DNA from: Bacillus nitratireducens
Lineage (GTDB): Bacteria > Bacillota > Bacilli > Bacillales > Bacillaceae_G
Length of the DNA: 55,904 nt
Assembly (NCBI RefSeq): GCF_001884135.1
Contig: NZ_MAOC01000003.1
Span: forward strand, 1-55,904
Direction: 5' to 3'
Part shown: piece after piece, positions 1 to 55,904 of the stretch
Numbering within the stretch: position 1 is the stretch's first letter
How the letters are laid out: each line of letters begins with the position of its first letter
Notes under the pieces: model-generated
Databases searched by the model: none
Seen by the model: the letters and a program-made list of their open reading frames with translations, nothing else
Told to the model about the DNA's origin: nothing
Position numbers and translations under genes: made by a program

Positions 1-151
1 ATAATTATTATATATGGCTCATCATACATGTCTCTTAACTTTAAAATGCTAACTGCTTCCTTTTATACCTTTCTGTCCATTATGGGAATAATGATAATTG
101 AATCACTTAAAATCCCTGTATTACTGAATTTTTCTTATTAATATAAAATAC

Positions 152-240
152 GGTACGTGAAATTTATTCGTCTCTACAGCTAAATAAAAAAACTAATCTT
201 ATTTTTTACTTAGGGGTAGCACCATATCGCTATCAAACTA
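152..240. repeat. Dispersed terminal sequence, also near the right end of the window
   Basis: The stretch contains GGTACGTGAAATTT (152-165), TCTCTACAG (171-179) and a GGTAGCACC-ATATCGCTATCAAACTA block (215-240). GGTACGTGAAATTT recurs at 1050-1063 beside the broken nitroreductase. The other blocks are close to sequence at 55691-55857, where GGTGACCCCATCGC(C/T)ATCAAGCTAA occurs twice next to an IS231-type inverted repeat. I read it as the eroded flank of an insertion element; which one is uncertain. No gene is seen in 1-291. Confidence 0.4.
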
Positions 241-291
241 GCTGAATAAAATATCTCCTAAAATGAATTCTTTTATTGAAAAGCTTTGGTT

Positions 292-660
292 CTATATCAT
301 AGATAAAAGGGCAACCAGTGCTAAAATAGCTGGAAGTCCTTGTTTCACAATAATTGATTTATTAGATGTGAAACCTCCGAAAATAGCTGCTACCACACAA
401 ATTACGAAAAATAATTGAACCATATAACCAATTGGGTTGAGCCCAATTATAAGTCCCCAAATGAGACCAGCGGCTAAAAATCCATTATATAAACCTTGGT
501 TTGCAAACATAATGGTTACGTTTCGATCTCCTTCTAAATGCTTCGGTAATTTGAAAGCGTGTTTTGCTACTTTTGAATCAATAAAAAACATTTCGAGGAT
601 CATGATAAATAAATGTTCTAATGCTACGATCCCGACTAAAATAGCTGCGATTATTTCCAT
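292..660 (-). CDS. DUF1304 family membrane protein
   Basis: A 122-residue integral membrane protein with four hydrophobic segments (about residues 3-26, 55-73, 79-98 and 107-122). The first helix carries the acidic EHLFIMILEMFF pattern, and residues 50-60 read MFANQGLYNG, both typical of the DUF1304 family of small bacterial membrane proteins. The length is normal for the family. ATG at 660 follows a strong purine-rich ribosome binding site (AGGGGGG about 10 bases upstream). Function of the family is unknown. The gene lies just downstream of a nitroreductase remnant on the same strand and appears intact. Confident on family, none on function. Confidence 0.85.
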   Translation of the reverse strand: MEIIAAILVGIVALEHLFIMILEMFFIDSKVAKHAFKLPKHLEGDRNVTIMFANQGLYNGFLAAGLIWGLIIGLNPIGYMVQLFFVICVVAAIFGGFTSNKSIIVKQGLPAILALVALLSMI

Positions 661-699
661 ACCATTCTGCCCCCTCTACTCCCTAATATCAGTTTTATA

Positions 700-1041
700 C
701 TATTTCCATTGTGCAATTTTATCAACAGGGAGACGGTATGAAGCATATCCTTCGTCGGCTGCTTTACCGAAAGATAGAAGCATAACTGGTACATAGCGCT
801 CTTTTTCCAATCCAAAGATTGCAGCGATATTTTCCTTGTCATAACCCCCTATTGGATTTGTATCATATCCATGTGCACGTGCTGTCAGCATTAACTGCAT
901 GGAGACAAGCCCTGCGTCAATCAAAATAGTTTCGCGATTTTCTTGGATCTGTATTAATTTGTCCTCCTCATTCGTGATTTCTGGTAATAGAGATAATTGT
1001 TCCATGAAGGAATCCTCTATTTCTAATTTGTAATTTAAATT
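700..1041 (-). pseudogene. Nitroreductase family protein, C-terminal remnant
   Basis: About 113 residues in an open frame matching the C-terminal half of NAD(P)H nitroreductases. The central part, TILIDAGLVSMQLMLTARAHGYDTNPIGGYD, covers positions 939-847 and is the flavin-domain core; the tail ends LPVDKIAQWK. Full-length members have about 200 residues, so the N-terminal half with the FMN-binding arginine motif is missing. The frame opens at 1041 after a stop codon, and the only ATG (1003-1005) lies inside the conserved domain with no good ribosome binding site. The break is next to the repeated sequence GGTACGTGAAATTT (1050-1063), suggesting loss through an insertion-element rearrangement. 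Confidence 0.75.
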
Positions 1042-1141
1042 TTATATATGGTACGTGAAATTTCACAATCTCATTGTTGAATAAGGGACACATTCATGGC
1101 GAGTAGCCCCTACCATCCACTCTGCATGGTTCCGTTATCCA

Positions 1142-1420
1142 TTACGCCTTTAATAATTTACGTTTTTTATTATTCATTTTCTCTTTCGCTGCTTCAATGT
1201 TATTTACTTCCCTTTTATGGTCCTGATCTATCCGAATCATCCCATCTAACACTCCTGGAATTAATCCTGTCTCATCGATGTATTGTAAGTAATCAACTTG
1301 TGCTCGTTCTGTTTGTTCTACTAAGTATCCATAAATATCAAAGTCTGCTCTCGGTATCGACTTCTTACCATTCGGTTGGTGAGACATCCCCACATAAGAT
1401 TGAATAACTGATGCTGGCAC
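1142..1420 (-). CDS. Hypothetical protein, probably truncated
   Basis: A 92-codon frame beginning with GTG at 1420, which stays open further upstream without an ATG, so it may be the tail of a longer gene. It has no membrane segment; the C-terminus is a lysine-rich helix (EAAKEKMNNKKRKLLKA). The protein has a mixed charged composition and reads as coding, but I do not recognise the family. It lies among insertion-element debris, with a broken nitroreductase on one side and a hairpin-rich noncoding stretch on the other. It may be a relic. Confidence 0.35.
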   Translation of the reverse strand: MPASVIQSYVGMSHQPNGKKSIPRADFDIYGYLVEQTERAQVDYLQYIDETGLIPGVLDGMIRIDQDHKREVNNIEAAKEKMNNKKRKLLKA

Positions 1421-1900
1421 AAGGAATACTATCTGATCCCTACTGAACTCTATAAGGAAAAAACAAAAAGATGAAATAATAAGTATATCTAATTAAAATT
1501 TCATCTGTACTTTTCTATTCAAATAACGATTTCGTTATAATTTATGAACATATTCTAGGCCTAAAAATCCTACCGAACATTTTTAGGATAAATTTACCGG
1601 GTGAATTAGCAGAAATTTCGTGTTATTCTAAACGTGTTGAATAACCCAATACATTCAACAATGCTCTTGATTGCATACTTAGTATGCAATCACCTATACA
1701 GATACCTTAGCTAATACATCTCCCTAATCTTTATTGATTTTAAGCGCGTCTGATAATCAAGCCGCTTAATTCAAAAAAGTGAAACCCGCTAGGGTTTATT
1801 TCGTATTCAAATCTTTCAATCAACTACACTTGCCCTTTAGGAAAAAGAAACAATCTCGTCTAAAATTGACTTTGCATAATCTTAGCTTGATAGCGCTACC
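1421..1900. other. Noncoding stretch with several hairpins
   Basis: No gene is seen. It contains an 11-bp-arm near-perfect palindrome centred on a single T (GATTGCATACT at 1669-1679, AGTATGCAATC at 1681-1691), a 9-bp-arm hairpin CCTAAAAAT / ATTTTTAGG (1560-1587), and smaller stem-loops around GTTGAAT/ATTCAAC (about 1635-1660) and AAACCC/GGGTTT (about 1783-1800). The density of stem-loops is unusual for this window. They could be part of an old replication origin, a recombination site or clustered terminators; the sequence alone does not tell. Confidence 0.4.
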
Positions 1901-2293
1901 TTATAATCCTTTAACTAGCATAACTGAAATTAATAGGGGAATTAAATTTGTTTGATACCCTTCTTCCTTACAAAGTGGTTGTATTAATTTATAATTCAAA
2001 CTTATATCATTTTTTTCATAATCACATAACAGGTCGCGTTTATTTTTTATTTCACGTGAAAAATAGTACATTTTTTGCTTCCCAATTTCTTCAAAATATG
2101 ATGATTCTATCAATCCATCCTCAACATAAAATTGTAATACTTCCGCGCTTTCTATTAAATCATGAATATTTGCCGATTTTACGGCCATACCTAAAGATTT
2201 ATACAAAATAGTATTACTATAAAATAATAGATTTACTCCTATTTCTCCAGCTGTACTTAATCCCATATCCACCTTTTCATTTTGTATAATCAT
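1901..2293 (-). CDS. Hypothetical 130-residue protein
   Basis: An intact-looking soluble protein of 130 residues. ATG at 2293 has a good ribosome binding site (GAAGGAG, about six bases upstream), only 18 bases from the end of the IS240-like element at 2312, so any native promoter has probably been displaced by the element. Residues 40-85 are amphipathic helices; the C-terminal LIPLLISVMLVKGL is hydrophobic. I do not recognise the family. It could now be transcribed from the insertion sequence end or be silent. Confidence 0.5.
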   Translation of the reverse strand: MIIQNEKVDMGLSTAGEIGVNLLFYSNTILYKSLGMAVKSANIHDLIESAEVLQFYVEDGLIESSYFEEIGKQKMYYFSREIKNKRDLLCDYEKNDISLNYKLIQPLCKEEGYQTNLIPLLISVMLVKGL

Positions 2294-2311
2294 TTTATTT
2301 CTCCTTCGCTC

Positions 2312-3174
2312 GGTTCTGGTGCAAAAACTTCAGGACGATTGCAATAAATCTACAAATCTTGGACATACTGATACTACTAATCTAAAGAAGGTGCGTGATT
2401 GGTATGGAAAAGGAAAATGTATTCAAATGGAAGCATTATCAGCCTGATCTTATTTTGTTAACGGTAAGATGGTACCTACGGTACAACCTCAGTTTTCGTG
2501 ATTTAGTGGAAATGATGGAGGAACGGTGCTTATCCATTTCCCATACAACGATTATGCGTTGGGTTCATCAGTACGGTCCTGAATTGGACAAACGAATCCG
2601 ACGTCACCTTAAACAAACAAGTGACTCCTGGAGAGTCGATGAAACATATATCAAAGTAAAAGGTCAATGGATGTACCTGTATCGTGCTGTTGATTCGAAA
2701 GGAAATACAATCGATTTTTACCTGAGCAAAACAAGAGACCAGAAGGCTGCAAAATGCTTTTTCAAGAAGGCCTTGCAGTCTTTTCATGTTTCAAAACCTC
2801 GTGTTATAACAGTCGATAAAAATCCAGCTTATCCTATAGCGATTGAACAGTTGAAAAAAGAAAAAAGCATACCTGGTGGTATGCGACTTAAACAACAAAA
2901 GTACTTGAATAACATAGTAGAACAAGATCATCGCTTTATAAAGGGGCGAATTCGTTCTATGCTAGGGTTCAAATGTTTTGACACAGCTACATCCATTCTT
3001 TCTGGAGTAGAAGCCATGCATATGATTAAAAAAGAACAGGTTGATTTACGGGACCAGTCTGTCCAAAATCAGAAAGAATTCATCCATCAATTGTTTGAAC
3101 TTGCAGCATAAGATACGATTCCGTTAGGAATCTATGCGCTTTATTATCTTTTCTTCTATTTTTGCACCAGAACC
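2312..3174 (+). mobile_element. IS240-like insertion sequence (IS6 family), copy A
   Basis: An 863-bp element bounded by inverted repeats beginning GGTTCTGGTGCAAAAA (left, 2312) and ending in the complement TTTTTGCACCAGAACC (right, 3174), with one transposase gene filling most of it. Size and ends match IS240, common on B. thuringiensis plasmids. The 8 bp on each side differ (CTTCGCTC and GTGAAAGC), so there is no target duplication. That is expected if a replicative co-integrate or deletion event followed insertion. The right end cuts a secreted-protein gene in two. Confidence 0.92.
2404..3111 (+). CDS. IS240-like (IS6 family) DDE transposase, copy A
   Basis: A 235-residue replicative transposase. 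A helix-turn-helix region near residues 30-50 (SFRDLVEMMEERCLSISHTT) precedes the catalytic core with the three acidic residues in RVDETYIKVKG, TVDKNPAYP and NNIVEQDHR. ATG at 2404 is chosen because it aligns with the starts of the other two copies, with AAGAAGG 12 bases upstream; a GTG at 2395 in frame would add three residues. It is close to copy C (26991-27698) and more diverged from copy B (7357-8064). The frame is intact and probably active. Confidence 0.92.
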   Translation: MEKENVFKWKHYQPDLILLTVRWYLRYNLSFRDLVEMMEERCLSISHTTIMRWVHQYGPELDKRIRRHLKQTSDSWRVDETYIKVKGQWMYLYRAVDSKGNTIDFYLSKTRDQKAAKCFFKKALQSFHVSKPRVITVDKNPAYPIAIEQLKKEKSIPGGMRLKQQKYLNNIVEQDHRFIKGRIRSMLGFKCFDTATSILSGVEAMHMIKKEQVDLRDQSVQNQKEFIHQLFELAA

Positions 3175-3305
3175 GTGAAAGCTTCTACATCTTTAGCATT
3201 TAATCCTATAGATGAAGCCGTTTCAGCTTTTGAATAATTACTACCCAGGAAGACTAACAAGAAGCAAATACTTATAGCTACAAGCCTTCGAAAATGATTC
3301 TTCAT
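3175..3305 (-). pseudogene. N-terminal fragment of an exported protein cut by IS copy A
   Basis: ATG at 3305 follows GGAG with eight-base spacing and starts a typical signal peptide: basic MKNHFRR, a hydrophobic core (AISICFLLVFLGS) and a small-residue cleavage region before about residue 25. The mature part begins SSIGLNAKDVEAF and is then interrupted by the right end of the insertion sequence at 3174. A start of this kind is seen in FmtA-like serine hydrolases of Bacillus, but too little is left to be sure. The remainder of the gene is not found in this window. Confidence 0.6.
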
Positions 3306-3542
3306 TCTATTACTCCTACTTTCCAAACTAATTCCCCCTTTATTACTAGATATATTGATTATCATTCTATAGGCTAAACGCAGACCCCGATAACCCAACC
3401 ACATTCTACCATTACACGATATATTTTTCTAATTTTATTTCTATTCTGTCATTTATCCCCTTTTCCGCTTTAGAATAACATTTCATGCATGGTAGAGCTT
3501 AGTTATAGGAGAATGCTGTTGCAAACAATATGCGAATTGCGC

Positions 3543-3587
3543 AAAAAAAGAAGCATAAACCTGCATTTTCCGCAAAGTTATGCTTCC
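3543..3587 (-). terminator. Stem-loop with T-run (minus strand)
   Basis: GAAGCATAA (3550-3558) pairs with TTATGCTTC (3578-3586). Read on the minus strand the stem is followed by TTTTTTT, as in a rho-independent terminator. The gene it served lies to its right on the minus strand, now probably lost. Confidence 0.6.
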
Positions 3588-3617
3588 TGTTATATATGCA
3601 ATTGGTTCTATATGTAG

Positions 3618-3799
3618 GGTCCTGGTGCAAACCTCGAATAGTATCAAAATATACACAAAAATATAAGCTTAATTTCGAATATTAATCGGATATTTGTTAT
3701 TAAAATACGCGTTTTCTCTCTAGATTTCGAATGATTTATTTTCATAATCATCAAATATTCAGTTTGGAATTGTTATAAAATTATTTTTGCACCAGAACC
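3618..3799. mobile_element. Transposase-less 182-bp element with IS240-type ends
   Basis: It starts with GGTCCTGGTGCAAACC and ends with the complement of GGTTCTGGTGCAAAAAT, the terminal inverted repeat of the IS240-like elements here. The 150-bp AT-rich interior has no open frame and does not resemble the transposase gene. It is either a non-autonomous (MITE-like) element or a deletion relic. No target duplication is visible. Similar objects occur at 5538-5592 and 25278-25425. Confidence 0.65.
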
Positions 3800-3856
3800 C
3801 TTTCCACCTCCCCACCATAAATTTACTTAATCAACATTTCTTTAACCATATATGTA

Positions 3857-4148
3857 TTAAGATTTATATTTTTTGACTGTACAAGAAATCGTTACAATAT
3901 ATAAATCTATAGCATAGATTGTAACCCAAATACCTTTACCTTCAGCCGCTAACTTTTCATTTAATTGTGATAAATGCTCTGAAACTTTTCTTTTACCCCA
4001 TTTTCTAGGAAACCATTGAAAAACCTTAGGGACATTATGTTTCTTGTTATACCATACATTCAATCTCCAAAAAATGAAAAAAAATGAAAAAAAATGAAAC
4101 AATCATTACGATACAAAAAATATCAAAATATGAAATTCCTAAAATCAT
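3857..4148 (-). pseudogene. Small membrane protein, out of frame through a 10-bp tandem repeat
   Basis: A gene starts at ATG 4148 with GGGG ten bases upstream, and encodes a hydrophobic N-terminus (MILGISYFDIFCIVMIVS). It then runs into three 10-bp repeats (4071-4099) and stops early. With two repeat copies instead of three, the same start reads through into a frame ending at 3857, giving about 93 residues: one or two membrane helices, a basic central part (WFPRKWGKRKVSEHLSQL) and a hydrophobic C-terminus. I infer one gene now switched off by repeat expansion. Family not recognised. The stop of a preceding coding remnant lies 21 bases upstream, suggesting an operon. Confidence 0.6.
4071..4099. 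repeat. Three-copy 10-bp tandem repeat in a coding region
   Basis: The unit AAAATGAAAA occurs at 4071-4080, 4081-4090 and 4091-4100 (last base changed). As 10 is not a multiple of 3, gain or loss of a unit shifts the reading frame of the membrane protein gene that crosses it. Confidence 0.85.
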
Positions 4149-4169
4149 ATAATATATTCCCCATTTTCA

Positions 4170-4283
4170 CTAAAGCTCAGATAATTTATCTCTTAATTCT
4201 AATGCATCCTCTGTTCCAAAACCCTTAAATAATGAATGAACAATATGGTCATGGTTAAAAAATACATTATATTCATTAGCCAG
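4170..4283 (-). pseudogene. Coding remnant upstream of the small membrane gene
   Basis: An open frame of 37 codons ending in TAG at 4170-4172. It reads like a protein C-terminus (NHDHIVHSLFKGFGTEDALE then LRDKLSEL). It is preceded by an in-frame stop and lacks a start codon, so it is the tail of a gene whose front was lost where the neighbouring DUF4064 gene now ends. Family unknown. Confidence 0.4.
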
Positions 4284-4291
4284 TTATTGTT

Positions 4292-4642
4292 TTAATTAGA
4301 TTCCTGTTTTAAAGGTCTAAATGCAAATGCACCTGAAATGATTTGTAAAACCACTGGAATGAATAAAATAAATAAACCTAAAAACAATGAAATTATACTT
4401 AATACAATCATGCAAATACCATAAGTTTTATTATTTATTTTATTAACACAACAAGCTAATACTAATAGGCCTATTTGAATAATTAAGGCGATGCTAGAAG
4501 TAATGATAATATATTCTTCAATACCTCCAGAACTAGTATTAGAACTTGTGTAGGAAATACAACCAATTACAATAAATAAAGAAAGTAAGAGTCCTAAGAT
4601 TCCTCCGATTAAGCCGATTACAAATTCTACAGTGCGTTTCAA
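4292..4642 (-). CDS. DUF4064 family membrane protein (first paralogue)
   Basis: A 116-residue protein with four hydrophobic segments. It opens MKRTVEFVIGLIGGILGLLL, the hallmark start of the DUF4064 family, and ends in a conserved IPVVLQIISGAFAFRPLKQESN segment at about 4360-4292. It is a close paralogue of the next gene upstream (4721-5056): both share start, middle (LIIQIGLLVLACCVNKINN) and tail, so they are a tandem duplication, 78 bases apart on the same strand. Function is unknown; the family is common in Firmicutes. Confidence 0.82.
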   Translation of the reverse strand: MKRTVEFVIGLIGGILGLLLSLFIVIGCISYTSSNTSSGGIEEYIIITSSIALIIQIGLLVLACCVNKINNKTYGICMIVLSIISLFLGLFILFIPVVLQIISGAFAFRPLKQESN

Positions 4643-4720
4643 ATTACAATACCACCCTTCAAAAATATTATTTAAATTTCCCTTTATATATTTACCATGA
4701 TTTTGGAATAGCTAAATATT

Positions 4721-5056
4721 TTAATTAGATTCTTGTTTTAAAGATCGAAACGCAAATCCACCAGAAATAATTTGAAGAATTACTGGAATAAATAAAAGGA
4801 ATAATGACATAACCAATGTTACTAATGGGAGCAATATCATACAAAGTCCGTAAGCTATATTGTTAACCTTATTTACTGAACATGCCAAAACTAACAGCCC
4901 TATTTGGATAATTAATAAAATAGAGTAATAAGTCAAAACTTTATAATCAATATAACCATCCATAGCAGTAATAGCTATCATCAATATAATAAGAGAAGCT
5001 ATTACTCCCAAAATACCACCAATTAAACCCAGTATAAATTCAGGTGTTCTTTTCAT
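4721..5056 (-). CDS. DUF4064 family membrane protein (second paralogue)
   Basis: A 111-residue four-helix membrane protein beginning MKRTPEFILGLIGGILGVIA and ending FRSLKQESN. It is the upstream member of a tandem pair with 4292-4642 and is five residues shorter, the difference lying in the loop after the first helix. ATG at 5056 is preceded by AGGGAGAT. The two genes are probably co-transcribed. Function unknown. Confidence 0.82.
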   Translation of the reverse strand: MKRTPEFILGLIGGILGVIASLIILMIAITAMDGYIDYKVLTYYSILLIIQIGLLVLACSVNKVNNIAYGLCMILLPLVTLVMSLFLLFIPVILQIISGGFAFRSLKQESN

Positions 5057-5115
5057 TTCTAATATCTCCCTAACTATTAATATATTATATATTTAATGTC
5101 CATTTATCTATATTA

Positions 5116-5400
5116 TCAAATATAATTTAGGAAAACTATACACAAATGTATTGGGTTTAATATTATATGTAGTTTTGTTCCACAATAAAAGCAACAACTA
5201 TGCTTCAATCTCATTCGTAAAGTATCAGGAGTAATCCTCCATCGATCACTCACTTCTCTCGGTGTCATAATCTCATATAACATAAATAGCAATTTAAACC
5301 GCTTTATTAAATCGTTGATGTCTCTAAACAGCTTGATAACCGAATTAAAGAAGTCGTAGCGACATTTTGACTCATCCTTACAAATAAAAAAGTACGCCAT
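5116..5400 (-). CDS. Helix-turn-helix protein or remnant
   Basis: The frame holds a recognisable helix-turn-helix segment in the middle, MTPREVSDRWRITPDTLRMR (about 5261-5202), of the kind found at the start of small Bacillus DNA-binding proteins. The residues before it, and the ATG at 5400 itself, lie in or near a terminator stem-loop (5386-5424), so the longest start is doubtful. A start at one of the internal ATGs just before MTPREV, or a pseudogene, is more likely. The C-terminus is hydrophobic and atypical. Low confidence. Confidence 0.3.
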   Translation of the reverse strand: MAYFFICKDESKCRYDFFNSVIKLFRDINDLIKRFKLLFMLYEIMTPREVSDRWRITPDTLRMRLKHSCCFYCGTKLHIILNPIHLCIVFLNYI

Positions 5401-5424
5401 CTTATCTCAATGGCGCACTTTTTT
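5386..5424. terminator. Bidirectional rho-independent terminator
   Basis: AAAAAAGTACGCCAT (5386-5400) pairs with ATGGCGCACTTTTTT (5410-5424) with one mismatch, giving a stem with A-run before and T-run after. Confidence 0.7.
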
Positions 5425-5537
5425 ATACAAATCATTTAGAAGAATATTTTTATTCTATGCCATGTATGTAGAAATCCTAAGTGAATCAGGGTAAGGGTGG
5501 TTTTTCATTAAAAAATTTTTTTAGACTATAGAAAAAA

Positions 5538-5592
5538 GGGTTCTGGTGCAAAAACTTCAAAATAATTTACAAGTGTTTGTGCACCAGAACCC
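5538..5592. repeat. 55-bp hairpin made of two IS240-type terminal repeats
   Basis: GGGTTCTGGTGCAAAAACTT (5538-5557) is followed by 15 bases and then the complement AAGTGTTTGTGCACCAGAAC-CC (5571-5592). Two IS240-like ends thus lie back to back with almost nothing between them. It is a minimal relic or may serve as a hairpin terminator for the Rpn gene to its right. Confidence 0.7.
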
Positions 5593-5597
5593 TTTTG

Positions 5598-5635
5598 CTC
5601 ATGAATAGAATACAAATTTGTATTCTATTCATGAG
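5598..5635. repeat. Perfect 38-bp palindrome
   Basis: CTCATGAATAGAATACAAA (5598-5616) is followed directly by its exact reverse complement (5617-5635), with no loop. It lies 20 bases downstream of the Rpn nuclease stop codon. A core of this sequence, TAGAATACA ... TGTATTCTA, is also present at 41142-41168. Confidence 0.9.
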
Positions 5636-5655
5636 TTCTGTATGTTCATATATAT

Positions 5656-6540
5656 TTACTTTAATTTCAATATACGTTCTATTTCCTCCACACTTAACTT
5701 ACTTGCTTTTGCAATAGTTTCAAGCGGTACACCAATTTCATGCATCCCTCGAATCATTTGCATCTTACCTTGCTCAATACCTTTTTCCATACCCTCTTGT
5801 TCTGCATGCGCTAGCTTAGCTTGTTCATCTAGAAGTAACTTCTCTCGAGCTTCATATGCTATTCGGAAAGAAGAATCATGGCTCATATTTTCCCATTTAT
5901 TTATTGCCTTTTGTAAAATTGGATCTTGATTCATTGCAATCTCCTCCAATGTTTGAGTTAAATGTTCATCTTCATGTGCTGGTAATAATAACATCCAACG
6001 AACAAATGTATTTTCCCACGGGTTTACTTTTTCTTCACGCCATTGTTTTACCAATTTCGGTATCTCTACAAAATGGATTTCAATGTCGTCACTTAATAGT
6101 TGCTGCATTTTTGTATTCCATAATTGTCCGATGGTATGAAATGCATCATCCTGAGAAAACAAAATAAAGTCTAATAAGTTAATGGTAATTGTTTTCCTAA
6201 GTGAACGATATGGCATCCCTTCTTGCATTTGAGATGTATAAAGTTTACTCCAATAATATAAAGATCGCTTCACCATATCATGTGTATTTCGAAGCTGAAT
6301 TTCGATATTTACTTGCGTCCCATTACCTAACGTTGCTAATAGATCTAAAATTGATAACTTATCATCTTCATAAGATTTATGGAGATGTGGATCATCTAGT
6401 TGTAGTGATGTAATAGGTGCATCTAAAGATTCCTCTAGAATTGCATTTAAGAAACCCGTTAATATTTCCTCATTCCCTTTCGTCCCAAATAACTGTTTAA
6501 AAGCAAAATCAATGCGTAAATTTACTAATTTAGTGGACAT
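5656..6540 (-). CDS. Rpn family recombination-promoting nuclease / putative transposase
   Basis: A 294-residue protein of the PD-(D/E)XK nuclease family formerly called transposase_31. The start MSTKLVNLRIDFAFKQLFG is diagnostic: DFAFKQLFG opens the nuclease fold. The catalytic core continues through ILDLLATLGNGTQVNIEIQL (D and the E-I-Q motif at about residues 80-100). The C-terminus carries the usual helical repeats (EGMEKGIEQGKMQMIRGM) and LSVEEIERIL tail. ATG at 6540 is chosen over one 21 codons upstream because it has GAGAGG at correct spacing. Rpn proteins promote RecA-independent DNA exchange. Fragments of related genes lie at 8282-8440 and 11990-12064. Confidence 0.9.
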   Translation of the reverse strand: MSTKLVNLRIDFAFKQLFGTKGNEEILTGFLNAILEESLDAPITSLQLDDPHLHKSYEDDKLSILDLLATLGNGTQVNIEIQLRNTHDMVKRSLYYWSKLYTSQMQEGMPYRSLRKTITINLLDFILFSQDDAFHTIGQLWNTKMQQLLSDDIEIHFVEIPKLVKQWREEKVNPWENTFVRWMLLLPAHEDEHLTQTLEEIAMNQDPILQKAINKWENMSHDSSFRIAYEAREKLLLDEQAKLAHAEQEGMEKGIEQGKMQMIRGMHEIGVPLETIAKASKLSVEEIERILKLK

Positions 6541-6608
6541 GGATTTCCTCTCCCTGTCTATATCATCTCTTATTCTTATTGTACATAAAAAAAGGGAGAA
6601 CATGCAAA

Positions 6609-6640
6609 CAGGCTCTTATGCTATCTCACATAAGAGCCTG
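6609..6640. repeat. Stem-loop between rpn and the iolB remnant
   Basis: CAGGCTCTTATG (6609-6620) and CATAAGAGCCTG (6629-6640) form a perfect 12-bp stem with an 8-base loop. No immediate T-run; it may still limit transcription between the two genes. Confidence 0.6.
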
Positions 6641-7294
6641 CCTAAATCCATAAAAAATTGGTGGTTCTGGGCAAATTTTCGCGTTTGGTTCTAATAACCA
6701 CTTGTGGTCTTCCTCCATGATACGATCATTCCATGGATTATTCTCAAGATGTCGAATCATCCAACAAAAATACATTGCATATCCAGGCGCCGTTGCTTGT
6801 GGGTGGTCTAGCTCACCCGGAATTGTAATAAAGCTATTATGTACAACGCGATAAGCATCCTCACCAACCAGTGCACATCCAAATCCTTGTGGCTTGTTAA
6901 AGCGATAATAATATACCTCTGGCTGATCATGATGATGTGGTGGATAACTGGACCATCGTCCTGGATAAGAAATAACTTCTCCTACTACCATATTAGAATA
7001 TGCTGCATTGTTATAGTCAAAAATTGTACGAATAACACGCTGTGCTGTTCCCTCCCATACCCCTTCTCCGGCTACAACACTTTGACACTCATTTGGAGTA
7101 TACAGCTTGGACGCGAATTCTTGGTGATTATCGGTTTTTTGAACAAGCACTTCACTATCTGACTGAGCAGTAATTGTAACTTTCACATTTTTAGCCACAT
7201 GCAAACACCAAGGATTTTCTTCAAAAACAGACTCTCTTTGAATAACTTCTACATTTCCTTCCCATTCTAAACGTATTGTCCCTTCTAGTAAAAG
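6626..7294 (-). pseudogene. iolB: Truncated second copy of iolB
   Basis: This matches the intact iolB at 12134-12925 almost base for base from about 6664 to 7293, including the HHHDQPEVYYY metal-site region and the RHLEN-PWNDRIMEEDHKW tail. The first 50 or so codons are missing because IS copy B begins at 7295, inside the sequence for LLLEG. The last residues also differ (KICPEPPIFYG instead of KIWPEKE) owing to a small deletion that joined TTCTG to GCAAATTTT. It cannot make a complete isomerase. Confidence 0.9.
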
Positions 7295-8135
7295 GGTTCT
7301 GGTGCAAAAAATACTCGATAGAAACATAGAGTGTCACTTTCCTTTAAATTGCTAGCTTATGAAGCTAGTCCAAACAATTTATGAATAAATTCTTTTTGAT
7401 TTTGGACAGACTTTTCCCTTTGGAGAGTCTGTCCTTTTTTGATCATGTGCATGGCCTCTATCCCCGCAATAATTCGTTTAGCAGTTCGCAAGGACTTTAA
7501 CCCAAGCATCGGGCGAATGCTTTTTTTAATGAAGCGGTGATCCTGCTCTACTATATTGTTGAGATATTTCACTTGTCTTAGTTGGATGCCTTCAGGGATC
7601 TGCTTTTCTTCTTTTAACTCTTGGATAGCGATGGGATAAGCTGGGTTCTTGTCTACAGTTATTACACGAGGCTTAGAAACGTGCGAAAAAGCCAAGGCTT
7701 TCTTAAAAAAGCGCTTGGCTGCTTGTTTATCCCTTGATTCACTTAGATAAAAATCAATGGTATTCCCTTCTGAATCAACGGCACGATACAGATACAGCCA
7801 TTGACCTTTGACTTTCACATAGGTTTCATCGACTCTCCAGGAATCATTGGTTGACTGAAGATTACGCCGTACTCGTTCATCCAATTCAGGTCCATATTGA
7901 TGTACCCAACGCATGATGGTTGTATGAGCAATAGATAGTCCGCATTCTTCCATCATTTCCACCAAATCACGAAAACTGAGGCTGTACCGTAGGTACCATC
8001 TCACGGTAAATAAAATAATATCAGGCTGATAATGTTTCCATTTGAATTCTACTGTTTTTTTCATACCGATACACGTCCTTTTTAGTTTAGTAGTATCAGT
8101 ATGTCCAAGTTTACTAGATTTCTTGCACCAGAACC
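7295..8135 (-). mobile_element. IS240-like insertion sequence (IS6 family), copy B
   Basis: An 841-bp element: left end GGTTCTGGTGCAAAAAATAC at 7295, right end the complement of GGTTCTGGTGCAAGAAATC at 8135. The transposase is on the minus strand. Flanking octamers AGTAAAAG and TCTCAGCA differ, so no target duplication. The element truncates the iolB copy to its left. It is more diverged from copies A and C than they are from each other, so it arrived separately. Confidence 0.9.
7357..8064 (-). CDS. IS240-like (IS6 family) DDE transposase, copy B
   Basis: A 235-residue transposase that begins MKKTVEFKWKHYQPDIILF. The catalytic acidic residues lie in RVDETYVKVKG, TVDKNPAYP and NNIVEQDHR, and the arginine/lysine-rich tail ends SVQNQKEFIHKLFGLAS. 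ATG at 8064 aligns with the other copies. The frame is intact. It differs throughout from copy A (for example SIRPMLGLKSLRTAKRI), so it is a distinct isoform of the family. Confidence 0.92.
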   Translation of the reverse strand: MKKTVEFKWKHYQPDIILFTVRWYLRYSLSFRDLVEMMEECGLSIAHTTIMRWVHQYGPELDERVRRNLQSTNDSWRVDETYVKVKGQWLYLYRAVDSEGNTIDFYLSESRDKQAAKRFFKKALAFSHVSKPRVITVDKNPAYPIAIQELKEEKQIPEGIQLRQVKYLNNIVEQDHRFIKKSIRPMLGLKSLRTAKRIIAGIEAMHMIKKGQTLQREKSVQNQKEFIHKLFGLAS

Positions 8136-8281
8136 TCTCAGCATTACTTGTATTTATGAGCTTAAAAGAAGATCCCCCCAGATTACTGAAGGAGATCTTC
8201 TTTTGTATTCAAATAAATACAGTTATTATATCTGACTTAGATTTAGTTAATATTAAAGAGTTCTATTTAAAGTAGCATGCA

Positions 8282-8440
8282 TTATAATAATATCTTTCGG
8301 ATTTCTTCTATACTTAAATCTGTGAATTTCGCAATGTCTTCTATTGGCATGCCATTCTTATGTATACCACGAATTAATTGGGCTTTACTTTTTTCTAGCC
8401 CCTTTTCCAGACCTGCTTCAAAACCTTCTTTGAGTTAGGA
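8282..8440 (-). pseudogene. Rpn family nuclease, C-terminal fragment
   Basis: In one open frame the minus strand reads KEGFEAGLEKGLEKSKAQLI, RGIHKNGMPIEDIAKFTDLS and IEEIRKILL before a stop at 8282. This is the helical, repeat-rich C-terminus of an Rpn protein, related to but clearly different from the complete gene at 5656-6540. An in-frame stop precedes it, and the nuclease domain is absent. The rest of 8441-8682 is noncoding apart from the protease leader. Confidence 0.75.
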
Positions 8441-8700
8441 AAATAGTAAAAATTTTTTCGAAATAGTGAGGGAAATGGAGGATGATGTTGAATATTTTTT
8501 ATTTTAGCGATTATTCAAACTATTAGAATAGTTCCCTAGAAACATATCACAATTTAACCTATAATAGTAACATTCAGCTTTAAAATTGAGGAGGGATAAA
8601 AGGAAATTTAGTCTTTGTGTTTCAAAATAATGGTTAAACAAAGGCTGTAACTTCAAGAAATGACAAGCAAAGAATTTAGAAATTGAGGGGGGAAAACGAA

Positions 8701-11700
8701 TTGAAGAGAAAGAAACAACATCACATGCGATTATTTAGTATTGTAGCAGCCTTGATTATGGTATTTTCATTATTAACACCCGGACTTGCGAATGCTGAAT
8801 TAATTGAGAGATCATCCCGTTATGTAAATGATTCTGAAACTGCTGCGAAAGAAAAGATGAGTAATCGTTTACTAGCTAAGTTTGAAAAAGATGACAGAGT
8901 AACCTTTTTAATTAAATTTAAAGAAAAAGCAGATACAACAAAAGCCATAAACCAAACAAAAGATATTGCGAAGAAAGAAAAACTATCTGCGAATAAAGAA
9001 AAGTTTATGCAACGCTCTGCAGTTGTTTCTGAATTAAAAGCTACTGCACACGAAGAACAACAAAGCGTTGTAAAATATCTTGAACAAGAAGTACATAGAG
9101 GGAATGTCGAATCTTTTAAGTCCTATTTTATCGTCAATGGTATGGCTGTTACAGCAACGAAAGAGGTAGCAAAAAAGATAGCAGCCTTTTCTGAAGTTGA
9201 AAAAGTATTACCAAACGAAACAAGACAATTATTTGTTTCAACAACTAAAGAGAATAGTCTTAATTCAAATCTAGCAACTGTAGATTGGAATGTTGAAAGA
9301 GTTGGAGCTCCAGCTTTATGGGAAAAGGGGATCAACGGTACAGGTGTAGTTGTAGCAAGTATTGATTCCGGCGTTCAATGGGATCATCCCGCATTAAAGG
9401 AAAAGTATCGAGGCTATAATGCAGCAACTGGAGAAGTTAATCACGACTTTAATTGGTTTGATGCCACTGCTGGACGATCTGTGCCATATGATGATTTAGC
9501 ACATGGAACACATGTGACTGGAACAATGGTCGGTAGTGAGCCTGATGGATCAAATAAAATAGGAATAGCACCCGGTGCAAAATGGATTGCTGTTAAGGCA
9601 TTCTCAGAGACTAGTGGAAGTGATGCGAATTTATTGGCGGCTGCAGAGTGGATTTTAGCACCAACAGATTCAAAGGGGAATACTCGAGTTGACATGGCGC
9701 CAGATGTGGTTAACAACTCATGGGGTGGCGGACCGGGGCTTGATGAATGGTATCGAGATGTAGTAAAAGAATGGAGAAATGCTGGGATATTTCCCACATT
9801 TTCAGCTGGAAACACGAGCATGACTAATAATGGCGGACCGGGATCAGTCGCCAATCCAGCAAACTATCCTGAAGCATTTGCGGTGGGAGCAACCGATAGT
9901 AATGATATAGTTGGAGATTTTTCATTACGCGGCCCTTCACCATATGGTGAAATAAAGCCAGATATTTCAGCGCCTGGAGCAAATATTCGTTCATCAATAC
10001 CTCGCAGCGATTACGAAGGTGGATGGGATGGCACATCGATGGCGGCCCCCGCTGTATCAGCAATTGTAGCATTATTATATGAGGTTGATGCAAGTTTATC
10101 AGTTGATAAAATAGAAGAAATATTAATAAAAACAGCAACGCCTTTAACAGATAAGGAATATCCAGAATCACCGAATGATGGGTACGGGTATGGATTAGTC
10201 AATGCATACAATGCTGTATCATCTATTAGAGAAGGTCTGGGGATTTTGGAAGGAAAGGTGGTTCAAACAAATGAGGGTTCAGATTTGCCGATAAGAGGTA
10301 AAGTAAGTGTCCTTGAAAGCGGACAGTACGTTAACACAAACCCTGAAAACGGCGCTTATAAACTCGCACATGCTATCGGTAATTATACAGTTCAAGCTGA
10401 AGCCTATGGATATCAATCTAAACAGCAATCAGTAACATTCGAAAAAGATAAAGTACTACAAGCAGATTTCACATTGAAAGAAATCCCTAAAGGAACTGTA
10501 AGTGGTGTCATTACGGATGAAAAATCAGGGGAAACTGTCGAAGGTGTGACATTACTCCTTATTGAAGATGCCAATATTACACCTGTGTCGACGGATAAGG
10601 ACGGTAGATATACTCTCACAGCTTACAAAGGTACTTATACATTGAGGGCAATGAGAAGTGGCTATCACAGTCAAGATGTTAAAATTACAATTAATGGAGA
10701 TAGCCACGTAGATATCGATCTTAAGCCTTTTTTCACGTATCCGGGTGGCGAAATTGGTTATGACAATGGAATTGTTGATGCTGCCAGTATGTATTTTGGC
10801 GGTGGAGCTGGATGGGCAGTAAAAATGTCATTGCCAAAGGATAAGAAATCAGCCATTGTCACAGATGGTGTGTTTCGCTTCAAGAACAAAAAATACTCAG
10901 ACACGGTTGGAACGGAATTTAGTGTGGAAGTATGGGATGCTTCTGGAAGCAATGGATTACCGGGTAAGAAACTTGCTGGACCGATAACTGCTGAAGCCGT
11001 ATTAGATGATTGGACGGTAGTAGATTTAAGAGATTACAATATCAAGGTTGATGGAGATTTTTATATGGTATATATCCAAACACTGAATTATCCAATTGCA
11101 CTTGGTTTAGCAACTGATAATGGTAACCCATATATGGAGAGAAGCTATCAATATCTTGACGGTGAATTTTATCCAGCATTTGTTGAAGACGGTAACTATA
11201 TGATTCGTGCCCGTGTAAGTTATGAAGTAGACACTCCTGTTATTACTTCTCCAAAACATGATGAAGTATTCAAAGACAAAAATATCATGGTAGAAGGGAC
11301 TGCCTCACCGACAACAACGATTAAGTTGATGAATAATAATAAAGAGGTAGGTACTGCAAAAGTTGGTGATGACGGAAAATTTACAATCCCAACGAAAATG
11401 AAAAAAGGTGAAAATAAATTAGTAGCAGTCTCAATGTTAAATGGTAAATTGACCGGAGAATCGGATCCAGTTACCGTTTCACTAATAAAAGAGAAGCGCG
11501 TCATTAAAGATTTAAAACCAGCAATTGACCAAAATGTGTTCCCAGGTGAGAAGGTAGAAATATCTTTCCAAAGTAATGTAATAGGCGGCGAAGCAAACTT
11601 TGAAGTGAAACTCCCTGCTCAAAAGAATGCGCAATCTTCTTCTAAAAATAAAATAGAAGAGGTAGAACCAGGAGTTTATAAAGGCGTTTGGACCGTTCCA

Positions 11701-11829
11701 AATGTAAAGATTAAAAATGCTATTATTGAAGTGGAACTAACAGATGCCGATGGAAATAGAATCAGACAGAAAGCGCAAGGTAAACTAACTATTAATCAAC
11801 CTGAAGTTGGCGTACCGCCAACATTTTAA
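8701..11829 (+). CDS. Secreted subtilisin-like serine protease (S8 family, bacillopeptidase F type)
   Basis: A large exported endopeptidase. Numbered from an upstream TTG at 8683, the catalytic triad is Asp228 (IDSGV), His274 (HGTHVTG) and Ser452 (GTSMAAP). I prefer the TTG at 8701 because the 8683 codon lies inside the ribosome binding site GAGGGGGG; this gives 1042 residues. Order: signal peptide ending near ANAE, an I9-type propeptide (about 70-190), the S8 catalytic domain (205-515), two carboxypeptidase-regulatory-like beta domains (about 520-690), a region of about 150 residues with GGGAGWAVKMSLP, and two Ig-like modules to the C-terminus. A likely -10 TATAAT is at 8560-8565. Probably cuts extracellular protein for nutrition. 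No neighbour depends on it. Confidence 0.93.
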   Translation: MKRKKQHHMRLFSIVAALIMVFSLLTPGLANAELIERSSRYVNDSETAAKEKMSNRLLAKFEKDDRVTFLIKFKEKADTTKAINQTKDIAKKEKLSANKEKFMQRSAVVSELKATAHEEQQSVVKYLEQEVHRGNVESFKSYFIVNGMAVTATKEVAKKIAAFSEVEKVLPNETRQLFVSTTKENSLNSNLATVDWNVERVGAPALWEKGINGTGVVVASIDSGVQWDHPALKEKYRGYNAATGEVNHDFNWFDATAGRSVPYDDLAHGTHVTGTMVGSEPDGSNKIGIAPGAKWIAVKAFSETSGSDANLLAAAEWILAPTDSKGNTRVDMAPDVVNNSWGGGPGLDEWYRDVVKEWRNAGIFPTFSAGNTSMTNNGGPGSVANPANYPEAFAVGATDSNDIVGDFSLRGPSPYGEIKPDISAPGANIRSSIPRSDYEGGWDGTSMAAPAVSAIVALLYEVDASLSVDKIEEILIKTATPLTDKEYPESPNDGYGYGLVNAYNAVSSIREGLGILEGKVVQTNEGSDLPIRGKVSVLESGQYVNTNPENGAYKLAHAIGNYTVQAEAYGYQSKQQSVTFEKDKVLQADFTLKEIPKGTVSGVITDEKSGETVEGVTLLLIEDANITPVSTDKDGRYTLTAYKGTYTLRAMRSGYHSQDVKITINGDSHVDIDLKPFFTYPGGEIGYDNGIVDAASMYFGGGAGWAVKMSLPKDKKSAIVTDGVFRFKNKKYSDTVGTEFSVEVWDASGSNGLPGKKLAGPITAEAVLDDWTVVDLRDYNIKVDGDFYMVYIQTLNYPIALGLATDNGNPYMERSYQYLDGEFYPAFVEDGNYMIRARVSYEVDTPVITSPKHDEVFKDKNIMVEGTASPTTTIKLMNNNKEVGTAKVGDDGKFTIPTKMKKGENKLVAVSMLNGKLTGESDPVTVSLIKEKRVIKDLKPAIDQNVFPGEKVEISFQSNVIGGEANFEVKLPAQKNAQSSSKNKIEEVEPGVYKGVWTVPNVKIKNAIIEVELTDADGNRIRQKAQGKLTINQPEVGVPPTF

Positions 11830-12064
11830 CGAAAATATACGCTAAGCAAGATTCGACATGAGAAAACACTTTTGTATACTTAAAGTACCACGAACCTTAT
11901 GGTTTCAGTGATACTCCGCATCCAACCTCACCACCCCTAAAGGGGGGTGCTATCGCACCGTAATGGGTTTTCCAGTTCGGAAAATCTGTAATTGTTTTTC
12001 GAAGTGAACGATATGGCATCCCTTCTTGCATTTGGGATGTATAAAGTTTACTCCAATAATATAA
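11830..12064 (-). pseudogene. Mosaic relic including an Rpn gene fragment
   Basis: Bases 11990-12064 match 6187-6261 of the complete rpn gene almost exactly and encode YYWSKLYTSQMQEGMPYRSL followed by RKTI. The adjoining 11880-11989 holds an unrelated piece with a CCCCTAAAGGGG and a GGTGCTATCGCACC hairpin that I cannot assign. Together they show that an rpn gene once sat immediately downstream of iolB here, as it still does in the duplicate at 5656-7294. Confidence 0.7.
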
Positions 12065-12122
12065 AAAATTGGTGGTTCTGAGCAAAAACGATTGCAAGTA
12101 ACATCGTTTTTGCTCCAGAACC
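12065..12122 (-). terminator. Terminator at the end of the iol operon
   Basis: On the minus strand GGTTCTGGAGCAAAAACGAT pairs with ATCGTTTTTGCTCAGAACC (one bulge) and is followed by AATTTTTTAT, 11 bases past the iolB stop codon. The stem resembles the IS240 terminal repeat (GGTTCTGGTGCAAAAAC), so it may descend from one. Confidence 0.8.
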
Positions 12123-12133
12123 TTTCTTTTCAT

Positions 12134-12925
12134 CTACTCCTTTTCTGGCCAAATTTTCGCGTTTGGTTCTAATAACCACTTGTGGTCTTCCTCCATGATA
12201 CGATCATTCCATGGATGATTCTCAAGATGTCGAATCATCCAACAAAAATACATTGCATATCCAGGCGCAGTTGCTTGCGGGTGGTCTAGCTCACCTGGAA
12301 TCGTAATAAAGCTATTATGTACGACGCGATAAGCATCCTCACCAACCATTGCACACCCAAATCCCTGTGGCTTGTTAAAGCGATAATAATATACCTCTGG
12401 TTGGTCATGATAATGCGGTGGGTAACTGGACCACCGCCCTGGATAAGAAATAACTTCTCCTACTACCATATTAGAATATGCTGCATTGTTATAGTCAAAA
12501 ATCGTACGAATAACACGCTGTGCTGTTCCCTCCCATACTCCATCTCCAGCTACAACACTTTGACACTCATTTGGAGTATATAACTTGGATGCAAATTCTT
12601 GATCATTATCTGTTTTTTGAACAAGCACTTCACTATCTGAAAGAGCAGTAATTGTAACCTTCACATTTTTAGCCACATGTAAACACCAAGGGTTTTCTTC
12701 AAACACAGACTGTCTTTGAATAACTTGTTCCATTCCTTCCCACTCTAAACGTATTGCTCCTTCTAGTAACAGTACTGCCGTTTCATTCTTATTATCAAAT
12801 AGCAGCTCTTCTTTTCCATTAGACATCTTATATATGCCTATATCCATTAACATATCACTGCATTGACCGTTCATTTCTGTTAATACATTAAACCCTTCTT
12901 TTAATTCGCCTAATTTTCCTAACAT
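12134..12925 (-). CDS. iolB: 5-deoxy-glucuronate isomerase
   Basis: Converts 5-deoxy-D-glucuronate to 2-deoxy-5-keto-D-gluconate, the fourth step of myo-inositol breakdown, in the cytosol. 263 residues in a two-part cupin fold. The metal ligands are in the YPPHYHDQPEVYYYRF region (His-x-His ... Glu), and the tail RHLENHPWNDRIMEEDHKWL is typical. ATG at 12925 follows AAGGGGGAGA. It is the last gene of the operon, 102 bases after iolJ and followed by a terminator. A truncated copy lies at 6626-7294. In B. subtilis iolB comes second, so gene order has changed. Confidence 0.96.
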   Translation of the reverse strand: MLGKLGELKEGFNVLTEMNGQCSDMLMDIGIYKMSNGKEELLFDNKNETAVLLLEGAIRLEWEGMEQVIQRQSVFEENPWCLHVAKNVKVTITALSDSEVLVQKTDNDQEFASKLYTPNECQSVVAGDGVWEGTAQRVIRTIFDYNNAAYSNMVVGEVISYPGRWSSYPPHYHDQPEVYYYRFNKPQGFGCAMVGEDAYRVVHNSFITIPGELDHPQATAPGYAMYFCWMIRHLENHPWNDRIMEEDHKWLLEPNAKIWPEKE

Positions 12926-13027
12926 GACGTTCTCCCCCTTGTTAAATGGATACTCTATAATTCTCTACCTTTTTCAGCTAACTAAATTTCGAATTTCTTC
13001 TAATATTAATGAAGAAAGCTTTTCTGG

Positions 13028-13873
13028 TTATACTCTGTTTTCACTTCCGAATATTCGCATATGATTTTTAACGTTTTCGTATGCGGCCTCAATAACATCC
13101 TGATGGTACGTAAAGTAATCTGAATAAGGAGTATTCCGAGCGGCAGTGTTAACCACAGTAATTACATTCTGAAATGTGGCTGTTGCTACATTAATTTTTC
13201 GCACACCATGGTGAATACATTGTTTGAAATCCTCTGGGCTAATGCCAGAACCACCATGTAATACGAGTGGAATACGAACTACCTCATTAATTTCTTGTAG
13301 GCGGTCTAATCGTAAATCAGGGTCTCCATTGTACATACCATGCGCATTTCCAATCGCAACAGCTAACGCATCAACGTCTGTTTCTTCTGCAAATCTTTTT
13401 GCTTCTGTGGTGCTTGTCAGCAACATCTCAATATCTTCTGAGCCGTCCTCACTACCACCTACTCTGCCAATCTCAGCTTCTACCGTCGCTCCGTACTGTT
13501 TCGCAAGCGCTACAATTTCTATTGTCTTTTGGATATTCTCCTCTAACGGATAGTGAGAGCCATCAAACATAACCGAACTAAAACCAATTTCTAATGTCTC
13601 TTTAATCTTTTCAAACGTCATACCATGATCAAAGTGAACTGCTACTGGGACAGTCGCTTTTTTCGCCGCAGCAACCATCAAAGGACCAATCAGATGAATC
13701 GGCGAATGATTCAAACGAACTTCCGCAATTTGTAGAATAAGTGGAGAACGCAGCTCTTCTGCTGCTTTGATAGCTCCCATTACCATTTCCATATTAGCGA
13801 CACTGAAAGCTCCGACCCCATAATTCTCTTGATTTGCCTTTATTAAAATATCCTTCATTTGCACTAATGGCAT
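13028..13873 (-). CDS. iolJ: 6-phospho-5-dehydro-2-deoxy-D-gluconate aldolase
   Basis: Class II (zinc) aldolase that splits 2-deoxy-5-keto-gluconate 6-phosphate into dihydroxyacetone phosphate and malonate semialdehyde. 281 residues of the fructose-bisphosphate aldolase class II family. The zinc ligands lie in AVHFDHGMTFEKI and in VLHGGSGISPED; the phosphate site is in KINVATATFQN. MPLVQMKDILIKANQENYGVGAFS is a typical start of the family. The context in an iol operon and the lack of other glycolytic genes point to IolJ instead of FbaA or GatY. Confidence 0.93.
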   Translation of the reverse strand: MPLVQMKDILIKANQENYGVGAFSVANMEMVMGAIKAAEELRSPLILQIAEVRLNHSPIHLIGPLMVAAAKKATVPVAVHFDHGMTFEKIKETLEIGFSSVMFDGSHYPLEENIQKTIEIVALAKQYGATVEAEIGRVGGSEDGSEDIEMLLTSTTEAKRFAEETDVDALAVAIGNAHGMYNGDPDLRLDRLQEINEVVRIPLVLHGGSGISPEDFKQCIHHGVRKINVATATFQNVITVVNTAARNTPYSDYFTYHQDVIEAAYENVKNHMRIFGSENRV

Positions 13874-13961
13874 TACACATTCACCTGTTTCAATATTATT
13901 TATTAAATAGAAAACAAACGTTTCGTCTTTTTACTCCTTATGTAATCTCACCATGCGGAAA

Positions 13962-14858
13962 TTAAAGACCTGCTTTCTCTTGTATAAATTTCCGGGCTTT
14001 TAATGCATATTCAAAAGGATTCGCTAAAGCTGGATCTTGCTCTGCTTCTACCACAAACCACCCCTTATAATCAGAGTTTGCAAGGGTAGTAAACACTTCA
14101 TCAAATACTATTACGCCATCTCCGGGAACTGTAAATGCACCATTCTTCACTGCTTGTAAGAAGCTTAATTCGTTTTCCTTTACAGCATCTACTACTTCCT
14201 GACGAATATCTTTTAAATGTACATGTTTAATACGAGGTAAATATTTTTTCAAAATATAAAGTGGCTCTTCTCCTGAAAAAACAAGATGACCTGTATCAAA
14301 AAGCAGGGATACAAGCTTTGGATCCGTCATATCCATTAACTTTTCAATTTCTGCCGTTGTTTGAACACCCGTACCCATATGATGATGGTATACAATATGT
14401 AGCCCCTTTTCCTGAGCTAATTTACCGAGGTGATGTAGCCCATCCGCAAGCTTATCCCACTCTTCTTCTGTAAAAATAGGCTTGTTTTTAAATAGCGGTA
14501 CATCCATTAAACCTTGAATACTATGTCCTTGTTCTGAAACAACGATGACTTTTGCACCCATATCATGCAAGAAATCTCTATGCTTAATAAATGCTTGTAC
14601 AGTCTCTTCAAGCGGCTTCGTTGTCAAAAACATACTAAACCATGCGCTAGCAATCTCCAGGTTTCGTAATTCCAAAGATTTTTTCAATATAACTGTATTT
14701 CTTGGATATTTATTACCTACTTCACTTCCATTAAATCCAGCTAGTGCCATCTCACTAATACATTGTTCAAACGTATTTTCTGCTCCTAACTCCGGCATAT
14801 CATCATTTGTCCATGCAATTGGTGCAATTCCAAGCTTAATCTTATTTTCTTTAAACAT
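13962..14858 (-). CDS. iolE: Inosose dehydratase (2-keto-myo-inositol dehydratase)
   Basis: Removes water from scyllo-inosose to give 3D-trihydroxy-cyclohexane-1,2-dione, the second step of inositol catabolism. 298 residues, xylose isomerase-like TIM barrel. Characteristic segments: [17 protein letters not shown] near the start, [14 protein letters not shown] with histidine ligands, [12 protein letters not shown] and KHVHLKDIR for metal binding, and VEAEQDP near the end. The gene follows iolD on the far side of an internal terminator hairpin, so it is probably expressed at a lower level than iolGCAD. Confidence 0.96.
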
Positions 14859-14920
14859 CCCCTTGTCTCTCCTCTTCGCAAAATGTTATAGAATTTTGCC
14901 AACTTCTCTTATCTGTTCGT

Positions 14921-14970
14921 TAAAAAGAGAGCTGTCTATAAATATGCATGTAGATAAAAAGCTCTCTTTG
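14921..14970 (-). terminator. Terminator between iolD and iolE
   Basis: On the minus strand AAAGAGAGCT and AGCTCTCTTT form a 10-bp stem (14960-14969 with 14924-14933) followed by TTTTTAACG. It stands inside the operon, ten bases downstream of the iolD stop, and should reduce read-through to iolE, iolJ and iolB. Confidence 0.7.
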
Positions 14971-14979
14971 TGTCCTAAT

Positions 14980-16914
14980 TTAATAAGATCTTGCCTTTTG
15001 CAAGTTACTTACTTTACTCTCATACGCGGCTTGTACACTTTGACTATTAGATACTTCTGCAACACCAACATGCCACCATGAATCGTATCCATTTGTCATT
15101 GTTTTTGGTAATACTTTAATATCAATCAATGTAGAAACTGTTTGTTTTTTCGCATCTATAAGCGCTTCCTGTAATTGTTCTATCGATGTAACACGATACG
15201 TTTTCACGCCATATCCAGCCGCGCTAGCTGCAAAATCTATTTTCATAATAGCCCCGTTTAATTTACGAGTTTCCTGGTTTCGGTAGCGAAACTCTGTTCC
15301 AAAGCTTCCCATTCCATTACCCATTTGTAAGTTATTAATGCAGCCAAATCCGGAGTTATCAAACAATAAAACATTAATTTTTTTGTTTTCTTGAAGACTT
15401 GTTACGAGCTCAGAATGAAGCATTTGGTAACTGCCATCCCCTACCATTGTATATACTTCTTTCGATGGTTCAGCTAGCTTTGCACCAAGTGCGCCTGCAA
15501 CCTCATAGCCCATACAAGAGTATCCATACTCCATGTGATATGTATTTGGTTTTCTCGATTCCCACATTCTTTGTAAATCACCTGGAAGACTTCCTGCCGC
15601 ACCAACGATGATTGCATCTTCATCAAGTAATGTATTCATTTGTCCAATGACTGCAGTCTGTGTTAATTGTGTACCAAGTGCGTCTACATACTCATTTAAA
15701 CTCTCATTGAAATGACCTTCGACTTCTGGCGTGAAATCCTGACCTGAAAATCGAATATTATGTAGACGTGCTAATTCTGTTTTCCAAGCCTCTTTTGCAT
15801 CATTAATTTCTGATGTATAACTAGATCGATAATCAATTGTTTGTAGTTCATCTATTAGAGAAAGAAGCGCTTCTTTTGCATCTGCTATAACCTTCAATGC
15901 ATCAAGCTTGTTCGCATGAAATTCTGAAATGTTGATGTTTAAAAACTCAACTTCTTCATTTTGAAATAATTGTTTAGATGCCGTTGTAAAATCAGTAAAT
16001 CTTGTCCCGATTCCAATAACAAGATCCGCTTCCTTTGCAATTGTATTGGCTGCTAAATTTCCAGTTACTCCGATGCCGCCAAGATTATATGGATGGCTGC
16101 TTTCAATCGCACTTTTCCCAGCTTGCGTTTCTCCAAATGGAATGCGGAATGCTTCAGCAAACTGTTTCAGTTCCTCTGCCGCTTCTGCATATCTTACACC
16201 ACCACCGCAAATCATAACTGGCTTTTTCTTTCTCTTGATCATTTCAACCGCATCCGCTAAGCTGGCTTTTGTAGCTAGACGACGTTCAATACGATGAACA
16301 CGCTTTTGGAAGAAGTAACTTGGAAAATCCCACGCTTCCCCTTGGACATCTTGTGGTAAACAAATTGTTACAGCTCCTGTATCTGCTGGATTCGTTAAAA
16401 CACGCATGGCTTGAATCATAGCTGTCATCAATTGTTCAGGACGGTTCACCCGGTCCCAATACTTACTTACCGCACGAAAAGCATCATTCGTAGAAATAGA
16501 TAAGTCATGTGTTTGTTCAATTTGTTGAAGAACAGGATCAGGTTGCCTCGTTGCAAATACATCACCTGGAAGTAGTAAAACGGGAATATTATTTGCAGAA
16601 GCAGTTGCAGCAGAGGTAATCATATTTGCTGATCCAGGACCAACAGAAGAAGTACATGCCATAATTTGTTTTCTATGTTTTTGTTTTGCAAAGGCCATCG
16701 CAGCATTTGCCATCCCTTGTTCATTTCTCCCTTGATATACTTCTAATTCCCCTGCGTCTTCTTCTAAAGCTTGACCCAGGCCTACTACATTTCCATGACC
16801 AAAAATCGTAAAGATTCCCTTAATAAACTTTTGTTGCTTTCCATCAAACTCTACGTATTGCTGATTCAAAAATTTCACCAAAGCTTGCGCCGTCGTCATT
16901 CTAACAGTTTGCAT
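14980..16914 (-). CDS. iolD: 3D-(3,5/4)-trihydroxycyclohexane-1,2-dione hydrolase
   Basis: Thiamine-diphosphate enzyme that opens the trione ring to 5-deoxy-glucuronate, the third step. 644 residues with the three-domain layout of acetolactate synthase relatives. The N-terminal domain has the catalytic glutamate region ([23 protein letters not shown]), and the C-terminal domain has the ThDP/Mg motif [20 protein letters not shown] followed by [16 protein letters not shown] at 16914 is preceded by AAGGAGC. A hairpin with a T-run separates it from iolA upstream. Confidence 0.97.
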
Positions 16915-16955
16915 ATTGTTTGCTCCTTTCTATCTCTATCAGTCATTCTGCATAT

Positions 16956-16989
16956 GAAAAAGGAGTATCAGGAATTTGATAGACTCCTA
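16956..16989 (-). terminator. Weak terminator or attenuator between iolA and iolD
   Basis: On the minus strand AGGAGT (16988-16983) and ACTCCT (16966-16961), with flanking partial pairing, form a stem followed by TTTTT at 16960-16956. A second short stem AGAGAGAA/ATCTCTCT lies just before it (about 17038-17066). Confidence 0.5.
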
Positions 16990-17068
16990 ATACTTCCTTC
17001 TTATGTTTTACTACTTCCGTTACTTTCGCTTACAAGCAACTAGAGAGATTCTGCTTCTCTCTTCATGA

Positions 17069-18532
17069 TTACTTTTCCCAGCGAGATGTAAGCATTTTCT
17101 TTCTAGTATAAAACTCAACGCCGTCCGTACCGTTCGCATGAAGATCACCATAGAAAGAGTCTTTCCAGCCAGAGAACGGGAAGAATGCCATTGGTGCTGG
17201 TACCCCAACATTGACACCTAACATACCTGATTCAATTGTTTCACGGAATTGACGTACACTTGCTCCGCTATCTGTATAAATACAAGCTCCATTTGCAAAG
17301 CGAGACTCATTCGCAATTTCAATTGCTTCATCTAATGATTTCACACGAACAATGGATAAAACAGGAGCAAAAATCTCATCTTGCCAGATTTTCATTTCTT
17401 TTGTAACATGGTCAAAAATTGTTGGGCCAACGAAGTAACCAGCTCCTTTTACAGCTGTATCTTCGCGTCCATCACGAACTAATGTAGCGCCCTGTTCTAC
17501 ACCTGAATCGATGTAACCAATTGTGCGCTCTTTATGGTTATCACGAATAACTGGTCCTAAAAATACATCTTCATCAAGACCATTGCCGATTACGATTTTA
17601 TTTCCTTCTTCTACTAGTCTTTCAACTAATTGATCTGCAATTTCTTCTTCTACTGTTACAACAGAAGCGGCCATACAACGCTCACCAGCTGAACCAAATG
17701 CAGCACTAATAATTTGCTTTGTTGCTAGTTCAAGATTTGCATCATTTAATACAATGGAATGGTTTTTCGCACCCGCTAGTGCCTGAACGCGTTTTAAGTT
17801 TTCTGTTCCTTTTTTGTAAACGTATTCTGCGACAGGTTGAGAACCTACAAATGAAATTGCCTTCACTAATTTATGTTCCAGAAGACCGTTTACTACATCG
17901 TGAGCGCCATTTACGATATTTAATACACCTTTTGGTAAACCAGCTTCTTCTGCTAAATCGGCTAATTTTGCCGCTAGAAGTGGTGTACGCTCTGAAGGTT
18001 TTAACACAAATGTATTACCGCAAGCAATCGCAAGTGGGAACATCCAGCATGGAACCATCATTGGGAAATTAAAAGGTGTAATCCCGCCTATAACACCAAT
18101 TGGGTAACGATACATACCAGACTCAATACCTGTCGCAATATCAGGAAGCTGTTTTCCCATCATTAATGTAGGTGCACCCGCTGCAAATTCCACGCACTCA
18201 ATACCACGAAGAACTTCACCGTAAGCTTCGCTATAGCTTTTTCCGTTTTCAATCGTAATAAGTTTCGCTAACTCTTCCCAGTTATCTACTAATAATTGTT
18301 GATATTTAAATAAAATACGAGCACGTTTTGGCACAGCGGTTTTAGACCAAGATTTAAACGCTTCATTTGCTGCTTGTACGGCTTGTTCAACATCTAATTT
18401 TGTTGAAAGTGGTACTTGAGCGATTACTTCTCCTGTTGCAGGATTATATACAGCTTCCATCTTCGTTGAAGAAGATTCTACCCATTCGCCGCCAATGTAG
18501 TTTTTTACAATTTGTGCTGTTTGTACTGTCAT
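17069..18532 (-). CDS. iolA: Methylmalonate-semialdehyde / malonate-semialdehyde dehydrogenase (CoA-acylating)
   Basis: Oxidises malonate semialdehyde to acetyl-CoA and CO2 with NAD and CoA, the last step of the route. 487 residues, aldehyde dehydrogenase fold, with catalytic Cys286 in [11 protein letters not shown] (numbered from ATG 18532) and the NAD-binding pattern [11 protein letters not shown]. The longer frame starts 22 codons upstream, but AGGGAGAG lies at correct distance only from the ATGs at 18538 and 18532; [17 protein letters not shown] fits the family start. It lies between iolC and iolD. Confidence 0.95.
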
Positions 18533-18609
18533 ATTCATTCTCTCCCTTTTATGTAATGTAGAAGCGTCCATAAGATACGCACTTACTTGATTACTCATTT
18601 ATGATGTTT

Positions 18610-19608
18610 CTATACAATTTCCTCAGCCGTTTCCATGAATGCAGAAATCTCTGCCCTTGTTGGCATTGCATCCGAACAGCTATGTTTAGAAATAACGATT
18701 GAAGCAGAAGCGCCACCTAATCGCATCGCTTGAGGAATCTCAAGCCCTTGCATTAGGCCATAAATAAACGCAGAAGCATACGAGTCACCAGCGCCAAACG
18801 TCTTTAATACCTTTGTTTTAAAGATACCGCCTCGGTGTGATTGACCGTCTCTCGTATAAGCGATTGAACCATCCCCTCCGTGCTTAATTACGACGATTTT
18901 CGCATGATGAGAAAACCATCTTTCAGCCGTAACTTGGTCATTAGTTTGTTCATAGTTTAATAGTTTTTCCATCATATCGAACTCTTCACGCGTTCCAATA
19001 ATGACATCAGATTTTTCAGCCGCTAGATTGTAATACACAGCCGTTTCAGCTTCTGACTGCCATGTATACGGACGGTAATCAACATCAAAAAATACGACTA
19101 CATCATGCTTACGCGCATATTCTAGCGCTAAAAATACCGCCTCGCGAGAAGGACTTTTCGCTAAAGCTGTTCCTGAAATTAAGAGAGCTTTTGATTGTTT
19201 AATATAGTCCTCAGAAACTTCTGTTGGATCAAGATTTAAATCTGCGACATTGTCGCGGTACATTAAAATACTGCAATCTTCAGGGCTTTTAATTTCTGTG
19301 AAAGCTAAACCTGTCACTGCACCAGTGCAATCAATACATATCTGATCCGTATTAATATTGTTATCCTTTAAGTATCCTGTAATAAAGCGGCCCATTTGAT
19401 CATCGGACACTTTACCGATAAATCCTGTTTGTAAGCCAAGACGCGCCGCACCAATCGCAATATTCGCAGGAGATCCCCCCACATACTTAGTAAATGTTCT
19501 TGTTTCTTCCATAGGACGTTGTGTTTCATTGGCATTTAAATCAACGCATAAACGTCCAACTGCAATTAGATCTAATGGACAATCTTCTTTAAAAATAAGT
19601 GGATTCAT
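18610..19608 (-). CDS. iolC: 5-dehydro-2-deoxygluconokinase
   Basis: Phosphorylates 2-deoxy-5-keto-gluconate at C6 with ATP, the fifth step; in B. subtilis its product is the inducer of the iol genes. 332 residues of the PfkB/ribokinase family. The substrate motif is GGSPANIAIGAARLG near residue 50, and the ATP/catalytic motif is KTFGAGDSYASAF near residue 270 with the catalytic aspartate. ATG at 19608 (MNPLIFKED) is chosen over one 24 codons upstream because GAGG lies eight bases before it. Downstream of iolG and 77 bases before iolA. Confidence 0.95.
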   Translation of the reverse strand: MNPLIFKEDCPLDLIAVGRLCVDLNANETQRPMEETRTFTKYVGGSPANIAIGAARLGLQTGFIGKVSDDQMGRFITGYLKDNNINTDQICIDCTGAVTGLAFTEIKSPEDCSILMYRDNVADLNLDPTEVSEDYIKQSKALLISGTALAKSPSREAVFLALEYARKHDVVVFFDVDYRPYTWQSEAETAVYYNLAAEKSDVIIGTREEFDMMEKLLNYEQTNDQVTAERWFSHHAKIVVIKHGGDGSIAYTRDGQSHRGGIFKTKVLKTFGAGDSYASAFIYGLMQGLEIPQAMRLGGASASIVISKHSCSDAMPTRAEISAFMETAEEIV

Positions 19609-19713
19609 TGTTACTACCTCCCGTGCTTTATGTAAAGGTAAATGATATGGTTCAGAAATTTTTATAACCATACGATTCACTGCTCTTTAAATTTCTAGAA
19701 GTAAGCGCTCTCT

Positions 19714-20739
19714 TTATTGATTTAATGCAGGCTGTTTATGTTCAATTTGAACAGGTTTTCCTGTTAGTAAAGATTCCTTCGCAGCTTTCGCAATTCGTTC
19801 TGCTTGTAAACCATCATTACCACTGCAAATAACAGCTTGTCCTTCTATAATTGACTTTGTAAATTGTGTTACTTCTTCAATGTAAGCCTGTGTATAGCGC
19901 TCTAAGAAGAAATAAAGTGGCTTATCTTTTACAACACCTTCTGTTTTTGACACTTGTACTGTTGTCGGACAGCAATTATCCGCAGCGACCGCTCCTTTTT
20001 CACCAAACACTTCAAGACGCTGGTCATATCCATAAACAGCTTGGCGGCTATTATCAATTACCCCTAAAGCTCCATTCGCAAATTTCAATGTGACAATTGC
20101 TGTATCAACATCATTTACTTCCTGAATGGATGGATCAATTAATGTTGTACCATATGCAAATACTTCAACAACTTCACTATTCATCACATACCTAGCCATA
20201 TCAAAATCATGAATCATCATATCCATAAATAATCCACCTGAAGAACGAACATATTCTATACTTGGCGGTTGTGGATCTCTAGACGTAATTTTTAAAATAT
20301 GTGGGTGTCCCACTTCTCCTTGTTGAATAAGATCATAGACTTTTCTGAAGTTAGGATCGAAACGGCGGTTAAAACCTACTTGAAGAGATACTCCTTGTTC
20401 TTTTACTACTTCTAATGCATCTAATGTTTCTTCTACCGAGAAACTAACAGGCTTTTCGCAGAAAATATGTTTTTTCGCAAGAGCCGCTTCTTTAATAATT
20501 TGCGCATGTGTATTTGTTGGTGAACATATAAAGACAGCATCAATTTCTGGATCTGCTAATAAATCCTGATAGTTAGTTGTCAGAGTGGAAATCCCTTTAT
20601 CCTCAGCCCACTTTTCTAAATGACTAATCACTACATCTGAAACCGCTTTAATTTTTACTTGTGGCATAAGCTGCAAATTATCAACATGCAGTTTCCCAAT
20701 TCGTCCAGCACCAATAATCCCAATCGTTAAAACATTCAT
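19714..20739 (-). CDS. iolG: Inositol 2-dehydrogenase
   Basis: NAD-dependent oxidation of myo-inositol to scyllo-inosose, the entry step. 341 residues, Gfo/Idh/MocA family: Rossmann motif GIIGAGRIGKLH at residues 6-17, the HIFCEKPVSF lysine motif near residue 95, and the catalytic MDMMIHDFDMARY histidine segment near residue 175. AGGGAGA lies just before ATG 20739. It is the first gene of the minus-strand operon, with a LacI-type operator and -10 box upstream; placing the first enzyme first differs from B. subtilis, where iolA leads. Confidence 0.94.
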   Translation of the reverse strand: MNVLTIGIIGAGRIGKLHVDNLQLMPQVKIKAVSDVVISHLEKWAEDKGISTLTTNYQDLLADPEIDAVFICSPTNTHAQIIKEAALAKKHIFCEKPVSFSVEETLDALEVVKEQGVSLQVGFNRRFDPNFRKVYDLIQQGEVGHPHILKITSRDPQPPSIEYVRSSGGLFMDMMIHDFDMARYVMNSEVVEVFAYGTTLIDPSIQEVNDVDTAIVTLKFANGALGVIDNSRQAVYGYDQRLEVFGEKGAVAADNCCPTTVQVSKTEGVVKDKPLYFFLERYTQAYIEEVTQFTKSIIEGQAVICSGNDGLQAERIAKAAKESLLTGKPVQIEHKQPALNQ

Positions 20740-20811
20740 ATGATTTCTCCCTCTTTATTAAAATTTAAGAAACGAAATGAAAGTCTATAAGGTTTAGCGT
20801 AATAAATTTAG

Positions 20812-20823
20812 TTAAGCGCTTTC
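20812..20823. promoter_or_regulatory. LacI-type operator in front of iolG
   Basis: TTAAGCGCTTTC, with the AAGCGCTT core of LacI/GalR-family operators, lies about 14 bases downstream of the iolG -10 box. It matches the perfect copy at 21195-21206 in nine of twelve positions or better. Probably bound by the LacI-type protein encoded at 22605-23606. Confidence 0.75.
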
Positions 20824-20836
20824 CCTATTTTTCTTC

Positions 20837-20865
20837 ATTATACACACTTGATTCTAAATTGAAAA
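20837..20865 (-). promoter_or_regulatory. iolG operon promoter
   Basis: Minus-strand TATAAT at 20842-20837 with a poor -35 (TTTTCA at 20865-20860, 17-base spacer). The weak -35 suggests that expression may need more than derepression. Confidence 0.6.
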
Positions 20866-21148
20866 CATTTTTATTTTTTTGAATACTTTTCTTTTCATCC
20901 GAATTTCAAATATCGTAAGTAAACGTACTACATCCATCTACAAAGTAATAATAAGAAACAAATAATCTAAACAGCTACAAATATATTCTTTTAAAATACT
21001 GATATAACAAAGAAAACTAATCCTTCTAAAGATTAAACTCCCATCTATAAGTTATTTCTTTCTATTCATGCTCACGATCATTTTAGTGTCCAATAAGCAA
21101 ATAGATTGCACCCTATGAAAGAAAGTTGTAAATTGTCAAAAAATTTCA

Positions 21149-21177
21149 TTGACGACCTCATAATGTAAGCGTATACT
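21149..21177 (+). promoter_or_regulatory. Promoter of the MFS permease with overlapping cre box
   Basis: TTGACG (21149-21154), a 17-base spacer and TATACT (21172-21177). ATGTAAGCGTATACT (21163-21177) fits the CcpA cre consensus WTGNAANCGNWNNCW at every fixed position and overlaps the -10 box, which predicts glucose repression of the permease. Confidence 0.82.
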
Positions 21178-21194
21178 TTTTTTATCAAAAGTAA

Positions 21195-21206
21195 TTAAGC
21201 GCTTAA
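21195..21206. promoter_or_regulatory. LacI-type operator in front of the MFS permease
   Basis: TTAAGCGCTTAA is a perfect 12-bp palindrome placed about 18 bases downstream of the -10 box, where a bound repressor would block transcription. Its partner is at 20812-20823. Confidence 0.82.
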
Positions 21207-21234
21207 CCAAAAATAATTTATCGGTGGTGGGAGA

Positions 21235-22515
21235 ATGAACGCAATTGGTTCAAACAAAACATTTATGGACAAGATTGGTATCCCTTCTAATTTAACTTGG
21301 GGATACATAGGGATTATTGTTTTTATGATTGGGGATGGTTTAGAACAAGGATGGTTATCCCCTTATCTCGTTGAGAATGGCTTAACACTAGAACACGCTG
21401 CTTTTCTGTTTACTATTTACGGAATTACTGTATCTGCTTCTTCTTGGTTTTCGGGGGTATTTGTACAAATGTGGGGACCAAGAAAAGTAATGACGTTTGG
21501 TTTAGTATCATTCATTTTAGGATCAATTGGGTTCATCGGTATAGGAATTCAACATATGAATTATCCCGTTATATTACTTTGCTACGCTCTACGAGGATTT
21601 GGTTATCCCTTATTTGCTTATTCTTTCCTAGTTTGGGTATCTTACAGTACTCCTCAGCAAATGCTTTCAAGAGCAGTTGGTTGGTTCTGGTTCGTATTCC
21701 AGCTTGGACTTAGTGTTATCGGGGCCTTCTATTCTAGCTATATGGTTCCTAAAATCGGGGAAATCGCTACTTTATGGAGCGCCTTAATTTTTGTTGTCGT
21801 CGGGGGATTATTCTCAATTGTTGTAAATAAGGACAAATTTAAAGCACAAACCGTAAGCTCTAACAAATCAAGTGAATTACTAAAAGGCATTACCATCGCA
21901 TTTGAAAATCCAAAAGTTGGTATAGGTGGTATTGTTAAAATTATAAACTCGGCCGCTCAGTTTGGATTTGTTGTTTTCCTGCCTACTTATATGATGAAAT
22001 ATAATTTTACGATGACTGAATGGCTACAAATTTGGGGCACTCTATTCTTTGTAAATATGGTGTTTAATATTATTTTTGGTATTGTTGGTGACAAATTTGG
22101 TTGGGTAAATACGATTAAATGGTTCGGAGGAGTCGGTTGCGGAATTGTAACTCTTGCACTCTATTATGTACCACAAATGGTAGGACATAATTATTGGGCA
22201 ATATTATTTGTTGCATGTTGCTATGGAGCAACACTTGCCGGTTATGTACCTCTTACAGCTTTAGTACCATCTTTAGCTCCTGAAAATAAAGGAGCCGCTA
22301 TGTCTGTATTAAATTTAGGTTCAGGATTATCAGCATTCGTTGGGCCATTAGTAGTAACTGCATTCATCGGGCCATTAGGTGTAGGCGGCGTGATGTGGAT
22401 CTTTGCTGGCTTGTACTTCTTTGGCGCATTTTTAACTCATTTCCTTACTATTCCAAAGGAAAATGAGATGAAACAAGATTTAAATGCGAAAAGCGGCGAG
22501 CAATTCTCAGTATAA
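21235..22515 (+). CDS. MFS permease, probably inositol or polyol uptake
   Basis: A 426-residue major facilitator protein with about twelve hydrophobic segments. It has the loop-2/3 signature as SGVFVQMWGPRKVMTFG and a second in the C-terminal half as GIVGDKFGWVNTIKW. It resembles the polyol permease (RbtT/DalT/CsbX) branch more than B. subtilis IolT. It is divergent from the iol operon, shares the operator and is therefore probably the inositol importer of the cluster; that is inference from context. GGTGGTGGGAG precedes ATG 21235. A terminator follows at 22525-22573. Confidence 0.85.
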   Translation: MNAIGSNKTFMDKIGIPSNLTWGYIGIIVFMIGDGLEQGWLSPYLVENGLTLEHAAFLFTIYGITVSASSWFSGVFVQMWGPRKVMTFGLVSFILGSIGFIGIGIQHMNYPVILLCYALRGFGYPLFAYSFLVWVSYSTPQQMLSRAVGWFWFVFQLGLSVIGAFYSSYMVPKIGEIATLWSALIFVVVGGLFSIVVNKDKFKAQTVSSNKSSELLKGITIAFENPKVGIGGIVKIINSAAQFGFVVFLPTYMMKYNFTMTEWLQIWGTLFFVNMVFNIIFGIVGDKFGWVNTIKWFGGVGCGIVTLALYYVPQMVGHNYWAILFVACCYGATLAGYVPLTALVPSLAPENKGAAMSVLNLGSGLSAFVGPLVVTAFIGPLGVGGVMWIFAGLYFFGAFLTHFLTIPKENEMKQDLNAKSGEQFSV

Positions 22516-22524
22516 GTTCTTAAT

Positions 22525-22573
22525 AAAAAAGAAGGGCATCATAACTGCACATAGTTACGATGCCCTTCTTTTT
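22525..22573. terminator. Bidirectional terminator between permease and regulator genes
   Basis: GAAGGGCATC (22531-22540) pairs with GATGCCCTTC (22559-22568), flanked by AAAAAA and TTTTT. It serves the convergent permease and LacI-type genes. Confidence 0.9.
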
Positions 22574-22604
22574 GTTACATTCAAGTATGCTACTAAAAAA
22601 ACTA

Positions 22605-23606
22605 TCATGTAATATCCTTTACTGAGGATCGCTCTACTAATTGAGGAATAATTGTAATTTTTTGCTTAGCATGCGCCTTCATTTCCATCGTTTTTAAGAG
22701 TTGTTCAAACGTACAGGCTGCCATTTGTGTAATTGGCTGTTCAATCGTCGTTAACCCTGGATCTGCAATCTCAGCATAGATGGTATTATCAAATCCGATA
22801 ATTGATAAATCTTCAGGAATCGAAAGTCCTTGTTTTCTTGCTTCGTTCATAAGGCATATCGCAATTAAATCTGTACAAGCAAAAACCGCTGTAGGTCTGT
22901 TAGGCAAATTAAGTAGTTCTTTACTTGCACGTTTGCTATCTTCCACTGTCGAATAGCAGCTAATAATAGCATCCTCTTCTAACGAAACCTCTGAATCTGT
23001 AAGAGCCTGTTTGAAACCAGTCAGTCTCCCTAAACTACTTTTTCTATCCTTCTCCATCATAATCGTTAAAGATGTATGGCCTTTCTGCGTTAAATACTGT
23101 CCAGCTAGATAGCCTCCCCTCATATCATCAGTTGTTACAACATGAGTTGTGATGGAAGGATGATCTACAGTGAATAAAACAAGCGGCAAATCTCGATTCA
23201 CGATTTTTTTAACAAGTTTATAATCATTTAGCTCCGTTGCAATAATAATGCCATCTACTTGCTTTTTAAATAATAAATCAATGTATTCGTGTTCACGTTT
23301 TGTTTGATGGTCTGTACTACATAAAATAAGCGTATACCCTGATTCTCGTGCACTATTTTCAAAAGCTCTTGCCACTTCTGCAAAAAATAGGTTTGAGATA
23401 TCTGGGACAAGTACCCCAATCGTATATGTTTTCTTACCTGTTAACGCTGCTGCTACACTACTTGGCTGGTAATCTAATTCATCCATTACCTGATTTACTT
23501 TGTTGATTGTTTTTTCACTAATACGTCCTGTTTGATTAATTACTTTGGATACAGTTGCTATTGATACACCTGCTTTTTCCGCAACATCATAAATTGTTGG
23601 TTTCAC
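22605..23606 (-). CDS. LacI-family transcriptional regulator of the iol cluster
   Basis: A 333-residue repressor: N-terminal helix-turn-helix TIYDVAEKAGVSIATVSKVI, hinge helix near PSSVAAALTGKKT, and a periplasmic-binding-protein-like sugar domain (TIGVLVPDISNLFF to VERSSV). Start is GTG 23606 with AAGAAGGG upstream. The classic regulator of Bacillus inositol genes, IolR, is a DeoR-type protein; here a LacI type occupies the cluster and LacI-type operators are found at both divergent promoters. The ligand is probably inositol or a pathway intermediate, which is not shown by the sequence. Confidence 0.9.
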   Translation of the reverse strand: MKPTIYDVAEKAGVSIATVSKVINQTGRISEKTINKVNQVMDELDYQPSSVAAALTGKKTYTIGVLVPDISNLFFAEVARAFENSARESGYTLILCSTDHQTKREHEYIDLLFKKQVDGIIIATELNDYKLVKKIVNRDLPLVLFTVDHPSITTHVVTTDDMRGGYLAGQYLTQKGHTSLTIMMEKDRKSSLGRLTGFKQALTDSEVSLEEDAIISCYSTVEDSKRASKELLNLPNRPTAVFACTDLIAICLMNEARKQGLSIPEDLSIIGFDNTIYAEIADPGLTTIEQPITQMAACTFEQLLKTMEMKAHAKQKITIIPQLVERSSVKDIT

Positions 23607-24523
23607 TTTGATTGTCCCTTCTTAATCATCTTTTTCTATATTTTATCATAAATATATTTTGCTTCTTGGTACACAACAGGAAATCTTTTAATATTTGTAA
23701 GTAATTGTATCCTCATACGTGGTACCCCTCATTAACATAACAACTTATTCCAAGTGGATATTTCAACTTATAAACATACCCCTATCTGAAAGGCTTTTTA
23801 CGAGCAGCATTCTTCGGTAAAATAGAAGAAAAGGCCTTATTCCGGTTCTCTTTCTATTCAAATTTTATCAATTTAAAATCCTTTAGCCTATTCTTTCTCA
23901 CCTTAGGCTCAAGCTATAATGTTAGTTTATTAAGCGTGGGGCCTTTTTCCCTTATCCTATATTTTTTATCTCCGAACCTGTCCATTTCCACGAATCACAT
24001 ATTATAGGTACATTTATAAATTATCTTTACAAGTAAAAAATAATAAGAAGATCCATACGAGTAAAAACTTTAGAGTCCTCTTTTTCTTCATTACTTTTTA
24101 TTTAATTATCATTCTTTAAAATTAGAAAGATACAAAATTGTTATATTTATGAATGGATAAGAAAGGAAAGAAAATATCCACCATTTTAATTGATCTCTGC
24201 ACATACAAGGCGTAACAGAAAATCATTAAAATTTATTATCTATACGGGTTGACTGCACTAAAATTCAAAAAACATAAGGTACAATACCTTACCGAAACTT
24301 AAATATGACGAAATTAAAAACTCCTATTATTTTCAGTTATTGTTATAATTACCTATAAAAGTATTAAAAGAATATAAGAGGATGAAACATTTAGTATTAT
24401 AGCAAAACAAATCCTTTTATATTCAAAACCGTAGTTCTTCTTATACTGAACGACGCTATCTAATGATTCTGTTCCTAACTTCTAATTATTTATTAGCATA
24501 AAGAAAGGATTGAGGATGTAAAA
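23607..24523. other. 900-bp noncoding region
   Basis: No gene of credible length or coding bias is found on either strand. The stretch is AT-rich with stops in all frames. It separates the inositol cluster from the next island and may mark an integration boundary. The 5' end holds the promoter of the LacI-type gene (possible -10 near 23640-23650, minus strand). Confidence 0.5.
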
Positions 24524-25252
24524 ATGTTTAGTGGATTATCTATTGATACTATTGGTAAATTTTCAGCAATTATTATTGCATTTATTGGCGCTTTAATTTA
24601 TGGGGGTAATCAATTTATAAATATAGTAACAACTAAACCACTCGATAGGCAGCTTAAAGATACATTTAATCAAGCCCGATTAAAACTGTGGTTTTATGCT
24701 ATTGGCATAATTTTTGGGGTTATAGTTTATTTACTCTACGCCATTATCTTTTACCAAAGTTTATATGACTATCATAATCATAGTTTCTTTTTGTGGAATG
24801 CTGGTATTTGGTTTATTCTTTTTGTATATTTTAGTGTCATCGTAATATGGAAAAAGAAATTAGAAAGCATAAAGAAAACAAAATTACATTTTAGACTTTT
24901 AATTTTCAATGTACTTACTAGTAGCATTTTTTTCTTTTCCGTTTCATGTGAATACCTTGAGAACAAGGAATATTTAAATTTCTTGTGGAATGGTATACCT
25001 TTAGCCTTTCTACTAAGTTGTTTGTATTTTCTAATGTTACACAAATTAACAATTGTAACAACCCCACAAATTCAATATGATATTCAACTAATTCAAGAGG
25101 ATGACTTTAAGAAAATAAAGAACTTAGAATACGAATATTCAATGGATGAAAAGAGATTAGTTTTCGTTGCAAAAGAAAAATCAGGAAAACAGATTCGATA
25201 CGTTTGTGATTTTTCTTCAAAGATCTATATGAAATGTACAGAACAAATATAA
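24524..25252 (+). CDS. Membrane protein of unknown function, 242 residues
   Basis: Four hydrophobic segments (about residues 12-30, 60-85, 88-110 and 125-180 with a break) are followed by a soluble C-terminal domain of about 60 residues with VFVAKEKSGKQIRYVCDFSS. The start MFSGLSIDTIGKFSAIIIAF is preceded by a weak GAGG. I do not recognise the family. It is the first gene left of the immunity-type island but on the opposite strand, so a link is not evident. Confidence 0.65.
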   Translation: MFSGLSIDTIGKFSAIIIAFIGALIYGGNQFINIVTTKPLDRQLKDTFNQARLKLWFYAIGIIFGVIVYLLYAIIFYQSLYDYHNHSFFLWNAGIWFILFVYFSVIVIWKKKLESIKKTKLHFRLLIFNVLTSSIFFFSVSCEYLENKEYLNFLWNGIPLAFLLSCLYFLMLHKLTIVTTPQIQYDIQLIQEDDFKKIKNLEYEYSMDEKRLVFVAKEKSGKQIRYVCDFSSKIYMKCTEQI

Positions 25253-25277
25253 CTCCTTATTACATATTAAGATTATT

Positions 25278-25425
25278 GGTTCTGGTGTAAAAAGATAATG
25301 AAGAGTAAAAAAATTACTTTTTATGTGGAAAGATTAAAAAATATTAATCAGCTGTATCTACTTTTGGATTCATAGTAGAAATCCATGTACTATTTTTTCT
25401 TTTATTTTACCTTTGCACCAGGACC
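25278..25425. mobile_element. Transposase-less 148-bp element with IS240-type ends
   Basis: Left end GGTTCTGGTGTAAAAAG, right end complement of GGTCCTGGTGCAAAGG; the outer ATT/AAT bases extend the pairing. The interior has no open frame. Same kind of object as 3618-3799, with a different interior. Confidence 0.6.
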
Positions 25426-25513
25426 AATTAAAGCAGGACGCTAGAAATAGCCTTCTTTTTATATTACATCTAATGTTATATAATGTAATATATTAGGATT
25501 TGGGGGGATTTTT

Positions 25514-25816
25514 ATGAAAGAACAGATTCATAAAGCATGGAATGAAGGATTCGATTTACACGAAGCGATAATAGCAAGTAAGGGTTCTGTTTTTGAAGAA
25601 AAAATAACATTTACTAAAATGCTGAACGCTGTGGAAGTTGGTAACGGTATAAGTTGTGCCGGATTTATATCAGCACTGTGCTTGGAATATGGGGTACGTT
25701 TTCCAAGTGAAATAAGAACTATCTCAGAATGCAGGGACAATTGGAAGGCTGTAGCGCAATCTTATATTGCTGGTATCATGGGTGAGAATAAAGTAGAAAA
25801 ACTGGACGCTAAATAA
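25514..25816 (+). CDS. Small soluble protein of unknown function, 100 residues
   Basis: ATG 25514 has a strong GGGGGGA six bases upstream, and the stop codon lies inside a hairpin terminator, so it is a complete single-gene unit. The protein is mostly helical, with a hydrophobic middle (GNGISCAGFISALCLEYGV) and no signal peptide. Family not recognised. It stands between two IS240-type relics. Confidence 0.6.
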   Translation: MKEQIHKAWNEGFDLHEAIIASKGSVFEEKITFTKMLNAVEVGNGISCAGFISALCLEYGVRFPSEIRTISECRDNWKAVAQSYIAGIMGENKVEKLDAK

Positions 25817-25829
25817 GGCGTCTTTTTTT
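25805..25829 (+). terminator. Terminator of the 100-residue protein gene
   Basis: GACGC (25805-25809) pairs with GCGTC (25818-25822) and is followed by TTTTTTT; the stop codon is in the loop. Confidence 0.8.
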
Positions 25830-25892
25830 ACGTCCTAAAACGGTGCGTATTTACAAGTACCTAACCGAAAAAACAAATTCAATGAGAAAATA

Positions 25893-26202
25893 GATTCTGG
25901 TGCGAAGGTTGCAAAGAATCTATAAATCTTGGACATACTGTTAGTACTATCCTATAAGAGGTGTGTAATCTGTATGGAAAGGGAAAATTTATTTAAGTGG
26001 ACACATTGTCAACCAGACATCAGTCTCTATATTGAGTGGTGTTGAAGCCATACATGTGCTCCAATAAGAACTAATGATTTGCAGGACCAGTCTGTCCAAA
26101 ATTAGAATATTTTTATTAACCAGCTCTTTGGATTAACTGCTTAACAGATGATTCCGTTAGGAATCTCTGATTCTTTTTATTATCATTTTTTGCACCAGAA
26201 CC
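25893..26202 (+). mobile_element. Internally deleted IS240-like element
   Basis: A 310-bp relic. The left end GATTCTGGTGC and the subepisomal sequence CTTGGACATACTGTTAGTAC match the left side of the intact copies; the start of the transposase (MERENLFKWTHCQPDI, from 25974) is fused to its C-terminal part (QDQSVQN, then FINQLFGLTA). The right end complement of GGTTCTGGTGCAAAAAA is at 26202. About 550 bp of the transposase gene are missing, and further stops have accumulated. Confidence 0.85.
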
Positions 26203-26241
26203 ATTTTTACAGATTAGCAACTATTTGTATAAAATAAGCAA

Positions 26242-26276
26242 ATAGCTTAGTTCTTATCAAACAAGAACTAAGCTAT
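26242..26276. repeat. 14-bp-arm stem-loop
   Basis: ATAGCTTAGTTCTT (26242-26255) and AAGAACTAAGCTAT (26263-26276) are perfect complements with a 7-base loop and no T-run on either strand. Confidence 0.75.
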
Positions 26277-26398
26277 GAGTACGTAGCTACCATTAGTTAT
26301 TAAATTTTACTAATGTAGCACATCGATCTTTTAAGTAATAAACAGAAAGATTTACTTTCGAATTTTTCATTCTTATATGCATATAATTATAACTTTTT

Positions 26399-26927
26399 CT
26401 ATTTCCCCTCATTGACTGGCAGCAAATCGTTTGAAAACAAATTAATCATGCCATCTTAAGAAATTACTATAATAATACACCTTTGATGTTCCTTATAATT
26501 ATATAAATATCTCACTGCAGAGTTATAGCGTGCTCCCCTTGATTTATCCTCTATCTTTTCATCTGATTGTCCATCTAAAATCACCTCAATAGCTGAACAT
26601 TGTCCTTGTGGATTTAATAAAACTGCTCCATCAATTGAAGTAACACCATAAACAATATTCTTAAACATGGAAATTTGACAATCTACTTCATGACCAGTCA
26701 GTCGTTGAGCTTCTTCTTCCGCTTTATCTGTTATCACCAACATCGTTCCATGTTCCTGTTTACTAGCTTGCTCAATAATAGACCAAAGCGTTTTAATATC
26801 ACCTTCTTCATAAAAAATATTTTCAAACTCTTTTTGAAATTCATTATAGCTTATTAGCTGTTTAGGTATAGAGGGAATACTGTCTTTGACAGTCATAATA
26901 TGATTACAATTAGGATATTCCAAATCC
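26399..26927 (-). pseudogene. DAC (diadenylate cyclase-like) domain protein, broken
   Basis: The minus strand encodes the core of a DisA_N/DAC domain: SIDGAVLLNPQGQCSAIEVI has the DGA motif, and DKSRGARYNSAVRYL matches the GARH/GTRH loop that contacts ATP, with Tyr in place of the usual His. A TAA at 26456-26458 replaces the expected Glu codon in VISEDG; the same frame then continues DGMINLFSNDLLPVNEGK to a stop at 26399. The N-terminal part is cut off by IS copy C at 26928, and a TTG start at 26923 is probably artefactual. DAC proteins make or sense cyclic di-AMP, and DAC domains with extra N-terminal modules occur in bacterial conflict systems. Both lesions argue it is dead. Confidence 0.7.
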
Positions 26928-27790
26928 GGTTCTGGTGCAAAAATAAAATTAAAGAGAATAAATCATATATATTCCTAACGGAATCGTATCTTATGCTGCA
27001 AGTCCAAACAATTGATGAATGAATTTTTTCTGGTTTTGGACAGACTGGTCCCGTAAATCAATCTGTTCTTTTTTAATCATATGCATAGCTTCTACTCCAG
27101 AAAGAATGGATGTAGCTGTGTCAAAATATTTGAGCCCTAGCATAGAGCGGGTTCGCTTCTTTATAAAGCGATGATCTTGTTCTACTATGTTATTCAAGTA
27201 CTTTTGTTGTCTAAGTTGCATACCATCAGGTATGCTTTTTTCTTTTTTCAACTGTTCAATTGCTATCGGATAAGCCGGGTTCTTATCGACTGTTATAACA
27301 CGTGGCTTTGAAACATGAAAAGATCGCAAAGCTTTCTTGAAAAAGCGCTTTGCAGCCTTCTGGTCTCTTGTTTTGTTTAGGAAAAAATCAATTGTGTTTC
27401 CTTTCGAATCAACAGCACGATACAGATACATCCATTGACCTTTTACTTTGATATATGTTTCATCGACTCTCCAAGAGTCATTTGTTTGTTTGAGGTAACG
27501 GCGGATTCGTTTGTCCAATTCAGGACCATACTGATGAACCCAACGCATAATCGTTGTATGAGAAATGGATAAACCCCGTTCTTCTAGCATTTCCACCAAA
27601 TCACGAAAACCGAGGTTGTACCGTAGGTACCATCTTACCGTTAACAAAATAATATCAGGCTGATAATGCTTCCATTTGAATACATTTTCCTTTTCCATAC
27701 CAATCACGCACCCTTTTTAAAGTAATAGTAACAGTATGTCCAAGATTTATAGATTCATTGCAATTGTCCTTAAGTTTTTGCACCAGAACC
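26928..27790 (-). mobile_element. IS240-like insertion sequence (IS6 family), copy C
   Basis: An 863-bp element with ends GGTTCTGGTGCAAAAATAAA (26928) and the complement of GGTTCTGGTGCAAAAACTTA (27790). Same length as copy A and very similar in sequence but inverted. The flanking octamers CCAAATCC and TCAATAAT differ. It cuts the 5' side of the DAC gene. Confidence 0.92.
26991..27698 (-). CDS. IS240-like (IS6 family) DDE transposase, copy C
   Basis: 235 residues from ATG 27698, with the catalytic acids in RVDETYIKVKG, TVDKNPAYP and NNIVEQDHR. It differs from copy A at a few positions (for example RTRSMLGLKYFD against RIRSMLGFKCFD, and ERGLSI against ERCLSI). The frame is intact. Copies A and C are in opposite orientation, 24 kb apart, so recombination between them would invert the whole iol cluster. 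Confidence 0.92.
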   Translation of the reverse strand: MEKENVFKWKHYQPDIILLTVRWYLRYNLGFRDLVEMLEERGLSISHTTIMRWVHQYGPELDKRIRRYLKQTNDSWRVDETYIKVKGQWMYLYRAVDSKGNTIDFFLNKTRDQKAAKRFFKKALRSFHVSKPRVITVDKNPAYPIAIEQLKKEKSIPDGMQLRQQKYLNNIVEQDHRFIKKRTRSMLGLKYFDTATSILSGVEAMHMIKKEQIDLRDQSVQNQKKFIHQLFGLAA

Positions 27791-28000
27791 TCAATAATGC
27801 ATATAGTAGATTGTTTTTTACTATTACTAATATGTAACCCCCTATTAGAAAATAAAGATCGTCTTATTATAAAAAAAGAAATGCCCTCATAAATTTTGAA
27901 ATGAAGGCAAAACTAATTTTTATATACCACAGCTTATATATTGCCAAATACTATCTTAAAAATAAACACTTTGAAAAAGATTAACCACTACCCAAGCCAA

Positions 28001-31000
28001 TTATTCTAATCCCCAAAACTCAAAACAAGCCCAATCTGATGGAATACTATGTGATTGACTTTCTAACAATTTTTTTTGTGCGTCTATAAGTAAAGTAGAA
28101 ATATCCTCTGATTTTTTTTCATTTATAAGCTCCTCTACCACCATCAATCCAGGTTCTACTCCTACGTCCCATCTACATAAAATTGAATTACAATTTTGAG
28201 ATACTACACTTCTCCAAACGCTATCCTCTGATTGAGTATTATGTACGATGGGCTGTCCACTCTGACAAGTCAGCAAAAATATTGTTTGTACTTTAGATGC
28301 AACTCCTTCTAAAAATTCTGAACCTAGATAATTTTTATTAGGTCCTAGTATTCTAACTGCACCACTTGCAATTCTTTTTTCTCCACTCTCCTCTATTCCA
28401 TGAGATATAAAAACAAATAATGTTGGTTTTGCTGCATTTAATTTTTCATATAGAATTTCATAATTATCTCCAAAATCCTCTATATAAGAACTAAATTTAT
28501 TTTGATTACTGGTCAACCAACTCTGAGCTATTGGTATGGCTTTATCGTTTCCATTAACTTTAGAACCTATAGAAATAATGTTATTTTTCAAATCCCCATT
28601 TTTGGTAGTAACTCTATATTTAAATTCATTAGGAGATAGTACATGTGTTAATTTTTTTATTTTTCTAATCATCCACCCTATTTCATCCCTCACTAACGAA
28701 GTAGTGAAGTACGGTATAGACATATCCGGACACACAACTATATTAAGTGGCTCTTCTGATTTTCGAATATAGTTTATCAAGTTATTGAATAAAATCTTTG
28801 AGAATTCTGTACATTGTTGTTTAATTTCTTTTAGTTCTATTTCTTTTCTATCTTCACTAAAAGATAATTTTTCCCCCAATAATTTCAATTCGCTATTTAA
28901 TCTATTATTATCTCCTACATAATAATCTAACTGATAGGAATCCTTTGTAACTAATACACTTACAACACCATTTGATGTCAAACAGTATTGATAAAAAACA
29001 TCTTCTCTTAAATTTCTTTGTAATATAGATAGATTTATTTTTTCTAATAAAAACATACTTTTAAAAGATGGATGTTCCTTAATCAAATAATTTTTTAGTT
29101 CTTCAAATCTACGTGACTTATTTATATATTCTTCCGTTCCAATATCAGGAGTCAATCTCAACATTTCATCATACAATTGAAAATATTCTTTAGCTTTTTC
29201 ACTGGCTTGCTTGGACATTTCTTTTTTCGATAGTTTCTTTTCAACGACTGCTCTTGGAGATAATAAAAAAACTATATCTATAATTTCTTTATGCAATTCC
29301 ATTCTATCTTGTTCTGATAATCCTTTCGATTTTTCCATTAATAATATTATATCTAAAAAGAATTTATAAACCTCTTTTGTACCTTCACTAAATGCTGCTC
29401 TTTCTTGCATGTGAAAAATTCCTGATCGTTGTACTTCTATATCTGCTATAGCTGTATTTAATAAATCTCTTATAAAAATTAATTCTTCATCCCTACCATT
29501 TCCCTCTATAAAATAACCATTAAAAACTACCTGAGCAAACTGATAGCACACTCTCCATCTGTGATCTAAACGATATTGGAATAATTTTAAAATATCATTT
29601 GATTTATGCTTAATTAAGCTACATGCTTTTTTCTCTTCACCTATTTTTAATAAAGTAGTAATATAATTCACCATATTAGTTGCATCATTCACATCATTAA
29701 GTACATTATCAACCAATACGTTTTCTAGCAATAGATTAGCTTCTTCCCACTGTCCTAATGATAATAAACTTTCAATTTCTAATAATATTTTATTATCTTT
29801 TTCATTTACACTACTAGTAAATTTTCTTTTAAAGGAAACAAACAAGTTTCGAACTGGATGGCTTTCTTTTAAATCATTACTAACATAAAGAAAAATGATG
29901 TTTATTGCTCCTTCTAAAATATAATAATTTTTAATTTCTATTCCTTTTCTTATAGCTACAATAGCACATAAAAGTCCATCAATCTTTCTTCCTGTTTTAT
30001 ATTGTGATGCAGCCCAAGCTGATAAGCCTAATCCTAATAGAGTTTTTTTCAAAAATTCATCCTTCTCACGATTATATCTATTTAATATCATTAACGCATG
30101 CTCGTTGGCTTGTTGAAAATCTCCTATATAAGAGAAATACATTGAAATTTCATACCTAAGATATGCTTCTTTTATCGGATCATTAAATCTACTTTGTGAG
30201 ATAAGCGCACCTTTTATTATTTCTAATTTTTTCTCTTTACTAAAATCCTTTATCTTTAAATGTCTTACAGCATATAAAATTGTCTCAAATTCTATTTCTC
30301 CGTCTTCGCCATTGCTAGATAAATCACTTTCTATAATACTCTCTTTAATTCCCTCGAATGATAAGCTATTCCATAATTCTATTTCTTGTTTCATTTTTTC
30401 ATTCACACTATTGAACCATACATCATTATTTTGTGTACAATCAATAAAATCTTGTAAATACTGATATCCTTGGTCTTCTAAGAATAAATACTCTAAACCT
30501 TCAATAATTTCATTGATTCTAAGACCTCGAATATATGATAAATCTCTATCTTTACTTGGTTTAAGTTTAATTGCATTTATTATAGAATCTTCATTCTTTA
30601 ATATCTCAAGCTTTCTAATAGCTACATCTCTTGAATAATAAAAATTTTCATTTATTTTTATTTCTTTTAAATTTGAATAATATTTATAGTTGCTTTTGTA
30701 TAATTTTTTGCAAATTAATGCTGTTCGATAATATATTTCATTATCTAAATCATCATTTTGAAGCAAGCTATGTAAATATGCCTCGGCTATGTTGACTGTA
30801 TCTGGTTTGTTAGCTAATATTTCTGAAATTCTAGCTAGCATATCAAAATACCTATCGTGCGAAATATTAAATATTCTTCTATAAATCCCTCCAGATTCTA
30901 AGTAATATTCATTAATATGTAATAAATCACTTAATTCTTGAAGAATGAATAAATTATCACCATCAATTTCCAAAAAACCTTCTAAAAGTTTCCTTCTATC

Positions 31001-31921
31001 CAAAAACTCTAAATTAAAAGATGACCTAACTAACGCTTCTAGTAAGCCAGGCACCCATTTATCTCGACTATATATATCGATTAGAATACTATATGCTTCT
31101 GAATATCTTTGTTTAGAAATTAGCATATTAGCACAAAAAATAATCTGTTCATCGTTTAAATCATCAAAAACTTCGAATAATTCTTTTAACGCTTCTTCAA
31201 AATAACCGTTGTGAAGATAAGAAATAATTTTCATCAATGATTTATTTGTTACCGACAAAGATGTATCTGCTTCTATATACCGTAAACTCTCGTTTAATTC
31301 TTTAGAAACAATAAATTTCAACATATCGTCACTATTGACTTCTGAGGATTGATCCATTAAGCTCGTAATACTTATTTGTTCATTATCAATAAATTCATTT
31401 ATAATTTTTCCAGCTTTTTTAAAGGATGTTTCAAAAAGTACTATATTCCTTTTATAATAAGAATTCTCGTCATCAAAAATATTTTTTAATTCATAGATTT
31501 TTTCACTAATATTCAACTGTTCAGGTGTAAATAACTTGATATTGGCTACATCTGTTAGTTTCTCAACTAAAGGCTTTTCATTTATAAAATTACACAATCG
31601 TTCCGTACCTAAAATAATTAAATAATTATTACAAAAATGCGTATTCCCTATTAATGCTTTATATACATCTTTACTTTCTGGAACATAAATAGATATATTA
31701 TCAATTATAGCCTGAGTAAATTTATTTTGATTAAAAATGATACTTAATAATTTTTTTAACTCTTCCTCTTTATATTTGTAATTTAGTATTTGAATTTTAT
31801 TTGTACTATCTTCATTTATTATTTCATTGATTACATAATCCAATGATTTTTTTTCAACACGTATGCTGTTTGATAAAATAATATTAAAATTACCCTCAAC
31901 AAATCTAAGTTCTTGTTCCAT
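28001..31921 (-). CDS. Large TPR-like helical protein with C-terminal CHAT caspase-like protease domain
   Basis: 1306 residues. The C-terminal 250 residues form a CHAT domain: the catalytic histidine is His1174 in TLFVFISHGIEES and the cysteine is Cys1219 in IFLLTCQSGQ, each after a hydrophobic strand, as in separase/caspase-type proteases. Residues about 200-950 are helical with TPR-like repeats (for example NGYFEEALKELFEVFDDLND, QQANEHALMILNRYNREKDE). The first 180 residues are an alpha/beta domain I do not recognise (IQILNYKYKEEELKK, NYLIILGTERLC). No membrane segment or signal peptide. CHAT proteases act as executioners in several bacterial defence systems; its partner is probably the NTPase-nuclease upstream on the same strand (32857-35508). 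ATG 31921 follows AAAGGAG. Confidence 0.85.
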   Translation of the reverse strand: MEQELRFVEGNFNIILSNSIRVEKKSLDYVINEIINEDSTNKIQILNYKYKEEELKKLLSIIFNQNKFTQAIIDNISIYVPESKDVYKALIGNTHFCNNYLIILGTERLCNFINEKPLVEKLTDVANIKLFTPEQLNISEKIYELKNIFDDENSYYKRNIVLFETSFKKAGKIINEFIDNEQISITSLMDQSSEVNSDDMLKFIVSKELNESLRYIEADTSLSVTNKSLMKIISYLHNGYFEEALKELFEVFDDLNDEQIIFCANMLISKQRYSEAYSILIDIYSRDKWVPGLLEALVRSSFNLEFLDRRKLLEGFLEIDGDNLFILQELSDLLHINEYYLESGGIYRRIFNISHDRYFDMLARISEILANKPDTVNIAEAYLHSLLQNDDLDNEIYYRTALICKKLYKSNYKYYSNLKEIKINENFYYSRDVAIRKLEILKNEDSIINAIKLKPSKDRDLSYIRGLRINEIIEGLEYLFLEDQGYQYLQDFIDCTQNNDVWFNSVNEKMKQEIELWNSLSFEGIKESIIESDLSSNGEDGEIEFETILYAVRHLKIKDFSKEKKLEIIKGALISQSRFNDPIKEAYLRYEISMYFSYIGDFQQANEHALMILNRYNREKDEFLKKTLLGLGLSAWAASQYKTGRKIDGLLCAIVAIRKGIEIKNYYILEGAINIIFLYVSNDLKESHPVRNLFVSFKRKFTSSVNEKDNKILLEIESLLSLGQWEEANLLLENVLVDNVLNDVNDATNMVNYITTLLKIGEEKKACSLIKHKSNDILKLFQYRLDHRWRVCYQFAQVVFNGYFIEGNGRDEELIFIRDLLNTAIADIEVQRSGIFHMQERAAFSEGTKEVYKFFLDIILLMEKSKGLSEQDRMELHKEIIDIVFLLSPRAVVEKKLSKKEMSKQASEKAKEYFQLYDEMLRLTPDIGTEEYINKSRRFEELKNYLIKEHPSFKSMFLLEKINLSILQRNLREDVFYQYCLTSNGVVSVLVTKDSYQLDYYVGDNNRLNSELKLLGEKLSFSEDRKEIELKEIKQQCTEFSKILFNNLINYIRKSEEPLNIVVCPDMSIPYFTTSLVRDEIGWMIRKIKKLTHVLSPNEFKYRVTTKNGDLKNNIISIGSKVNGNDKAIPIAQSWLTSNQNKFSSYIEDFGDNYEILYEKLNAAKPTLFVFISHGIEESGEKRIASGAVRILGPNKNYLGSEFLEGVASKVQTIFLLTCQSGQPIVHNTQSEDSVWRSVVSQNCNSILCRWDVGVEPGLMVVEELINEKKSEDISTLLIDAQKKLLESQSHSIPSDWACFEFWGLE

Positions 31922-32031
31922 ATCAATATACTCCTTTTGTAGAAAACTTCAAATTCAGTACTCTCTAAGCATTTAACTATTTATCTCTATAATAAAATAA
32001 TAATTAAAACAATTATTAAAATCAAATTCTA

Positions 32032-32252
32032 CTAATCAACCTTTTCACATACTATATCAATTAATGTAGTGACCTCTTCAAAATTATGATAATTAAAGAT
32101 ATTACACTAGCAACAGTAGTACTTCCCTTACGATTTGATTCATTAAGTAAAGTTATATAACTGTCTATGTTATCAAATTCTAATCTGGTTATTGAATTTG
32201 TATAGGATAATTCATTCTTTTCTAATTTTGTAAACAGTGAACTAAAATAAAT
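32032..32252 (-). pseudogene. Frameshifted coding remnant inside the NTPase/CHAT module
   Basis: The minus strand reads FSSLFTKLEKNELSYTNSIT, RLEFDNIDSYITLLNESNRK and GSTTVASV in one frame. In the next frame it goes on NYHNFEEVTTLIDIVCEKVD to a stop at 32032. The switch happens near 32105. It looks like the C-terminus of a real protein broken by a single-base indel and lacking its front (an in-frame stop lies at 32253). Nothing else is seen in 31922-32409. It may be the residue of another component of the module. Confidence 0.4.
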
Positions 32253-32409
32253 CTATCCTAATATAAAACAAACTATTCAATTTTATTTTTCTTGTCTTTG
32301 TATAAATATCTTCTTAAAATATGCAAAATGTATATTCAAATCAACTGCTTTTATTAAAAAAATCACACGTTTATTAATCAAAAAGAGATATGAATTTCTT
32401 TTCTCTCTA

Positions 32410-32661
32410 TCAGGCATTACTATTCTTATAATGGTATGATATCTTTAATATTTCATCGTCAAAATCGTCACTTTCCCATTTATTTTTAAAGAATAATAAA
32501 ATTGAATCAGTGTGAAAAATAGCTTTAAGAGCATTATCTTTCGTAAGCTCAATGAATAGAGAATAACAAATTTCAATATTATATCCATTTAGGAGTTCAC
32601 GAGATTCTCTAATGCTTTTGAACTCAGGTTTATAGTCAATACAAATTGCATTCAATTTCAT
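32410..32661 (-). CDS. Small protein of unknown function, 83 residues, in the NTPase/CHAT module
   Basis: Lies between the NTPase and the CHAT gene on the same strand. It has an alternating strand/helix pattern (LNAICIDYK, GYNIEICYSLFIELT, KAIFHTDSILLFFKNKW) as in a small alpha/beta domain such as TIR- or receiver-like folds, but no catalytic signature is visible. ATG 32661 has no good ribosome binding site, so the true start may differ or the gene may be the end of a longer one. Family not recognised. Confidence 0.45.
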   Translation of the reverse strand: MKLNAICIDYKPEFKSIRESRELLNGYNIEICYSLFIELTKDNALKAIFHTDSILLFFKNKWESDDFDDEILKISYHYKNSNA

Positions 32662-32771
32662 CAGACTATTCGCTTATTACATATTTTGTACGCTATCCAA
32701 TGCTATGAAAAAGACAATTCTATTTTAAAAGACATAATTACGACTTAAATAAAAGAATGAAATATCTTGAT

Positions 32772-32802
32772 AAAAAAAACTTGGTGATTACCAAGCTTTT
32801 TC
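32772..32802. terminator. Terminator after the NTPase-nuclease gene
   Basis: CTTGGT (32781-32786) pairs with ACCAAG (32791-32796), with AAAAAAAA before and TTTTT after. It separates the NTPase gene from the 83-residue gene and the CHAT gene, which thus need read-through or their own promoter. Confidence 0.75.
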
Positions 32803-32856
32803 TCATTCATCATTATTTACATAAAACAAAAATCACATATAATAAATATAACATGA

Positions 32857-35508
32857 TTAGAATTGACGTATGGGAATATTTTCATTAGACAAAAATAATC
32901 TAATCACTGGTTCAATCTGTTCTCGAATTGTTTTTTCATCAGATAATCTACTCTTATTTAATAAAATTATCTTGAAGTTCTGGTTTAAATTATTAGACTC
33001 TTTTTCAAGCCATGTTTCTACAATTTTTTCAACTCTACTAATTTTTTCACTACTAACAAACATAACTATTATTAACTTCGAACCTTTTCGATTCCCCTCT
33101 AACCCTTCTAACATTTTTATACCCTGTTTTATAGTTCTTTCTGTATAATGACCAAAAGCATTATTAGGAAATGTCTTAATTTCTATCCCTAAACATCCCC
33201 TATGCTCTCCTAAATCAATTTCAATATCAGGCTTTGGCCCAGGGACATCATTAACTACACTATATACCCCTCCATTACTAATCATATGTCCCTTATCCCT
33301 GTCGTAACTATTAATAATGTTCGGAGTAATATATGATAAATAGTATTCTAAAATTCTACTCTCGAATTCTAAAAATTCTCTTCGGTACTTTTTTAAAGAC
33401 TCTTGACTATCATCATCTTGATTATTTAGTTCTGATACTTCTTGTAAAAATTTAAATCGATTTTTCAAATAGCTTATATCAGATGCAGAAAGTTTTAACA
33501 TATTTATCATATGGTCAAAATCCAATTCTATATCTCCAGTTCTGAATATTTGTAATTCAACAGTGATCTCATCAATCAATTGTTGTATACTATTAAACTC
33601 TAAAAGATATTTTCCCTGGACAATTTCAAATTGTTGTTTACTCATTTTCTTAGGAGTATATTCATATAAAATCTGTAGTTCATCTTCATTTGTAGATTCA
33701 CATTTTTCAACCAATTTATACTGGTTCAATAATATAAAAAACCTTTCTAATACTCTTTTATGTTTTTTTATAAATGAAGGGGAATATATTGTGTCAGTTG
33801 CTTGCTCCTCCGATTCCAGTACAAGAATATCTTCTTGTCTAAAGTCCTCACCAATTGTATCTTTAATTCTTTGGACAATGATATGTACAAACTCTATAAT
33901 AAAATCTTTCTCTTCATTTTTGTAAACTTTATTATATTTATCACCTATGTTTTCCGTAATTTCTTTATAAAATATCTGTATAATCTTTTGTATTTCCTGA
34001 TCATTTTTATATTCTATATAATCATTTTCTGTTATTTCAATATAACTTATTGATTCTTGTTCACATATATCAGTTCCATCCCTGTTGTAACTTCCCCAGT
34101 CTACCTTTGCTCTTAATAACATAATCATTTTTCTTGTAATCCCATTCGACCTCAAAATCATCGCATCACGAAAACTTTCATAATAAAGTTTTTGTTGGTC
34201 TACAAACTTATTTTTCAAAGAATCATTTACAGGGTTCTTAACTATAAAATCAAAAAGTTTAATCATGCTCTCTCTTGTCATTAATGGGATATGATATGAA
34301 TTAGAGAACAAACTTGGAAGTATAGGATCATGTTCATATTTAGAAACCTCTAGTTTTCGAGCATATTTTTGACCTGTTACTAATAAAAAATTCGCTGTAC
34401 CACTTAAAAATAAAGGCTTTAGCTCCCCTACAATTGTTTCAATGGCTTTATCATCCTCTATTTTATCTAACTCATCAATAACAAATATTACATTAACACC
34501 TATATCCCCTAAACTCTTTACGCTTTCTAATAATCTTAGCTCTGCAATTTCATCATCATATAGTGTCTTAATTTGTTGATCATTAACATGCTTTTTTTCC
34601 CGACTATATGTCATTTTCCCTACGACAAAAGCTAAAATGACAAAAAAAATAAGTTGCCAAATTGAATTATATACAAAATTCCCTTCTAAACCTTTTTTAG
34701 CATTCAGTGCTATTTTTTTTAACGATTCTTGATATGTATTAGGGGCTAAATAATACATAATAATAAATGTCACTGGAATCCAAGAAAATTCTAATACACT
34801 GCTTAAAATTCTTGTTTTGCTCTTTGTTTCATTATTTGTTACCTCATAAAATGTCTTTTTAAATAGTTCATTTAAGGTGTTTCTTAATTTCCGATTGGTC
34901 CAGCTATTGATTCGCACATTCGCATCCTTATGTTTGTTTAGTTTTATAATTAGTGACCTTATAAGTTTTCTAATAATATTTTGTTTAGTATCATTTTTAA
35001 CAAAATTACAAGAAACTATAAGGTAAATATCATTATGCGCATATTTCGATGGATGACGAAAAAAAGTAACAATCTCTTTAAAAAGCTTTGTGGGGGTATC
35101 ATAGAAATAGTGTACGCATAGTTCTTTTGCCGCCATTAAAGTATTGTAAAATTTACTTCTTTCTTCTTCCTCTATTATTTCTTCTCTGTTAAATTTTTTT
35201 TCCAGATAATTAATATATGTAGTTTTTCCTACACCACGATTTCCAGAAATAATATATGCTGATGGTGGAAAACCTCTTAATTCCTTTTCTAAATTAATTA
35301 ATTCCTGTCCTAAACCAATTTCTAAATTCCTTTCTGGTGATGTATTTAAATTATTTATATTTACTGGAAATCTAAATCCATACAGTTCACCACTTTGTAC
35401 AGCACCCTTCCCACAACATTTTATTTCTTCTAAATTCTCCATAGGAGCCCAATATATTTTTTTACAATTACTACATTTAATGCCCAGCATTTCTTTTTTA
35501 AAATCCAC
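32857..35508 (-). CDS. Membrane-anchored P-loop NTPase (KAP-like) with zinc ribbon and C-terminal PD-(D/E)XK-like nuclease domain
   Basis: 883 residues from GTG 35508 (GGGAGGAAGGG upstream). Order: zinc ribbon with Cys12, Cys15, Cys31 and Cys32; Walker A SGNRGVGKTTY at 89-98; two hydrophobic helices between Walker A and B (about 233-255 and 280-300, the second WQLIFFVILAFVVGKM); Walker B VNVIFVIDELDKIED near 340. A membrane hairpin inserted between the Walker motifs is characteristic of KAP NTPases. Near the C-terminus KPDIEIDLGEHRG and LGIEIKTFPNN supply an Asp ... Glu-x-Lys pattern of restriction-type nucleases. I infer an ATP-dependent, membrane-bound sensor with a DNA-cutting arm, paired with the CHAT protease. 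Very AT-rich. Confidence 0.82.
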   Translation of the reverse strand: MDFKKEMLGIKCSNCKKIYWAPMENLEEIKCCGKGAVQSGELYGFRFPVNINNLNTSPERNLEIGLGQELINLEKELRGFPPSAYIISGNRGVGKTTYINYLEKKFNREEIIEEEERSKFYNTLMAAKELCVHYFYDTPTKLFKEIVTFFRHPSKYAHNDIYLIVSCNFVKNDTKQNIIRKLIRSLIIKLNKHKDANVRINSWTNRKLRNTLNELFKKTFYEVTNNETKSKTRILSSVLEFSWIPVTFIIMYYLAPNTYQESLKKIALNAKKGLEGNFVYNSIWQLIFFVILAFVVGKMTYSREKKHVNDQQIKTLYDDEIAELRLLESVKSLGDIGVNVIFVIDELDKIEDDKAIETIVGELKPLFLSGTANFLLVTGQKYARKLEVSKYEHDPILPSLFSNSYHIPLMTRESMIKLFDFIVKNPVNDSLKNKFVDQQKLYYESFRDAMILRSNGITRKMIMLLRAKVDWGSYNRDGTDICEQESISYIEITENDYIEYKNDQEIQKIIQIFYKEITENIGDKYNKVYKNEEKDFIIEFVHIIVQRIKDTIGEDFRQEDILVLESEEQATDTIYSPSFIKKHKRVLERFFILLNQYKLVEKCESTNEDELQILYEYTPKKMSKQQFEIVQGKYLLEFNSIQQLIDEITVELQIFRTGDIELDFDHMINMLKLSASDISYLKNRFKFLQEVSELNNQDDDSQESLKKYRREFLEFESRILEYYLSYITPNIINSYDRDKGHMISNGGVYSVVNDVPGPKPDIEIDLGEHRGCLGIEIKTFPNNAFGHYTERTIKQGIKMLEGLEGNRKGSKLIIVMFVSSEKISRVEKIVETWLEKESNNLNQNFKIILLNKSRLSDEKTIREQIEPVIRLFLSNENIPIRQF

Positions 35509-35986
35509 TGTTTTCCCTTCCTCCCTCTTCTCTTAATTGCAATCTAGACTCTCATAGATTAAATACCCTTTTTCTCATTTACACTGTGCATCCAATTGCC
35601 CTTCTGAATATCAATCTAAATAACAAATCAATTAGTTCTATTGTGTATAAACACTGCTCTTCATTTAATTTTTAGCATTTTTTCAGCTTAGCCTATTTAA
35701 TCATAAATTATTTTCTATATTTTTGTAACTAATCCCTTCAGCCATTGAAATCATTGTTTACTTATGCATCTAAAACAATCTATTTTTAGTCTAACACAAA
35801 ACATAATTTCATTTATTCGACATACAAATTATTTGTATAAAATTTAATCAATCTATTTTATCCTTTATTAATTCTTTAATACTAGACATTTGATATTGCA
35901 TAAGCAAAATCTTATCCCCTGATTCCAGAACGTTTTTCTTATATCTTTATGAAATAATCATCCATCAATCGTAACTCATTTACTGA
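35509..35986. other. Noncoding region upstream of the NTPase gene
   Basis: AT-rich, no open frame of interest. The promoter of the NTPase/CHAT module is expected here on the minus strand, but no convincing -35/-10 pair stands out. Confidence 0.4.
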
Positions 35987-36590
35987 TTAGATTTGTTTAA
36001 TCTCGATATAAGGCCCTTTGATGTTTAATTTGTTAATATCATTTGAGATAATGCCTACAGTTATTTTTTCATTAAATTTTTAGACCTTTTCACCATTTAC
36101 AAAGATACCCCGATTTTTATCTTCGTAACTGATACCATAACCAGTATTGCTAGATGTAGCTTTGAGTTGATTTCCATTCATTGAAAAAGATAATTTCCCT
36201 TTTCCTTTGTTAAGTTTGTTATTCACGTTGTTGATACCATTCATTTGTTCTTCAAGGACTTTTTGGTTATCAAGAGTAACTTGATGGTTTTTCCAGTCTA
36301 ATTTATAGTTGTTTGTCAAGAACTCATTATATGTATCCTTATTATTTGTTCCCCACCATTTTGAACTTACCCATTCAATATTGTACTGATCTTAAATTCT
36401 ACGATTTGTTATTTTTAAATCTGATGTAGATTCTGTTTTATCAGCAGTAATAACTGCTACTACATTTGGAGAAAAACCATAACCTGTTAACGCTGGTACT
36501 GTATCTTATGAAACAAAATTATTCGTTCCTTCATTAAAAACACAGATATAGTATCAAATTCCCGGTAAAATTCTAATATGATACTCGTTG
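35987..36590 (-). pseudogene. hlyII: Haemolysin II remnant
   Basis: The minus strand retains the rim and C-terminal part of a leukocidin-family beta-channel toxin: VPALTGYGFSPNVVAVITAD, then EWVSSKWWGTNNKDTYNEF and NYKLDWKNHQVTL. It continues into the extra C-terminal domain that is particular to HlyII (NKGKGKLSFSMNGNQLKATS; NDINKLNIKGPYIEIKQI). It is broken by stops at about 36391 (after NRRI), about 36508 (before DTVPAL) and 36080 (after NGEKV), and by at least one frameshift near 36545. The N-terminal two thirds are gone. No functional toxin can be made. Confidence 0.85.
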
Positions 36591-36717
36591 CTAAATAATA
36601 TCTTTGGAGAAGATGAGATGCGATAAAATAATGAATGTTCATATAAAGGGGAACGAGCAAATAACTCATTTACTAAATAGATTACCTTATATCGGTATTT
36701 GATGTATGTAAAATTAC

Positions 36718-36781
36718 ATATCAATCTTTATTGAAAACTATTATCGTTGTAACTATAATGGTTTTCAATAGAGATTGATAT
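36718..36781. promoter_or_regulatory. 21-bp inverted repeat enclosing promoter elements on both strands
   Basis: The arms at 36718-36738 and 36761-36781 match in 20 of 21 positions. On the plus strand TTGAAA (36731-36736), 17 bases and TATAAT (36754-36759) form a near-consensus promoter for the secreted-protein gene at 36832. On the minus strand the mirror-image TTGAAA, 17 bases and GATAAT form a second promoter pointing to the hlyII remnant. Confidence 0.75.
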
Positions 36782-36831
36782 TTTCACTTCCTTTTCAAAT
36801 TTCACAACATATTAAAGGAGGAATTAGCATT

Positions 36832-37245
36832 ATGAAAAAAGTTATTTTAGCAGGGACACTAGTGATTGGAGTACTGTCAGGTATCAACTTACCAGGGGCA
36901 GAGGCACCAAAAGCAAGTGCAGCAACTACAAATTTAGAAATTCAAGAAGTTACAAAATATTACTCTATGAGTTCTTACGAAGTGTCTCAAAAGGAAACAT
37001 TTAATCTCAATAAAGGAGAAGAACTTACAGTCTTTGTACAAAATTCTGGATTTCCAATTTCTTATACGGTCTTTGATGCAGATAATCAAATAATTGGCAC
37101 CTACAATGCTAATTCACCATATGGTCGCGTATTCAAAGCACAAAAAGATGGTAATATTTCTGTACAATTTCAAGCAGGTGCAAATTCTTCGTACATGAAG
37201 AAGATGAATTTCACAGCTAAATTTGCAGTTTCAAAGCTTAACTAA
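36832..37245 (+). CDS. Small secreted protein of unknown function
   Basis: 137 residues with a clear signal peptide (MKKVILAGTLVIGVLSGINL, cleavage probably after ASA near residue 30). The mature part of about 107 residues is a predicted beta-sandwich (ELTVFVQNSGFPISYTVFDA, ISVQFQAGANSSYMKK). ATG 36832 is chosen because AAAGGAGG lies nine bases upstream; a longer frame from 36775 has no such site. The promoter is inside the inverted repeat at 36718-36781, and a bidirectional terminator follows. Proteins of this type are common in the B. cereus group; function unknown. Confidence 0.8.
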   Translation: MKKVILAGTLVIGVLSGINLPGAEAPKASAATTNLEIQEVTKYYSMSSYEVSQKETFNLNKGEELTVFVQNSGFPISYTVFDADNQIIGTYNANSPYGRVFKAQKDGNISVQFQAGANSSYMKKMNFTAKFAVSKLN

Positions 37246-37280
37246 CAATCAAAATTTCATTATCCTCTTTCAAAAAATTA

Positions 37281-37313
37281 AAAAGGTATATCCCTTCAAT
37301 GGGATATACCTTT
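37281..37313. terminator. Bidirectional terminator
   Basis: AAAGGTATATCCC (37282-37294) pairs with GGGATATACCTTT (37301-37313); it separates the convergent secreted-protein and spore-protein genes. Confidence 0.88.
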
Positions 37314-37317
37314 AACT

Positions 37318-37533
37318 TTAGTGAATTTTATATTGACCAGATAACTGTTCTTGCGCCATACGAACTAAACGTTTTGTAATCTCTCCACCTACTGAACCAT
37401 TTGCTCGTGCTGTTGAATCCGGTCCAAGTGTAACACCAAACTCCTGAGCAATTTCATACTTCATTTGTTCAATTGCACTTGCTGCAGCTCCTACCAAAAT
37501 CTCGTTTGAATTATTATTTTCGCGAATTTGCAT
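37318..37533 (-). CDS. Alpha/beta-type small acid-soluble spore protein
   Basis: 71 residues with both family signatures: the germination-protease region around [15 protein letters not shown] (cut after the Glu) and the DNA-binding [16 protein letters not shown]. Made in the forespore under sigma G, it coats spore DNA and protects it from UV and heat, and is degraded by Gpr on germination. A good AGGTGTG/GGAGG-type site precedes ATG 37533. Single gene. It shows that the host is a spore former; such genes may also travel on plasmids. Confidence 0.94.
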
Positions 37534-37564
37534 TTCTTACACACCTCCGTTGAATTTGGTAATA

Positions 37565-37804
37565 TCATGCTCTATTTCCAGCAAAATATGTAAAAAGATC
37601 AAAAAAAAAAAGACACATTAAGGTGTCTTTTTTCAATATGTTTTTATCAATGTTTTCATTCACAAAATTTCTTGTATTTTCTTCAGTAAAAACCCCTTCA
37701 GGTATGTATTTCATAACATTGATATCTGACGTATACTCATGGACAGCCTGCCAATCTTTGAACTCAAATTTCCGTATTAAAAACCTCTCTTTTTTTACAA
37801 ACAT
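37565..37804 (-). pseudogene. GNAT acetyltransferase, N-terminal fragment
   Basis: The first 52 residues (RFLIRKFEFKDWQAVHEYTS and MKYIPEGVFTEENTRNFVNE) match the beginning of GNAT N-acetyltransferases of the RimJ type. After NIDKN the sequence runs into a terminator hairpin (37601-37633) and the rest is unrelated. The acetyl-CoA binding motif is absent, so it is inactive. Confidence 0.75.
37601..37633. terminator. Rho-independent terminator
   Basis: AGACAC (37611-37616) pairs with GTGTCT (37623-37628), with a run of A before and TTTTTT after. Confidence 0.75.
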
Positions 37805-37827
37805 TCACATTTATTTCCCCTTAAAAC

Positions 37828-37897
37828 AAAAAGAACTTGTAGGAATCTCTACAAGTTCTTTTTAGTTTCAGGTGAATATACGAGACAAACTATCTTA
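37828..37897. repeat. Dispersed hairpin repeat, copy 1
   Basis: AAAAAGAACTTGTAG (37828-37842) pairs with CTACAAGTTCTTTTT (37849-37863) and is followed by AGGTGA...GACAAACTATCT (37870-37895). The same hairpin with the same adjoining words, inverted, lies at 49633-49702. Confidence 0.7.
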
Positions 37898-38018
37898 CAG
37901 ATTCATCATAGAAACTACAGGGGTAATGCTTTGACAAATATATTATATAACAAATATTAACAGCCATAAATTTCGATTTTGAAAATTATGTGAATTAAGA
38001 ACGAAATTAGCTTTTTTC

Positions 38019-38705
38019 TTAACTATTATTAATTTCGTTTACTACTAACTTCTTTTTCCTTAAATAAACTGCTCGATCCGATTTTTTTGCAACTTCTTGT
38101 GAATGCGTAACTACAATTACACATTTATCCTCTTGATGAGCGAGCTCCTGAAACAACTCAATAATTTCATTTGTTGTTTCTCCATCAAGGTTTCCTGTTG
38201 GTTCATCAGCAATCAATAAATCGACATTGCAAGATAGTGCTCGAGCAATTGCTACACGTTGTTGTTGTCCACCACTTAGTTGCAAGACATTTCGTTTCGC
38301 TTCTACTTCTGTGAGTCCTACCTTCTCTAATAATTCTAATGCTCTTGCTTTTTTATTTTGTACCTTCACACCTGTAATTTCCATTGCCGTTAGTACATTC
38401 TGAAGAGCGGTCATATAGGTAATCAAATTATACGCTTGGAAAATTACGGATACATTTTGATTACGGTATCGATCCAAACCAATTTTTCGAATATCCTTGC
38501 CATTATATAGTACATAACCGTTTTTAGGTATGTCCAGCCCACAACCTAAGCTAAGAGTTGTGGTTTTGCCAGATCCAGAGGGCCCTAAAATCGTGTAAAA
38601 ATGCCCTTTTTGAAAAGAAAAATTAACATTATCTAGTATCGTTACTTTTTTCCCGTTACTTTCATAATAATAATCTAAGTTTTTAAATTGTAAAATCGTC
38701 TCCAT
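38019..38705 (-). CDS. ABC transporter ATP-binding protein
   Basis: 228 residues of the MacB/LolD-like ATPase branch. Walker A GPSGSGKTTT (residues 42-51), Q-loop FQAYNLITYM, signature LSGGQQQRVAIARAL, Walker B LLIADEPTG and switch histidine VVVTHSQ are all present. It is encoded 11 bases downstream of the permease and forms a complex with it. Such pairs export antimicrobial peptides or signal peptides, or detach them from the membrane. The divergent two-component system at 41606-43784 is likely to control it. Confidence 0.95.
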   Translation of the reverse strand: METILQFKNLDYYYESNGKKVTILDNVNFSFQKGHFYTILGPSGSGKTTTLSLGCGLDIPKNGYVLYNGKDIRKIGLDRYRNQNVSVIFQAYNLITYMTALQNVLTAMEITGVKVQNKKARALELLEKVGLTEVEAKRNVLQLSGGQQQRVAIARALSCNVDLLIADEPTGNLDGETTNEIIELFQELAHQEDKCVIVVTHSQEVAKKSDRAVYLRKKKLVVNEINNS

Positions 38706-38716
38706 ATCGAGCCTCC

Positions 38717-40141
38717 TTATTCATCTTTTAAAAGAATTTGTTTTGGATTTAAGCGTAGAATAGATAATGCTGGAAGAAGCGTTGCTAATATAGCAATAGC
38801 TAGTCCAATTCCCCCCATTTTTCTTACATCTTCTCCCGTTACACTTACATCAATTTTATCAATTGGATCTTCGTTTTGGTTTTGTGGCGTACCACCAGCT
38901 CCAACCATCATTACACTACCATTTTGTGAATTGTCTTTTTCTTCGCTTGCTGTAGCAATTTCACTCGAAAGTAAGTTATCCCCTACGAATTGAGAAACTT
39001 TAGCTCCTGTTGTTAGAGATAATCCTAACGCTAAAATAGCAATACATACTACTTCTACTACGAACTGCGCCATCAGTTTCCATTTTTTCTCTCCAATGGA
39101 CAATAAAATCCCCATTTCCTTACGACGTGCTTTAATCGATAACATAATGATTAATCCTAAGATAATCGCACCTGCAATAGATACCATATAGATAATCATT
39201 TGAGAAGTAGAAGCGATATTTTCGATAGGCCCAATCATTTGTTTGTATAATGAATCATGTGCATCTAACTTAAAATAATTAAAATCAATATCAGATTTTT
39301 TTGCTTCTTTTTTAAATGCATCAATGTATTGTGGATCGTTCAATAAGTACACAACTTGAATACTACTACTCATACCTTCATCTGTTTCTAATTTTTTTAA
39401 AGTAGAGTAAGGCATATATAGTTTATTAGCTGGATTCATCATAGGAGGGGGATTTTGACCCATTGGTTGCTCATTCGTTTCGTAAATACCGATAATTTCA
39501 ACTTCAAGAGTTTCCTTCTTATCCCCTGATTGAACTTTAACTTTATCTCCTACTTTCAAATTGTTTTGTTCCGCTAATCGTTTTTCCATTAAAGCTACAT
39601 TCTGATCTTGCATCTGTTCTGTAATTGGTTTTCCATCAACGATTTTACTTTTTCCATTTTTGAAACTTTCTTGTAATAAAGTCTTGCGAACTCCTTCTAT
39701 CATAAGAGAAGAATTCATATCTATTTCTGAACCTGAACCTGATCCTCCCACCATTGCAACGTTACCTTTTCCTTTTCCTTCTCCTTCTGAAGCCCCTACT
39801 AACTTAAACCCATCCGCAATTCCGAAATTATTGGTTATATAATTATAGTCTTTTACATGCTTGGACTTCGCTAATTTGTCTGCTTCTTTTGTGTTGAGTT
39901 TCGGCGGCTTAGGCATCTCGCCAGTTTCCCTAGCTTGTTGACCTAATTTGTCAAAATCAAGACCTAAAGTAACATCTGCACCTAGTTTTTTTCTTGCTGC
40001 ATCAGCAGCTTTTTTTGATGCATTTTGGATTGTGAATCCTGCCAGCACTAAATTTGTAACAATCAGGAAGACTGCCATCAAAATTAATGATGTTCCTATT
40101 CTTTTTTTCATACTGAGAATTGCGCGTTTTATAAAATTCAT
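38717..40141 (-). CDS. ABC transporter permease, FtsX/MacB type
   Basis: 474 residues: one N-terminal membrane helix (15-37), an extracytoplasmic domain of about 260 residues rich in Gly, Lys and Asp (including GEGKGKGNVAMVGGSGSGSE), and three C-terminal helices (about 315-340, 358-380, 440-462). This is the 4-helix mechanotransmission layout. ATG 40141 has AGGAGG upstream. The nearest named relatives in memory are the VexP-type permeases of Gram-positive bacteria. Putative response-regulator sites lie in its leader (40182-40222). Confidence 0.88.
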   Translation of the reverse strand: MNFIKRAILSMKKRIGTSLILMAVFLIVTNLVLAGFTIQNASKKAADAARKKLGADVTLGLDFDKLGQQARETGEMPKPPKLNTKEADKLAKSKHVKDYNYITNNFGIADGFKLVGASEGEGKGKGNVAMVGGSGSGSEIDMNSSLMIEGVRKTLLQESFKNGKSKIVDGKPITEQMQDQNVALMEKRLAEQNNLKVGDKVKVQSGDKKETLEVEIIGIYETNEQPMGQNPPPMMNPANKLYMPYSTLKKLETDEGMSSSIQVVYLLNDPQYIDAFKKEAKKSDIDFNYFKLDAHDSLYKQMIGPIENIASTSQMIIYMVSIAGAIILGLIIMLSIKARRKEMGILLSIGEKKWKLMAQFVVEVVCIAILALGLSLTTGAKVSQFVGDNLLSSEIATASEEKDNSQNGSVMMVGAGGTPQNQNEDPIDKIDVSVTGEDVRKMGGIGLAIAILATLLPALSILRLNPKQILLKDE

Positions 40142-40181
40142 TTTTCCTAACCTCCTTGATAGCTATTATTCTATATACGCT

Positions 40182-40222
40182 ATCTAGAGTTTGTATGGAG
40201 TTACTCAGTAGTTTATCTAGAG
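40182..40222. promoter_or_regulatory. Candidate response-regulator boxes in front of the ABC operon
   Basis: ATCTAGAGTT (40182-40191) and ATCTAGAG (40215-40222), each followed by a TATGGAGTT word, form a direct repeat with about 33-bp spacing. The same motif, AACTCYAGAT in reverse, is found at 41179-41188, 41478-41485 and 41560-41569 near the regulator gene. Confidence 0.5.
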
Positions 40223-40404
40223 ATATATGGAGTTTATGTGTACTTATTCATTGACCTTAGCAAGAAAAACTGGAACACAAATTAGAATACGCAATTGATT
40301 TTGAATATTGGTAGAGAGCCAGTCCATTAATGTGGGGTGAGGACGAATGGAATGATCGTACATATAAAACTAGTAAAATAGAAAAAACCACCGAAAGGTG
40401 GCTG

Positions 40405-40614
40405 TTAAGCGGTACGTGTTTGTTCCATTAATTTCACGGTTTTTGTTAGTTTTTCACCATTTCGATAAACGGTTACTTTAATTGTATCCCCCAATTTTTT
40501 CTTTTCATATAAATATTTACGGAATTGAACGACATTTTCTATTTTTTGTTCATCCAATGCAATCACAACATCATACTGTTGTAAAAAAATAACCTGTTTT
40601 TTTATAGGATTCAT
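40405..40614 (-). pseudogene. HtrA-type serine protease, PDZ-domain remnant
   Basis: After the first ten residues the frame reads QQYDVVIALDEQKIENVVQF, RKYLYEKKKLGDTIKVTVYR and NGEKLTKTVKL, the second half of a PDZ domain of DegP/HtrA-like proteases, and ends with a stop at 40405. The protease domain, the membrane anchor and the first part of the PDZ are missing. There is no good ribosome binding site at ATG 40614. Probably a nonfunctional tail. Confidence 0.65.
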
Positions 40615-41253
40615 TCCTATTGTTTTCTGTTTGATTTGTATCAGCGTGTCCCATTGTGAACATTCCTTTCACCTTTTATTTCACTTGAATATTTTAATTT
40701 TCATATTTGAATTAAGATGTATGGATGTGATATTTAGGACTCACCATTTCCCAAAAATAAAAAGGTATCTTTAGGCATGGTTTAGACATAAATTAACTGT
40801 TTTTTTCATAGAGGGAATTGTATAATTTAATTTTCATATAACTGCATATAAGTTTTTTAAAATAATTTTGAACAAATCTCTAAAAAAAGAGCCTATTCGG
40901 CTCTCATCAAATCAATTATTCAATGTACATAGCATGTTATACAGGTGTTTTGCAAAAAGTGGCTACAAGGAACAATAACCATCCATTAGCTTATTTACTC
41001 TTTTGTTATAAACGTAGAGCCGAACGTTCTCGTGAGAATGGAGGATAATAGGTTTGTGTGTAAATAAGAAGGAAGGGATAAAATTTGATAGATTGTGTAA
41101 ATCGTCAACATCATGTATCAATCCTTTCTATTTGATACATGTAGAATACAAACCTAATCTGTATTCTATATGTAGTTAATCTAGAGTTATAGTAAAGTTT
41201 TTCAGTACTTCGTTATTGAATACACAAAAAAGAAAGAATTAATTTGATCCTCT
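40615..41253. other. Noncoding region with hairpins between relic and small gene
   Basis: No gene is seen. It holds a terminator-like stem GAGCC/GGCTC (40888-40902), a stem GTTCTC/GAGAAC (about 41023-41038), ATGTATCAA/TTGATACAT (41114-41140), and a palindrome-like pair TAGAATACA/TGTATTCTA (41142-41150, 41160-41168) that shares its core with the 38-bp palindrome at 5598-5635. An AATCTAGAGTT box is at 41178-41188. Confidence 0.5.
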
Positions 41254-41430
41254 CTATTTTTGTTGCCTAAACTTATATAGCTTTCTTTTATTTACACTTG
41301 TGTATTTATTTAAGTACGGTGCTGATTTCAATTTTTGTTTTTTCTCTTTTATGCGACTATTATTAGAATGAGGGGCCATCCACAGTTGTACATCTAATAA
41401 AGAAAGAATGATGTTTGCTTCCAGTGACAT
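41254..41430 (-). CDS. Small basic protein, 58 residues
   Basis: A short gene with an excellent ribosome binding site (GAGGGAGG, seven to eight bases before ATG 41430). It starts MSLEANIILSLLDVQLWMAP and continues with a strongly basic C-terminal half (RIKEKKQKLK, NKRKLYKFRQQK), ending at TAG 41254-41256. It is divergent from the response regulator gene and separated from it by 175 bases containing putative regulator boxes, so it may belong to the same regulon. Function unknown. The coding call rests mainly on the translation signals. Confidence 0.5.
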   Translation of the reverse strand: MSLEANIILSLLDVQLWMAPHSNNSRIKEKKQKLKSAPYLNKYTSVNKRKLYKFRQQK

Positions 41431-41477
41431 CTTGATTACCTCCCTCTGTCTTGTTATGTATATAACCTATCTCATGC

Positions 41478-41569
41478 ATCTGGAGCTAATTTGAAATACA
41501 TGTAGTTTTTCTGTGAAGTTTTTATAGAGTTACTATGTATTCTAATACGTCTCCACATCAACTCCAGAT
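41478..41569. promoter_or_regulatory. Candidate response-regulator boxes in front of the two-component genes
   Basis: ATCTGGAG (41478-41485) and its complement CTCCAGAT (41562-41569, in AACTCCAGAT) frame the regulator leader; between them TTTTTCTGTGAAGTTTTTAT carries a further AGTTTTT repeat. Likely autoregulation. Confidence 0.4.
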
Positions 41570-41605
41570 TAGAAGGTTATAATGACTACAAGAGGTGATA
41601 TAACG

Positions 41606-42268
41606 ATGAACTATCATATTCTGGTGGTAGAAGATGATCAAGAAATACAAGAATTAATCAAACAATTTTTAATGACACAACAATATAAAGTTATAGTTGC
41701 ATCAGATGGATTAGAGGGCATGAAACAATTTAATAAGCAGTCCTTCGATTTAATTCTTCTAGATGTGATGATGCCAAACCTGAATGGATTTGAAGTTGCC
41801 AAAATGATTCGAAGTCAGTCAAATATACCAATTATTATGCTAACTGCGCTAGAAGAAGAACAAGATCAAATGAAAGGATTTGATCTTGGAATCGATGATT
41901 ATATTACGAAACCTTTTTCTTTTCATGTTTTGATGAGACGAGTCGAAGCAGTACTGAGAAGAAGTAATAATCAAAGTACGGATAATCATTTTGTATTTAG
42001 AGAACTACATGTCGATGGCGATGCATATAAAGTATATGTAAATAAAGTTGAGGTTCCCCTAACGACAAAAGAATTCGAAATTTTGCAACTACTACTTCAA
42101 AATGAAAAAAAGGTACTCACAAGAGAAAATATCGTAGAAAAAATTTGGGGATATGAGTATGCCGGAGACACACGAATGATTGATACGCATATGAAAAACA
42201 TACGAAAAAAATTAGATATACCCTACATTAAAACAGTAAAGGGCATTGGTTATAAAATCGATGAATAG
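41606..42268 (+). CDS. OmpR-family response regulator
   Basis: 220 residues: receiver domain with phosphoacceptor Asp53 (LILLDVMMP), the acidic pair in VVEDDQE and Lys in ITKPFSFHVLMRRVEAV, followed by a winged-helix DNA-binding domain (TTKEFEILQLLLQNEKKVLT, VKGIGYKI). ATG 41606 is chosen over 41582 because AGAGGTGA precedes it. The kinase gene overlaps its end by eight bases, so the two are translationally coupled. It probably controls the ABC transporter encoded divergently. Confidence 0.95.
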   Translation: MNYHILVVEDDQEIQELIKQFLMTQQYKVIVASDGLEGMKQFNKQSFDLILLDVMMPNLNGFEVAKMIRSQSNIPIIMLTALEEEQDQMKGFDLGIDDYITKPFSFHVLMRRVEAVLRRSNNQSTDNHFVFRELHVDGDAYKVYVNKVEVPLTTKEFEILQLLLQNEKKVLTRENIVEKIWGYEYAGDTRMIDTHMKNIRKKLDIPYIKTVKGIGYKIDE

Positions 42269-43784
42269 GATTGTAAAGATCATGAAGATGAAGAGAATTA
42301 CCTATAAACTCTTTATGACTACATCCCTCATTTTGTTAGCCTTTGCAACCTTAATTTATGTAACTTTATACTTCTTTCTCCCTAAATTTTATGAGAAATA
42401 CAAAACAGATCAGCTTCAAACGGGAATCGAAGAAATAATTGATAAATCTAAAGATCTTACGCTTCAAAATGCAAAACCACTTTTTGATGAATACGCACAA
42501 AAAAATAACGCAGTGATCTACCTTCAAGATAATGATGGAACAATTATTTATTCTCCTTCTTTTACTTTTCTTCAAAGTACTATACAAGAAGGTACTATTC
42601 AAAGAGGCACTATACAAGAAAGTACTATACAAGGAGGTACTATACAAGGAAGTACTCAACCAAAAGGGTTTTTTAAAGCAATACCAATAAGGAATTTAGA
42701 TAATCCTCGTAATTCATATGAGGTTACCAAGCCAATACAATTCCAAGATGTTAACTTAACGCTTGTGGTGTTCGCAACATTTCAACCGATCGATGAAGCT
42801 TCACAGGTCTTGGTACGTTTTCTTCCCTATATCAGTATCATTGTACTGGTTATTGGCTTAGGAAGTGCATATTTTTATTCAAGGTTTATTACAAAACCAC
42901 TTATTTATATTAATGAGGGTGCACAAAAGATGGCAAACTTGGATTTCTCCGAAAAAATTGAGGTTCGTTCTATGGATGAATTAGGGGAATTGTCCAATAG
43001 CTTGAACGATATGTCCATAAATTTACAACAAGCAATTTTCGATTTACAAAAAGCGAATCAGCAATTGAAAAGTGATATTGAAAAAGAAAGAGAAATAGAA
43101 ACAAAGCGAAGGGAATTCTTTGCTATTGTAGCACATGAATTAAAAACTCCTCTTACTGTTATGAAAGGTTACTTAGAAGGGATGATATATAATATTGGCC
43201 CTTATCAAAATCGTGACCAATATTTAAAGAAAAATCATCAAATAATTGGAAGTATGGAACAACTGGTTCGCGAAATTTTAAGCACGTCAAAACTAGAACA
43301 ACACACCTTTAAACCACAAGTAGAAGAAGTAAATCTTTCGAAGTTAATAGGTACAATCACAAAAGACCTCGAATTTTTTGCTTCTCAAAAAGACATTCAA
43401 ATAATAAAAGAAGTCGATTCTGACATTTTTGTTTATACGGATTGTGTTCTTTTAGAAAAAGCTTGTAAAAACATCATTCATAATGCGATTATGTATTCAC
43501 CACTTAACGAAAAGGTCTATATAAAGTTAAGCCAAAAATCTAAGCAAAACTATATCGAAATGCAAGTCCTTAATACAGGTGTCGAAATTAAAGAAGAGAA
43601 TATACAACATATATTCGAACCCTTTTATCGAATCGAAAAGTCAAGAAATCGAAATACTGGAGGGAGTGGCTTAGGATTATATATTGTAAAACAAATTTTC
43701 GAATCCCTTTCTATCACGTATTCTATGAATAATACCAAACAAGGCGTACAATTTTTGGTTACCATTCCATTATCCATTAAGTAA
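42261..43784 (+). CDS. Sensor histidine kinase with pentapeptide repeats in the sensor domain
   Basis: 507 residues: helix 1 (about 20-40), extracellular domain of about 130 residues, helix 2 (about 185-205), HAMP, dimerisation helix with His292 in AIVAHELKTPLTVMKG, N box KACKNIIHNAIMYSP, and G boxes ending GGSGLGLYIVKQ. Residues 106-130 consist of five tandem copies of a [SG]TIQ[EGR]-type pentapeptide. ATG 42261 overlaps the regulator stop (ATGAATAG). It phosphorylates the regulator at 41606-42268. The signal is unknown, probably an extracellular peptide given the linked transporter. Confidence 0.94.
   Translation: MNRIVKIMKMKRITYKLFMTTSLILLAFATLIYVTLYFFLPKFYEKYKTDQLQTGIEEIIDKSKDLTLQNAKPLFDEYAQKNNAVIYLQDNDGTIIYSPSFTFLQSTIQEGTIQRGTIQESTIQGGTIQGSTQPKGFFKAIPIRNLDNPRNSYEVTKPIQFQDVNLTLVVFATFQPIDEASQVLVRFLPYISIIVLVIGLGSAYFYSRFITKPLIYINEGAQKMANLDFSEKIEVRSMDELGELSNSLNDMSINLQQAIFDLQKANQQLKSDIEKEREIETKRREFFAIVAHELKTPLTVMKGYLEGMIYNIGPYQNRDQYLKKNHQIIGSMEQLVREILSTSKLEQHTFKPQVEEVNLSKLIGTITKDLEFFASQKDIQIIKEVDSDIFVYTDCVLLEKACKNIIHNAIMYSPLNEKVYIKLSQKSKQNYIEMQVLNTGVEIKEENIQHIFEPFYRIEKSRNRNTGGSGLGLYIVKQIFESLSITYSMNNTKQGVQFLVTIPLSIK
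42576..42656 (+). repeat. Five-copy 15-bp tandem repeat in the kinase gene
   Basis: Units AGTACTATACAAGAA (42576-42590), GGTACTATTCAAAGA, GGCACTATACAAGAA, AGTACTATACAAGGA and GGTACTATACAAGGA (ending 42650), plus a partial AGTACT. Each adds five residues without changing frame. Confidence 0.92.
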
Positions 43785-43795
43785 ACAACAAAAGA

Positions 43796-43840
43796 GTCTC
43801 GATCTTATTTCATTCTATAGAAATAAGATCGAGATTTTTT
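43796..43840 (+). terminator. Terminator of the two-component operon
   Basis: CTCGATCTTATTTC (43798-43811) pairs with GAAATAAGATCGAG (43820-43833), followed by ATTTTTT. Confidence 0.92.
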
Positions 43841-43946
43841 ATATAGGATACCGTCACATTGATAAAAAGAGTTACTTAAAATATAAGTTATATTCTAATA
43901 TTTTATTGTTGCTAACTGACGGTATCATTATATTTCATTCTGCAGC

Positions 43947-44594
43947 TTATTTAGAAGAGTTATGTACATTTCGAAGAAGTTCTTCAATAAGTTTTGTTTT
44001 TTCATTCACCTTTGTGGCATATGTGAAATCACCATAACAATATGGATACCTAAAATTATTTTTATTTCCACCACAAGTGTACATCGCTGGATTTTGATCA
44101 ACTTTCATCTTAGAAAACTTTTTAGCCGAATCTTCCGAGTGTTGTTTAACTTCTTGACTGGCAATAAAATCAATATACCCTGGTCCCATATTATAGCTTT
44201 GAATAATTGCATCCATGCTAACATCTTTTTCCGTTCCATATTTGTACATTTTAGCAAAGTGTTTTACCCCTTGTTCAATGCTCAAGCTTGTCTCTTGAAT
44301 TTCATTTGGCTTTAATCCAAGTGATTCAGATGACTGCATAGGGTCGTTTCCCTCACCTCTACTCTCTTGGTACATAATTCCTAATAAAACTGCTGTTTTC
44401 CCTCCTAAATTATATTTTTCTAATTCTTTTTTCAAGGTAGGCTCATATTGCAATACACGTTTTTCGGTAGCGAGCGCTTTATTTTGTTGAATATTAGTTT
44501 TATGATTAATATATAGTATTCCAAGCATTGTTCCTAAACCTAAAATACTAATAAGGCATACTGTAATAATTCGTTTTTTACTCATATCCTTCAT
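43947..44594 (-). CDS. Membrane-anchored muramidase (lysozyme-like, CwlT type)
   Basis: 215 residues from ATG 44594 (GAGGAG upstream). An N-terminal membrane anchor (ITVCLISILGLGTMLGILYI) is followed by a lysozyme-like domain with the catalytic Glu in GIMYQESRGEGNDPMQSSES and the conserved IIQSYNMGPGYIDF segment. Enzymes of this class open peptidoglycan for conjugation machines, as with CwlT of ICEBs1 or orf14 of Tn916; the second peptidase domain of CwlT (NlpC/P60) is absent. It stands at the end of a run of mobile-element genes on the same strand. Confidence 0.87.
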   Translation of the reverse strand: MKDMSKKRIITVCLISILGLGTMLGILYINHKTNIQQNKALATEKRVLQYEPTLKKELEKYNLGGKTAVLLGIMYQESRGEGNDPMQSSESLGLKPNEIQETSLSIEQGVKHFAKMYKYGTEKDVSMDAIIQSYNMGPGYIDFIASQEVKQHSEDSAKKFSKMKVDQNPAMYTCGGNKNNFRYPYCYGDFTYATKVNEKTKLIEELLRNVHNSSK

Positions 44595-44718
44595 ATATTT
44601 CTCCTCGTATAAGAAATTCAATTTTTCAATGGCGGTTGGTTATTTACAAAATATATAATAATCATCTATTTCTCTGCCCCTTTCAGACTCAAATTTATTT
44701 CTTTTAGGTTTAAAGTTT

Positions 44719-44771
44719 AATATAAAAATTTAAAGATAAGATAAAGATAAAATAAAGAAAAGATAAAGTGC
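44719..44771. repeat. AT-rich direct repeats of AAGATAA type
   Basis: AAGATAA or AAAATAAAG words recur at least five times in a purine-only strand (AAAGATAAGATAAAGATAAA and onward). Such tracts are found next to plasmid or element origins as easily melted DNA. Followed by a stem AAAGTGC/GCACTTT (44765-44787). Confidence 0.45.
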
Positions 44772-44789
44772 ATTTTTAGAGCACTTTAA

Positions 44790-44930
44790 AAAGATATTGG
44801 TACAAACGAATATGTGGGACAAGTTGTAGATATGAATGGATATAGTGATAATCGAGAGGTTATCATACAAGTTATTAATTATGGAGATATTATTCTAGAA
44901 GAAGTTGTACTATTTAATAACTTACTTTAA
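44790..44930 (+). pseudogene. Short coding remnant
   Basis: An open frame right after a stop reads KDIGTNEYVGQVVDMNGYSD, NREVIIQVINYGDIILEEVV and LFNNLL. It has a protein-like beta-strand pattern, but no start codon with a ribosome binding site. It is the only plus-strand coding sequence in this block, thus the relic of an older gene. Confidence 0.35.
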
Positions 44931-44997
44931 ATTTACTTTGCTCATCTACTGCATTCTAACAATCATCATCATACATGGCTTAATACATTACTGAAAT

Positions 44998-45027
44998 AAA
45001 AAAAGCCCTGCATTACGCAGGCTTTCT
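44998..45027 (-). terminator. Terminator of the mobilisation genes
   Basis: On the minus strand AGCCTGC and GCAGGGCT pair with one bulge, followed by TTTTTTT; it lies directly after the stop of the replication-relaxation gene. Confidence 0.75.
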
Positions 45028-45639
45028 TTATGATTTCACCGTTAAATTATTCATAAAACTTTCTATAGAATTCGCCTGGAATATACGGAAATAAGGAGAT
45101 TGAACGTCGTAATGTTTTTCAGTAATTATAAGGATTGAAGGAAAGAATTTAGAGCCTTTAGGTTGCCAGGATTCATTATGCCATTCTTGGCTATGAAAAT
45201 ATAATTCATATTTATCTATTTTATCTTGCATAATCTTATCACTGTAAACTGACTTTTGAACTTCAATAAAAAATGGTGATCTACGCCATATGGTAAATGC
45301 ATCTGGTTCCATATATTCTTTCCCATACTTTGGTTCCACTTTGAATAGTTTAGGATTTTCATAATGAACGAGTTGTTTGTATACGTCCACAATACCAAGG
45401 AAATGGGGAATTTTTTGACTTGTCTTTCTGATAGAACTTGGCTGCGGAAAATAAACGTATGGGTGCTGCAATACGTTAGCATCAACATGGCCGTCTCTTC
45501 TTAATCGTTTCATAACCGTATTACAGCAAGTTACCGCATTCTTTAAGCCTTGAAAGTGCAAGTCAATAATATCGTCACGGGACATGCATCTAAATCGCTT
45601 CAAATCATTCAAAATTCCTTTATCTCTACTCTTCATCAT
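45028..45639 (-). CDS. Replication-relaxation family protein
   Basis: 203 residues of the Replic_Relax family (winged-helix start RFRCMSRDDIIDLHFQGLKN followed by a nuclease-like fold with VEPKYGKEYMEPDAF and FFIEVQKSVYSDKIMQDKID). The pattern D ... E-V-Q-K resembles a PD-(D/E)XK core. Such proteins accompany rolling-circle replication or mobilisation of plasmids and integrative elements in Bacillus. It overlaps the FtsK-type gene by 14 bases, so the two are co-translated. Confidence 0.85.
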   Translation of the reverse strand: MMKSRDKGILNDLKRFRCMSRDDIIDLHFQGLKNAVTCCNTVMKRLRRDGHVDANVLQHPYVYFPQPSSIRKTSQKIPHFLGIVDVYKQLVHYENPKLFKVEPKYGKEYMEPDAFTIWRRSPFFIEVQKSVYSDKIMQDKIDKYELYFHSQEWHNESWQPKGSKFFPSILIITEKHYDVQSPYFRIFQANSIESFMNNLTVKS

Positions 45640-46792
45640 CTAACACCCCAAATAACGGAATTTCTTCTTGCGATGAATTCTGGAGTATTTTCTCCTCTTT
45701 AGACATGCGATATGGTTCAACAATTTGCTTCGCCTTACTTAATTCCAAATAAGGAGCTTGCACTTTCTTTAATCCATTTCGTTTTAAAATCATTTGGCCT
45801 GATTGCTCTAAATGCTCTGAACCAGGAGTACCCATGATATTACTATTAATTGCACTATCACATTTAAAGCCAATTCTTACGGTCATATTGAGCTTTAACT
45901 TACCATCTAACACTTTCGCATCTGGCCGCTGCATACTAAGCATAAGAAACACCCCAAGTGATCGGCCGACTGCTGAAATCTTTTCAATCGTAACCATACA
46001 CTCTTTTTCATCTTTAAGCATAGCCACTTCATCGATGGCAAGTAGAATATATGATTTTTGATGACTAGTATTTAAATTGTTGTACGCATCAATATGATCA
46101 ACCTCATATTCTTCCATAAGTTTTCTTCGTTCTCTAATTTCCTTCCACACCTTTTGAAGCATTATTTTCATTTCGATTTCTTCCATACAAACTTCTTTTA
46201 CATGCTTCACTCTACGCAAAAAATGAAATTCAGAGTTTTTTAAGTCACCAAGGTACAAATGCAACTTTTCAGGAGACATATATTGAATAAGTGTGGATAA
46301 TACAACACGTACCATACTACTTTTCCCGCTTCCCGTTTCTCCTGCTATTAATAAGTGTGGTGTATTGGAATCAACCATATCGTACGTAATCGTTTTTCCG
46401 AATTGGTCCCGGCCAACCACAACAGGAAGACGGTACCCTTTTAATAAGGGCTGCCATTCTTTATAACAGTAATTGTATGGTTTTAGTCCAGCATCTGAAC
46501 GGAATACATGTAGTACAAACTTTTTCATATCCCCTTCAATCGTAAGATTCCTTCCTAATATTTGCTGAAAACAAAACCACTTCTTTTCAATCTTCTGTGG
46601 ATCTAATCCGTTTGGTATGGTAAAAACATACCTCACGCTTTCTGCTGAAGAAGAAACATTATGTACCTTTGGATAAATAGGCACTTTTCCCCCACGCGTT
46701 TGATGTTCCGTATATAAACCTGCTTTTCCGAACACCTCCATAAGCTGATTCCTTAACCTTTGCGTACGAAGCCACTCCTTTATAATCCCCAT
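45626..46792 (-). CDS. FtsK/SpoIIIE-type DNA translocase
   Basis: 388 residues with one FtsK_SpoIIIE ATPase domain: Walker A LIAGETGSGKSSMVRVVLST, Walker B SYILLAIDEVAMLKD and a sensor stretch MLSMQRPDAKV. The N-terminal membrane domain of chromosomal FtsK is absent, as in the coupling proteins of small mobile elements (for example ConQ of ICEBs1). AAGGAGGG precedes ATG 46792. It lies between a small membrane protein gene (15 bases upstream), which may anchor it, and the replication-relaxation gene. Confidence 0.9.
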   Translation of the reverse strand: MGIIKEWLRTQRLRNQLMEVFGKAGLYTEHQTRGGKVPIYPKVHNVSSSAESVRYVFTIPNGLDPQKIEKKWFCFQQILGRNLTIEGDMKKFVLHVFRSDAGLKPYNYCYKEWQPLLKGYRLPVVVGRDQFGKTITYDMVDSNTPHLLIAGETGSGKSSMVRVVLSTLIQYMSPEKLHLYLGDLKNSEFHFLRRVKHVKEVCMEEIEMKIMLQKVWKEIRERRKLMEEYEVDHIDAYNNLNTSHQKSYILLAIDEVAMLKDEKECMVTIEKISAVGRSLGVFLMLSMQRPDAKVLDGKLKLNMTVRIGFKCDSAINSNIMGTPGSEHLEQSGQMILKRNGLKKVQAPYLELSKAKQIVEPYRMSKEEKILQNSSQEEIPLFGVLDDEE

Positions 46793-46807
46793 TACTCCCT
46801 TCCCTCC

Positions 46808-47128
46808 TTAAAACATGATTACGATACGAACAAATACATATCCAATCAAGCAAACTCCACTAATTCGCGTGCCGTGATAAATACCTTCGCTTACAAATTT
46901 AGCTGCTGATATATAGTCATGTCGCACCAAGTATTTTTCTAACATGACTGCTCCGATTAAAATCGTTCCCATAACTCCTAATGCAATGTAAGTATGTAAT
47001 ACCTGATCCGACATATGAAGGAATGCGAAAGGACTTAATGAATTGTATTTACGAATTTTCTTTTTTTTATCTTTGTATGACCGATCCATAAACTCGCGAA
47101 AAGGAATTGTTTCTTTCCTAGCACGCAT
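46808..47128 (-). CDS. Small membrane protein of the mobile element
   Basis: 106 residues: basic N-terminus (MRARKETIPFREFMDRSYKD), two membrane helices (about 44-64 and 85-106). It is the first gene of the three-gene run and has AAAGGGGGC before ATG 47128. By position it could supply the membrane anchor for the soluble FtsK-type ATPase; this is inference from context. Family not recognised. Confidence 0.7.
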   Translation of the reverse strand: MRARKETIPFREFMDRSYKDKKKKIRKYNSLSPFAFLHMSDQVLHTYIALGVMGTILIGAVMLEKYLVRHDYISAAKFVSEGIYHGTRISGVCLIGYVFVRIVIMF

Positions 47129-47210
47129 TTAAATGCCCCCTTTATAAACAGAATGAACAAACTAGATGAAATATAGGGTTTATACGCTTATTACCTTGAT
47201 AGCATTATCT

Positions 47211-47312
47211 TGACTGTTAACATGGTAGATACTTTGCTAGTACAAAAGCTAGTTGATTTGGTATCTACTTTGGTAATAAGTTTGCTAGATACCATAGTGG
47301 CTACCTTGATAC
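47211..47312. promoter_or_regulatory. Repeated operator-like motifs between divergent mobile-element genes
   Basis: TGGTATCTA (47259-47267) and TAGATACCA (47286-47294) form an inverted repeat; GGTAGATACTTTGCTAG (47224-47240), TTTGCTAGATACC (47281-47293) and two TACCTTGAT words (about 47192 and 47312) add direct repeats. They lie between the membrane-protein operon and the XRE gene, as expected of binding sites for the XRE repressor or of origin iterons. Confidence 0.6.
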
Positions 47313-47416
47313 ATCATATTGCGTGGGGCTTGTACATTATTAACACTTTTGTTTAAAAAAATCATGCTTTGGTAAAGATGTGATTAATAGAGGATTTAAG
47401 AATAGGAGTGTTCACA

Positions 47417-47638
47417 ATGTTTGGCTTGGGGAAACCATTATCAAAGTTTGGTAAATTTTTAAGAAGAAATAATATTACTCAAACCGAATTAAAGGAATGG
47501 AGTGGAGTTAATCAAAATACAATTAGTCGTATTTCTCGTTCAAATACATACAAGCCTTCATTAGGGAATGGCCAAAAACTAATGAAGGCCTTAAAAAGAA
47601 AAGGTTACAGCGTAGACTTTGAGGATTTCTGGATGTAA
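47417..47638 (+). CDS. XRE-family small DNA-binding regulator
   Basis: 73 residues, essentially one helix-turn-helix (NNITQTELKEWSGVNQNTIS then RISRSNTYKPSLGNGQKLMK). ATG 47417 follows AGGAG at eight bases; a GTG at 47408 overlaps that site. It is divergent from the FtsK/replication-relaxation operon and likely represses it through the motifs at 47211-47312, in the manner of ImmR or phage repressors. A terminator follows immediately. Confidence 0.88.
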   Translation: MFGLGKPLSKFGKFLRRNNITQTELKEWSGVNQNTISRISRSNTYKPSLGNGQKLMKALKRKGYSVDFEDFWM

Positions 47639-47640
47639 TA

Positions 47641-47667
47641 ATCAGCTCGATAAACCGAGCTGATTAT
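47641..47667. terminator. Terminator of the XRE gene
   Basis: ATCAGCTCG (47641-47649) pairs with CGAGCTGAT (47656-47664), followed by TATTTTTT. Confidence 0.9.
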
Positions 47668-47718
47668 TTTTTGAGGAATTCATCATTCTTTTTGATTTTT
47701 TCAATACAGGTTTCTCTT

Positions 47719-47913
47719 TCATAAGTAAGAAGTAAATGCAAAAACATTTAATTTAGATTTTGGGGCCGCGTTAGCTTGTATAAAATCCCCCCACTTAAAT
47801 CCATATAAAAGATCACTTTGATATTTATGTACACGGAATTTACGGGTGACACATCCGCTAGAATGCACCCATTTTTTTCTTAAGGTATCACAAATTGAAC
47901 CGCAACTGGCCAA
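47719..47913 (-). CDS. Hypothetical protein fragment
   Basis: A 64-codon frame reading GSICDTLRKKWVHSSGCVTR and KFRVHKYQSDLLYGFKWGDF. The composition looks protein-like, but the length is short, the start lacks a ribosome binding site and no family is recognised. Possibly a relic. Confidence 0.25.
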   Translation of the reverse strand: MASCGSICDTLRKKWVHSSGCVTRKFRVHKYQSDLLYGFKWGDFIQANAAPKSKLNVFAFTSYL

Positions 47914-47964
47914 TAAAAATTAAAGGAACATGATCTGAGGATGTTTGCTATACAAATAAAAGTG

Positions 47965-48225
47965 CTAAAATTCCAAAGAACGTGTATAAAAAGTGACAAA
48001 CAAAAGATATATTGTTAATAGCAATAATATTAATACACAAGTAAAATACACGAGAGAAATGCGCTTTCTATTCACTTTCCAATTACGTATACTGGAAATC
48101 AAAAAACTTACTATCACCATACAACAAATCCCTACCAAAAACACCAATACATACTCGTGAATAATAACACCACAAATTAAAAATATAACTGCTAATATTG
48201 CTAATAGTGAATGTACTACACGCAA
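47965..48225 (-). CDS. Small membrane protein, 86 residues
   Basis: Three hydrophobic segments (about 3-22, 24-46 and 57-80) separated by a basic loop (RNWKVNRKRIS). The start is TTG 48225, with GGAGAGG at good spacing. It is separated from the wall hydrolase gene upstream by 48 bases on the same strand and may form an operon with it. Family not recognised. Confidence 0.6.
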   Translation of the reverse strand: MRVVHSLLAILAVIFLICGVIIHEYVLVFLVGICCMVIVSFLISSIRNWKVNRKRISLVYFTCVLILLLLTIYLLFVTFYTRSLEF

Positions 48226-48273
48226 AAATAACCTCTCCTTATCTCATTGGAAATCCATTAATATACTATTATT

Positions 48274-49071
48274 TTATTTAGCAAACAGATGGTTTCCAAT
48301 TTGTACAACGGTTTGACGTGTTGTAATCCATTTATCAGTCGAGGTTTTTGGATTATAGAAATAAAGCCAATCAGAATTTTTTCCTTTTGAAGTGAGAGCC
48401 TCTTCTACTGCCATTTTTGCTTCCTGTGTAGCAGGCTGATTAATTCTACCGTCTGTAACAGGAGTAAATGCATAACCATTTTTAATGGGCTCATAAATTA
48501 CGTCTTTAATTGTATTTGGAAAGCCATTAGCGTTAACCCGATTTAACACTACCTTTGCAACTGCAACCTTTCCTGCATGCGGTTCTCCTCCTGCTTCTGC
48601 ATTTACTAAACGAGCCATTAAGTCCACTTCTTGTAATGAAATACCAGTATCAATCTTTAAGTGCTGACCGACAAAAATTTGACTTCCGTCTACGTTATTG
48701 TTTTGTTTAATAGACTGTATTGAAACCTTATATTGTTGTGATATAGAACTTAATGTATCTCCGCTTTTCACTTGGTAAATTGCTTGATATGTATTAGTTG
48801 AAACTGTTGAATTATTTTTTTGAACATATTCGTTTGCAGCTGACGATCCTGGAATTGTTAAGCGTTCTCCAATATTAATTCGATCATTTGCTTTGTTATT
48901 AGCTTGTTTAAGTGATTGTACGGACACCTCATATTGTTTACTTATTGCTTCTAGGGTATCATTCTTTTGAACCGTATAAACCGTTGAAGCCGCAGCCCCT
49001 ACTGGATTTGATACTATTGTAATCATTGCAGCAGATAATGGTAACCAGGTTCTCACCTTACATAACTTCAT
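48274..49071 (-). CDS. LysM cell-wall hydrolase (SleB/CwlJ-type catalytic domain)
   Basis: 265 residues: signal peptide (to about AAAS, residue 29), LysM 1 (31-74, YTVQKNDTLEAISKQYEVSV), LysM 2 (97-140, YQVKSGDTLSSISQQYKVSI) and a Hydrolase_2 domain (155-265) starting VDLMARLVNAEAGGEPHAGK, in which the Glu of NAEAGGE is the probable catalytic acid. It should cleave peptidoglycan or spore cortex. The layout is that of spore cortex-lytic SleB relatives with LysM instead of the usual PG_binding_1 domain. A purine-rich AGGAGG lies before ATG 49071. Confidence 0.92.
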   Translation of the reverse strand: MKLCKVRTWLPLSAAMITIVSNPVGAAASTVYTVQKNDTLEAISKQYEVSVQSLKQANNKANDRINIGERLTIPGSSAANEYVQKNNSTVSTNTYQAIYQVKSGDTLSSISQQYKVSIQSIKQNNNVDGSQIFVGQHLKIDTGISLQEVDLMARLVNAEAGGEPHAGKVAVAKVVLNRVNANGFPNTIKDVIYEPIKNGYAFTPVTDGRINQPATQEAKMAVEEALTSKGKNSDWLYFYNPKTSTDKWITTRQTVVQIGNHLFAK

Positions 49072-49322
49072 TCAAAAACTCCTCCTAAAAATTATTAAGT
49101 ACTCTTAATATGTTTAAGCTAAAAACAATTCAAGCTATATATAGCGTAACAAAACATAAAATATAAGTCATTGAATTTGTATTTCTATATAATAATTGAA
49201 TTGCTGAGGATATTGAAAATGAATTATTATCATTAGGTTTCAAAAGAACCGGACAATCTGCTCTAATTCTCAAATTAAATATGGTGAATATATAGAATTA
49301 CTTCAATTTCCAAAGAAAAATT
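49072..49322 (+). pseudogene. Frameshifted coding remnant before a terminator
   Basis: From about 49195 the plus strand reads AEDIENELLSLGFKRTGQSA, then a one- or two-base shift gives NSQIKYGEYIELLQFPKKN and a stop at 49322. The two pieces fit one small protein with a frameshift near 49268. No start is visible. The family is not recognised. The terminator that follows would have been its own. Confidence 0.4.
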
Positions 49323-49363
49323 AAACCCTACCTTGAAGCCATAAGAGCCTCAAGGTAGGGTTT
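49323..49363 (+). terminator. Strong terminator
   Basis: AAACCCTACCTTGA (49323-49336) pairs with TCAAGGTAGGGTTT (49350-49363), followed by further T. Confidence 0.92.
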
Positions 49364-49377
49364 TTAATACATTTCAT

Positions 49378-49395
49378 GGTTCTGTCGCAAAGTTT
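49378..49395. repeat. Solo terminal repeat of an IS26/IS257-type (IS6 family) element
   Basis: GGTTCTGTCGCAAAGTTT closely matches the terminal repeat GGTTCTGTTGCAAAGT of IS26/IS257/ISS1-like elements, distinct from the IS240-like ends elsewhere here. No transposase or partner end was found. Confidence 0.55.
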
Positions 49396-49632
49396 CCCCC
49401 ATTCTTCTCTATTTACCTATACTTATATTTTTCATAATTTATTATGTTGTAGATATTGATTTAAAGTGTTTTGTTCAAAATAAACAATTGGGATTTTTAA
49501 GAATGAAGAAACTAATGTATTACCTCATTTTCTTAATTCACATAATTTTCAAATATTAAAACTCGATATGTTAAGATTTGGTATATACTGAAATCAACCC
49601 GTAGTTAGAGTGTTTGCTCCGATTCAAATTAT

Positions 49633-49702
49633 GAGATAGTTTGTTTCACCTTTTTTACATTATCTAAAAAAGAACTTGTAGTGATTTCTACAAGTTCTTT
49701 TT
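49633..49702. repeat. Dispersed hairpin repeat, copy 2 (inverted relative to copy 1)
   Basis: GAGATAGTTTGTTTCACCT (49633-49651), then AAAAAAGAACTTGTAG (49666-49681) pairing with CTACAAGTTCTTTTT (49688-49702). Copy 1 is at 37828-37897 in the other orientation. Confidence 0.7.
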
Positions 49703-49838
49703 GTCTTCTAAAAGAACATAAACAGTTCGAAATACATTTGACAGGTGCACTTTTCATTAACAGGCCCTTTGTAATTTCTGTTCAATAAAGTATAAAACGA
49801 AAATGATTTTTACAAAACTAAGAAAATAGCAAATTCAT

Positions 49839-49881
49839 AAAAACCAGTTGTATCATGTGTACGTGTTGATACAACTGGTTT
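49839..49881. terminator. Orphan bidirectional terminator
   Basis: A 16-bp stem AAAACCAGTTGTATCA / TGATACAACTGGTTTT with an 11-base loop, with T-runs on both sides. Confidence 0.8.
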
Positions 49882-50144
49882 TTAATATGGGGAATTAGTT
49901 AGTTGTTTAACAAAATGTAAGAGAGGGAGAATTTAATATGCTGTTTTATAAAGAAAAGTTTTGCAAAGTTTGTTTTGCTTTTTCGTCCGCTATTTTTTCT
50001 AATTCTTTTGAAATGAACGATACAAAACTTTTGCTATTCATTATGTTATAGGAAACTTATAAAAAACAAAAAACGGATTAGGAATAAAAGTCAGCCTATG
50101 GCCTATGACCTATTTTTACACGTATCTAGGCTGTACCCCATATA

Positions 50145-50918
50145 CATTTGTATTTAATTTCAAACGAGAAATATAGTATGTACCGCGTTGATCCATTTAA
50201 TCTAAGTCTTCCAATGAAAAATAACCCAAATCACGAATACATAAGTCTCCTGGTTGTAAGGTATCTAGGCACTCCGTACCAAATGTTTTGTCATTATTTT
50301 TTCCTGGTCCAACTTGAAAGTTAAGAAATTCCCCACTGTGTAGATCATATTATAATTGGATTTTGATTCCAGCTTTTTGAACACATCCTCCAGAGCCTGG
50401 ATATACATTTTCTAAAGCATTTAGCACTTGAAATACGGTGGGCATTTAGGATACGAATTCGTTGGAAATAAGGGAAGAAATGGTTAGAAATTTACGTTTG
50501 TTCACATACTTTTTGTTGTAACAGTAAAGAAAAAATATGTTGTAAAAACAAAACTGCTTTTGTATTCAAGCGTTTATTTAAGCCCTCAGCGCTGAGTAGA
50601 GTGCCTGTCGCTGCATGAAGCCTACTACATAATCGAACCAAGGGGGCACTTGCCACCCGTTGACTCATTCAAATACAAATAGTAGCTAAGTCTGAGCCAG
50701 AAAACTTGCGTTTTCGTTTTACAAACCCAAGTTCTTTTGCTAGTTCTTTTAAAAATACAGGTGTAACATATCGCTGTAATTCTTCCGCAAATGGTTGTAG
50801 TTCATCTTGAATCGAGAGATTCATAAGAAAACGTTATTCTTTCTAATCTAGCTTGTTTAGAAAGAATAACGTTTTTTAGTACTTAAGAGTATTAAAATCT
50901 CTTAAGTTTATGGGCATG
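50145..50918 (-). mobile_element. IS231-like element relic (IS4 family)
   Basis: From ATG 50824 the minus strand encodes [20 protein letters not shown], the standard start of IS231 transposases, and further [18 protein letters not shown]; a TGA interrupts it at about 50668. After a deletion around 50450-50520 it continues [18 protein letters not shown] (stop), [20 protein letters not shown] and RGTYYISRLKLNTNVYG. A leader hairpin lies at about 50833-50876, and the terminal repeat CTTAAGTTTATGGGCATG is at 50901-50918. The other end is missing. Inactive. Confidence 0.85.
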
Positions 50919-51043
50919 TATGGTGCCCCCCTATTATAGAAGCTATTTTGAACGTAAGGGATTTGTAAGGAATAGGTAAGGAAAAAGAGATTTTCATTGT
51001 GTATGATCAAAATATAAATAAGCATGAAAGGCGGAACAGATAT

Positions 51044-51370
51044 ATGATTTCTACTGCTGACGACTTAAACAAATTATTCGCTTACTTATTCAGTGGCAAA
51101 TGACTGAAGGAACAGCAACTAAAACAAATGCTTACTACAGTTCCTACAGGAAGAAAAGGAATCGATGGATAGAGTCTTGCAATCTATGAAATTAAGCTTC
51201 CAAACGGTGTCTCAATATGGGGACACGGAGGCGCCATTCCAGGGTTTCTTACTGTTGCTGGAGGCACACTTGGAGGTAAGCATACGTTAGCCGTCAATTT
51301 GAACAGCTTGGGTAAAGCTGACAGTCCTGATTTTTATAAAAATATTTTACTTGCTGAATTTAGCAAGTAG
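51044..51370 (+). pseudogene. Serine hydrolase (Adp-like D-peptidase), C-terminal relic
   Basis: The frame MISTADDLNKLFAYLFSGK, EQQLKQMLTTVPTGRKGIDG, GVSIWGHGGAIPGFLTVAGG and SPDFYKNILLAEFSK repeats the end of the gene at 54059-55228 with about 85 percent identity by eye, but has stops at about 51101 and 51169 and no N-terminal part. It still has the HxG motif (HGG) and ends in the same residues. It follows the IS231 relic, as the intact copy follows an IS231-type end. Confidence 0.85.
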
Positions 51371-51464
51371 GCAAAGAGGAAAAACGGATAGATTTTGTCA
51401 TATTTTTTATAGTTAAACAAATAAGTGATGAAATCGATCACTTATCTAAGGAGGCAATTCTCTC

Positions 51465-53549
51465 ATGAAAAATAAACTATCTAGGGTATTAGCCGCTACA
51501 TTTGCGCTAACGATGACCCTACCAACAGGCGCGATAGCGTCTTCTAGCAGTAAGACTCCGGTTGTAGCTAACCAAGAAGTTGCTAGCGAAGAACTGGAGA
51601 AGATTGCGGCAGATAAGGCTGCTCTACTTACGGAGTCCCATGGGACGACTAGCGTGCAGTATGCGCTGATTGATAATGGCAAACTTATTTTGTCGGGTCA
51701 GACAGACAAGAACGATATGAAAAGGAAACAGTCGCTGACTAAAGATACTCTATACGGGATTGGTTCAGTCAGTAAAATGTATGCAGCAACGGCTGTAATG
51801 AAATTGGTCGACGAAGGAAAAGTCGATTTGGATGCTCCTGTCGTCCACTATGTTCCTGATTTCAAGATGAAAGACGAGCGGTACAAACGCATTACGCCGC
51901 GTATGCTGCTAAACCACTCCTCCGGCTTGCAAGGTTCCACGTTAAGTAATGCATTTTTATTTAACGATAATGATACCTATGCCCATGATGTCTTGTTGCG
52001 GCAATTGTCCAACCAGAGCTTGAAGGCGGATCCTGGCGCTCTCTCGGTTTACTGCAACGACGGCTTTACGCTGGCTGAGATTTTGGTGGAAAAAGTCAGC
52101 GGTATGAGCTTTACCGAATTTCTACATCAACGGTTTACAGAACCCTTAAAGCTGAATCATACGAAAACGCCGCAGGACAAATGGGAAGGCGAAAAGCGGG
52201 CTGAACTTTATTTTCCGGCGTACCAAGGGCAACTTCCCATTGAATCGGTGAATGTGATTGGTTCGGGAGGGATCTCTTCCACGGCAGAAGATATGGTACG
52301 ATTCTCACAATTATTTATGGGACAGGGAAAAGGGATTCTCTCTGATAAGGCAGTCAAGGCGATGGAGCAAGAGGAATATAAAAAAGGAATGTGGCCTGGG
52401 GATGGAGATAATATTTTCAACTATGGTCTTGGCTGGGATAGTGTCAAACTATACCCATTCAGTAAATATGGGATAAAAGGCTTGGCTAAGGGCGGCGACA
52501 CGTCACTGCAACATGCTATACTGGTCGTGCTTCCGGAACAGAAGATGGCAGTGGCTGTGTTGTCATCCGGCGGGCAAAGCTCTACAAATCAACTACTGGC
52601 AACTGAATTACTGCTCGTCGCGCTTAAAGAGAAGGGCACAATTAAGGACATCAAGCCAAACAAATCCTTTGGCAAGCCGGTCAAGGCCAAGATGCCTCAA
52701 GACGTGGCGAAGAAAGCGGGATTTTACGGCAAGAGCGACAGTCATTTCAAAATAGAAATTACGAAGAATGGAGAACTGTTCTTACCATCTAATCGAGAAG
52801 AAAAATATGTATATACTGCGAATGGAAGCTTTATTAATGAGAAGGGTACTTCCAAGCTCAGCTTCGTCACTGAGAAGAATGGAAGAACTTATTTGAAGGA
52901 GAGCACATATAAATCGACGCCAGGCTTAGGGCAAAATGTGATGACTCACTATTTAGCCGAGAAACTAGAAGACAACGTGCTATCGAAGAAAACCGCTGCC
53001 GCATGGGCGAAGCGGGAAGGCGTCAAGTTCTATCTCGTGAACGAGAAATTTAGTTCTATTGAATATCTCGTTCAACCGAAACTTATTACCACACAAATTA
53101 CTCGCAAGGAAGGCCTGGCGGGCTATTGGGACGGCAGAAAAATTACAGGTCCGAACACCGCGGCGCATCAACTCCAGATTCCCGTGATGAATGGCCGTGA
53201 TACGACTGAAACTCATTTCTATACAGAAGGCGGCAGTGAATATATGGAAATGGCCGGATTGTTATATGTAAGTGGATCCAGCGTAAAACCGCTTGATGCA
53301 GGCCAAACATCCAAAGTTACGCTGCAAGCAAATGGGTATGCGAAATGGTTTACGATCCCACAAGCGACAGCGGGGAAAACGATGACCGTGGAGTTGCCAT
53401 TGAAGAGTTCGTTCGCGGTGTATGATGAGAAGGGAGTATGTGTCAATTTTACCGTTGTGAGCGGCAATAACAAAGTAAAACTGCCAAAGAACGGAACGGT
53501 TGTATTTGCTGGCGCGCCGAACTCGGAATTTGCAATTACGTTGAACTAG
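51465..53549 (+). CDS. Secreted serine hydrolase, beta-lactamase / DD-peptidase fold, 694 residues
   Basis: A signal peptide (MKNKLSRVLAATFALTMTLP, cleavage near AIAS) leads a penicillin-binding domain of about 370 residues: Ser101-x-x-Lys104 in GIGSVSKMYA, Tyr196-x-Asn198 in SVYCND, and a KGGDTS third motif near residue 345. The C-terminal 300 residues are beta-rich with no named domain. Codons use more G and C than any neighbour (for example GCGGGAAGGCG), suggesting recent transfer from a Paenibacillus- or Brevibacillus-like source. ATG 51465 follows AAGGAGG. Activity is probably on D-amino acid peptides, peptidoglycan or a beta-lactam-like compound. It stands between IS231-derived ends. 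Confidence 0.85.
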   Translation: MKNKLSRVLAATFALTMTLPTGAIASSSSKTPVVANQEVASEELEKIAADKAALLTESHGTTSVQYALIDNGKLILSGQTDKNDMKRKQSLTKDTLYGIGSVSKMYAATAVMKLVDEGKVDLDAPVVHYVPDFKMKDERYKRITPRMLLNHSSGLQGSTLSNAFLFNDNDTYAHDVLLRQLSNQSLKADPGALSVYCNDGFTLAEILVEKVSGMSFTEFLHQRFTEPLKLNHTKTPQDKWEGEKRAELYFPAYQGQLPIESVNVIGSGGISSTAEDMVRFSQLFMGQGKGILSDKAVKAMEQEEYKKGMWPGDGDNIFNYGLGWDSVKLYPFSKYGIKGLAKGGDTSLQHAILVVLPEQKMAVAVLSSGGQSSTNQLLATELLLVALKEKGTIKDIKPNKSFGKPVKAKMPQDVAKKAGFYGKSDSHFKIEITKNGELFLPSNREEKYVYTANGSFINEKGTSKLSFVTEKNGRTYLKESTYKSTPGLGQNVMTHYLAEKLEDNVLSKKTAAAWAKREGVKFYLVNEKFSSIEYLVQPKLITTQITRKEGLAGYWDGRKITGPNTAAHQLQIPVMNGRDTTETHFYTEGGSEYMEMAGLLYVSGSSVKPLDAGQTSKVTLQANGYAKWFTIPQATAGKTMTVELPLKSSFAVYDEKGVCVNFTVVSGNNKVKLPKNGTVVFAGAPNSEFAITLN

Positions 53550-53620
53550 CTACAATTCTAAATGGACTGCAACAAAACCAGTACGACACAGAAGAGGTGT
53601 TTTGCTGGTTTTGTTTGTAT

Positions 53621-53702
53621 TTACGTATTATCTTTACGAAGAGGCTTTCCACAAATAATATCACGCTCAAACTCTGCAAGAACAGCTAGCATACCAGTTC
53701 TG
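53621..53702 (-). pseudogene. Serine recombinase (resolvase) fragment
   Basis: The minus strand reads TGMLAVLAEFERDIICGKPL, the AEFER(D) helix region of Tn3-type resolvases, before a stop at 53621. Only about 26 codons are left. Confidence 0.6.
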
Positions 53703-53738
53703 GGCAATCATCTTTTGCCCCACGCATCTTCTCGATGT

Positions 53739-53918
53739 AAATACGTTCGTAGCCGGCATTATGATGTACAAGCCCTATACGATGCAGGAATTATCCGAGG
53801 TGTTTCGGCTACTAAGTTTAACCAACATGACACACTCACACATCAACAGGCTGCACTTATGTTAGAACGAACACTAGAATATCTAGGTGTAGAAAAAGAG
53901 CCAAATACAGGGCCCTAC
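53739..53918 (+). pseudogene. S-layer homology (SLH) domain fragment
   Basis: The frame reads KYVRSRHYDVQALYDAGIIR, GVSATKFNQHDTLTHQQAAL and MLERTLEYLGVEKEP, one SLH module (the signature is GIIRGVS-x-T-x-FN-x-H-x-TLT-x-QQAA-x-ML). It comes from a protein attached to pyruvylated wall polysaccharide. Coding stops being meaningful exactly where the IS231-type end begins (53919), so the cassette insertion cut this gene. Confidence 0.75.
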
Positions 53919-53959
53919 CACATACCCATCAACTTAAGAAGAATAAACGCCACCAAAAC

Positions 53960-54001
53960 AAAAAAAGCCCCAAATTTTTCTTGAAAATAAGTTAGGGCTT
54001 T
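53960..54001. terminator. Terminator of the D-peptidase gene
   Basis: On the minus strand GAAAGCCCTAA and a GGGGCTTTTTTT tract pair across a 24-base loop and end in a T-run, about 60 bases after the stop codon at 54059. Confidence 0.6.
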
Positions 54002-54058
54002 CGAACAAGAAAAGTATATTTTTAACTATGAAAACTACGATAAATTTTTCCTTTTTTC

Positions 54059-55228
54059 CTACTTACTAAATTCAGCAAGTAAAATATTTTTAAAAGGATT
54101 AGGACTGTCAGTTCTACCCAAACTATTCCAATTGACGACCAACGTATGCTTGCCTCCAAGTGTACCTCCAACAAGAGTAGTAAACCCTAGAATGCCACCT
54201 GTGTGTCCCCATATCGAGACACCGCTTGGAAGCTTAGTTTCATAGATTCCAAGACCATATCCATCGATTCCTTCTTTTCCTGTAGGAACTGTAGTAAGCA
54301 TTTGTTTTAGTTGCTGTTCCTTCAGTAATTTGCCACCGAGCAAGTAAGAGAAGAATTTGTTTAAGTCGTCAGCAGTAGAAATCATATCTCCAGCAGAGCT
54401 ACCTGCACTTGGGTTATAATAAGTAACGTCTTTTAGCTCACTTGCTCCGTCTGGTTGGACATATCCACGGGCATGGTTAGTGCCTGGAATAACACTTGAG
54501 TTGCCTGGTAGGAATGTATTCGACAATTCAAGTGGTTCAATAATCCGATTTTCAATCTCTTCCGCATAGCTGTTTCTGGTTACTTTTTCAATAAGAATGC
54601 CCAGTAATACGTATCCTGTGTTTGAATAAGACCAGCCATCTCCTGGGGCAAAGTCTGGAGGCAGAGAAACCCCCATCTTCACTAACTCTTCAGCCGTATA
54701 CGATTTTTTTGTATCCGTAAAATCAGCGTCTTTTGACCTTGAGTATTCAGCGATACCACTTGTATGGTTCAATATCTGCCGGATAGTAATCTGGTTACCA
54801 TCATATCCATTTCCTTGAATGACACCAGGCAACCAGTCTTCGATGTAGTCGTCTAGATTCAGGCGATTCTCTCCAGCTAATTGAAGTACAACTGTTGCGG
54901 TGAACGTCTTCGTCACACTACCAATGCGAAAGCGAAAATCTGTTTTCATTGGTTTCTTGGTTCTCAGATCCGCTATTCCAGCGGCATACCCCCACGTTTT
55001 TCCACCCTCAGAAGTTTTAGCAAGTATCCCCGGGTATCCAAGTTGCAATGTATCCCGCATTGCTTGCTTGACGGAAGTACGATCTCGTTGAGTATTTGTT
55101 TGTAACGAACTAGATACATTTTGAGTGGGCTCTGCTTTTACAATTGAGGTTGGTGTTGTATATAACAGGGAACTTCCAGCTATTAAAAGGGCCAGACTTG
55201 CACATGTAATTTGACTACGTATTTTCAT
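54059..55228 (-). CDS. adp: Secreted D-stereospecific peptidase / DD-carboxypeptidase-like serine hydrolase
   Basis: 389 residues from ATG 55228 (GAGGAGAGG upstream; an ATG at 55252 lies within that site). A signal peptide (to about VKAE) is followed by a penicillin-binding fold like the R61 DD-carboxypeptidase: Ser104-x-x-Lys107 in RIGSVTKTFT, the Tyr-x-Asn motif GWSYSNTGYVLLG, and the third motif WGHTGGILG. Alkaline D-peptidases (Adp) of B. cereus have this length and fold and cleave peptides next to D-phenylalanine. It occupies the IS231-bounded cassette. A broken paralogue is at 51044-51370. Confidence 0.85.
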   Translation of the reverse strand: MKIRSQITCASLALLIAGSSLLYTTPTSIVKAEPTQNVSSSLQTNTQRDRTSVKQAMRDTLQLGYPGILAKTSEGGKTWGYAAGIADLRTKKPMKTDFRFRIGSVTKTFTATVVLQLAGENRLNLDDYIEDWLPGVIQGNGYDGNQITIRQILNHTSGIAEYSRSKDADFTDTKKSYTAEELVKMGVSLPPDFAPGDGWSYSNTGYVLLGILIEKVTRNSYAEEIENRIIEPLELSNTFLPGNSSVIPGTNHARGYVQPDGASELKDVTYYNPSAGSSAGDMISTADDLNKFFSYLLGGKLLKEQQLKQMLTTVPTGKEGIDGYGLGIYETKLPSGVSIWGHTGGILGFTTLVGGTLGGKHTLVVNWNSLGRTDSPNPFKNILLAEFSK

Positions 55229-55252
55229 AAGGCATTCCTCTCCTCTATTCAT

Positions 55253-55690
55253 ATTATATAAGTGTTTGCTTACTGTTCCTTACTTCCTGACAAGACTTAG
55301 GGAAAGACCCTCACGCATATAGATTAAAGCCCCAGTACAAAGGTATCTATCAATACCAACAATTTGAGCCATTTAAATCTCCATCCCTTCTATAACAAAA
55401 TTATTCAAAGGTATGAAAGCATATTATGTACCCTTAGTTATTGTTAGGATTAACACAACATGAGACATAACCCCAACCCATATTTTACTTTATTTATCCA
55501 TAATATGTATTGAGAAAGAATGTAAATTCGAATCCTTTCCGTAACCCAACTATTGATCGTTTTTTTCACCTATTATAATTAGTTATTTAGAATTTCATAA
55601 TAAAAAACTGTAAAAAAAATAGCGAGTCCCTTAACGTACAGGAAGCGGTTGAAAAATATGTCTAAACGTACAATTTTCTTTTTTTGATAT
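55253..55690. other. Noncoding part of the cassette upstream of the D-peptidase gene
   Basis: No open frame of interest. It contains the promoter of the D-peptidase gene on the minus strand; no clear -35/-10 pair was singled out. Confidence 0.4.
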
Positions 55691-55857
55691 GGTGACCCCA
55701 TCGCCATCAAGCTAAGGTTTTGAAGTACCCACTAAATGAAATTTTTCTTTCTCTACAGTTAGTTATTTTGAGAAGTCAGCTCATTTTTTTGTTTTTGGGG
55801 TGTTTACTTTTCTTAAGTTGATGGATGTGTATGGTGACCCCATCGCTATCAAGCTAA
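55691..55857. repeat. Duplicated 25-bp block beside the IS231-type end
   Basis: GGTGACCCCATCGCCATCAA-GCTAA (55691-55715, inside the cassette) recurs as GGTGACCCCATCGCTATCAA-GCTAA (55833-55857, just outside the terminal repeat). A diverged copy lies at 215-240 at the other end of the window. Confidence 0.7.
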
Positions 55858-55904
55858 CAAAACAAAATCCCCCCTAAAATGAAAAAATAAGCTATTCTTT
55901 CTGT

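What the first reader, a model, noticed from the sequence alone, without database searches (positions are those of the whole stretch)
28001..35508. Candidate undescribed immunity module: zinc-ribbon KAP-like NTPase-nuclease plus TPR-CHAT protease
Seen: two very AT-rich genes on one strand. One encodes an 883-residue protein with Cys4 zinc ribbon, Walker A/B motifs split by a two-helix membrane insert, and a C-terminal D ... E-I-K nuclease-like motif. The other encodes a 1306-residue helical protein ending in a CHAT domain with intact His1174/Cys1219. An 83-residue gene and a broken gene lie between them, and the flanks are insertion sequences and toxin relics. Known: KAP/STAND NTPases act as sensors and CHAT proteases as executioners in bacterial conflict systems. 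Inference: a membrane-bound NTPase senses infection and cuts DNA or activates the CHAT protease. I know of no named system with exactly this pair.
Basis: partly seen in the sequence, partly recalled or inferred. Interest (0 to 1): 0.85.

Follow-up and report, generated by a model that had tools for sequence, protein, structure and literature searches.

The report
Membrane ATPase-nuclease and divergent CHAT protease genes
Two intact genes lie side by side in a Bacillus-like chromosome, one for a membrane-anchored ATPase with a nuclease-like tail and one for an unusually divergent caspase-like protease; each resembles known phage-defence parts, but nothing found here shows that they form one system.

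Summary
The two long genes are real, open and at the stated coordinates. The 883-aa protein is a KAP-family P-loop NTPase (PF07693, 35.1 bits, cut-off 20) with two hydrophobic segments between Walker A and Walker B. Its tail carries a PD-(D/E)XK-like motif, but that fold could not be tested. The 1306-aa protein ends in a very divergent CHAT domain: Pfam misses it, but a profile of 14 plasmid CHATs aligns to it end to end with His1174 and Cys1219 in register (score 33.0; best of 100 shuffles 20.7). TPR repeats and the zinc ribbon were not confirmed. The pairing is unsupported: 935 bp and a predicted terminator separate the genes, each has its own ribosome-binding site, and the plasmid of the one NTPase relative found (Priestia megaterium, 28% identity) shows no CHAT match. 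That relative keeps the KAP core with a different, HEPN-like tail. Best reading: a Tmn-like single-gene membrane NTPase-nuclease beside an independent CHAT protease. Few relatives could be reached, so a true two-gene system is not excluded. New variant of a known kind; interest moderate.

The parts
32857..35508 (-). KAP-family P-loop NTPase with two hydrophobic (membrane) segments between Walker A and Walker B and a PD-(D/E)XK-like C-terminal motif (883 aa, GTG start)
   Evidence: PF07693 35.1 bits over cut-off 20 at 82-359; motifs and hydropathy; SD GGGAGGAAGG before GTG, by eye
33175..33231 (-). PD-x(14)-E-I-K nuclease-like motif, residues 760-778 of the NTPase
   Evidence: positions; pattern with hydrophobic flanks in 5 of 5000 shuffles of residues 695-883, bare pattern in 251 of 5000
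35413..35475 (-). CxxC...CC cluster (Cys12, 15, 31, 32) of the NTPase, possible metal site
   Evidence: positions; no zinc-ribbon family match
32772..32803 (-). predicted intrinsic terminator just after the NTPase stop codon
   Evidence: stretch chosen by eye; fold -14.5 kcal/mol, z -4.95, 0 of 200 shuffles fold as well; consensus scan lists the hairpin on the plus strand only, 1 found against 1.4 expected
32410..32661 (-). 83-aa ORF, doubtful gene
   Evidence: weak sub-cut-off HEPN match 15.2 bits, cut-off 22; no clear RBS by eye
28001..31921 (-). 1306-aa protein, mostly helical by eye, with a C-terminal divergent CHAT peptidase
   Evidence: SD AAAGGAG before ATG, by eye
28004..28894 (-). residues 1010-1306 of that protein, the stretch tested as CHAT domain (His1174, Cys1219)
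   Evidence: profile alignment to 14 plasmid CHATs; His1174, Cys1219, Trp1251, Trp1297 and Phe1300 invariant in an alignment with 9 of them
26991..27707 (-). IS240-type (IS6 family, recalled) transposase at the left edge
   Evidence: PF13610 160.7 bits

Best explanation
Two separate genes carried together in mobile-element-rich DNA. The 883-aa protein is a membrane-anchored KAP NTPase that most likely works alone as an anti-phage or anti-plasmid guard, as Tmn does. Inferred mechanism: the KAP core, held at the membrane by its two-helix hairpin, assembles and hydrolyses NTP when an invader is detected, and this releases the tail, here a PD-(D/E)XK-type nuclease that cuts DNA; in the Priestia relative the same core carries an HEPN-like tail instead, so the tail would be the exchangeable effector. 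The 1306-aa protein is an independent CHAT protease whose long N-terminal part holds the peptidase off until it binds its trigger. Shown here by sequence: KAP core, hydrophobic hairpin segments, CHAT domain, intact catalytic residues, predicted separate expression signals. Inferred: nuclease activity, membrane placement, sensing, defence role.
For: KAP_NTPase 35.1 bits over cut-off 20; hydrophobic segments 234-252 and 278-296 between Walker A and B. The Priestia plasmid relative shares the core (28.3% over residues 205-629, E 1e-29), including KTLYDDEIAE and the Walker B region, while the tails show no clear similarity (21 of 300 shuffles reach the local score of the tail after residue 630). 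The Priestia tail has RNRIVHG at 585 and weak, sub-cut-off HEPN hits (HepT-like 14.0 bits, cut-off 23.5; CARF_HEPN 11.9 bits). No CHAT gene is annotated in 8 kb either side (that gene table is incomplete), and the whole 127,523-base plasmid gives no PF12770 match at E 0.001 and no match to the 1306-aa protein at E 1. Predicted terminator after the NTPase, 935-bp gap, own SD for each gene. Tmn is described as a KAP-family NTPase with two transmembrane domains that inhibits several phages (PMC11846954, passages). CHAT: score 33.0 over 253 columns against 100 shuffles (max 20.7), 11 other fragments (max 18.7) and 26 of the 50 window ORFs (max 20.0).
Against: Only one NTPase relative and no relative of the 1306-aa protein were found, so neither conservation nor independence of the pair could be measured. 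PF12770 would miss a CHAT as divergent as this one, and one search has no positive control, so the Priestia result is soft. PADLOC names no Tmn for the NTPase (best PDC-M28C, 16.5 bits, Walker A stretch 82-117 only). The nuclease fold is untested, no nuclease family matched the tail, and a comparison with two Mrr domains gave nothing (score 11.4, 43 of 100 shuffles reach it). hhalign gives the CHAT match a probability of only 26% (16% with the whole protein), and known CHATs as single sequences score 168-302 on leave-one-out profiles against 33-43 for this one, so its activity is uncertain. A terminator does not forbid joint action.
Confidence: 0.5

Rival explanations
1. One two-gene immune module: the membrane NTPase detects infection, and activates or delivers substrate to the CHAT protease, which executes.
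For: Same strand, adjacent, similar very low GC against most of the window; CHAT and KAP domains are both named among putative conflict-system parts, though not as a pair (PMC10907252, passages), and a CHAT protease is an effector of a CRISPR system (PMC10028731, passages).
Against: Predicted terminator and 935-bp gap between the genes; no CHAT match on the plasmid of the Priestia relative. In the 14 plasmid records that gave the CHAT profile, KAP hits at E 0.001 were present in 4 (2 over the cut-off), none within 10 kb of the CHAT used; those are ordinary CHATs, further CHAT places in the same records were not checked, so it is a weak control.
Confidence: 0.22
2. Both genes are passengers of mobile or plasmid-like DNA with another role, such as plasmid or element maintenance and exclusion of competing elements, not phage defence.
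For: The Priestia relative lies 0.9 kb downstream of a plasmid replication gene, with a plasmid stabilisation gene and a hypothetical gene between; the window has IS240-type transposases and FtsK/Replic_Relax genes of plasmid or integrative-element type.
Against: No replication gene was recognised next to them in the window; exclusion of other elements and defence overlap anyway.
Confidence: 0.18
3. Decaying flotsam: the genes were brought in by transposition and are no longer used.
For: A transposase and repeat remnants beside the genes and about 490 bp without a long frame in between.
Against: Two long frames of 883 and 1306 codons are open, with ribosome-binding sites and intact Walker and His/Cys motifs.
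Confidence: 0.1

Closest known systems
Tmn (transmembrane KAP NTPase, phage defence; PMC11846954, passages)
   Same: KAP-family NTPase with two membrane segments
   Different: No Tmn-named hit in PADLOC; here a CxxC...CC N-terminus and a PD-(D/E)XK-like tail; no direct sequence comparison with Tmn was made
QatA of qatABCD (PMC13279940, passages)
   Same: KAP NTPase with a C-terminal domain of its own
   Different: No QueC-like QatC or TatD-like QatD among the flanking ORFs scanned
Priestia megaterium pFDU301C ATP-binding protein WP_171779233.1 (NZ_CP045275.1)
   Same: KAP core with membrane insert, 28% identity over residues 205-629
   Different: No Cys4 N-terminus; tail HEPN-like instead of PD-(D/E)XK-like; no CHAT match found on its plasmid
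Csx29 / TPR-CHAT of Craspase (PMC10028731, passages)
   Same: CHAT peptidase with His and Cys 45 residues apart here (H615/C658, 43 apart, in Csx29) behind a long N-terminal part
   Different: No recognisable TPR, no CRISPR-type repeat array in 25800-36800 and no Cas family among the ORFs scanned; no Pfam CHAT and no PDB sequence hit

Membership tests
KAP P-loop NTPases (PF07693) | match to the family model over its cut-off | tested here: met
   35.1 bits, cut-off 20
[quoted passage not shown] 2004, seen only in reference lists) | tested here: met
   hydrophobic segments 234-252 (1.64) and 278-296 (2.15) between Walker A 89-96 and Walker B 343-349
Tmn | KAP NTPase with two membrane segments | tested here: met
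   description of Tmn
Tmn | sequence match to Tmn proteins | tested here: inconclusive
   PADLOC returns no Tmn-named model; whether that library holds one could not be seen
Tmn | protects against phages | not testable with these tools
   needs an assay
qatABCD | operon with QatB, QueC-like QatC, TatD-like QatD | tested here: not met
   no QueC or TatD family among the flanking ORFs scanned; [quoted passage not shown]
CHAT peptidases | Pfam PF12770 over cut-off | tested here: not met
   no PF12770 hit for the whole protein at E 1 or for residues 1130-1306 alone at E 10
CHAT peptidases | end-to-end profile alignment with catalytic His and Cys and the C-terminal W-A-F motif in register | tested here: met
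   253 columns, score 33.0, best of 100 shuffles 20.7, probability only 26%; His1174, Cys1219, Trp1251, Trp1297, Phe1300 invariant with 9 plasmid CHATs
Craspase TPR-CHAT (Csx29) | TPR repeats before CHAT | tested here: not met
   no TPR family hit; consensus match no better than shuffles
Craspase TPR-CHAT (Csx29) | type III-E CRISPR locus with Cas7-11 | tested here: not met
   no regularly spaced repeat array in 25800-36800; no Cas family among the ORFs scanned
PD-(D/E)XK nucleases | PD ... (D/E)xK motif between hydrophobic strands | tested here: met
   residues 760-778; 5 of 5000 shuffles (pattern chosen after seeing the motif)
PD-(D/E)XK nucleases | nuclease fold | not tested

The most novel reading that the evidence does not exclude
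A new two-gene immune system in which a membrane-inserted KAP NTPase with an exchangeable nuclease tail (PD-(D/E)XK here, HEPN in Priestia) is the sensor and first effector, and a highly divergent CHAT protease is the second, death-inducing arm.
Probability: 0.18. Interest if true: 0.75.

Novelty: new variant of a known kind. Interest (0 to 1): 0.42.

Why it matters
KAP NTPases take part in phage defence as Tmn and as QatA of qatABCD, where QatA affects the range of phages blocked (PMC13279940, passages), but the mechanism of Tmn is called unexplored in the paper seen (PMC11846954, passages). A KAP core that carries a nuclease-like motif in one species and an HEPN-like tail in another would suggest a simple rule, one NTPase switch with interchangeable nucleases, and give a direct way to test how these proteins act. 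The CHAT domain is missed by the Pfam and PADLOC models, which hints that caspase-like proteases of Bacillota may be under-counted.

Tried and rejected
Nuclease: hmmscan of the tail, phmmer against PDB and hhalign with two Mrr domains gave nothing; a first Mrr run picked wrong reading frames and is discarded; a search for SduA_C to build a second comparison rang nowhere. Structure: a single-sequence model of residues 1010-1306 had mean pLDDT 40 and was not used. Relatives: genome contigs was scanned twice without result, but the patterns chosen by the tool were poor (the second scan used two, neither on Walker A or B), so this is not evidence of absence; viral contigs six scans, none; phages none for either protein at E 0.01; plasmids one NTPase relative and, at E up to 10, one chance-level hit (E 9) for the 1306-aa protein. 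I considered that the Priestia and window tails are one domain with swapped active sites; the alignment does not bear this out (last domain, 11 of 300 shuffles reach the local and 30 of 300 the semi-global score; helical stretch before it, 70 and 108 of 300), so it is left open. I considered the 83-aa ORF as a third gene; nothing supports it. Papers: I saw the listings of ten searches (one search listed 25 of 577) and passages, by term search, of six papers (PMC11846954, PMC3710099, PMC10853773, PMC10907252, PMC13279940, PMC10028731); none was read whole. None of what I saw names a KAP plus CHAT two-gene system; PMC13037465 holds the words KAP, CHAT and phage and was seen in the listing only. 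PMC10853773 (passage) places a KAP NTPase in operons with Orc/CDC6-like proteins; none was recognised in the flanking ORFs scanned here. Only open-licence PMC papers are held; the 2004 KAP paper and the 2020 Gao paper were not.

Full report
Observation. Both ORFs exist at the given coordinates on the minus strand: 28001-31921 (1306 aa, ATG) and 32857-35508 (883 aa, GTG). GC is 0.271 and 0.283, with first/second/third-position GC of 0.373/0.263/0.177 and 0.385/0.261/0.204, in a window of otherwise mostly 0.29-0.45. Each has a good Shine-Dalgarno sequence by eye and an in-frame stop within ten codons upstream with no other start between. Between them lie 935 bases: a predicted intrinsic terminator at 32772-32803 (chosen by eye; fold -14.5 kcal/mol, z -4.95, 0 of 200 shuffles as good; the consensus scan lists this hairpin on the plus strand only, 1 found against 1.4 expected), an 83-aa ORF without a clear ribosome-binding site, and 488 bases of very AT-rich DNA (GC 0.221) without a long frame. 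An IS240-type transposase ends the stretch on the left. The source looks like a Bacillus-type spore former (alpha/beta SASP) and not a known plasmid: plasmid records match at most 10% of 37000-52000. The species is not known.

The NTPase. Pfam KAP_NTPase matches residues 82-359 with 35.1 bits against a cut-off of 20. Walker A is at 89-96, Walker B at 343-349, and the only two segments of the protein that pass a hydropathy of 1.6 over 19 residues, 234-252 and 278-296, lie between them, as in membrane-inserted KAP proteins. Cys12, 15, 31 and 32 could bind zinc, but no zinc-ribbon model supports it. The tail contains PD760-761 and E776-x-K778 flanked by hydrophobic residues; the pattern with flanks appears in 5 of 5000 shuffles of residues 695-883, the bare pattern in 251 of 5000 (chosen after seeing it). 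No nuclease family or PDB chain matched convincingly, two Mrr domains did not align, and the structure job failed, so nuclease activity is an inference from the motif.

A relative with another tail. The only relative found in plasmids is WP_171779233.1 on Priestia megaterium plasmid pFDU301C (28.3% over residues 205-629, E 1e-29; still the only record at E up to 10). It shares the membrane insert region, KTLYDDEIAE and the Walker B region, lacks the Cys4 start, and its tail has RNRIVHG at 585 with weak sub-cut-off HEPN matches. The tails of the two proteins are not clearly similar. Its 17-kb neighbourhood holds, among other genes, plasmid replication and stabilisation genes, and no gene annotated as CHAT. 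The whole plasmid has no PF12770 match at E 0.001 and no match to the 1306-aa protein at E 1 (no positive control). PF12770 would miss a CHAT as divergent as the one in the window. So the core seems to travel without the CHAT gene at least once and to carry different tails.

The CHAT protein. No Pfam, NCBIfam, PADLOC, PHROGs or PDB sequence match names a CHAT domain. I therefore built a profile from 14 plasmid CHAT domains: one found with PF12770 and 13 taken from the 202 plasmid records that match it by tblastn (40 were listed; 12 of the 13 are annotated as CHAT). Residues 1010-1306 align to it over 253 columns from end to end, score 33.0, E 7e-4 for one comparison, probability 26%, with the His-Gly, Cys, W-V and W-A-F motifs in register; the whole protein gives score 35.3, probability 16%. 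Controls: 100 shuffles, mean 13.4, sd 2.3, maximum 20.7; 7 other fragments of the same protein and 4 of the NTPase, maximum 18.7, reached by fragment 901-1197, which overlaps the tested stretch; 26 of the 50 window ORFs, maximum 20.0; known CHATs left out one at a time score 168-302, the window tail 33-43 on the same profiles. In a plain alignment with 9 of the 14 CHATs (identity 12-20%), the eight invariant columns include His1174, Cys1219, Trp1251, Trp1297 and Phe1300. I read it as a CHAT domain far from the bulk of the family. The N-terminal thousand residues show no TPR by Pfam or consensus.

Do they belong together? No evidence found says so. The terminator, the gap and the Priestia plasmid speak against a fixed operon. 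Among the 14 plasmid records behind the CHAT profile, KAP hits at E 0.001 occurred in 4 (2 over the cut-off), none within 10 kb of the CHAT used (the closest is a sub-cut-off hit about 11 kb away on the circular record NZ_AP026078.1). These are ordinary CHATs and other CHAT places in the records were not checked, so the control is weak. The whole genome of the window is not held, and the genome scans used poor patterns, so a proper neighbourhood survey was not possible.

How it most likely works. By analogy to Tmn, a KAP-family NTPase with two transmembrane domains that blocks several phages by an unexplored mechanism (PMC11846954, passages), and QatA, a DNA-binding KAP NTPase whose mass suggests heptamers or octamers (PMC13279940, passages), I infer a membrane-held NTPase oligomer that unleashes its tail nuclease on sensing an invader. 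The CHAT protein would be a separately triggered protease; Csx29 shows how a helical scaffold can hold a CHAT site inactive until target RNA binds its partner (PMC10028731, passages). These steps are inference.

Known or new. [quoted passage not shown] it is not shown to be a Tmn. No qatC- or qatD-like gene was found among the flanking ORFs scanned. The CHAT protein does not meet the tested features of Craspase Csx29. Nothing seen in the listings, or in the passages opened, names this pair. Hence: new variant of a known kind, moderate interest, with a low-probability but more interesting two-gene reading left open.

Noticed in passing
26456-26923 (-): Short ORF with a DisA-type diadenylate cyclase domain (PF02457, 46.4 bits), next to the IS240-type transposase; possibly an incomplete CdaS-like gene (recalled name).
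   Followed up: no
25909-26164 and 26971-27763: Inverted repeats of 112 and 90 nt (79% and 77%) between the IS240-type element and a degraded stretch, suggesting an old second copy.
   Followed up: no
45028-46792 (-): Replication-relaxation and FtsK/SpoIIIE genes of plasmid or integrative-element type; about 1.4 kb of this region is 72% identical to a Bacillus arachidis plasmid.
   Followed up: no
8683-11829 (+): Large subtilase (1048 aa) with carboxypeptidase-regulatory-like and Ig-like domains.
   Followed up: no
L025 2805-5879 (NC_007410.1 98804-101878): In a Trichormus plasmid a KAP NTPase gene lies convergent with, and next to, an Mrr-type restriction endonuclease gene.
   Followed up: partly
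L013 1-2295 (NC_016586.1): An Azospirillum plasmid CHAT protein gene lies 21 bases from a cas6 gene on the other strand.
   Followed up: no
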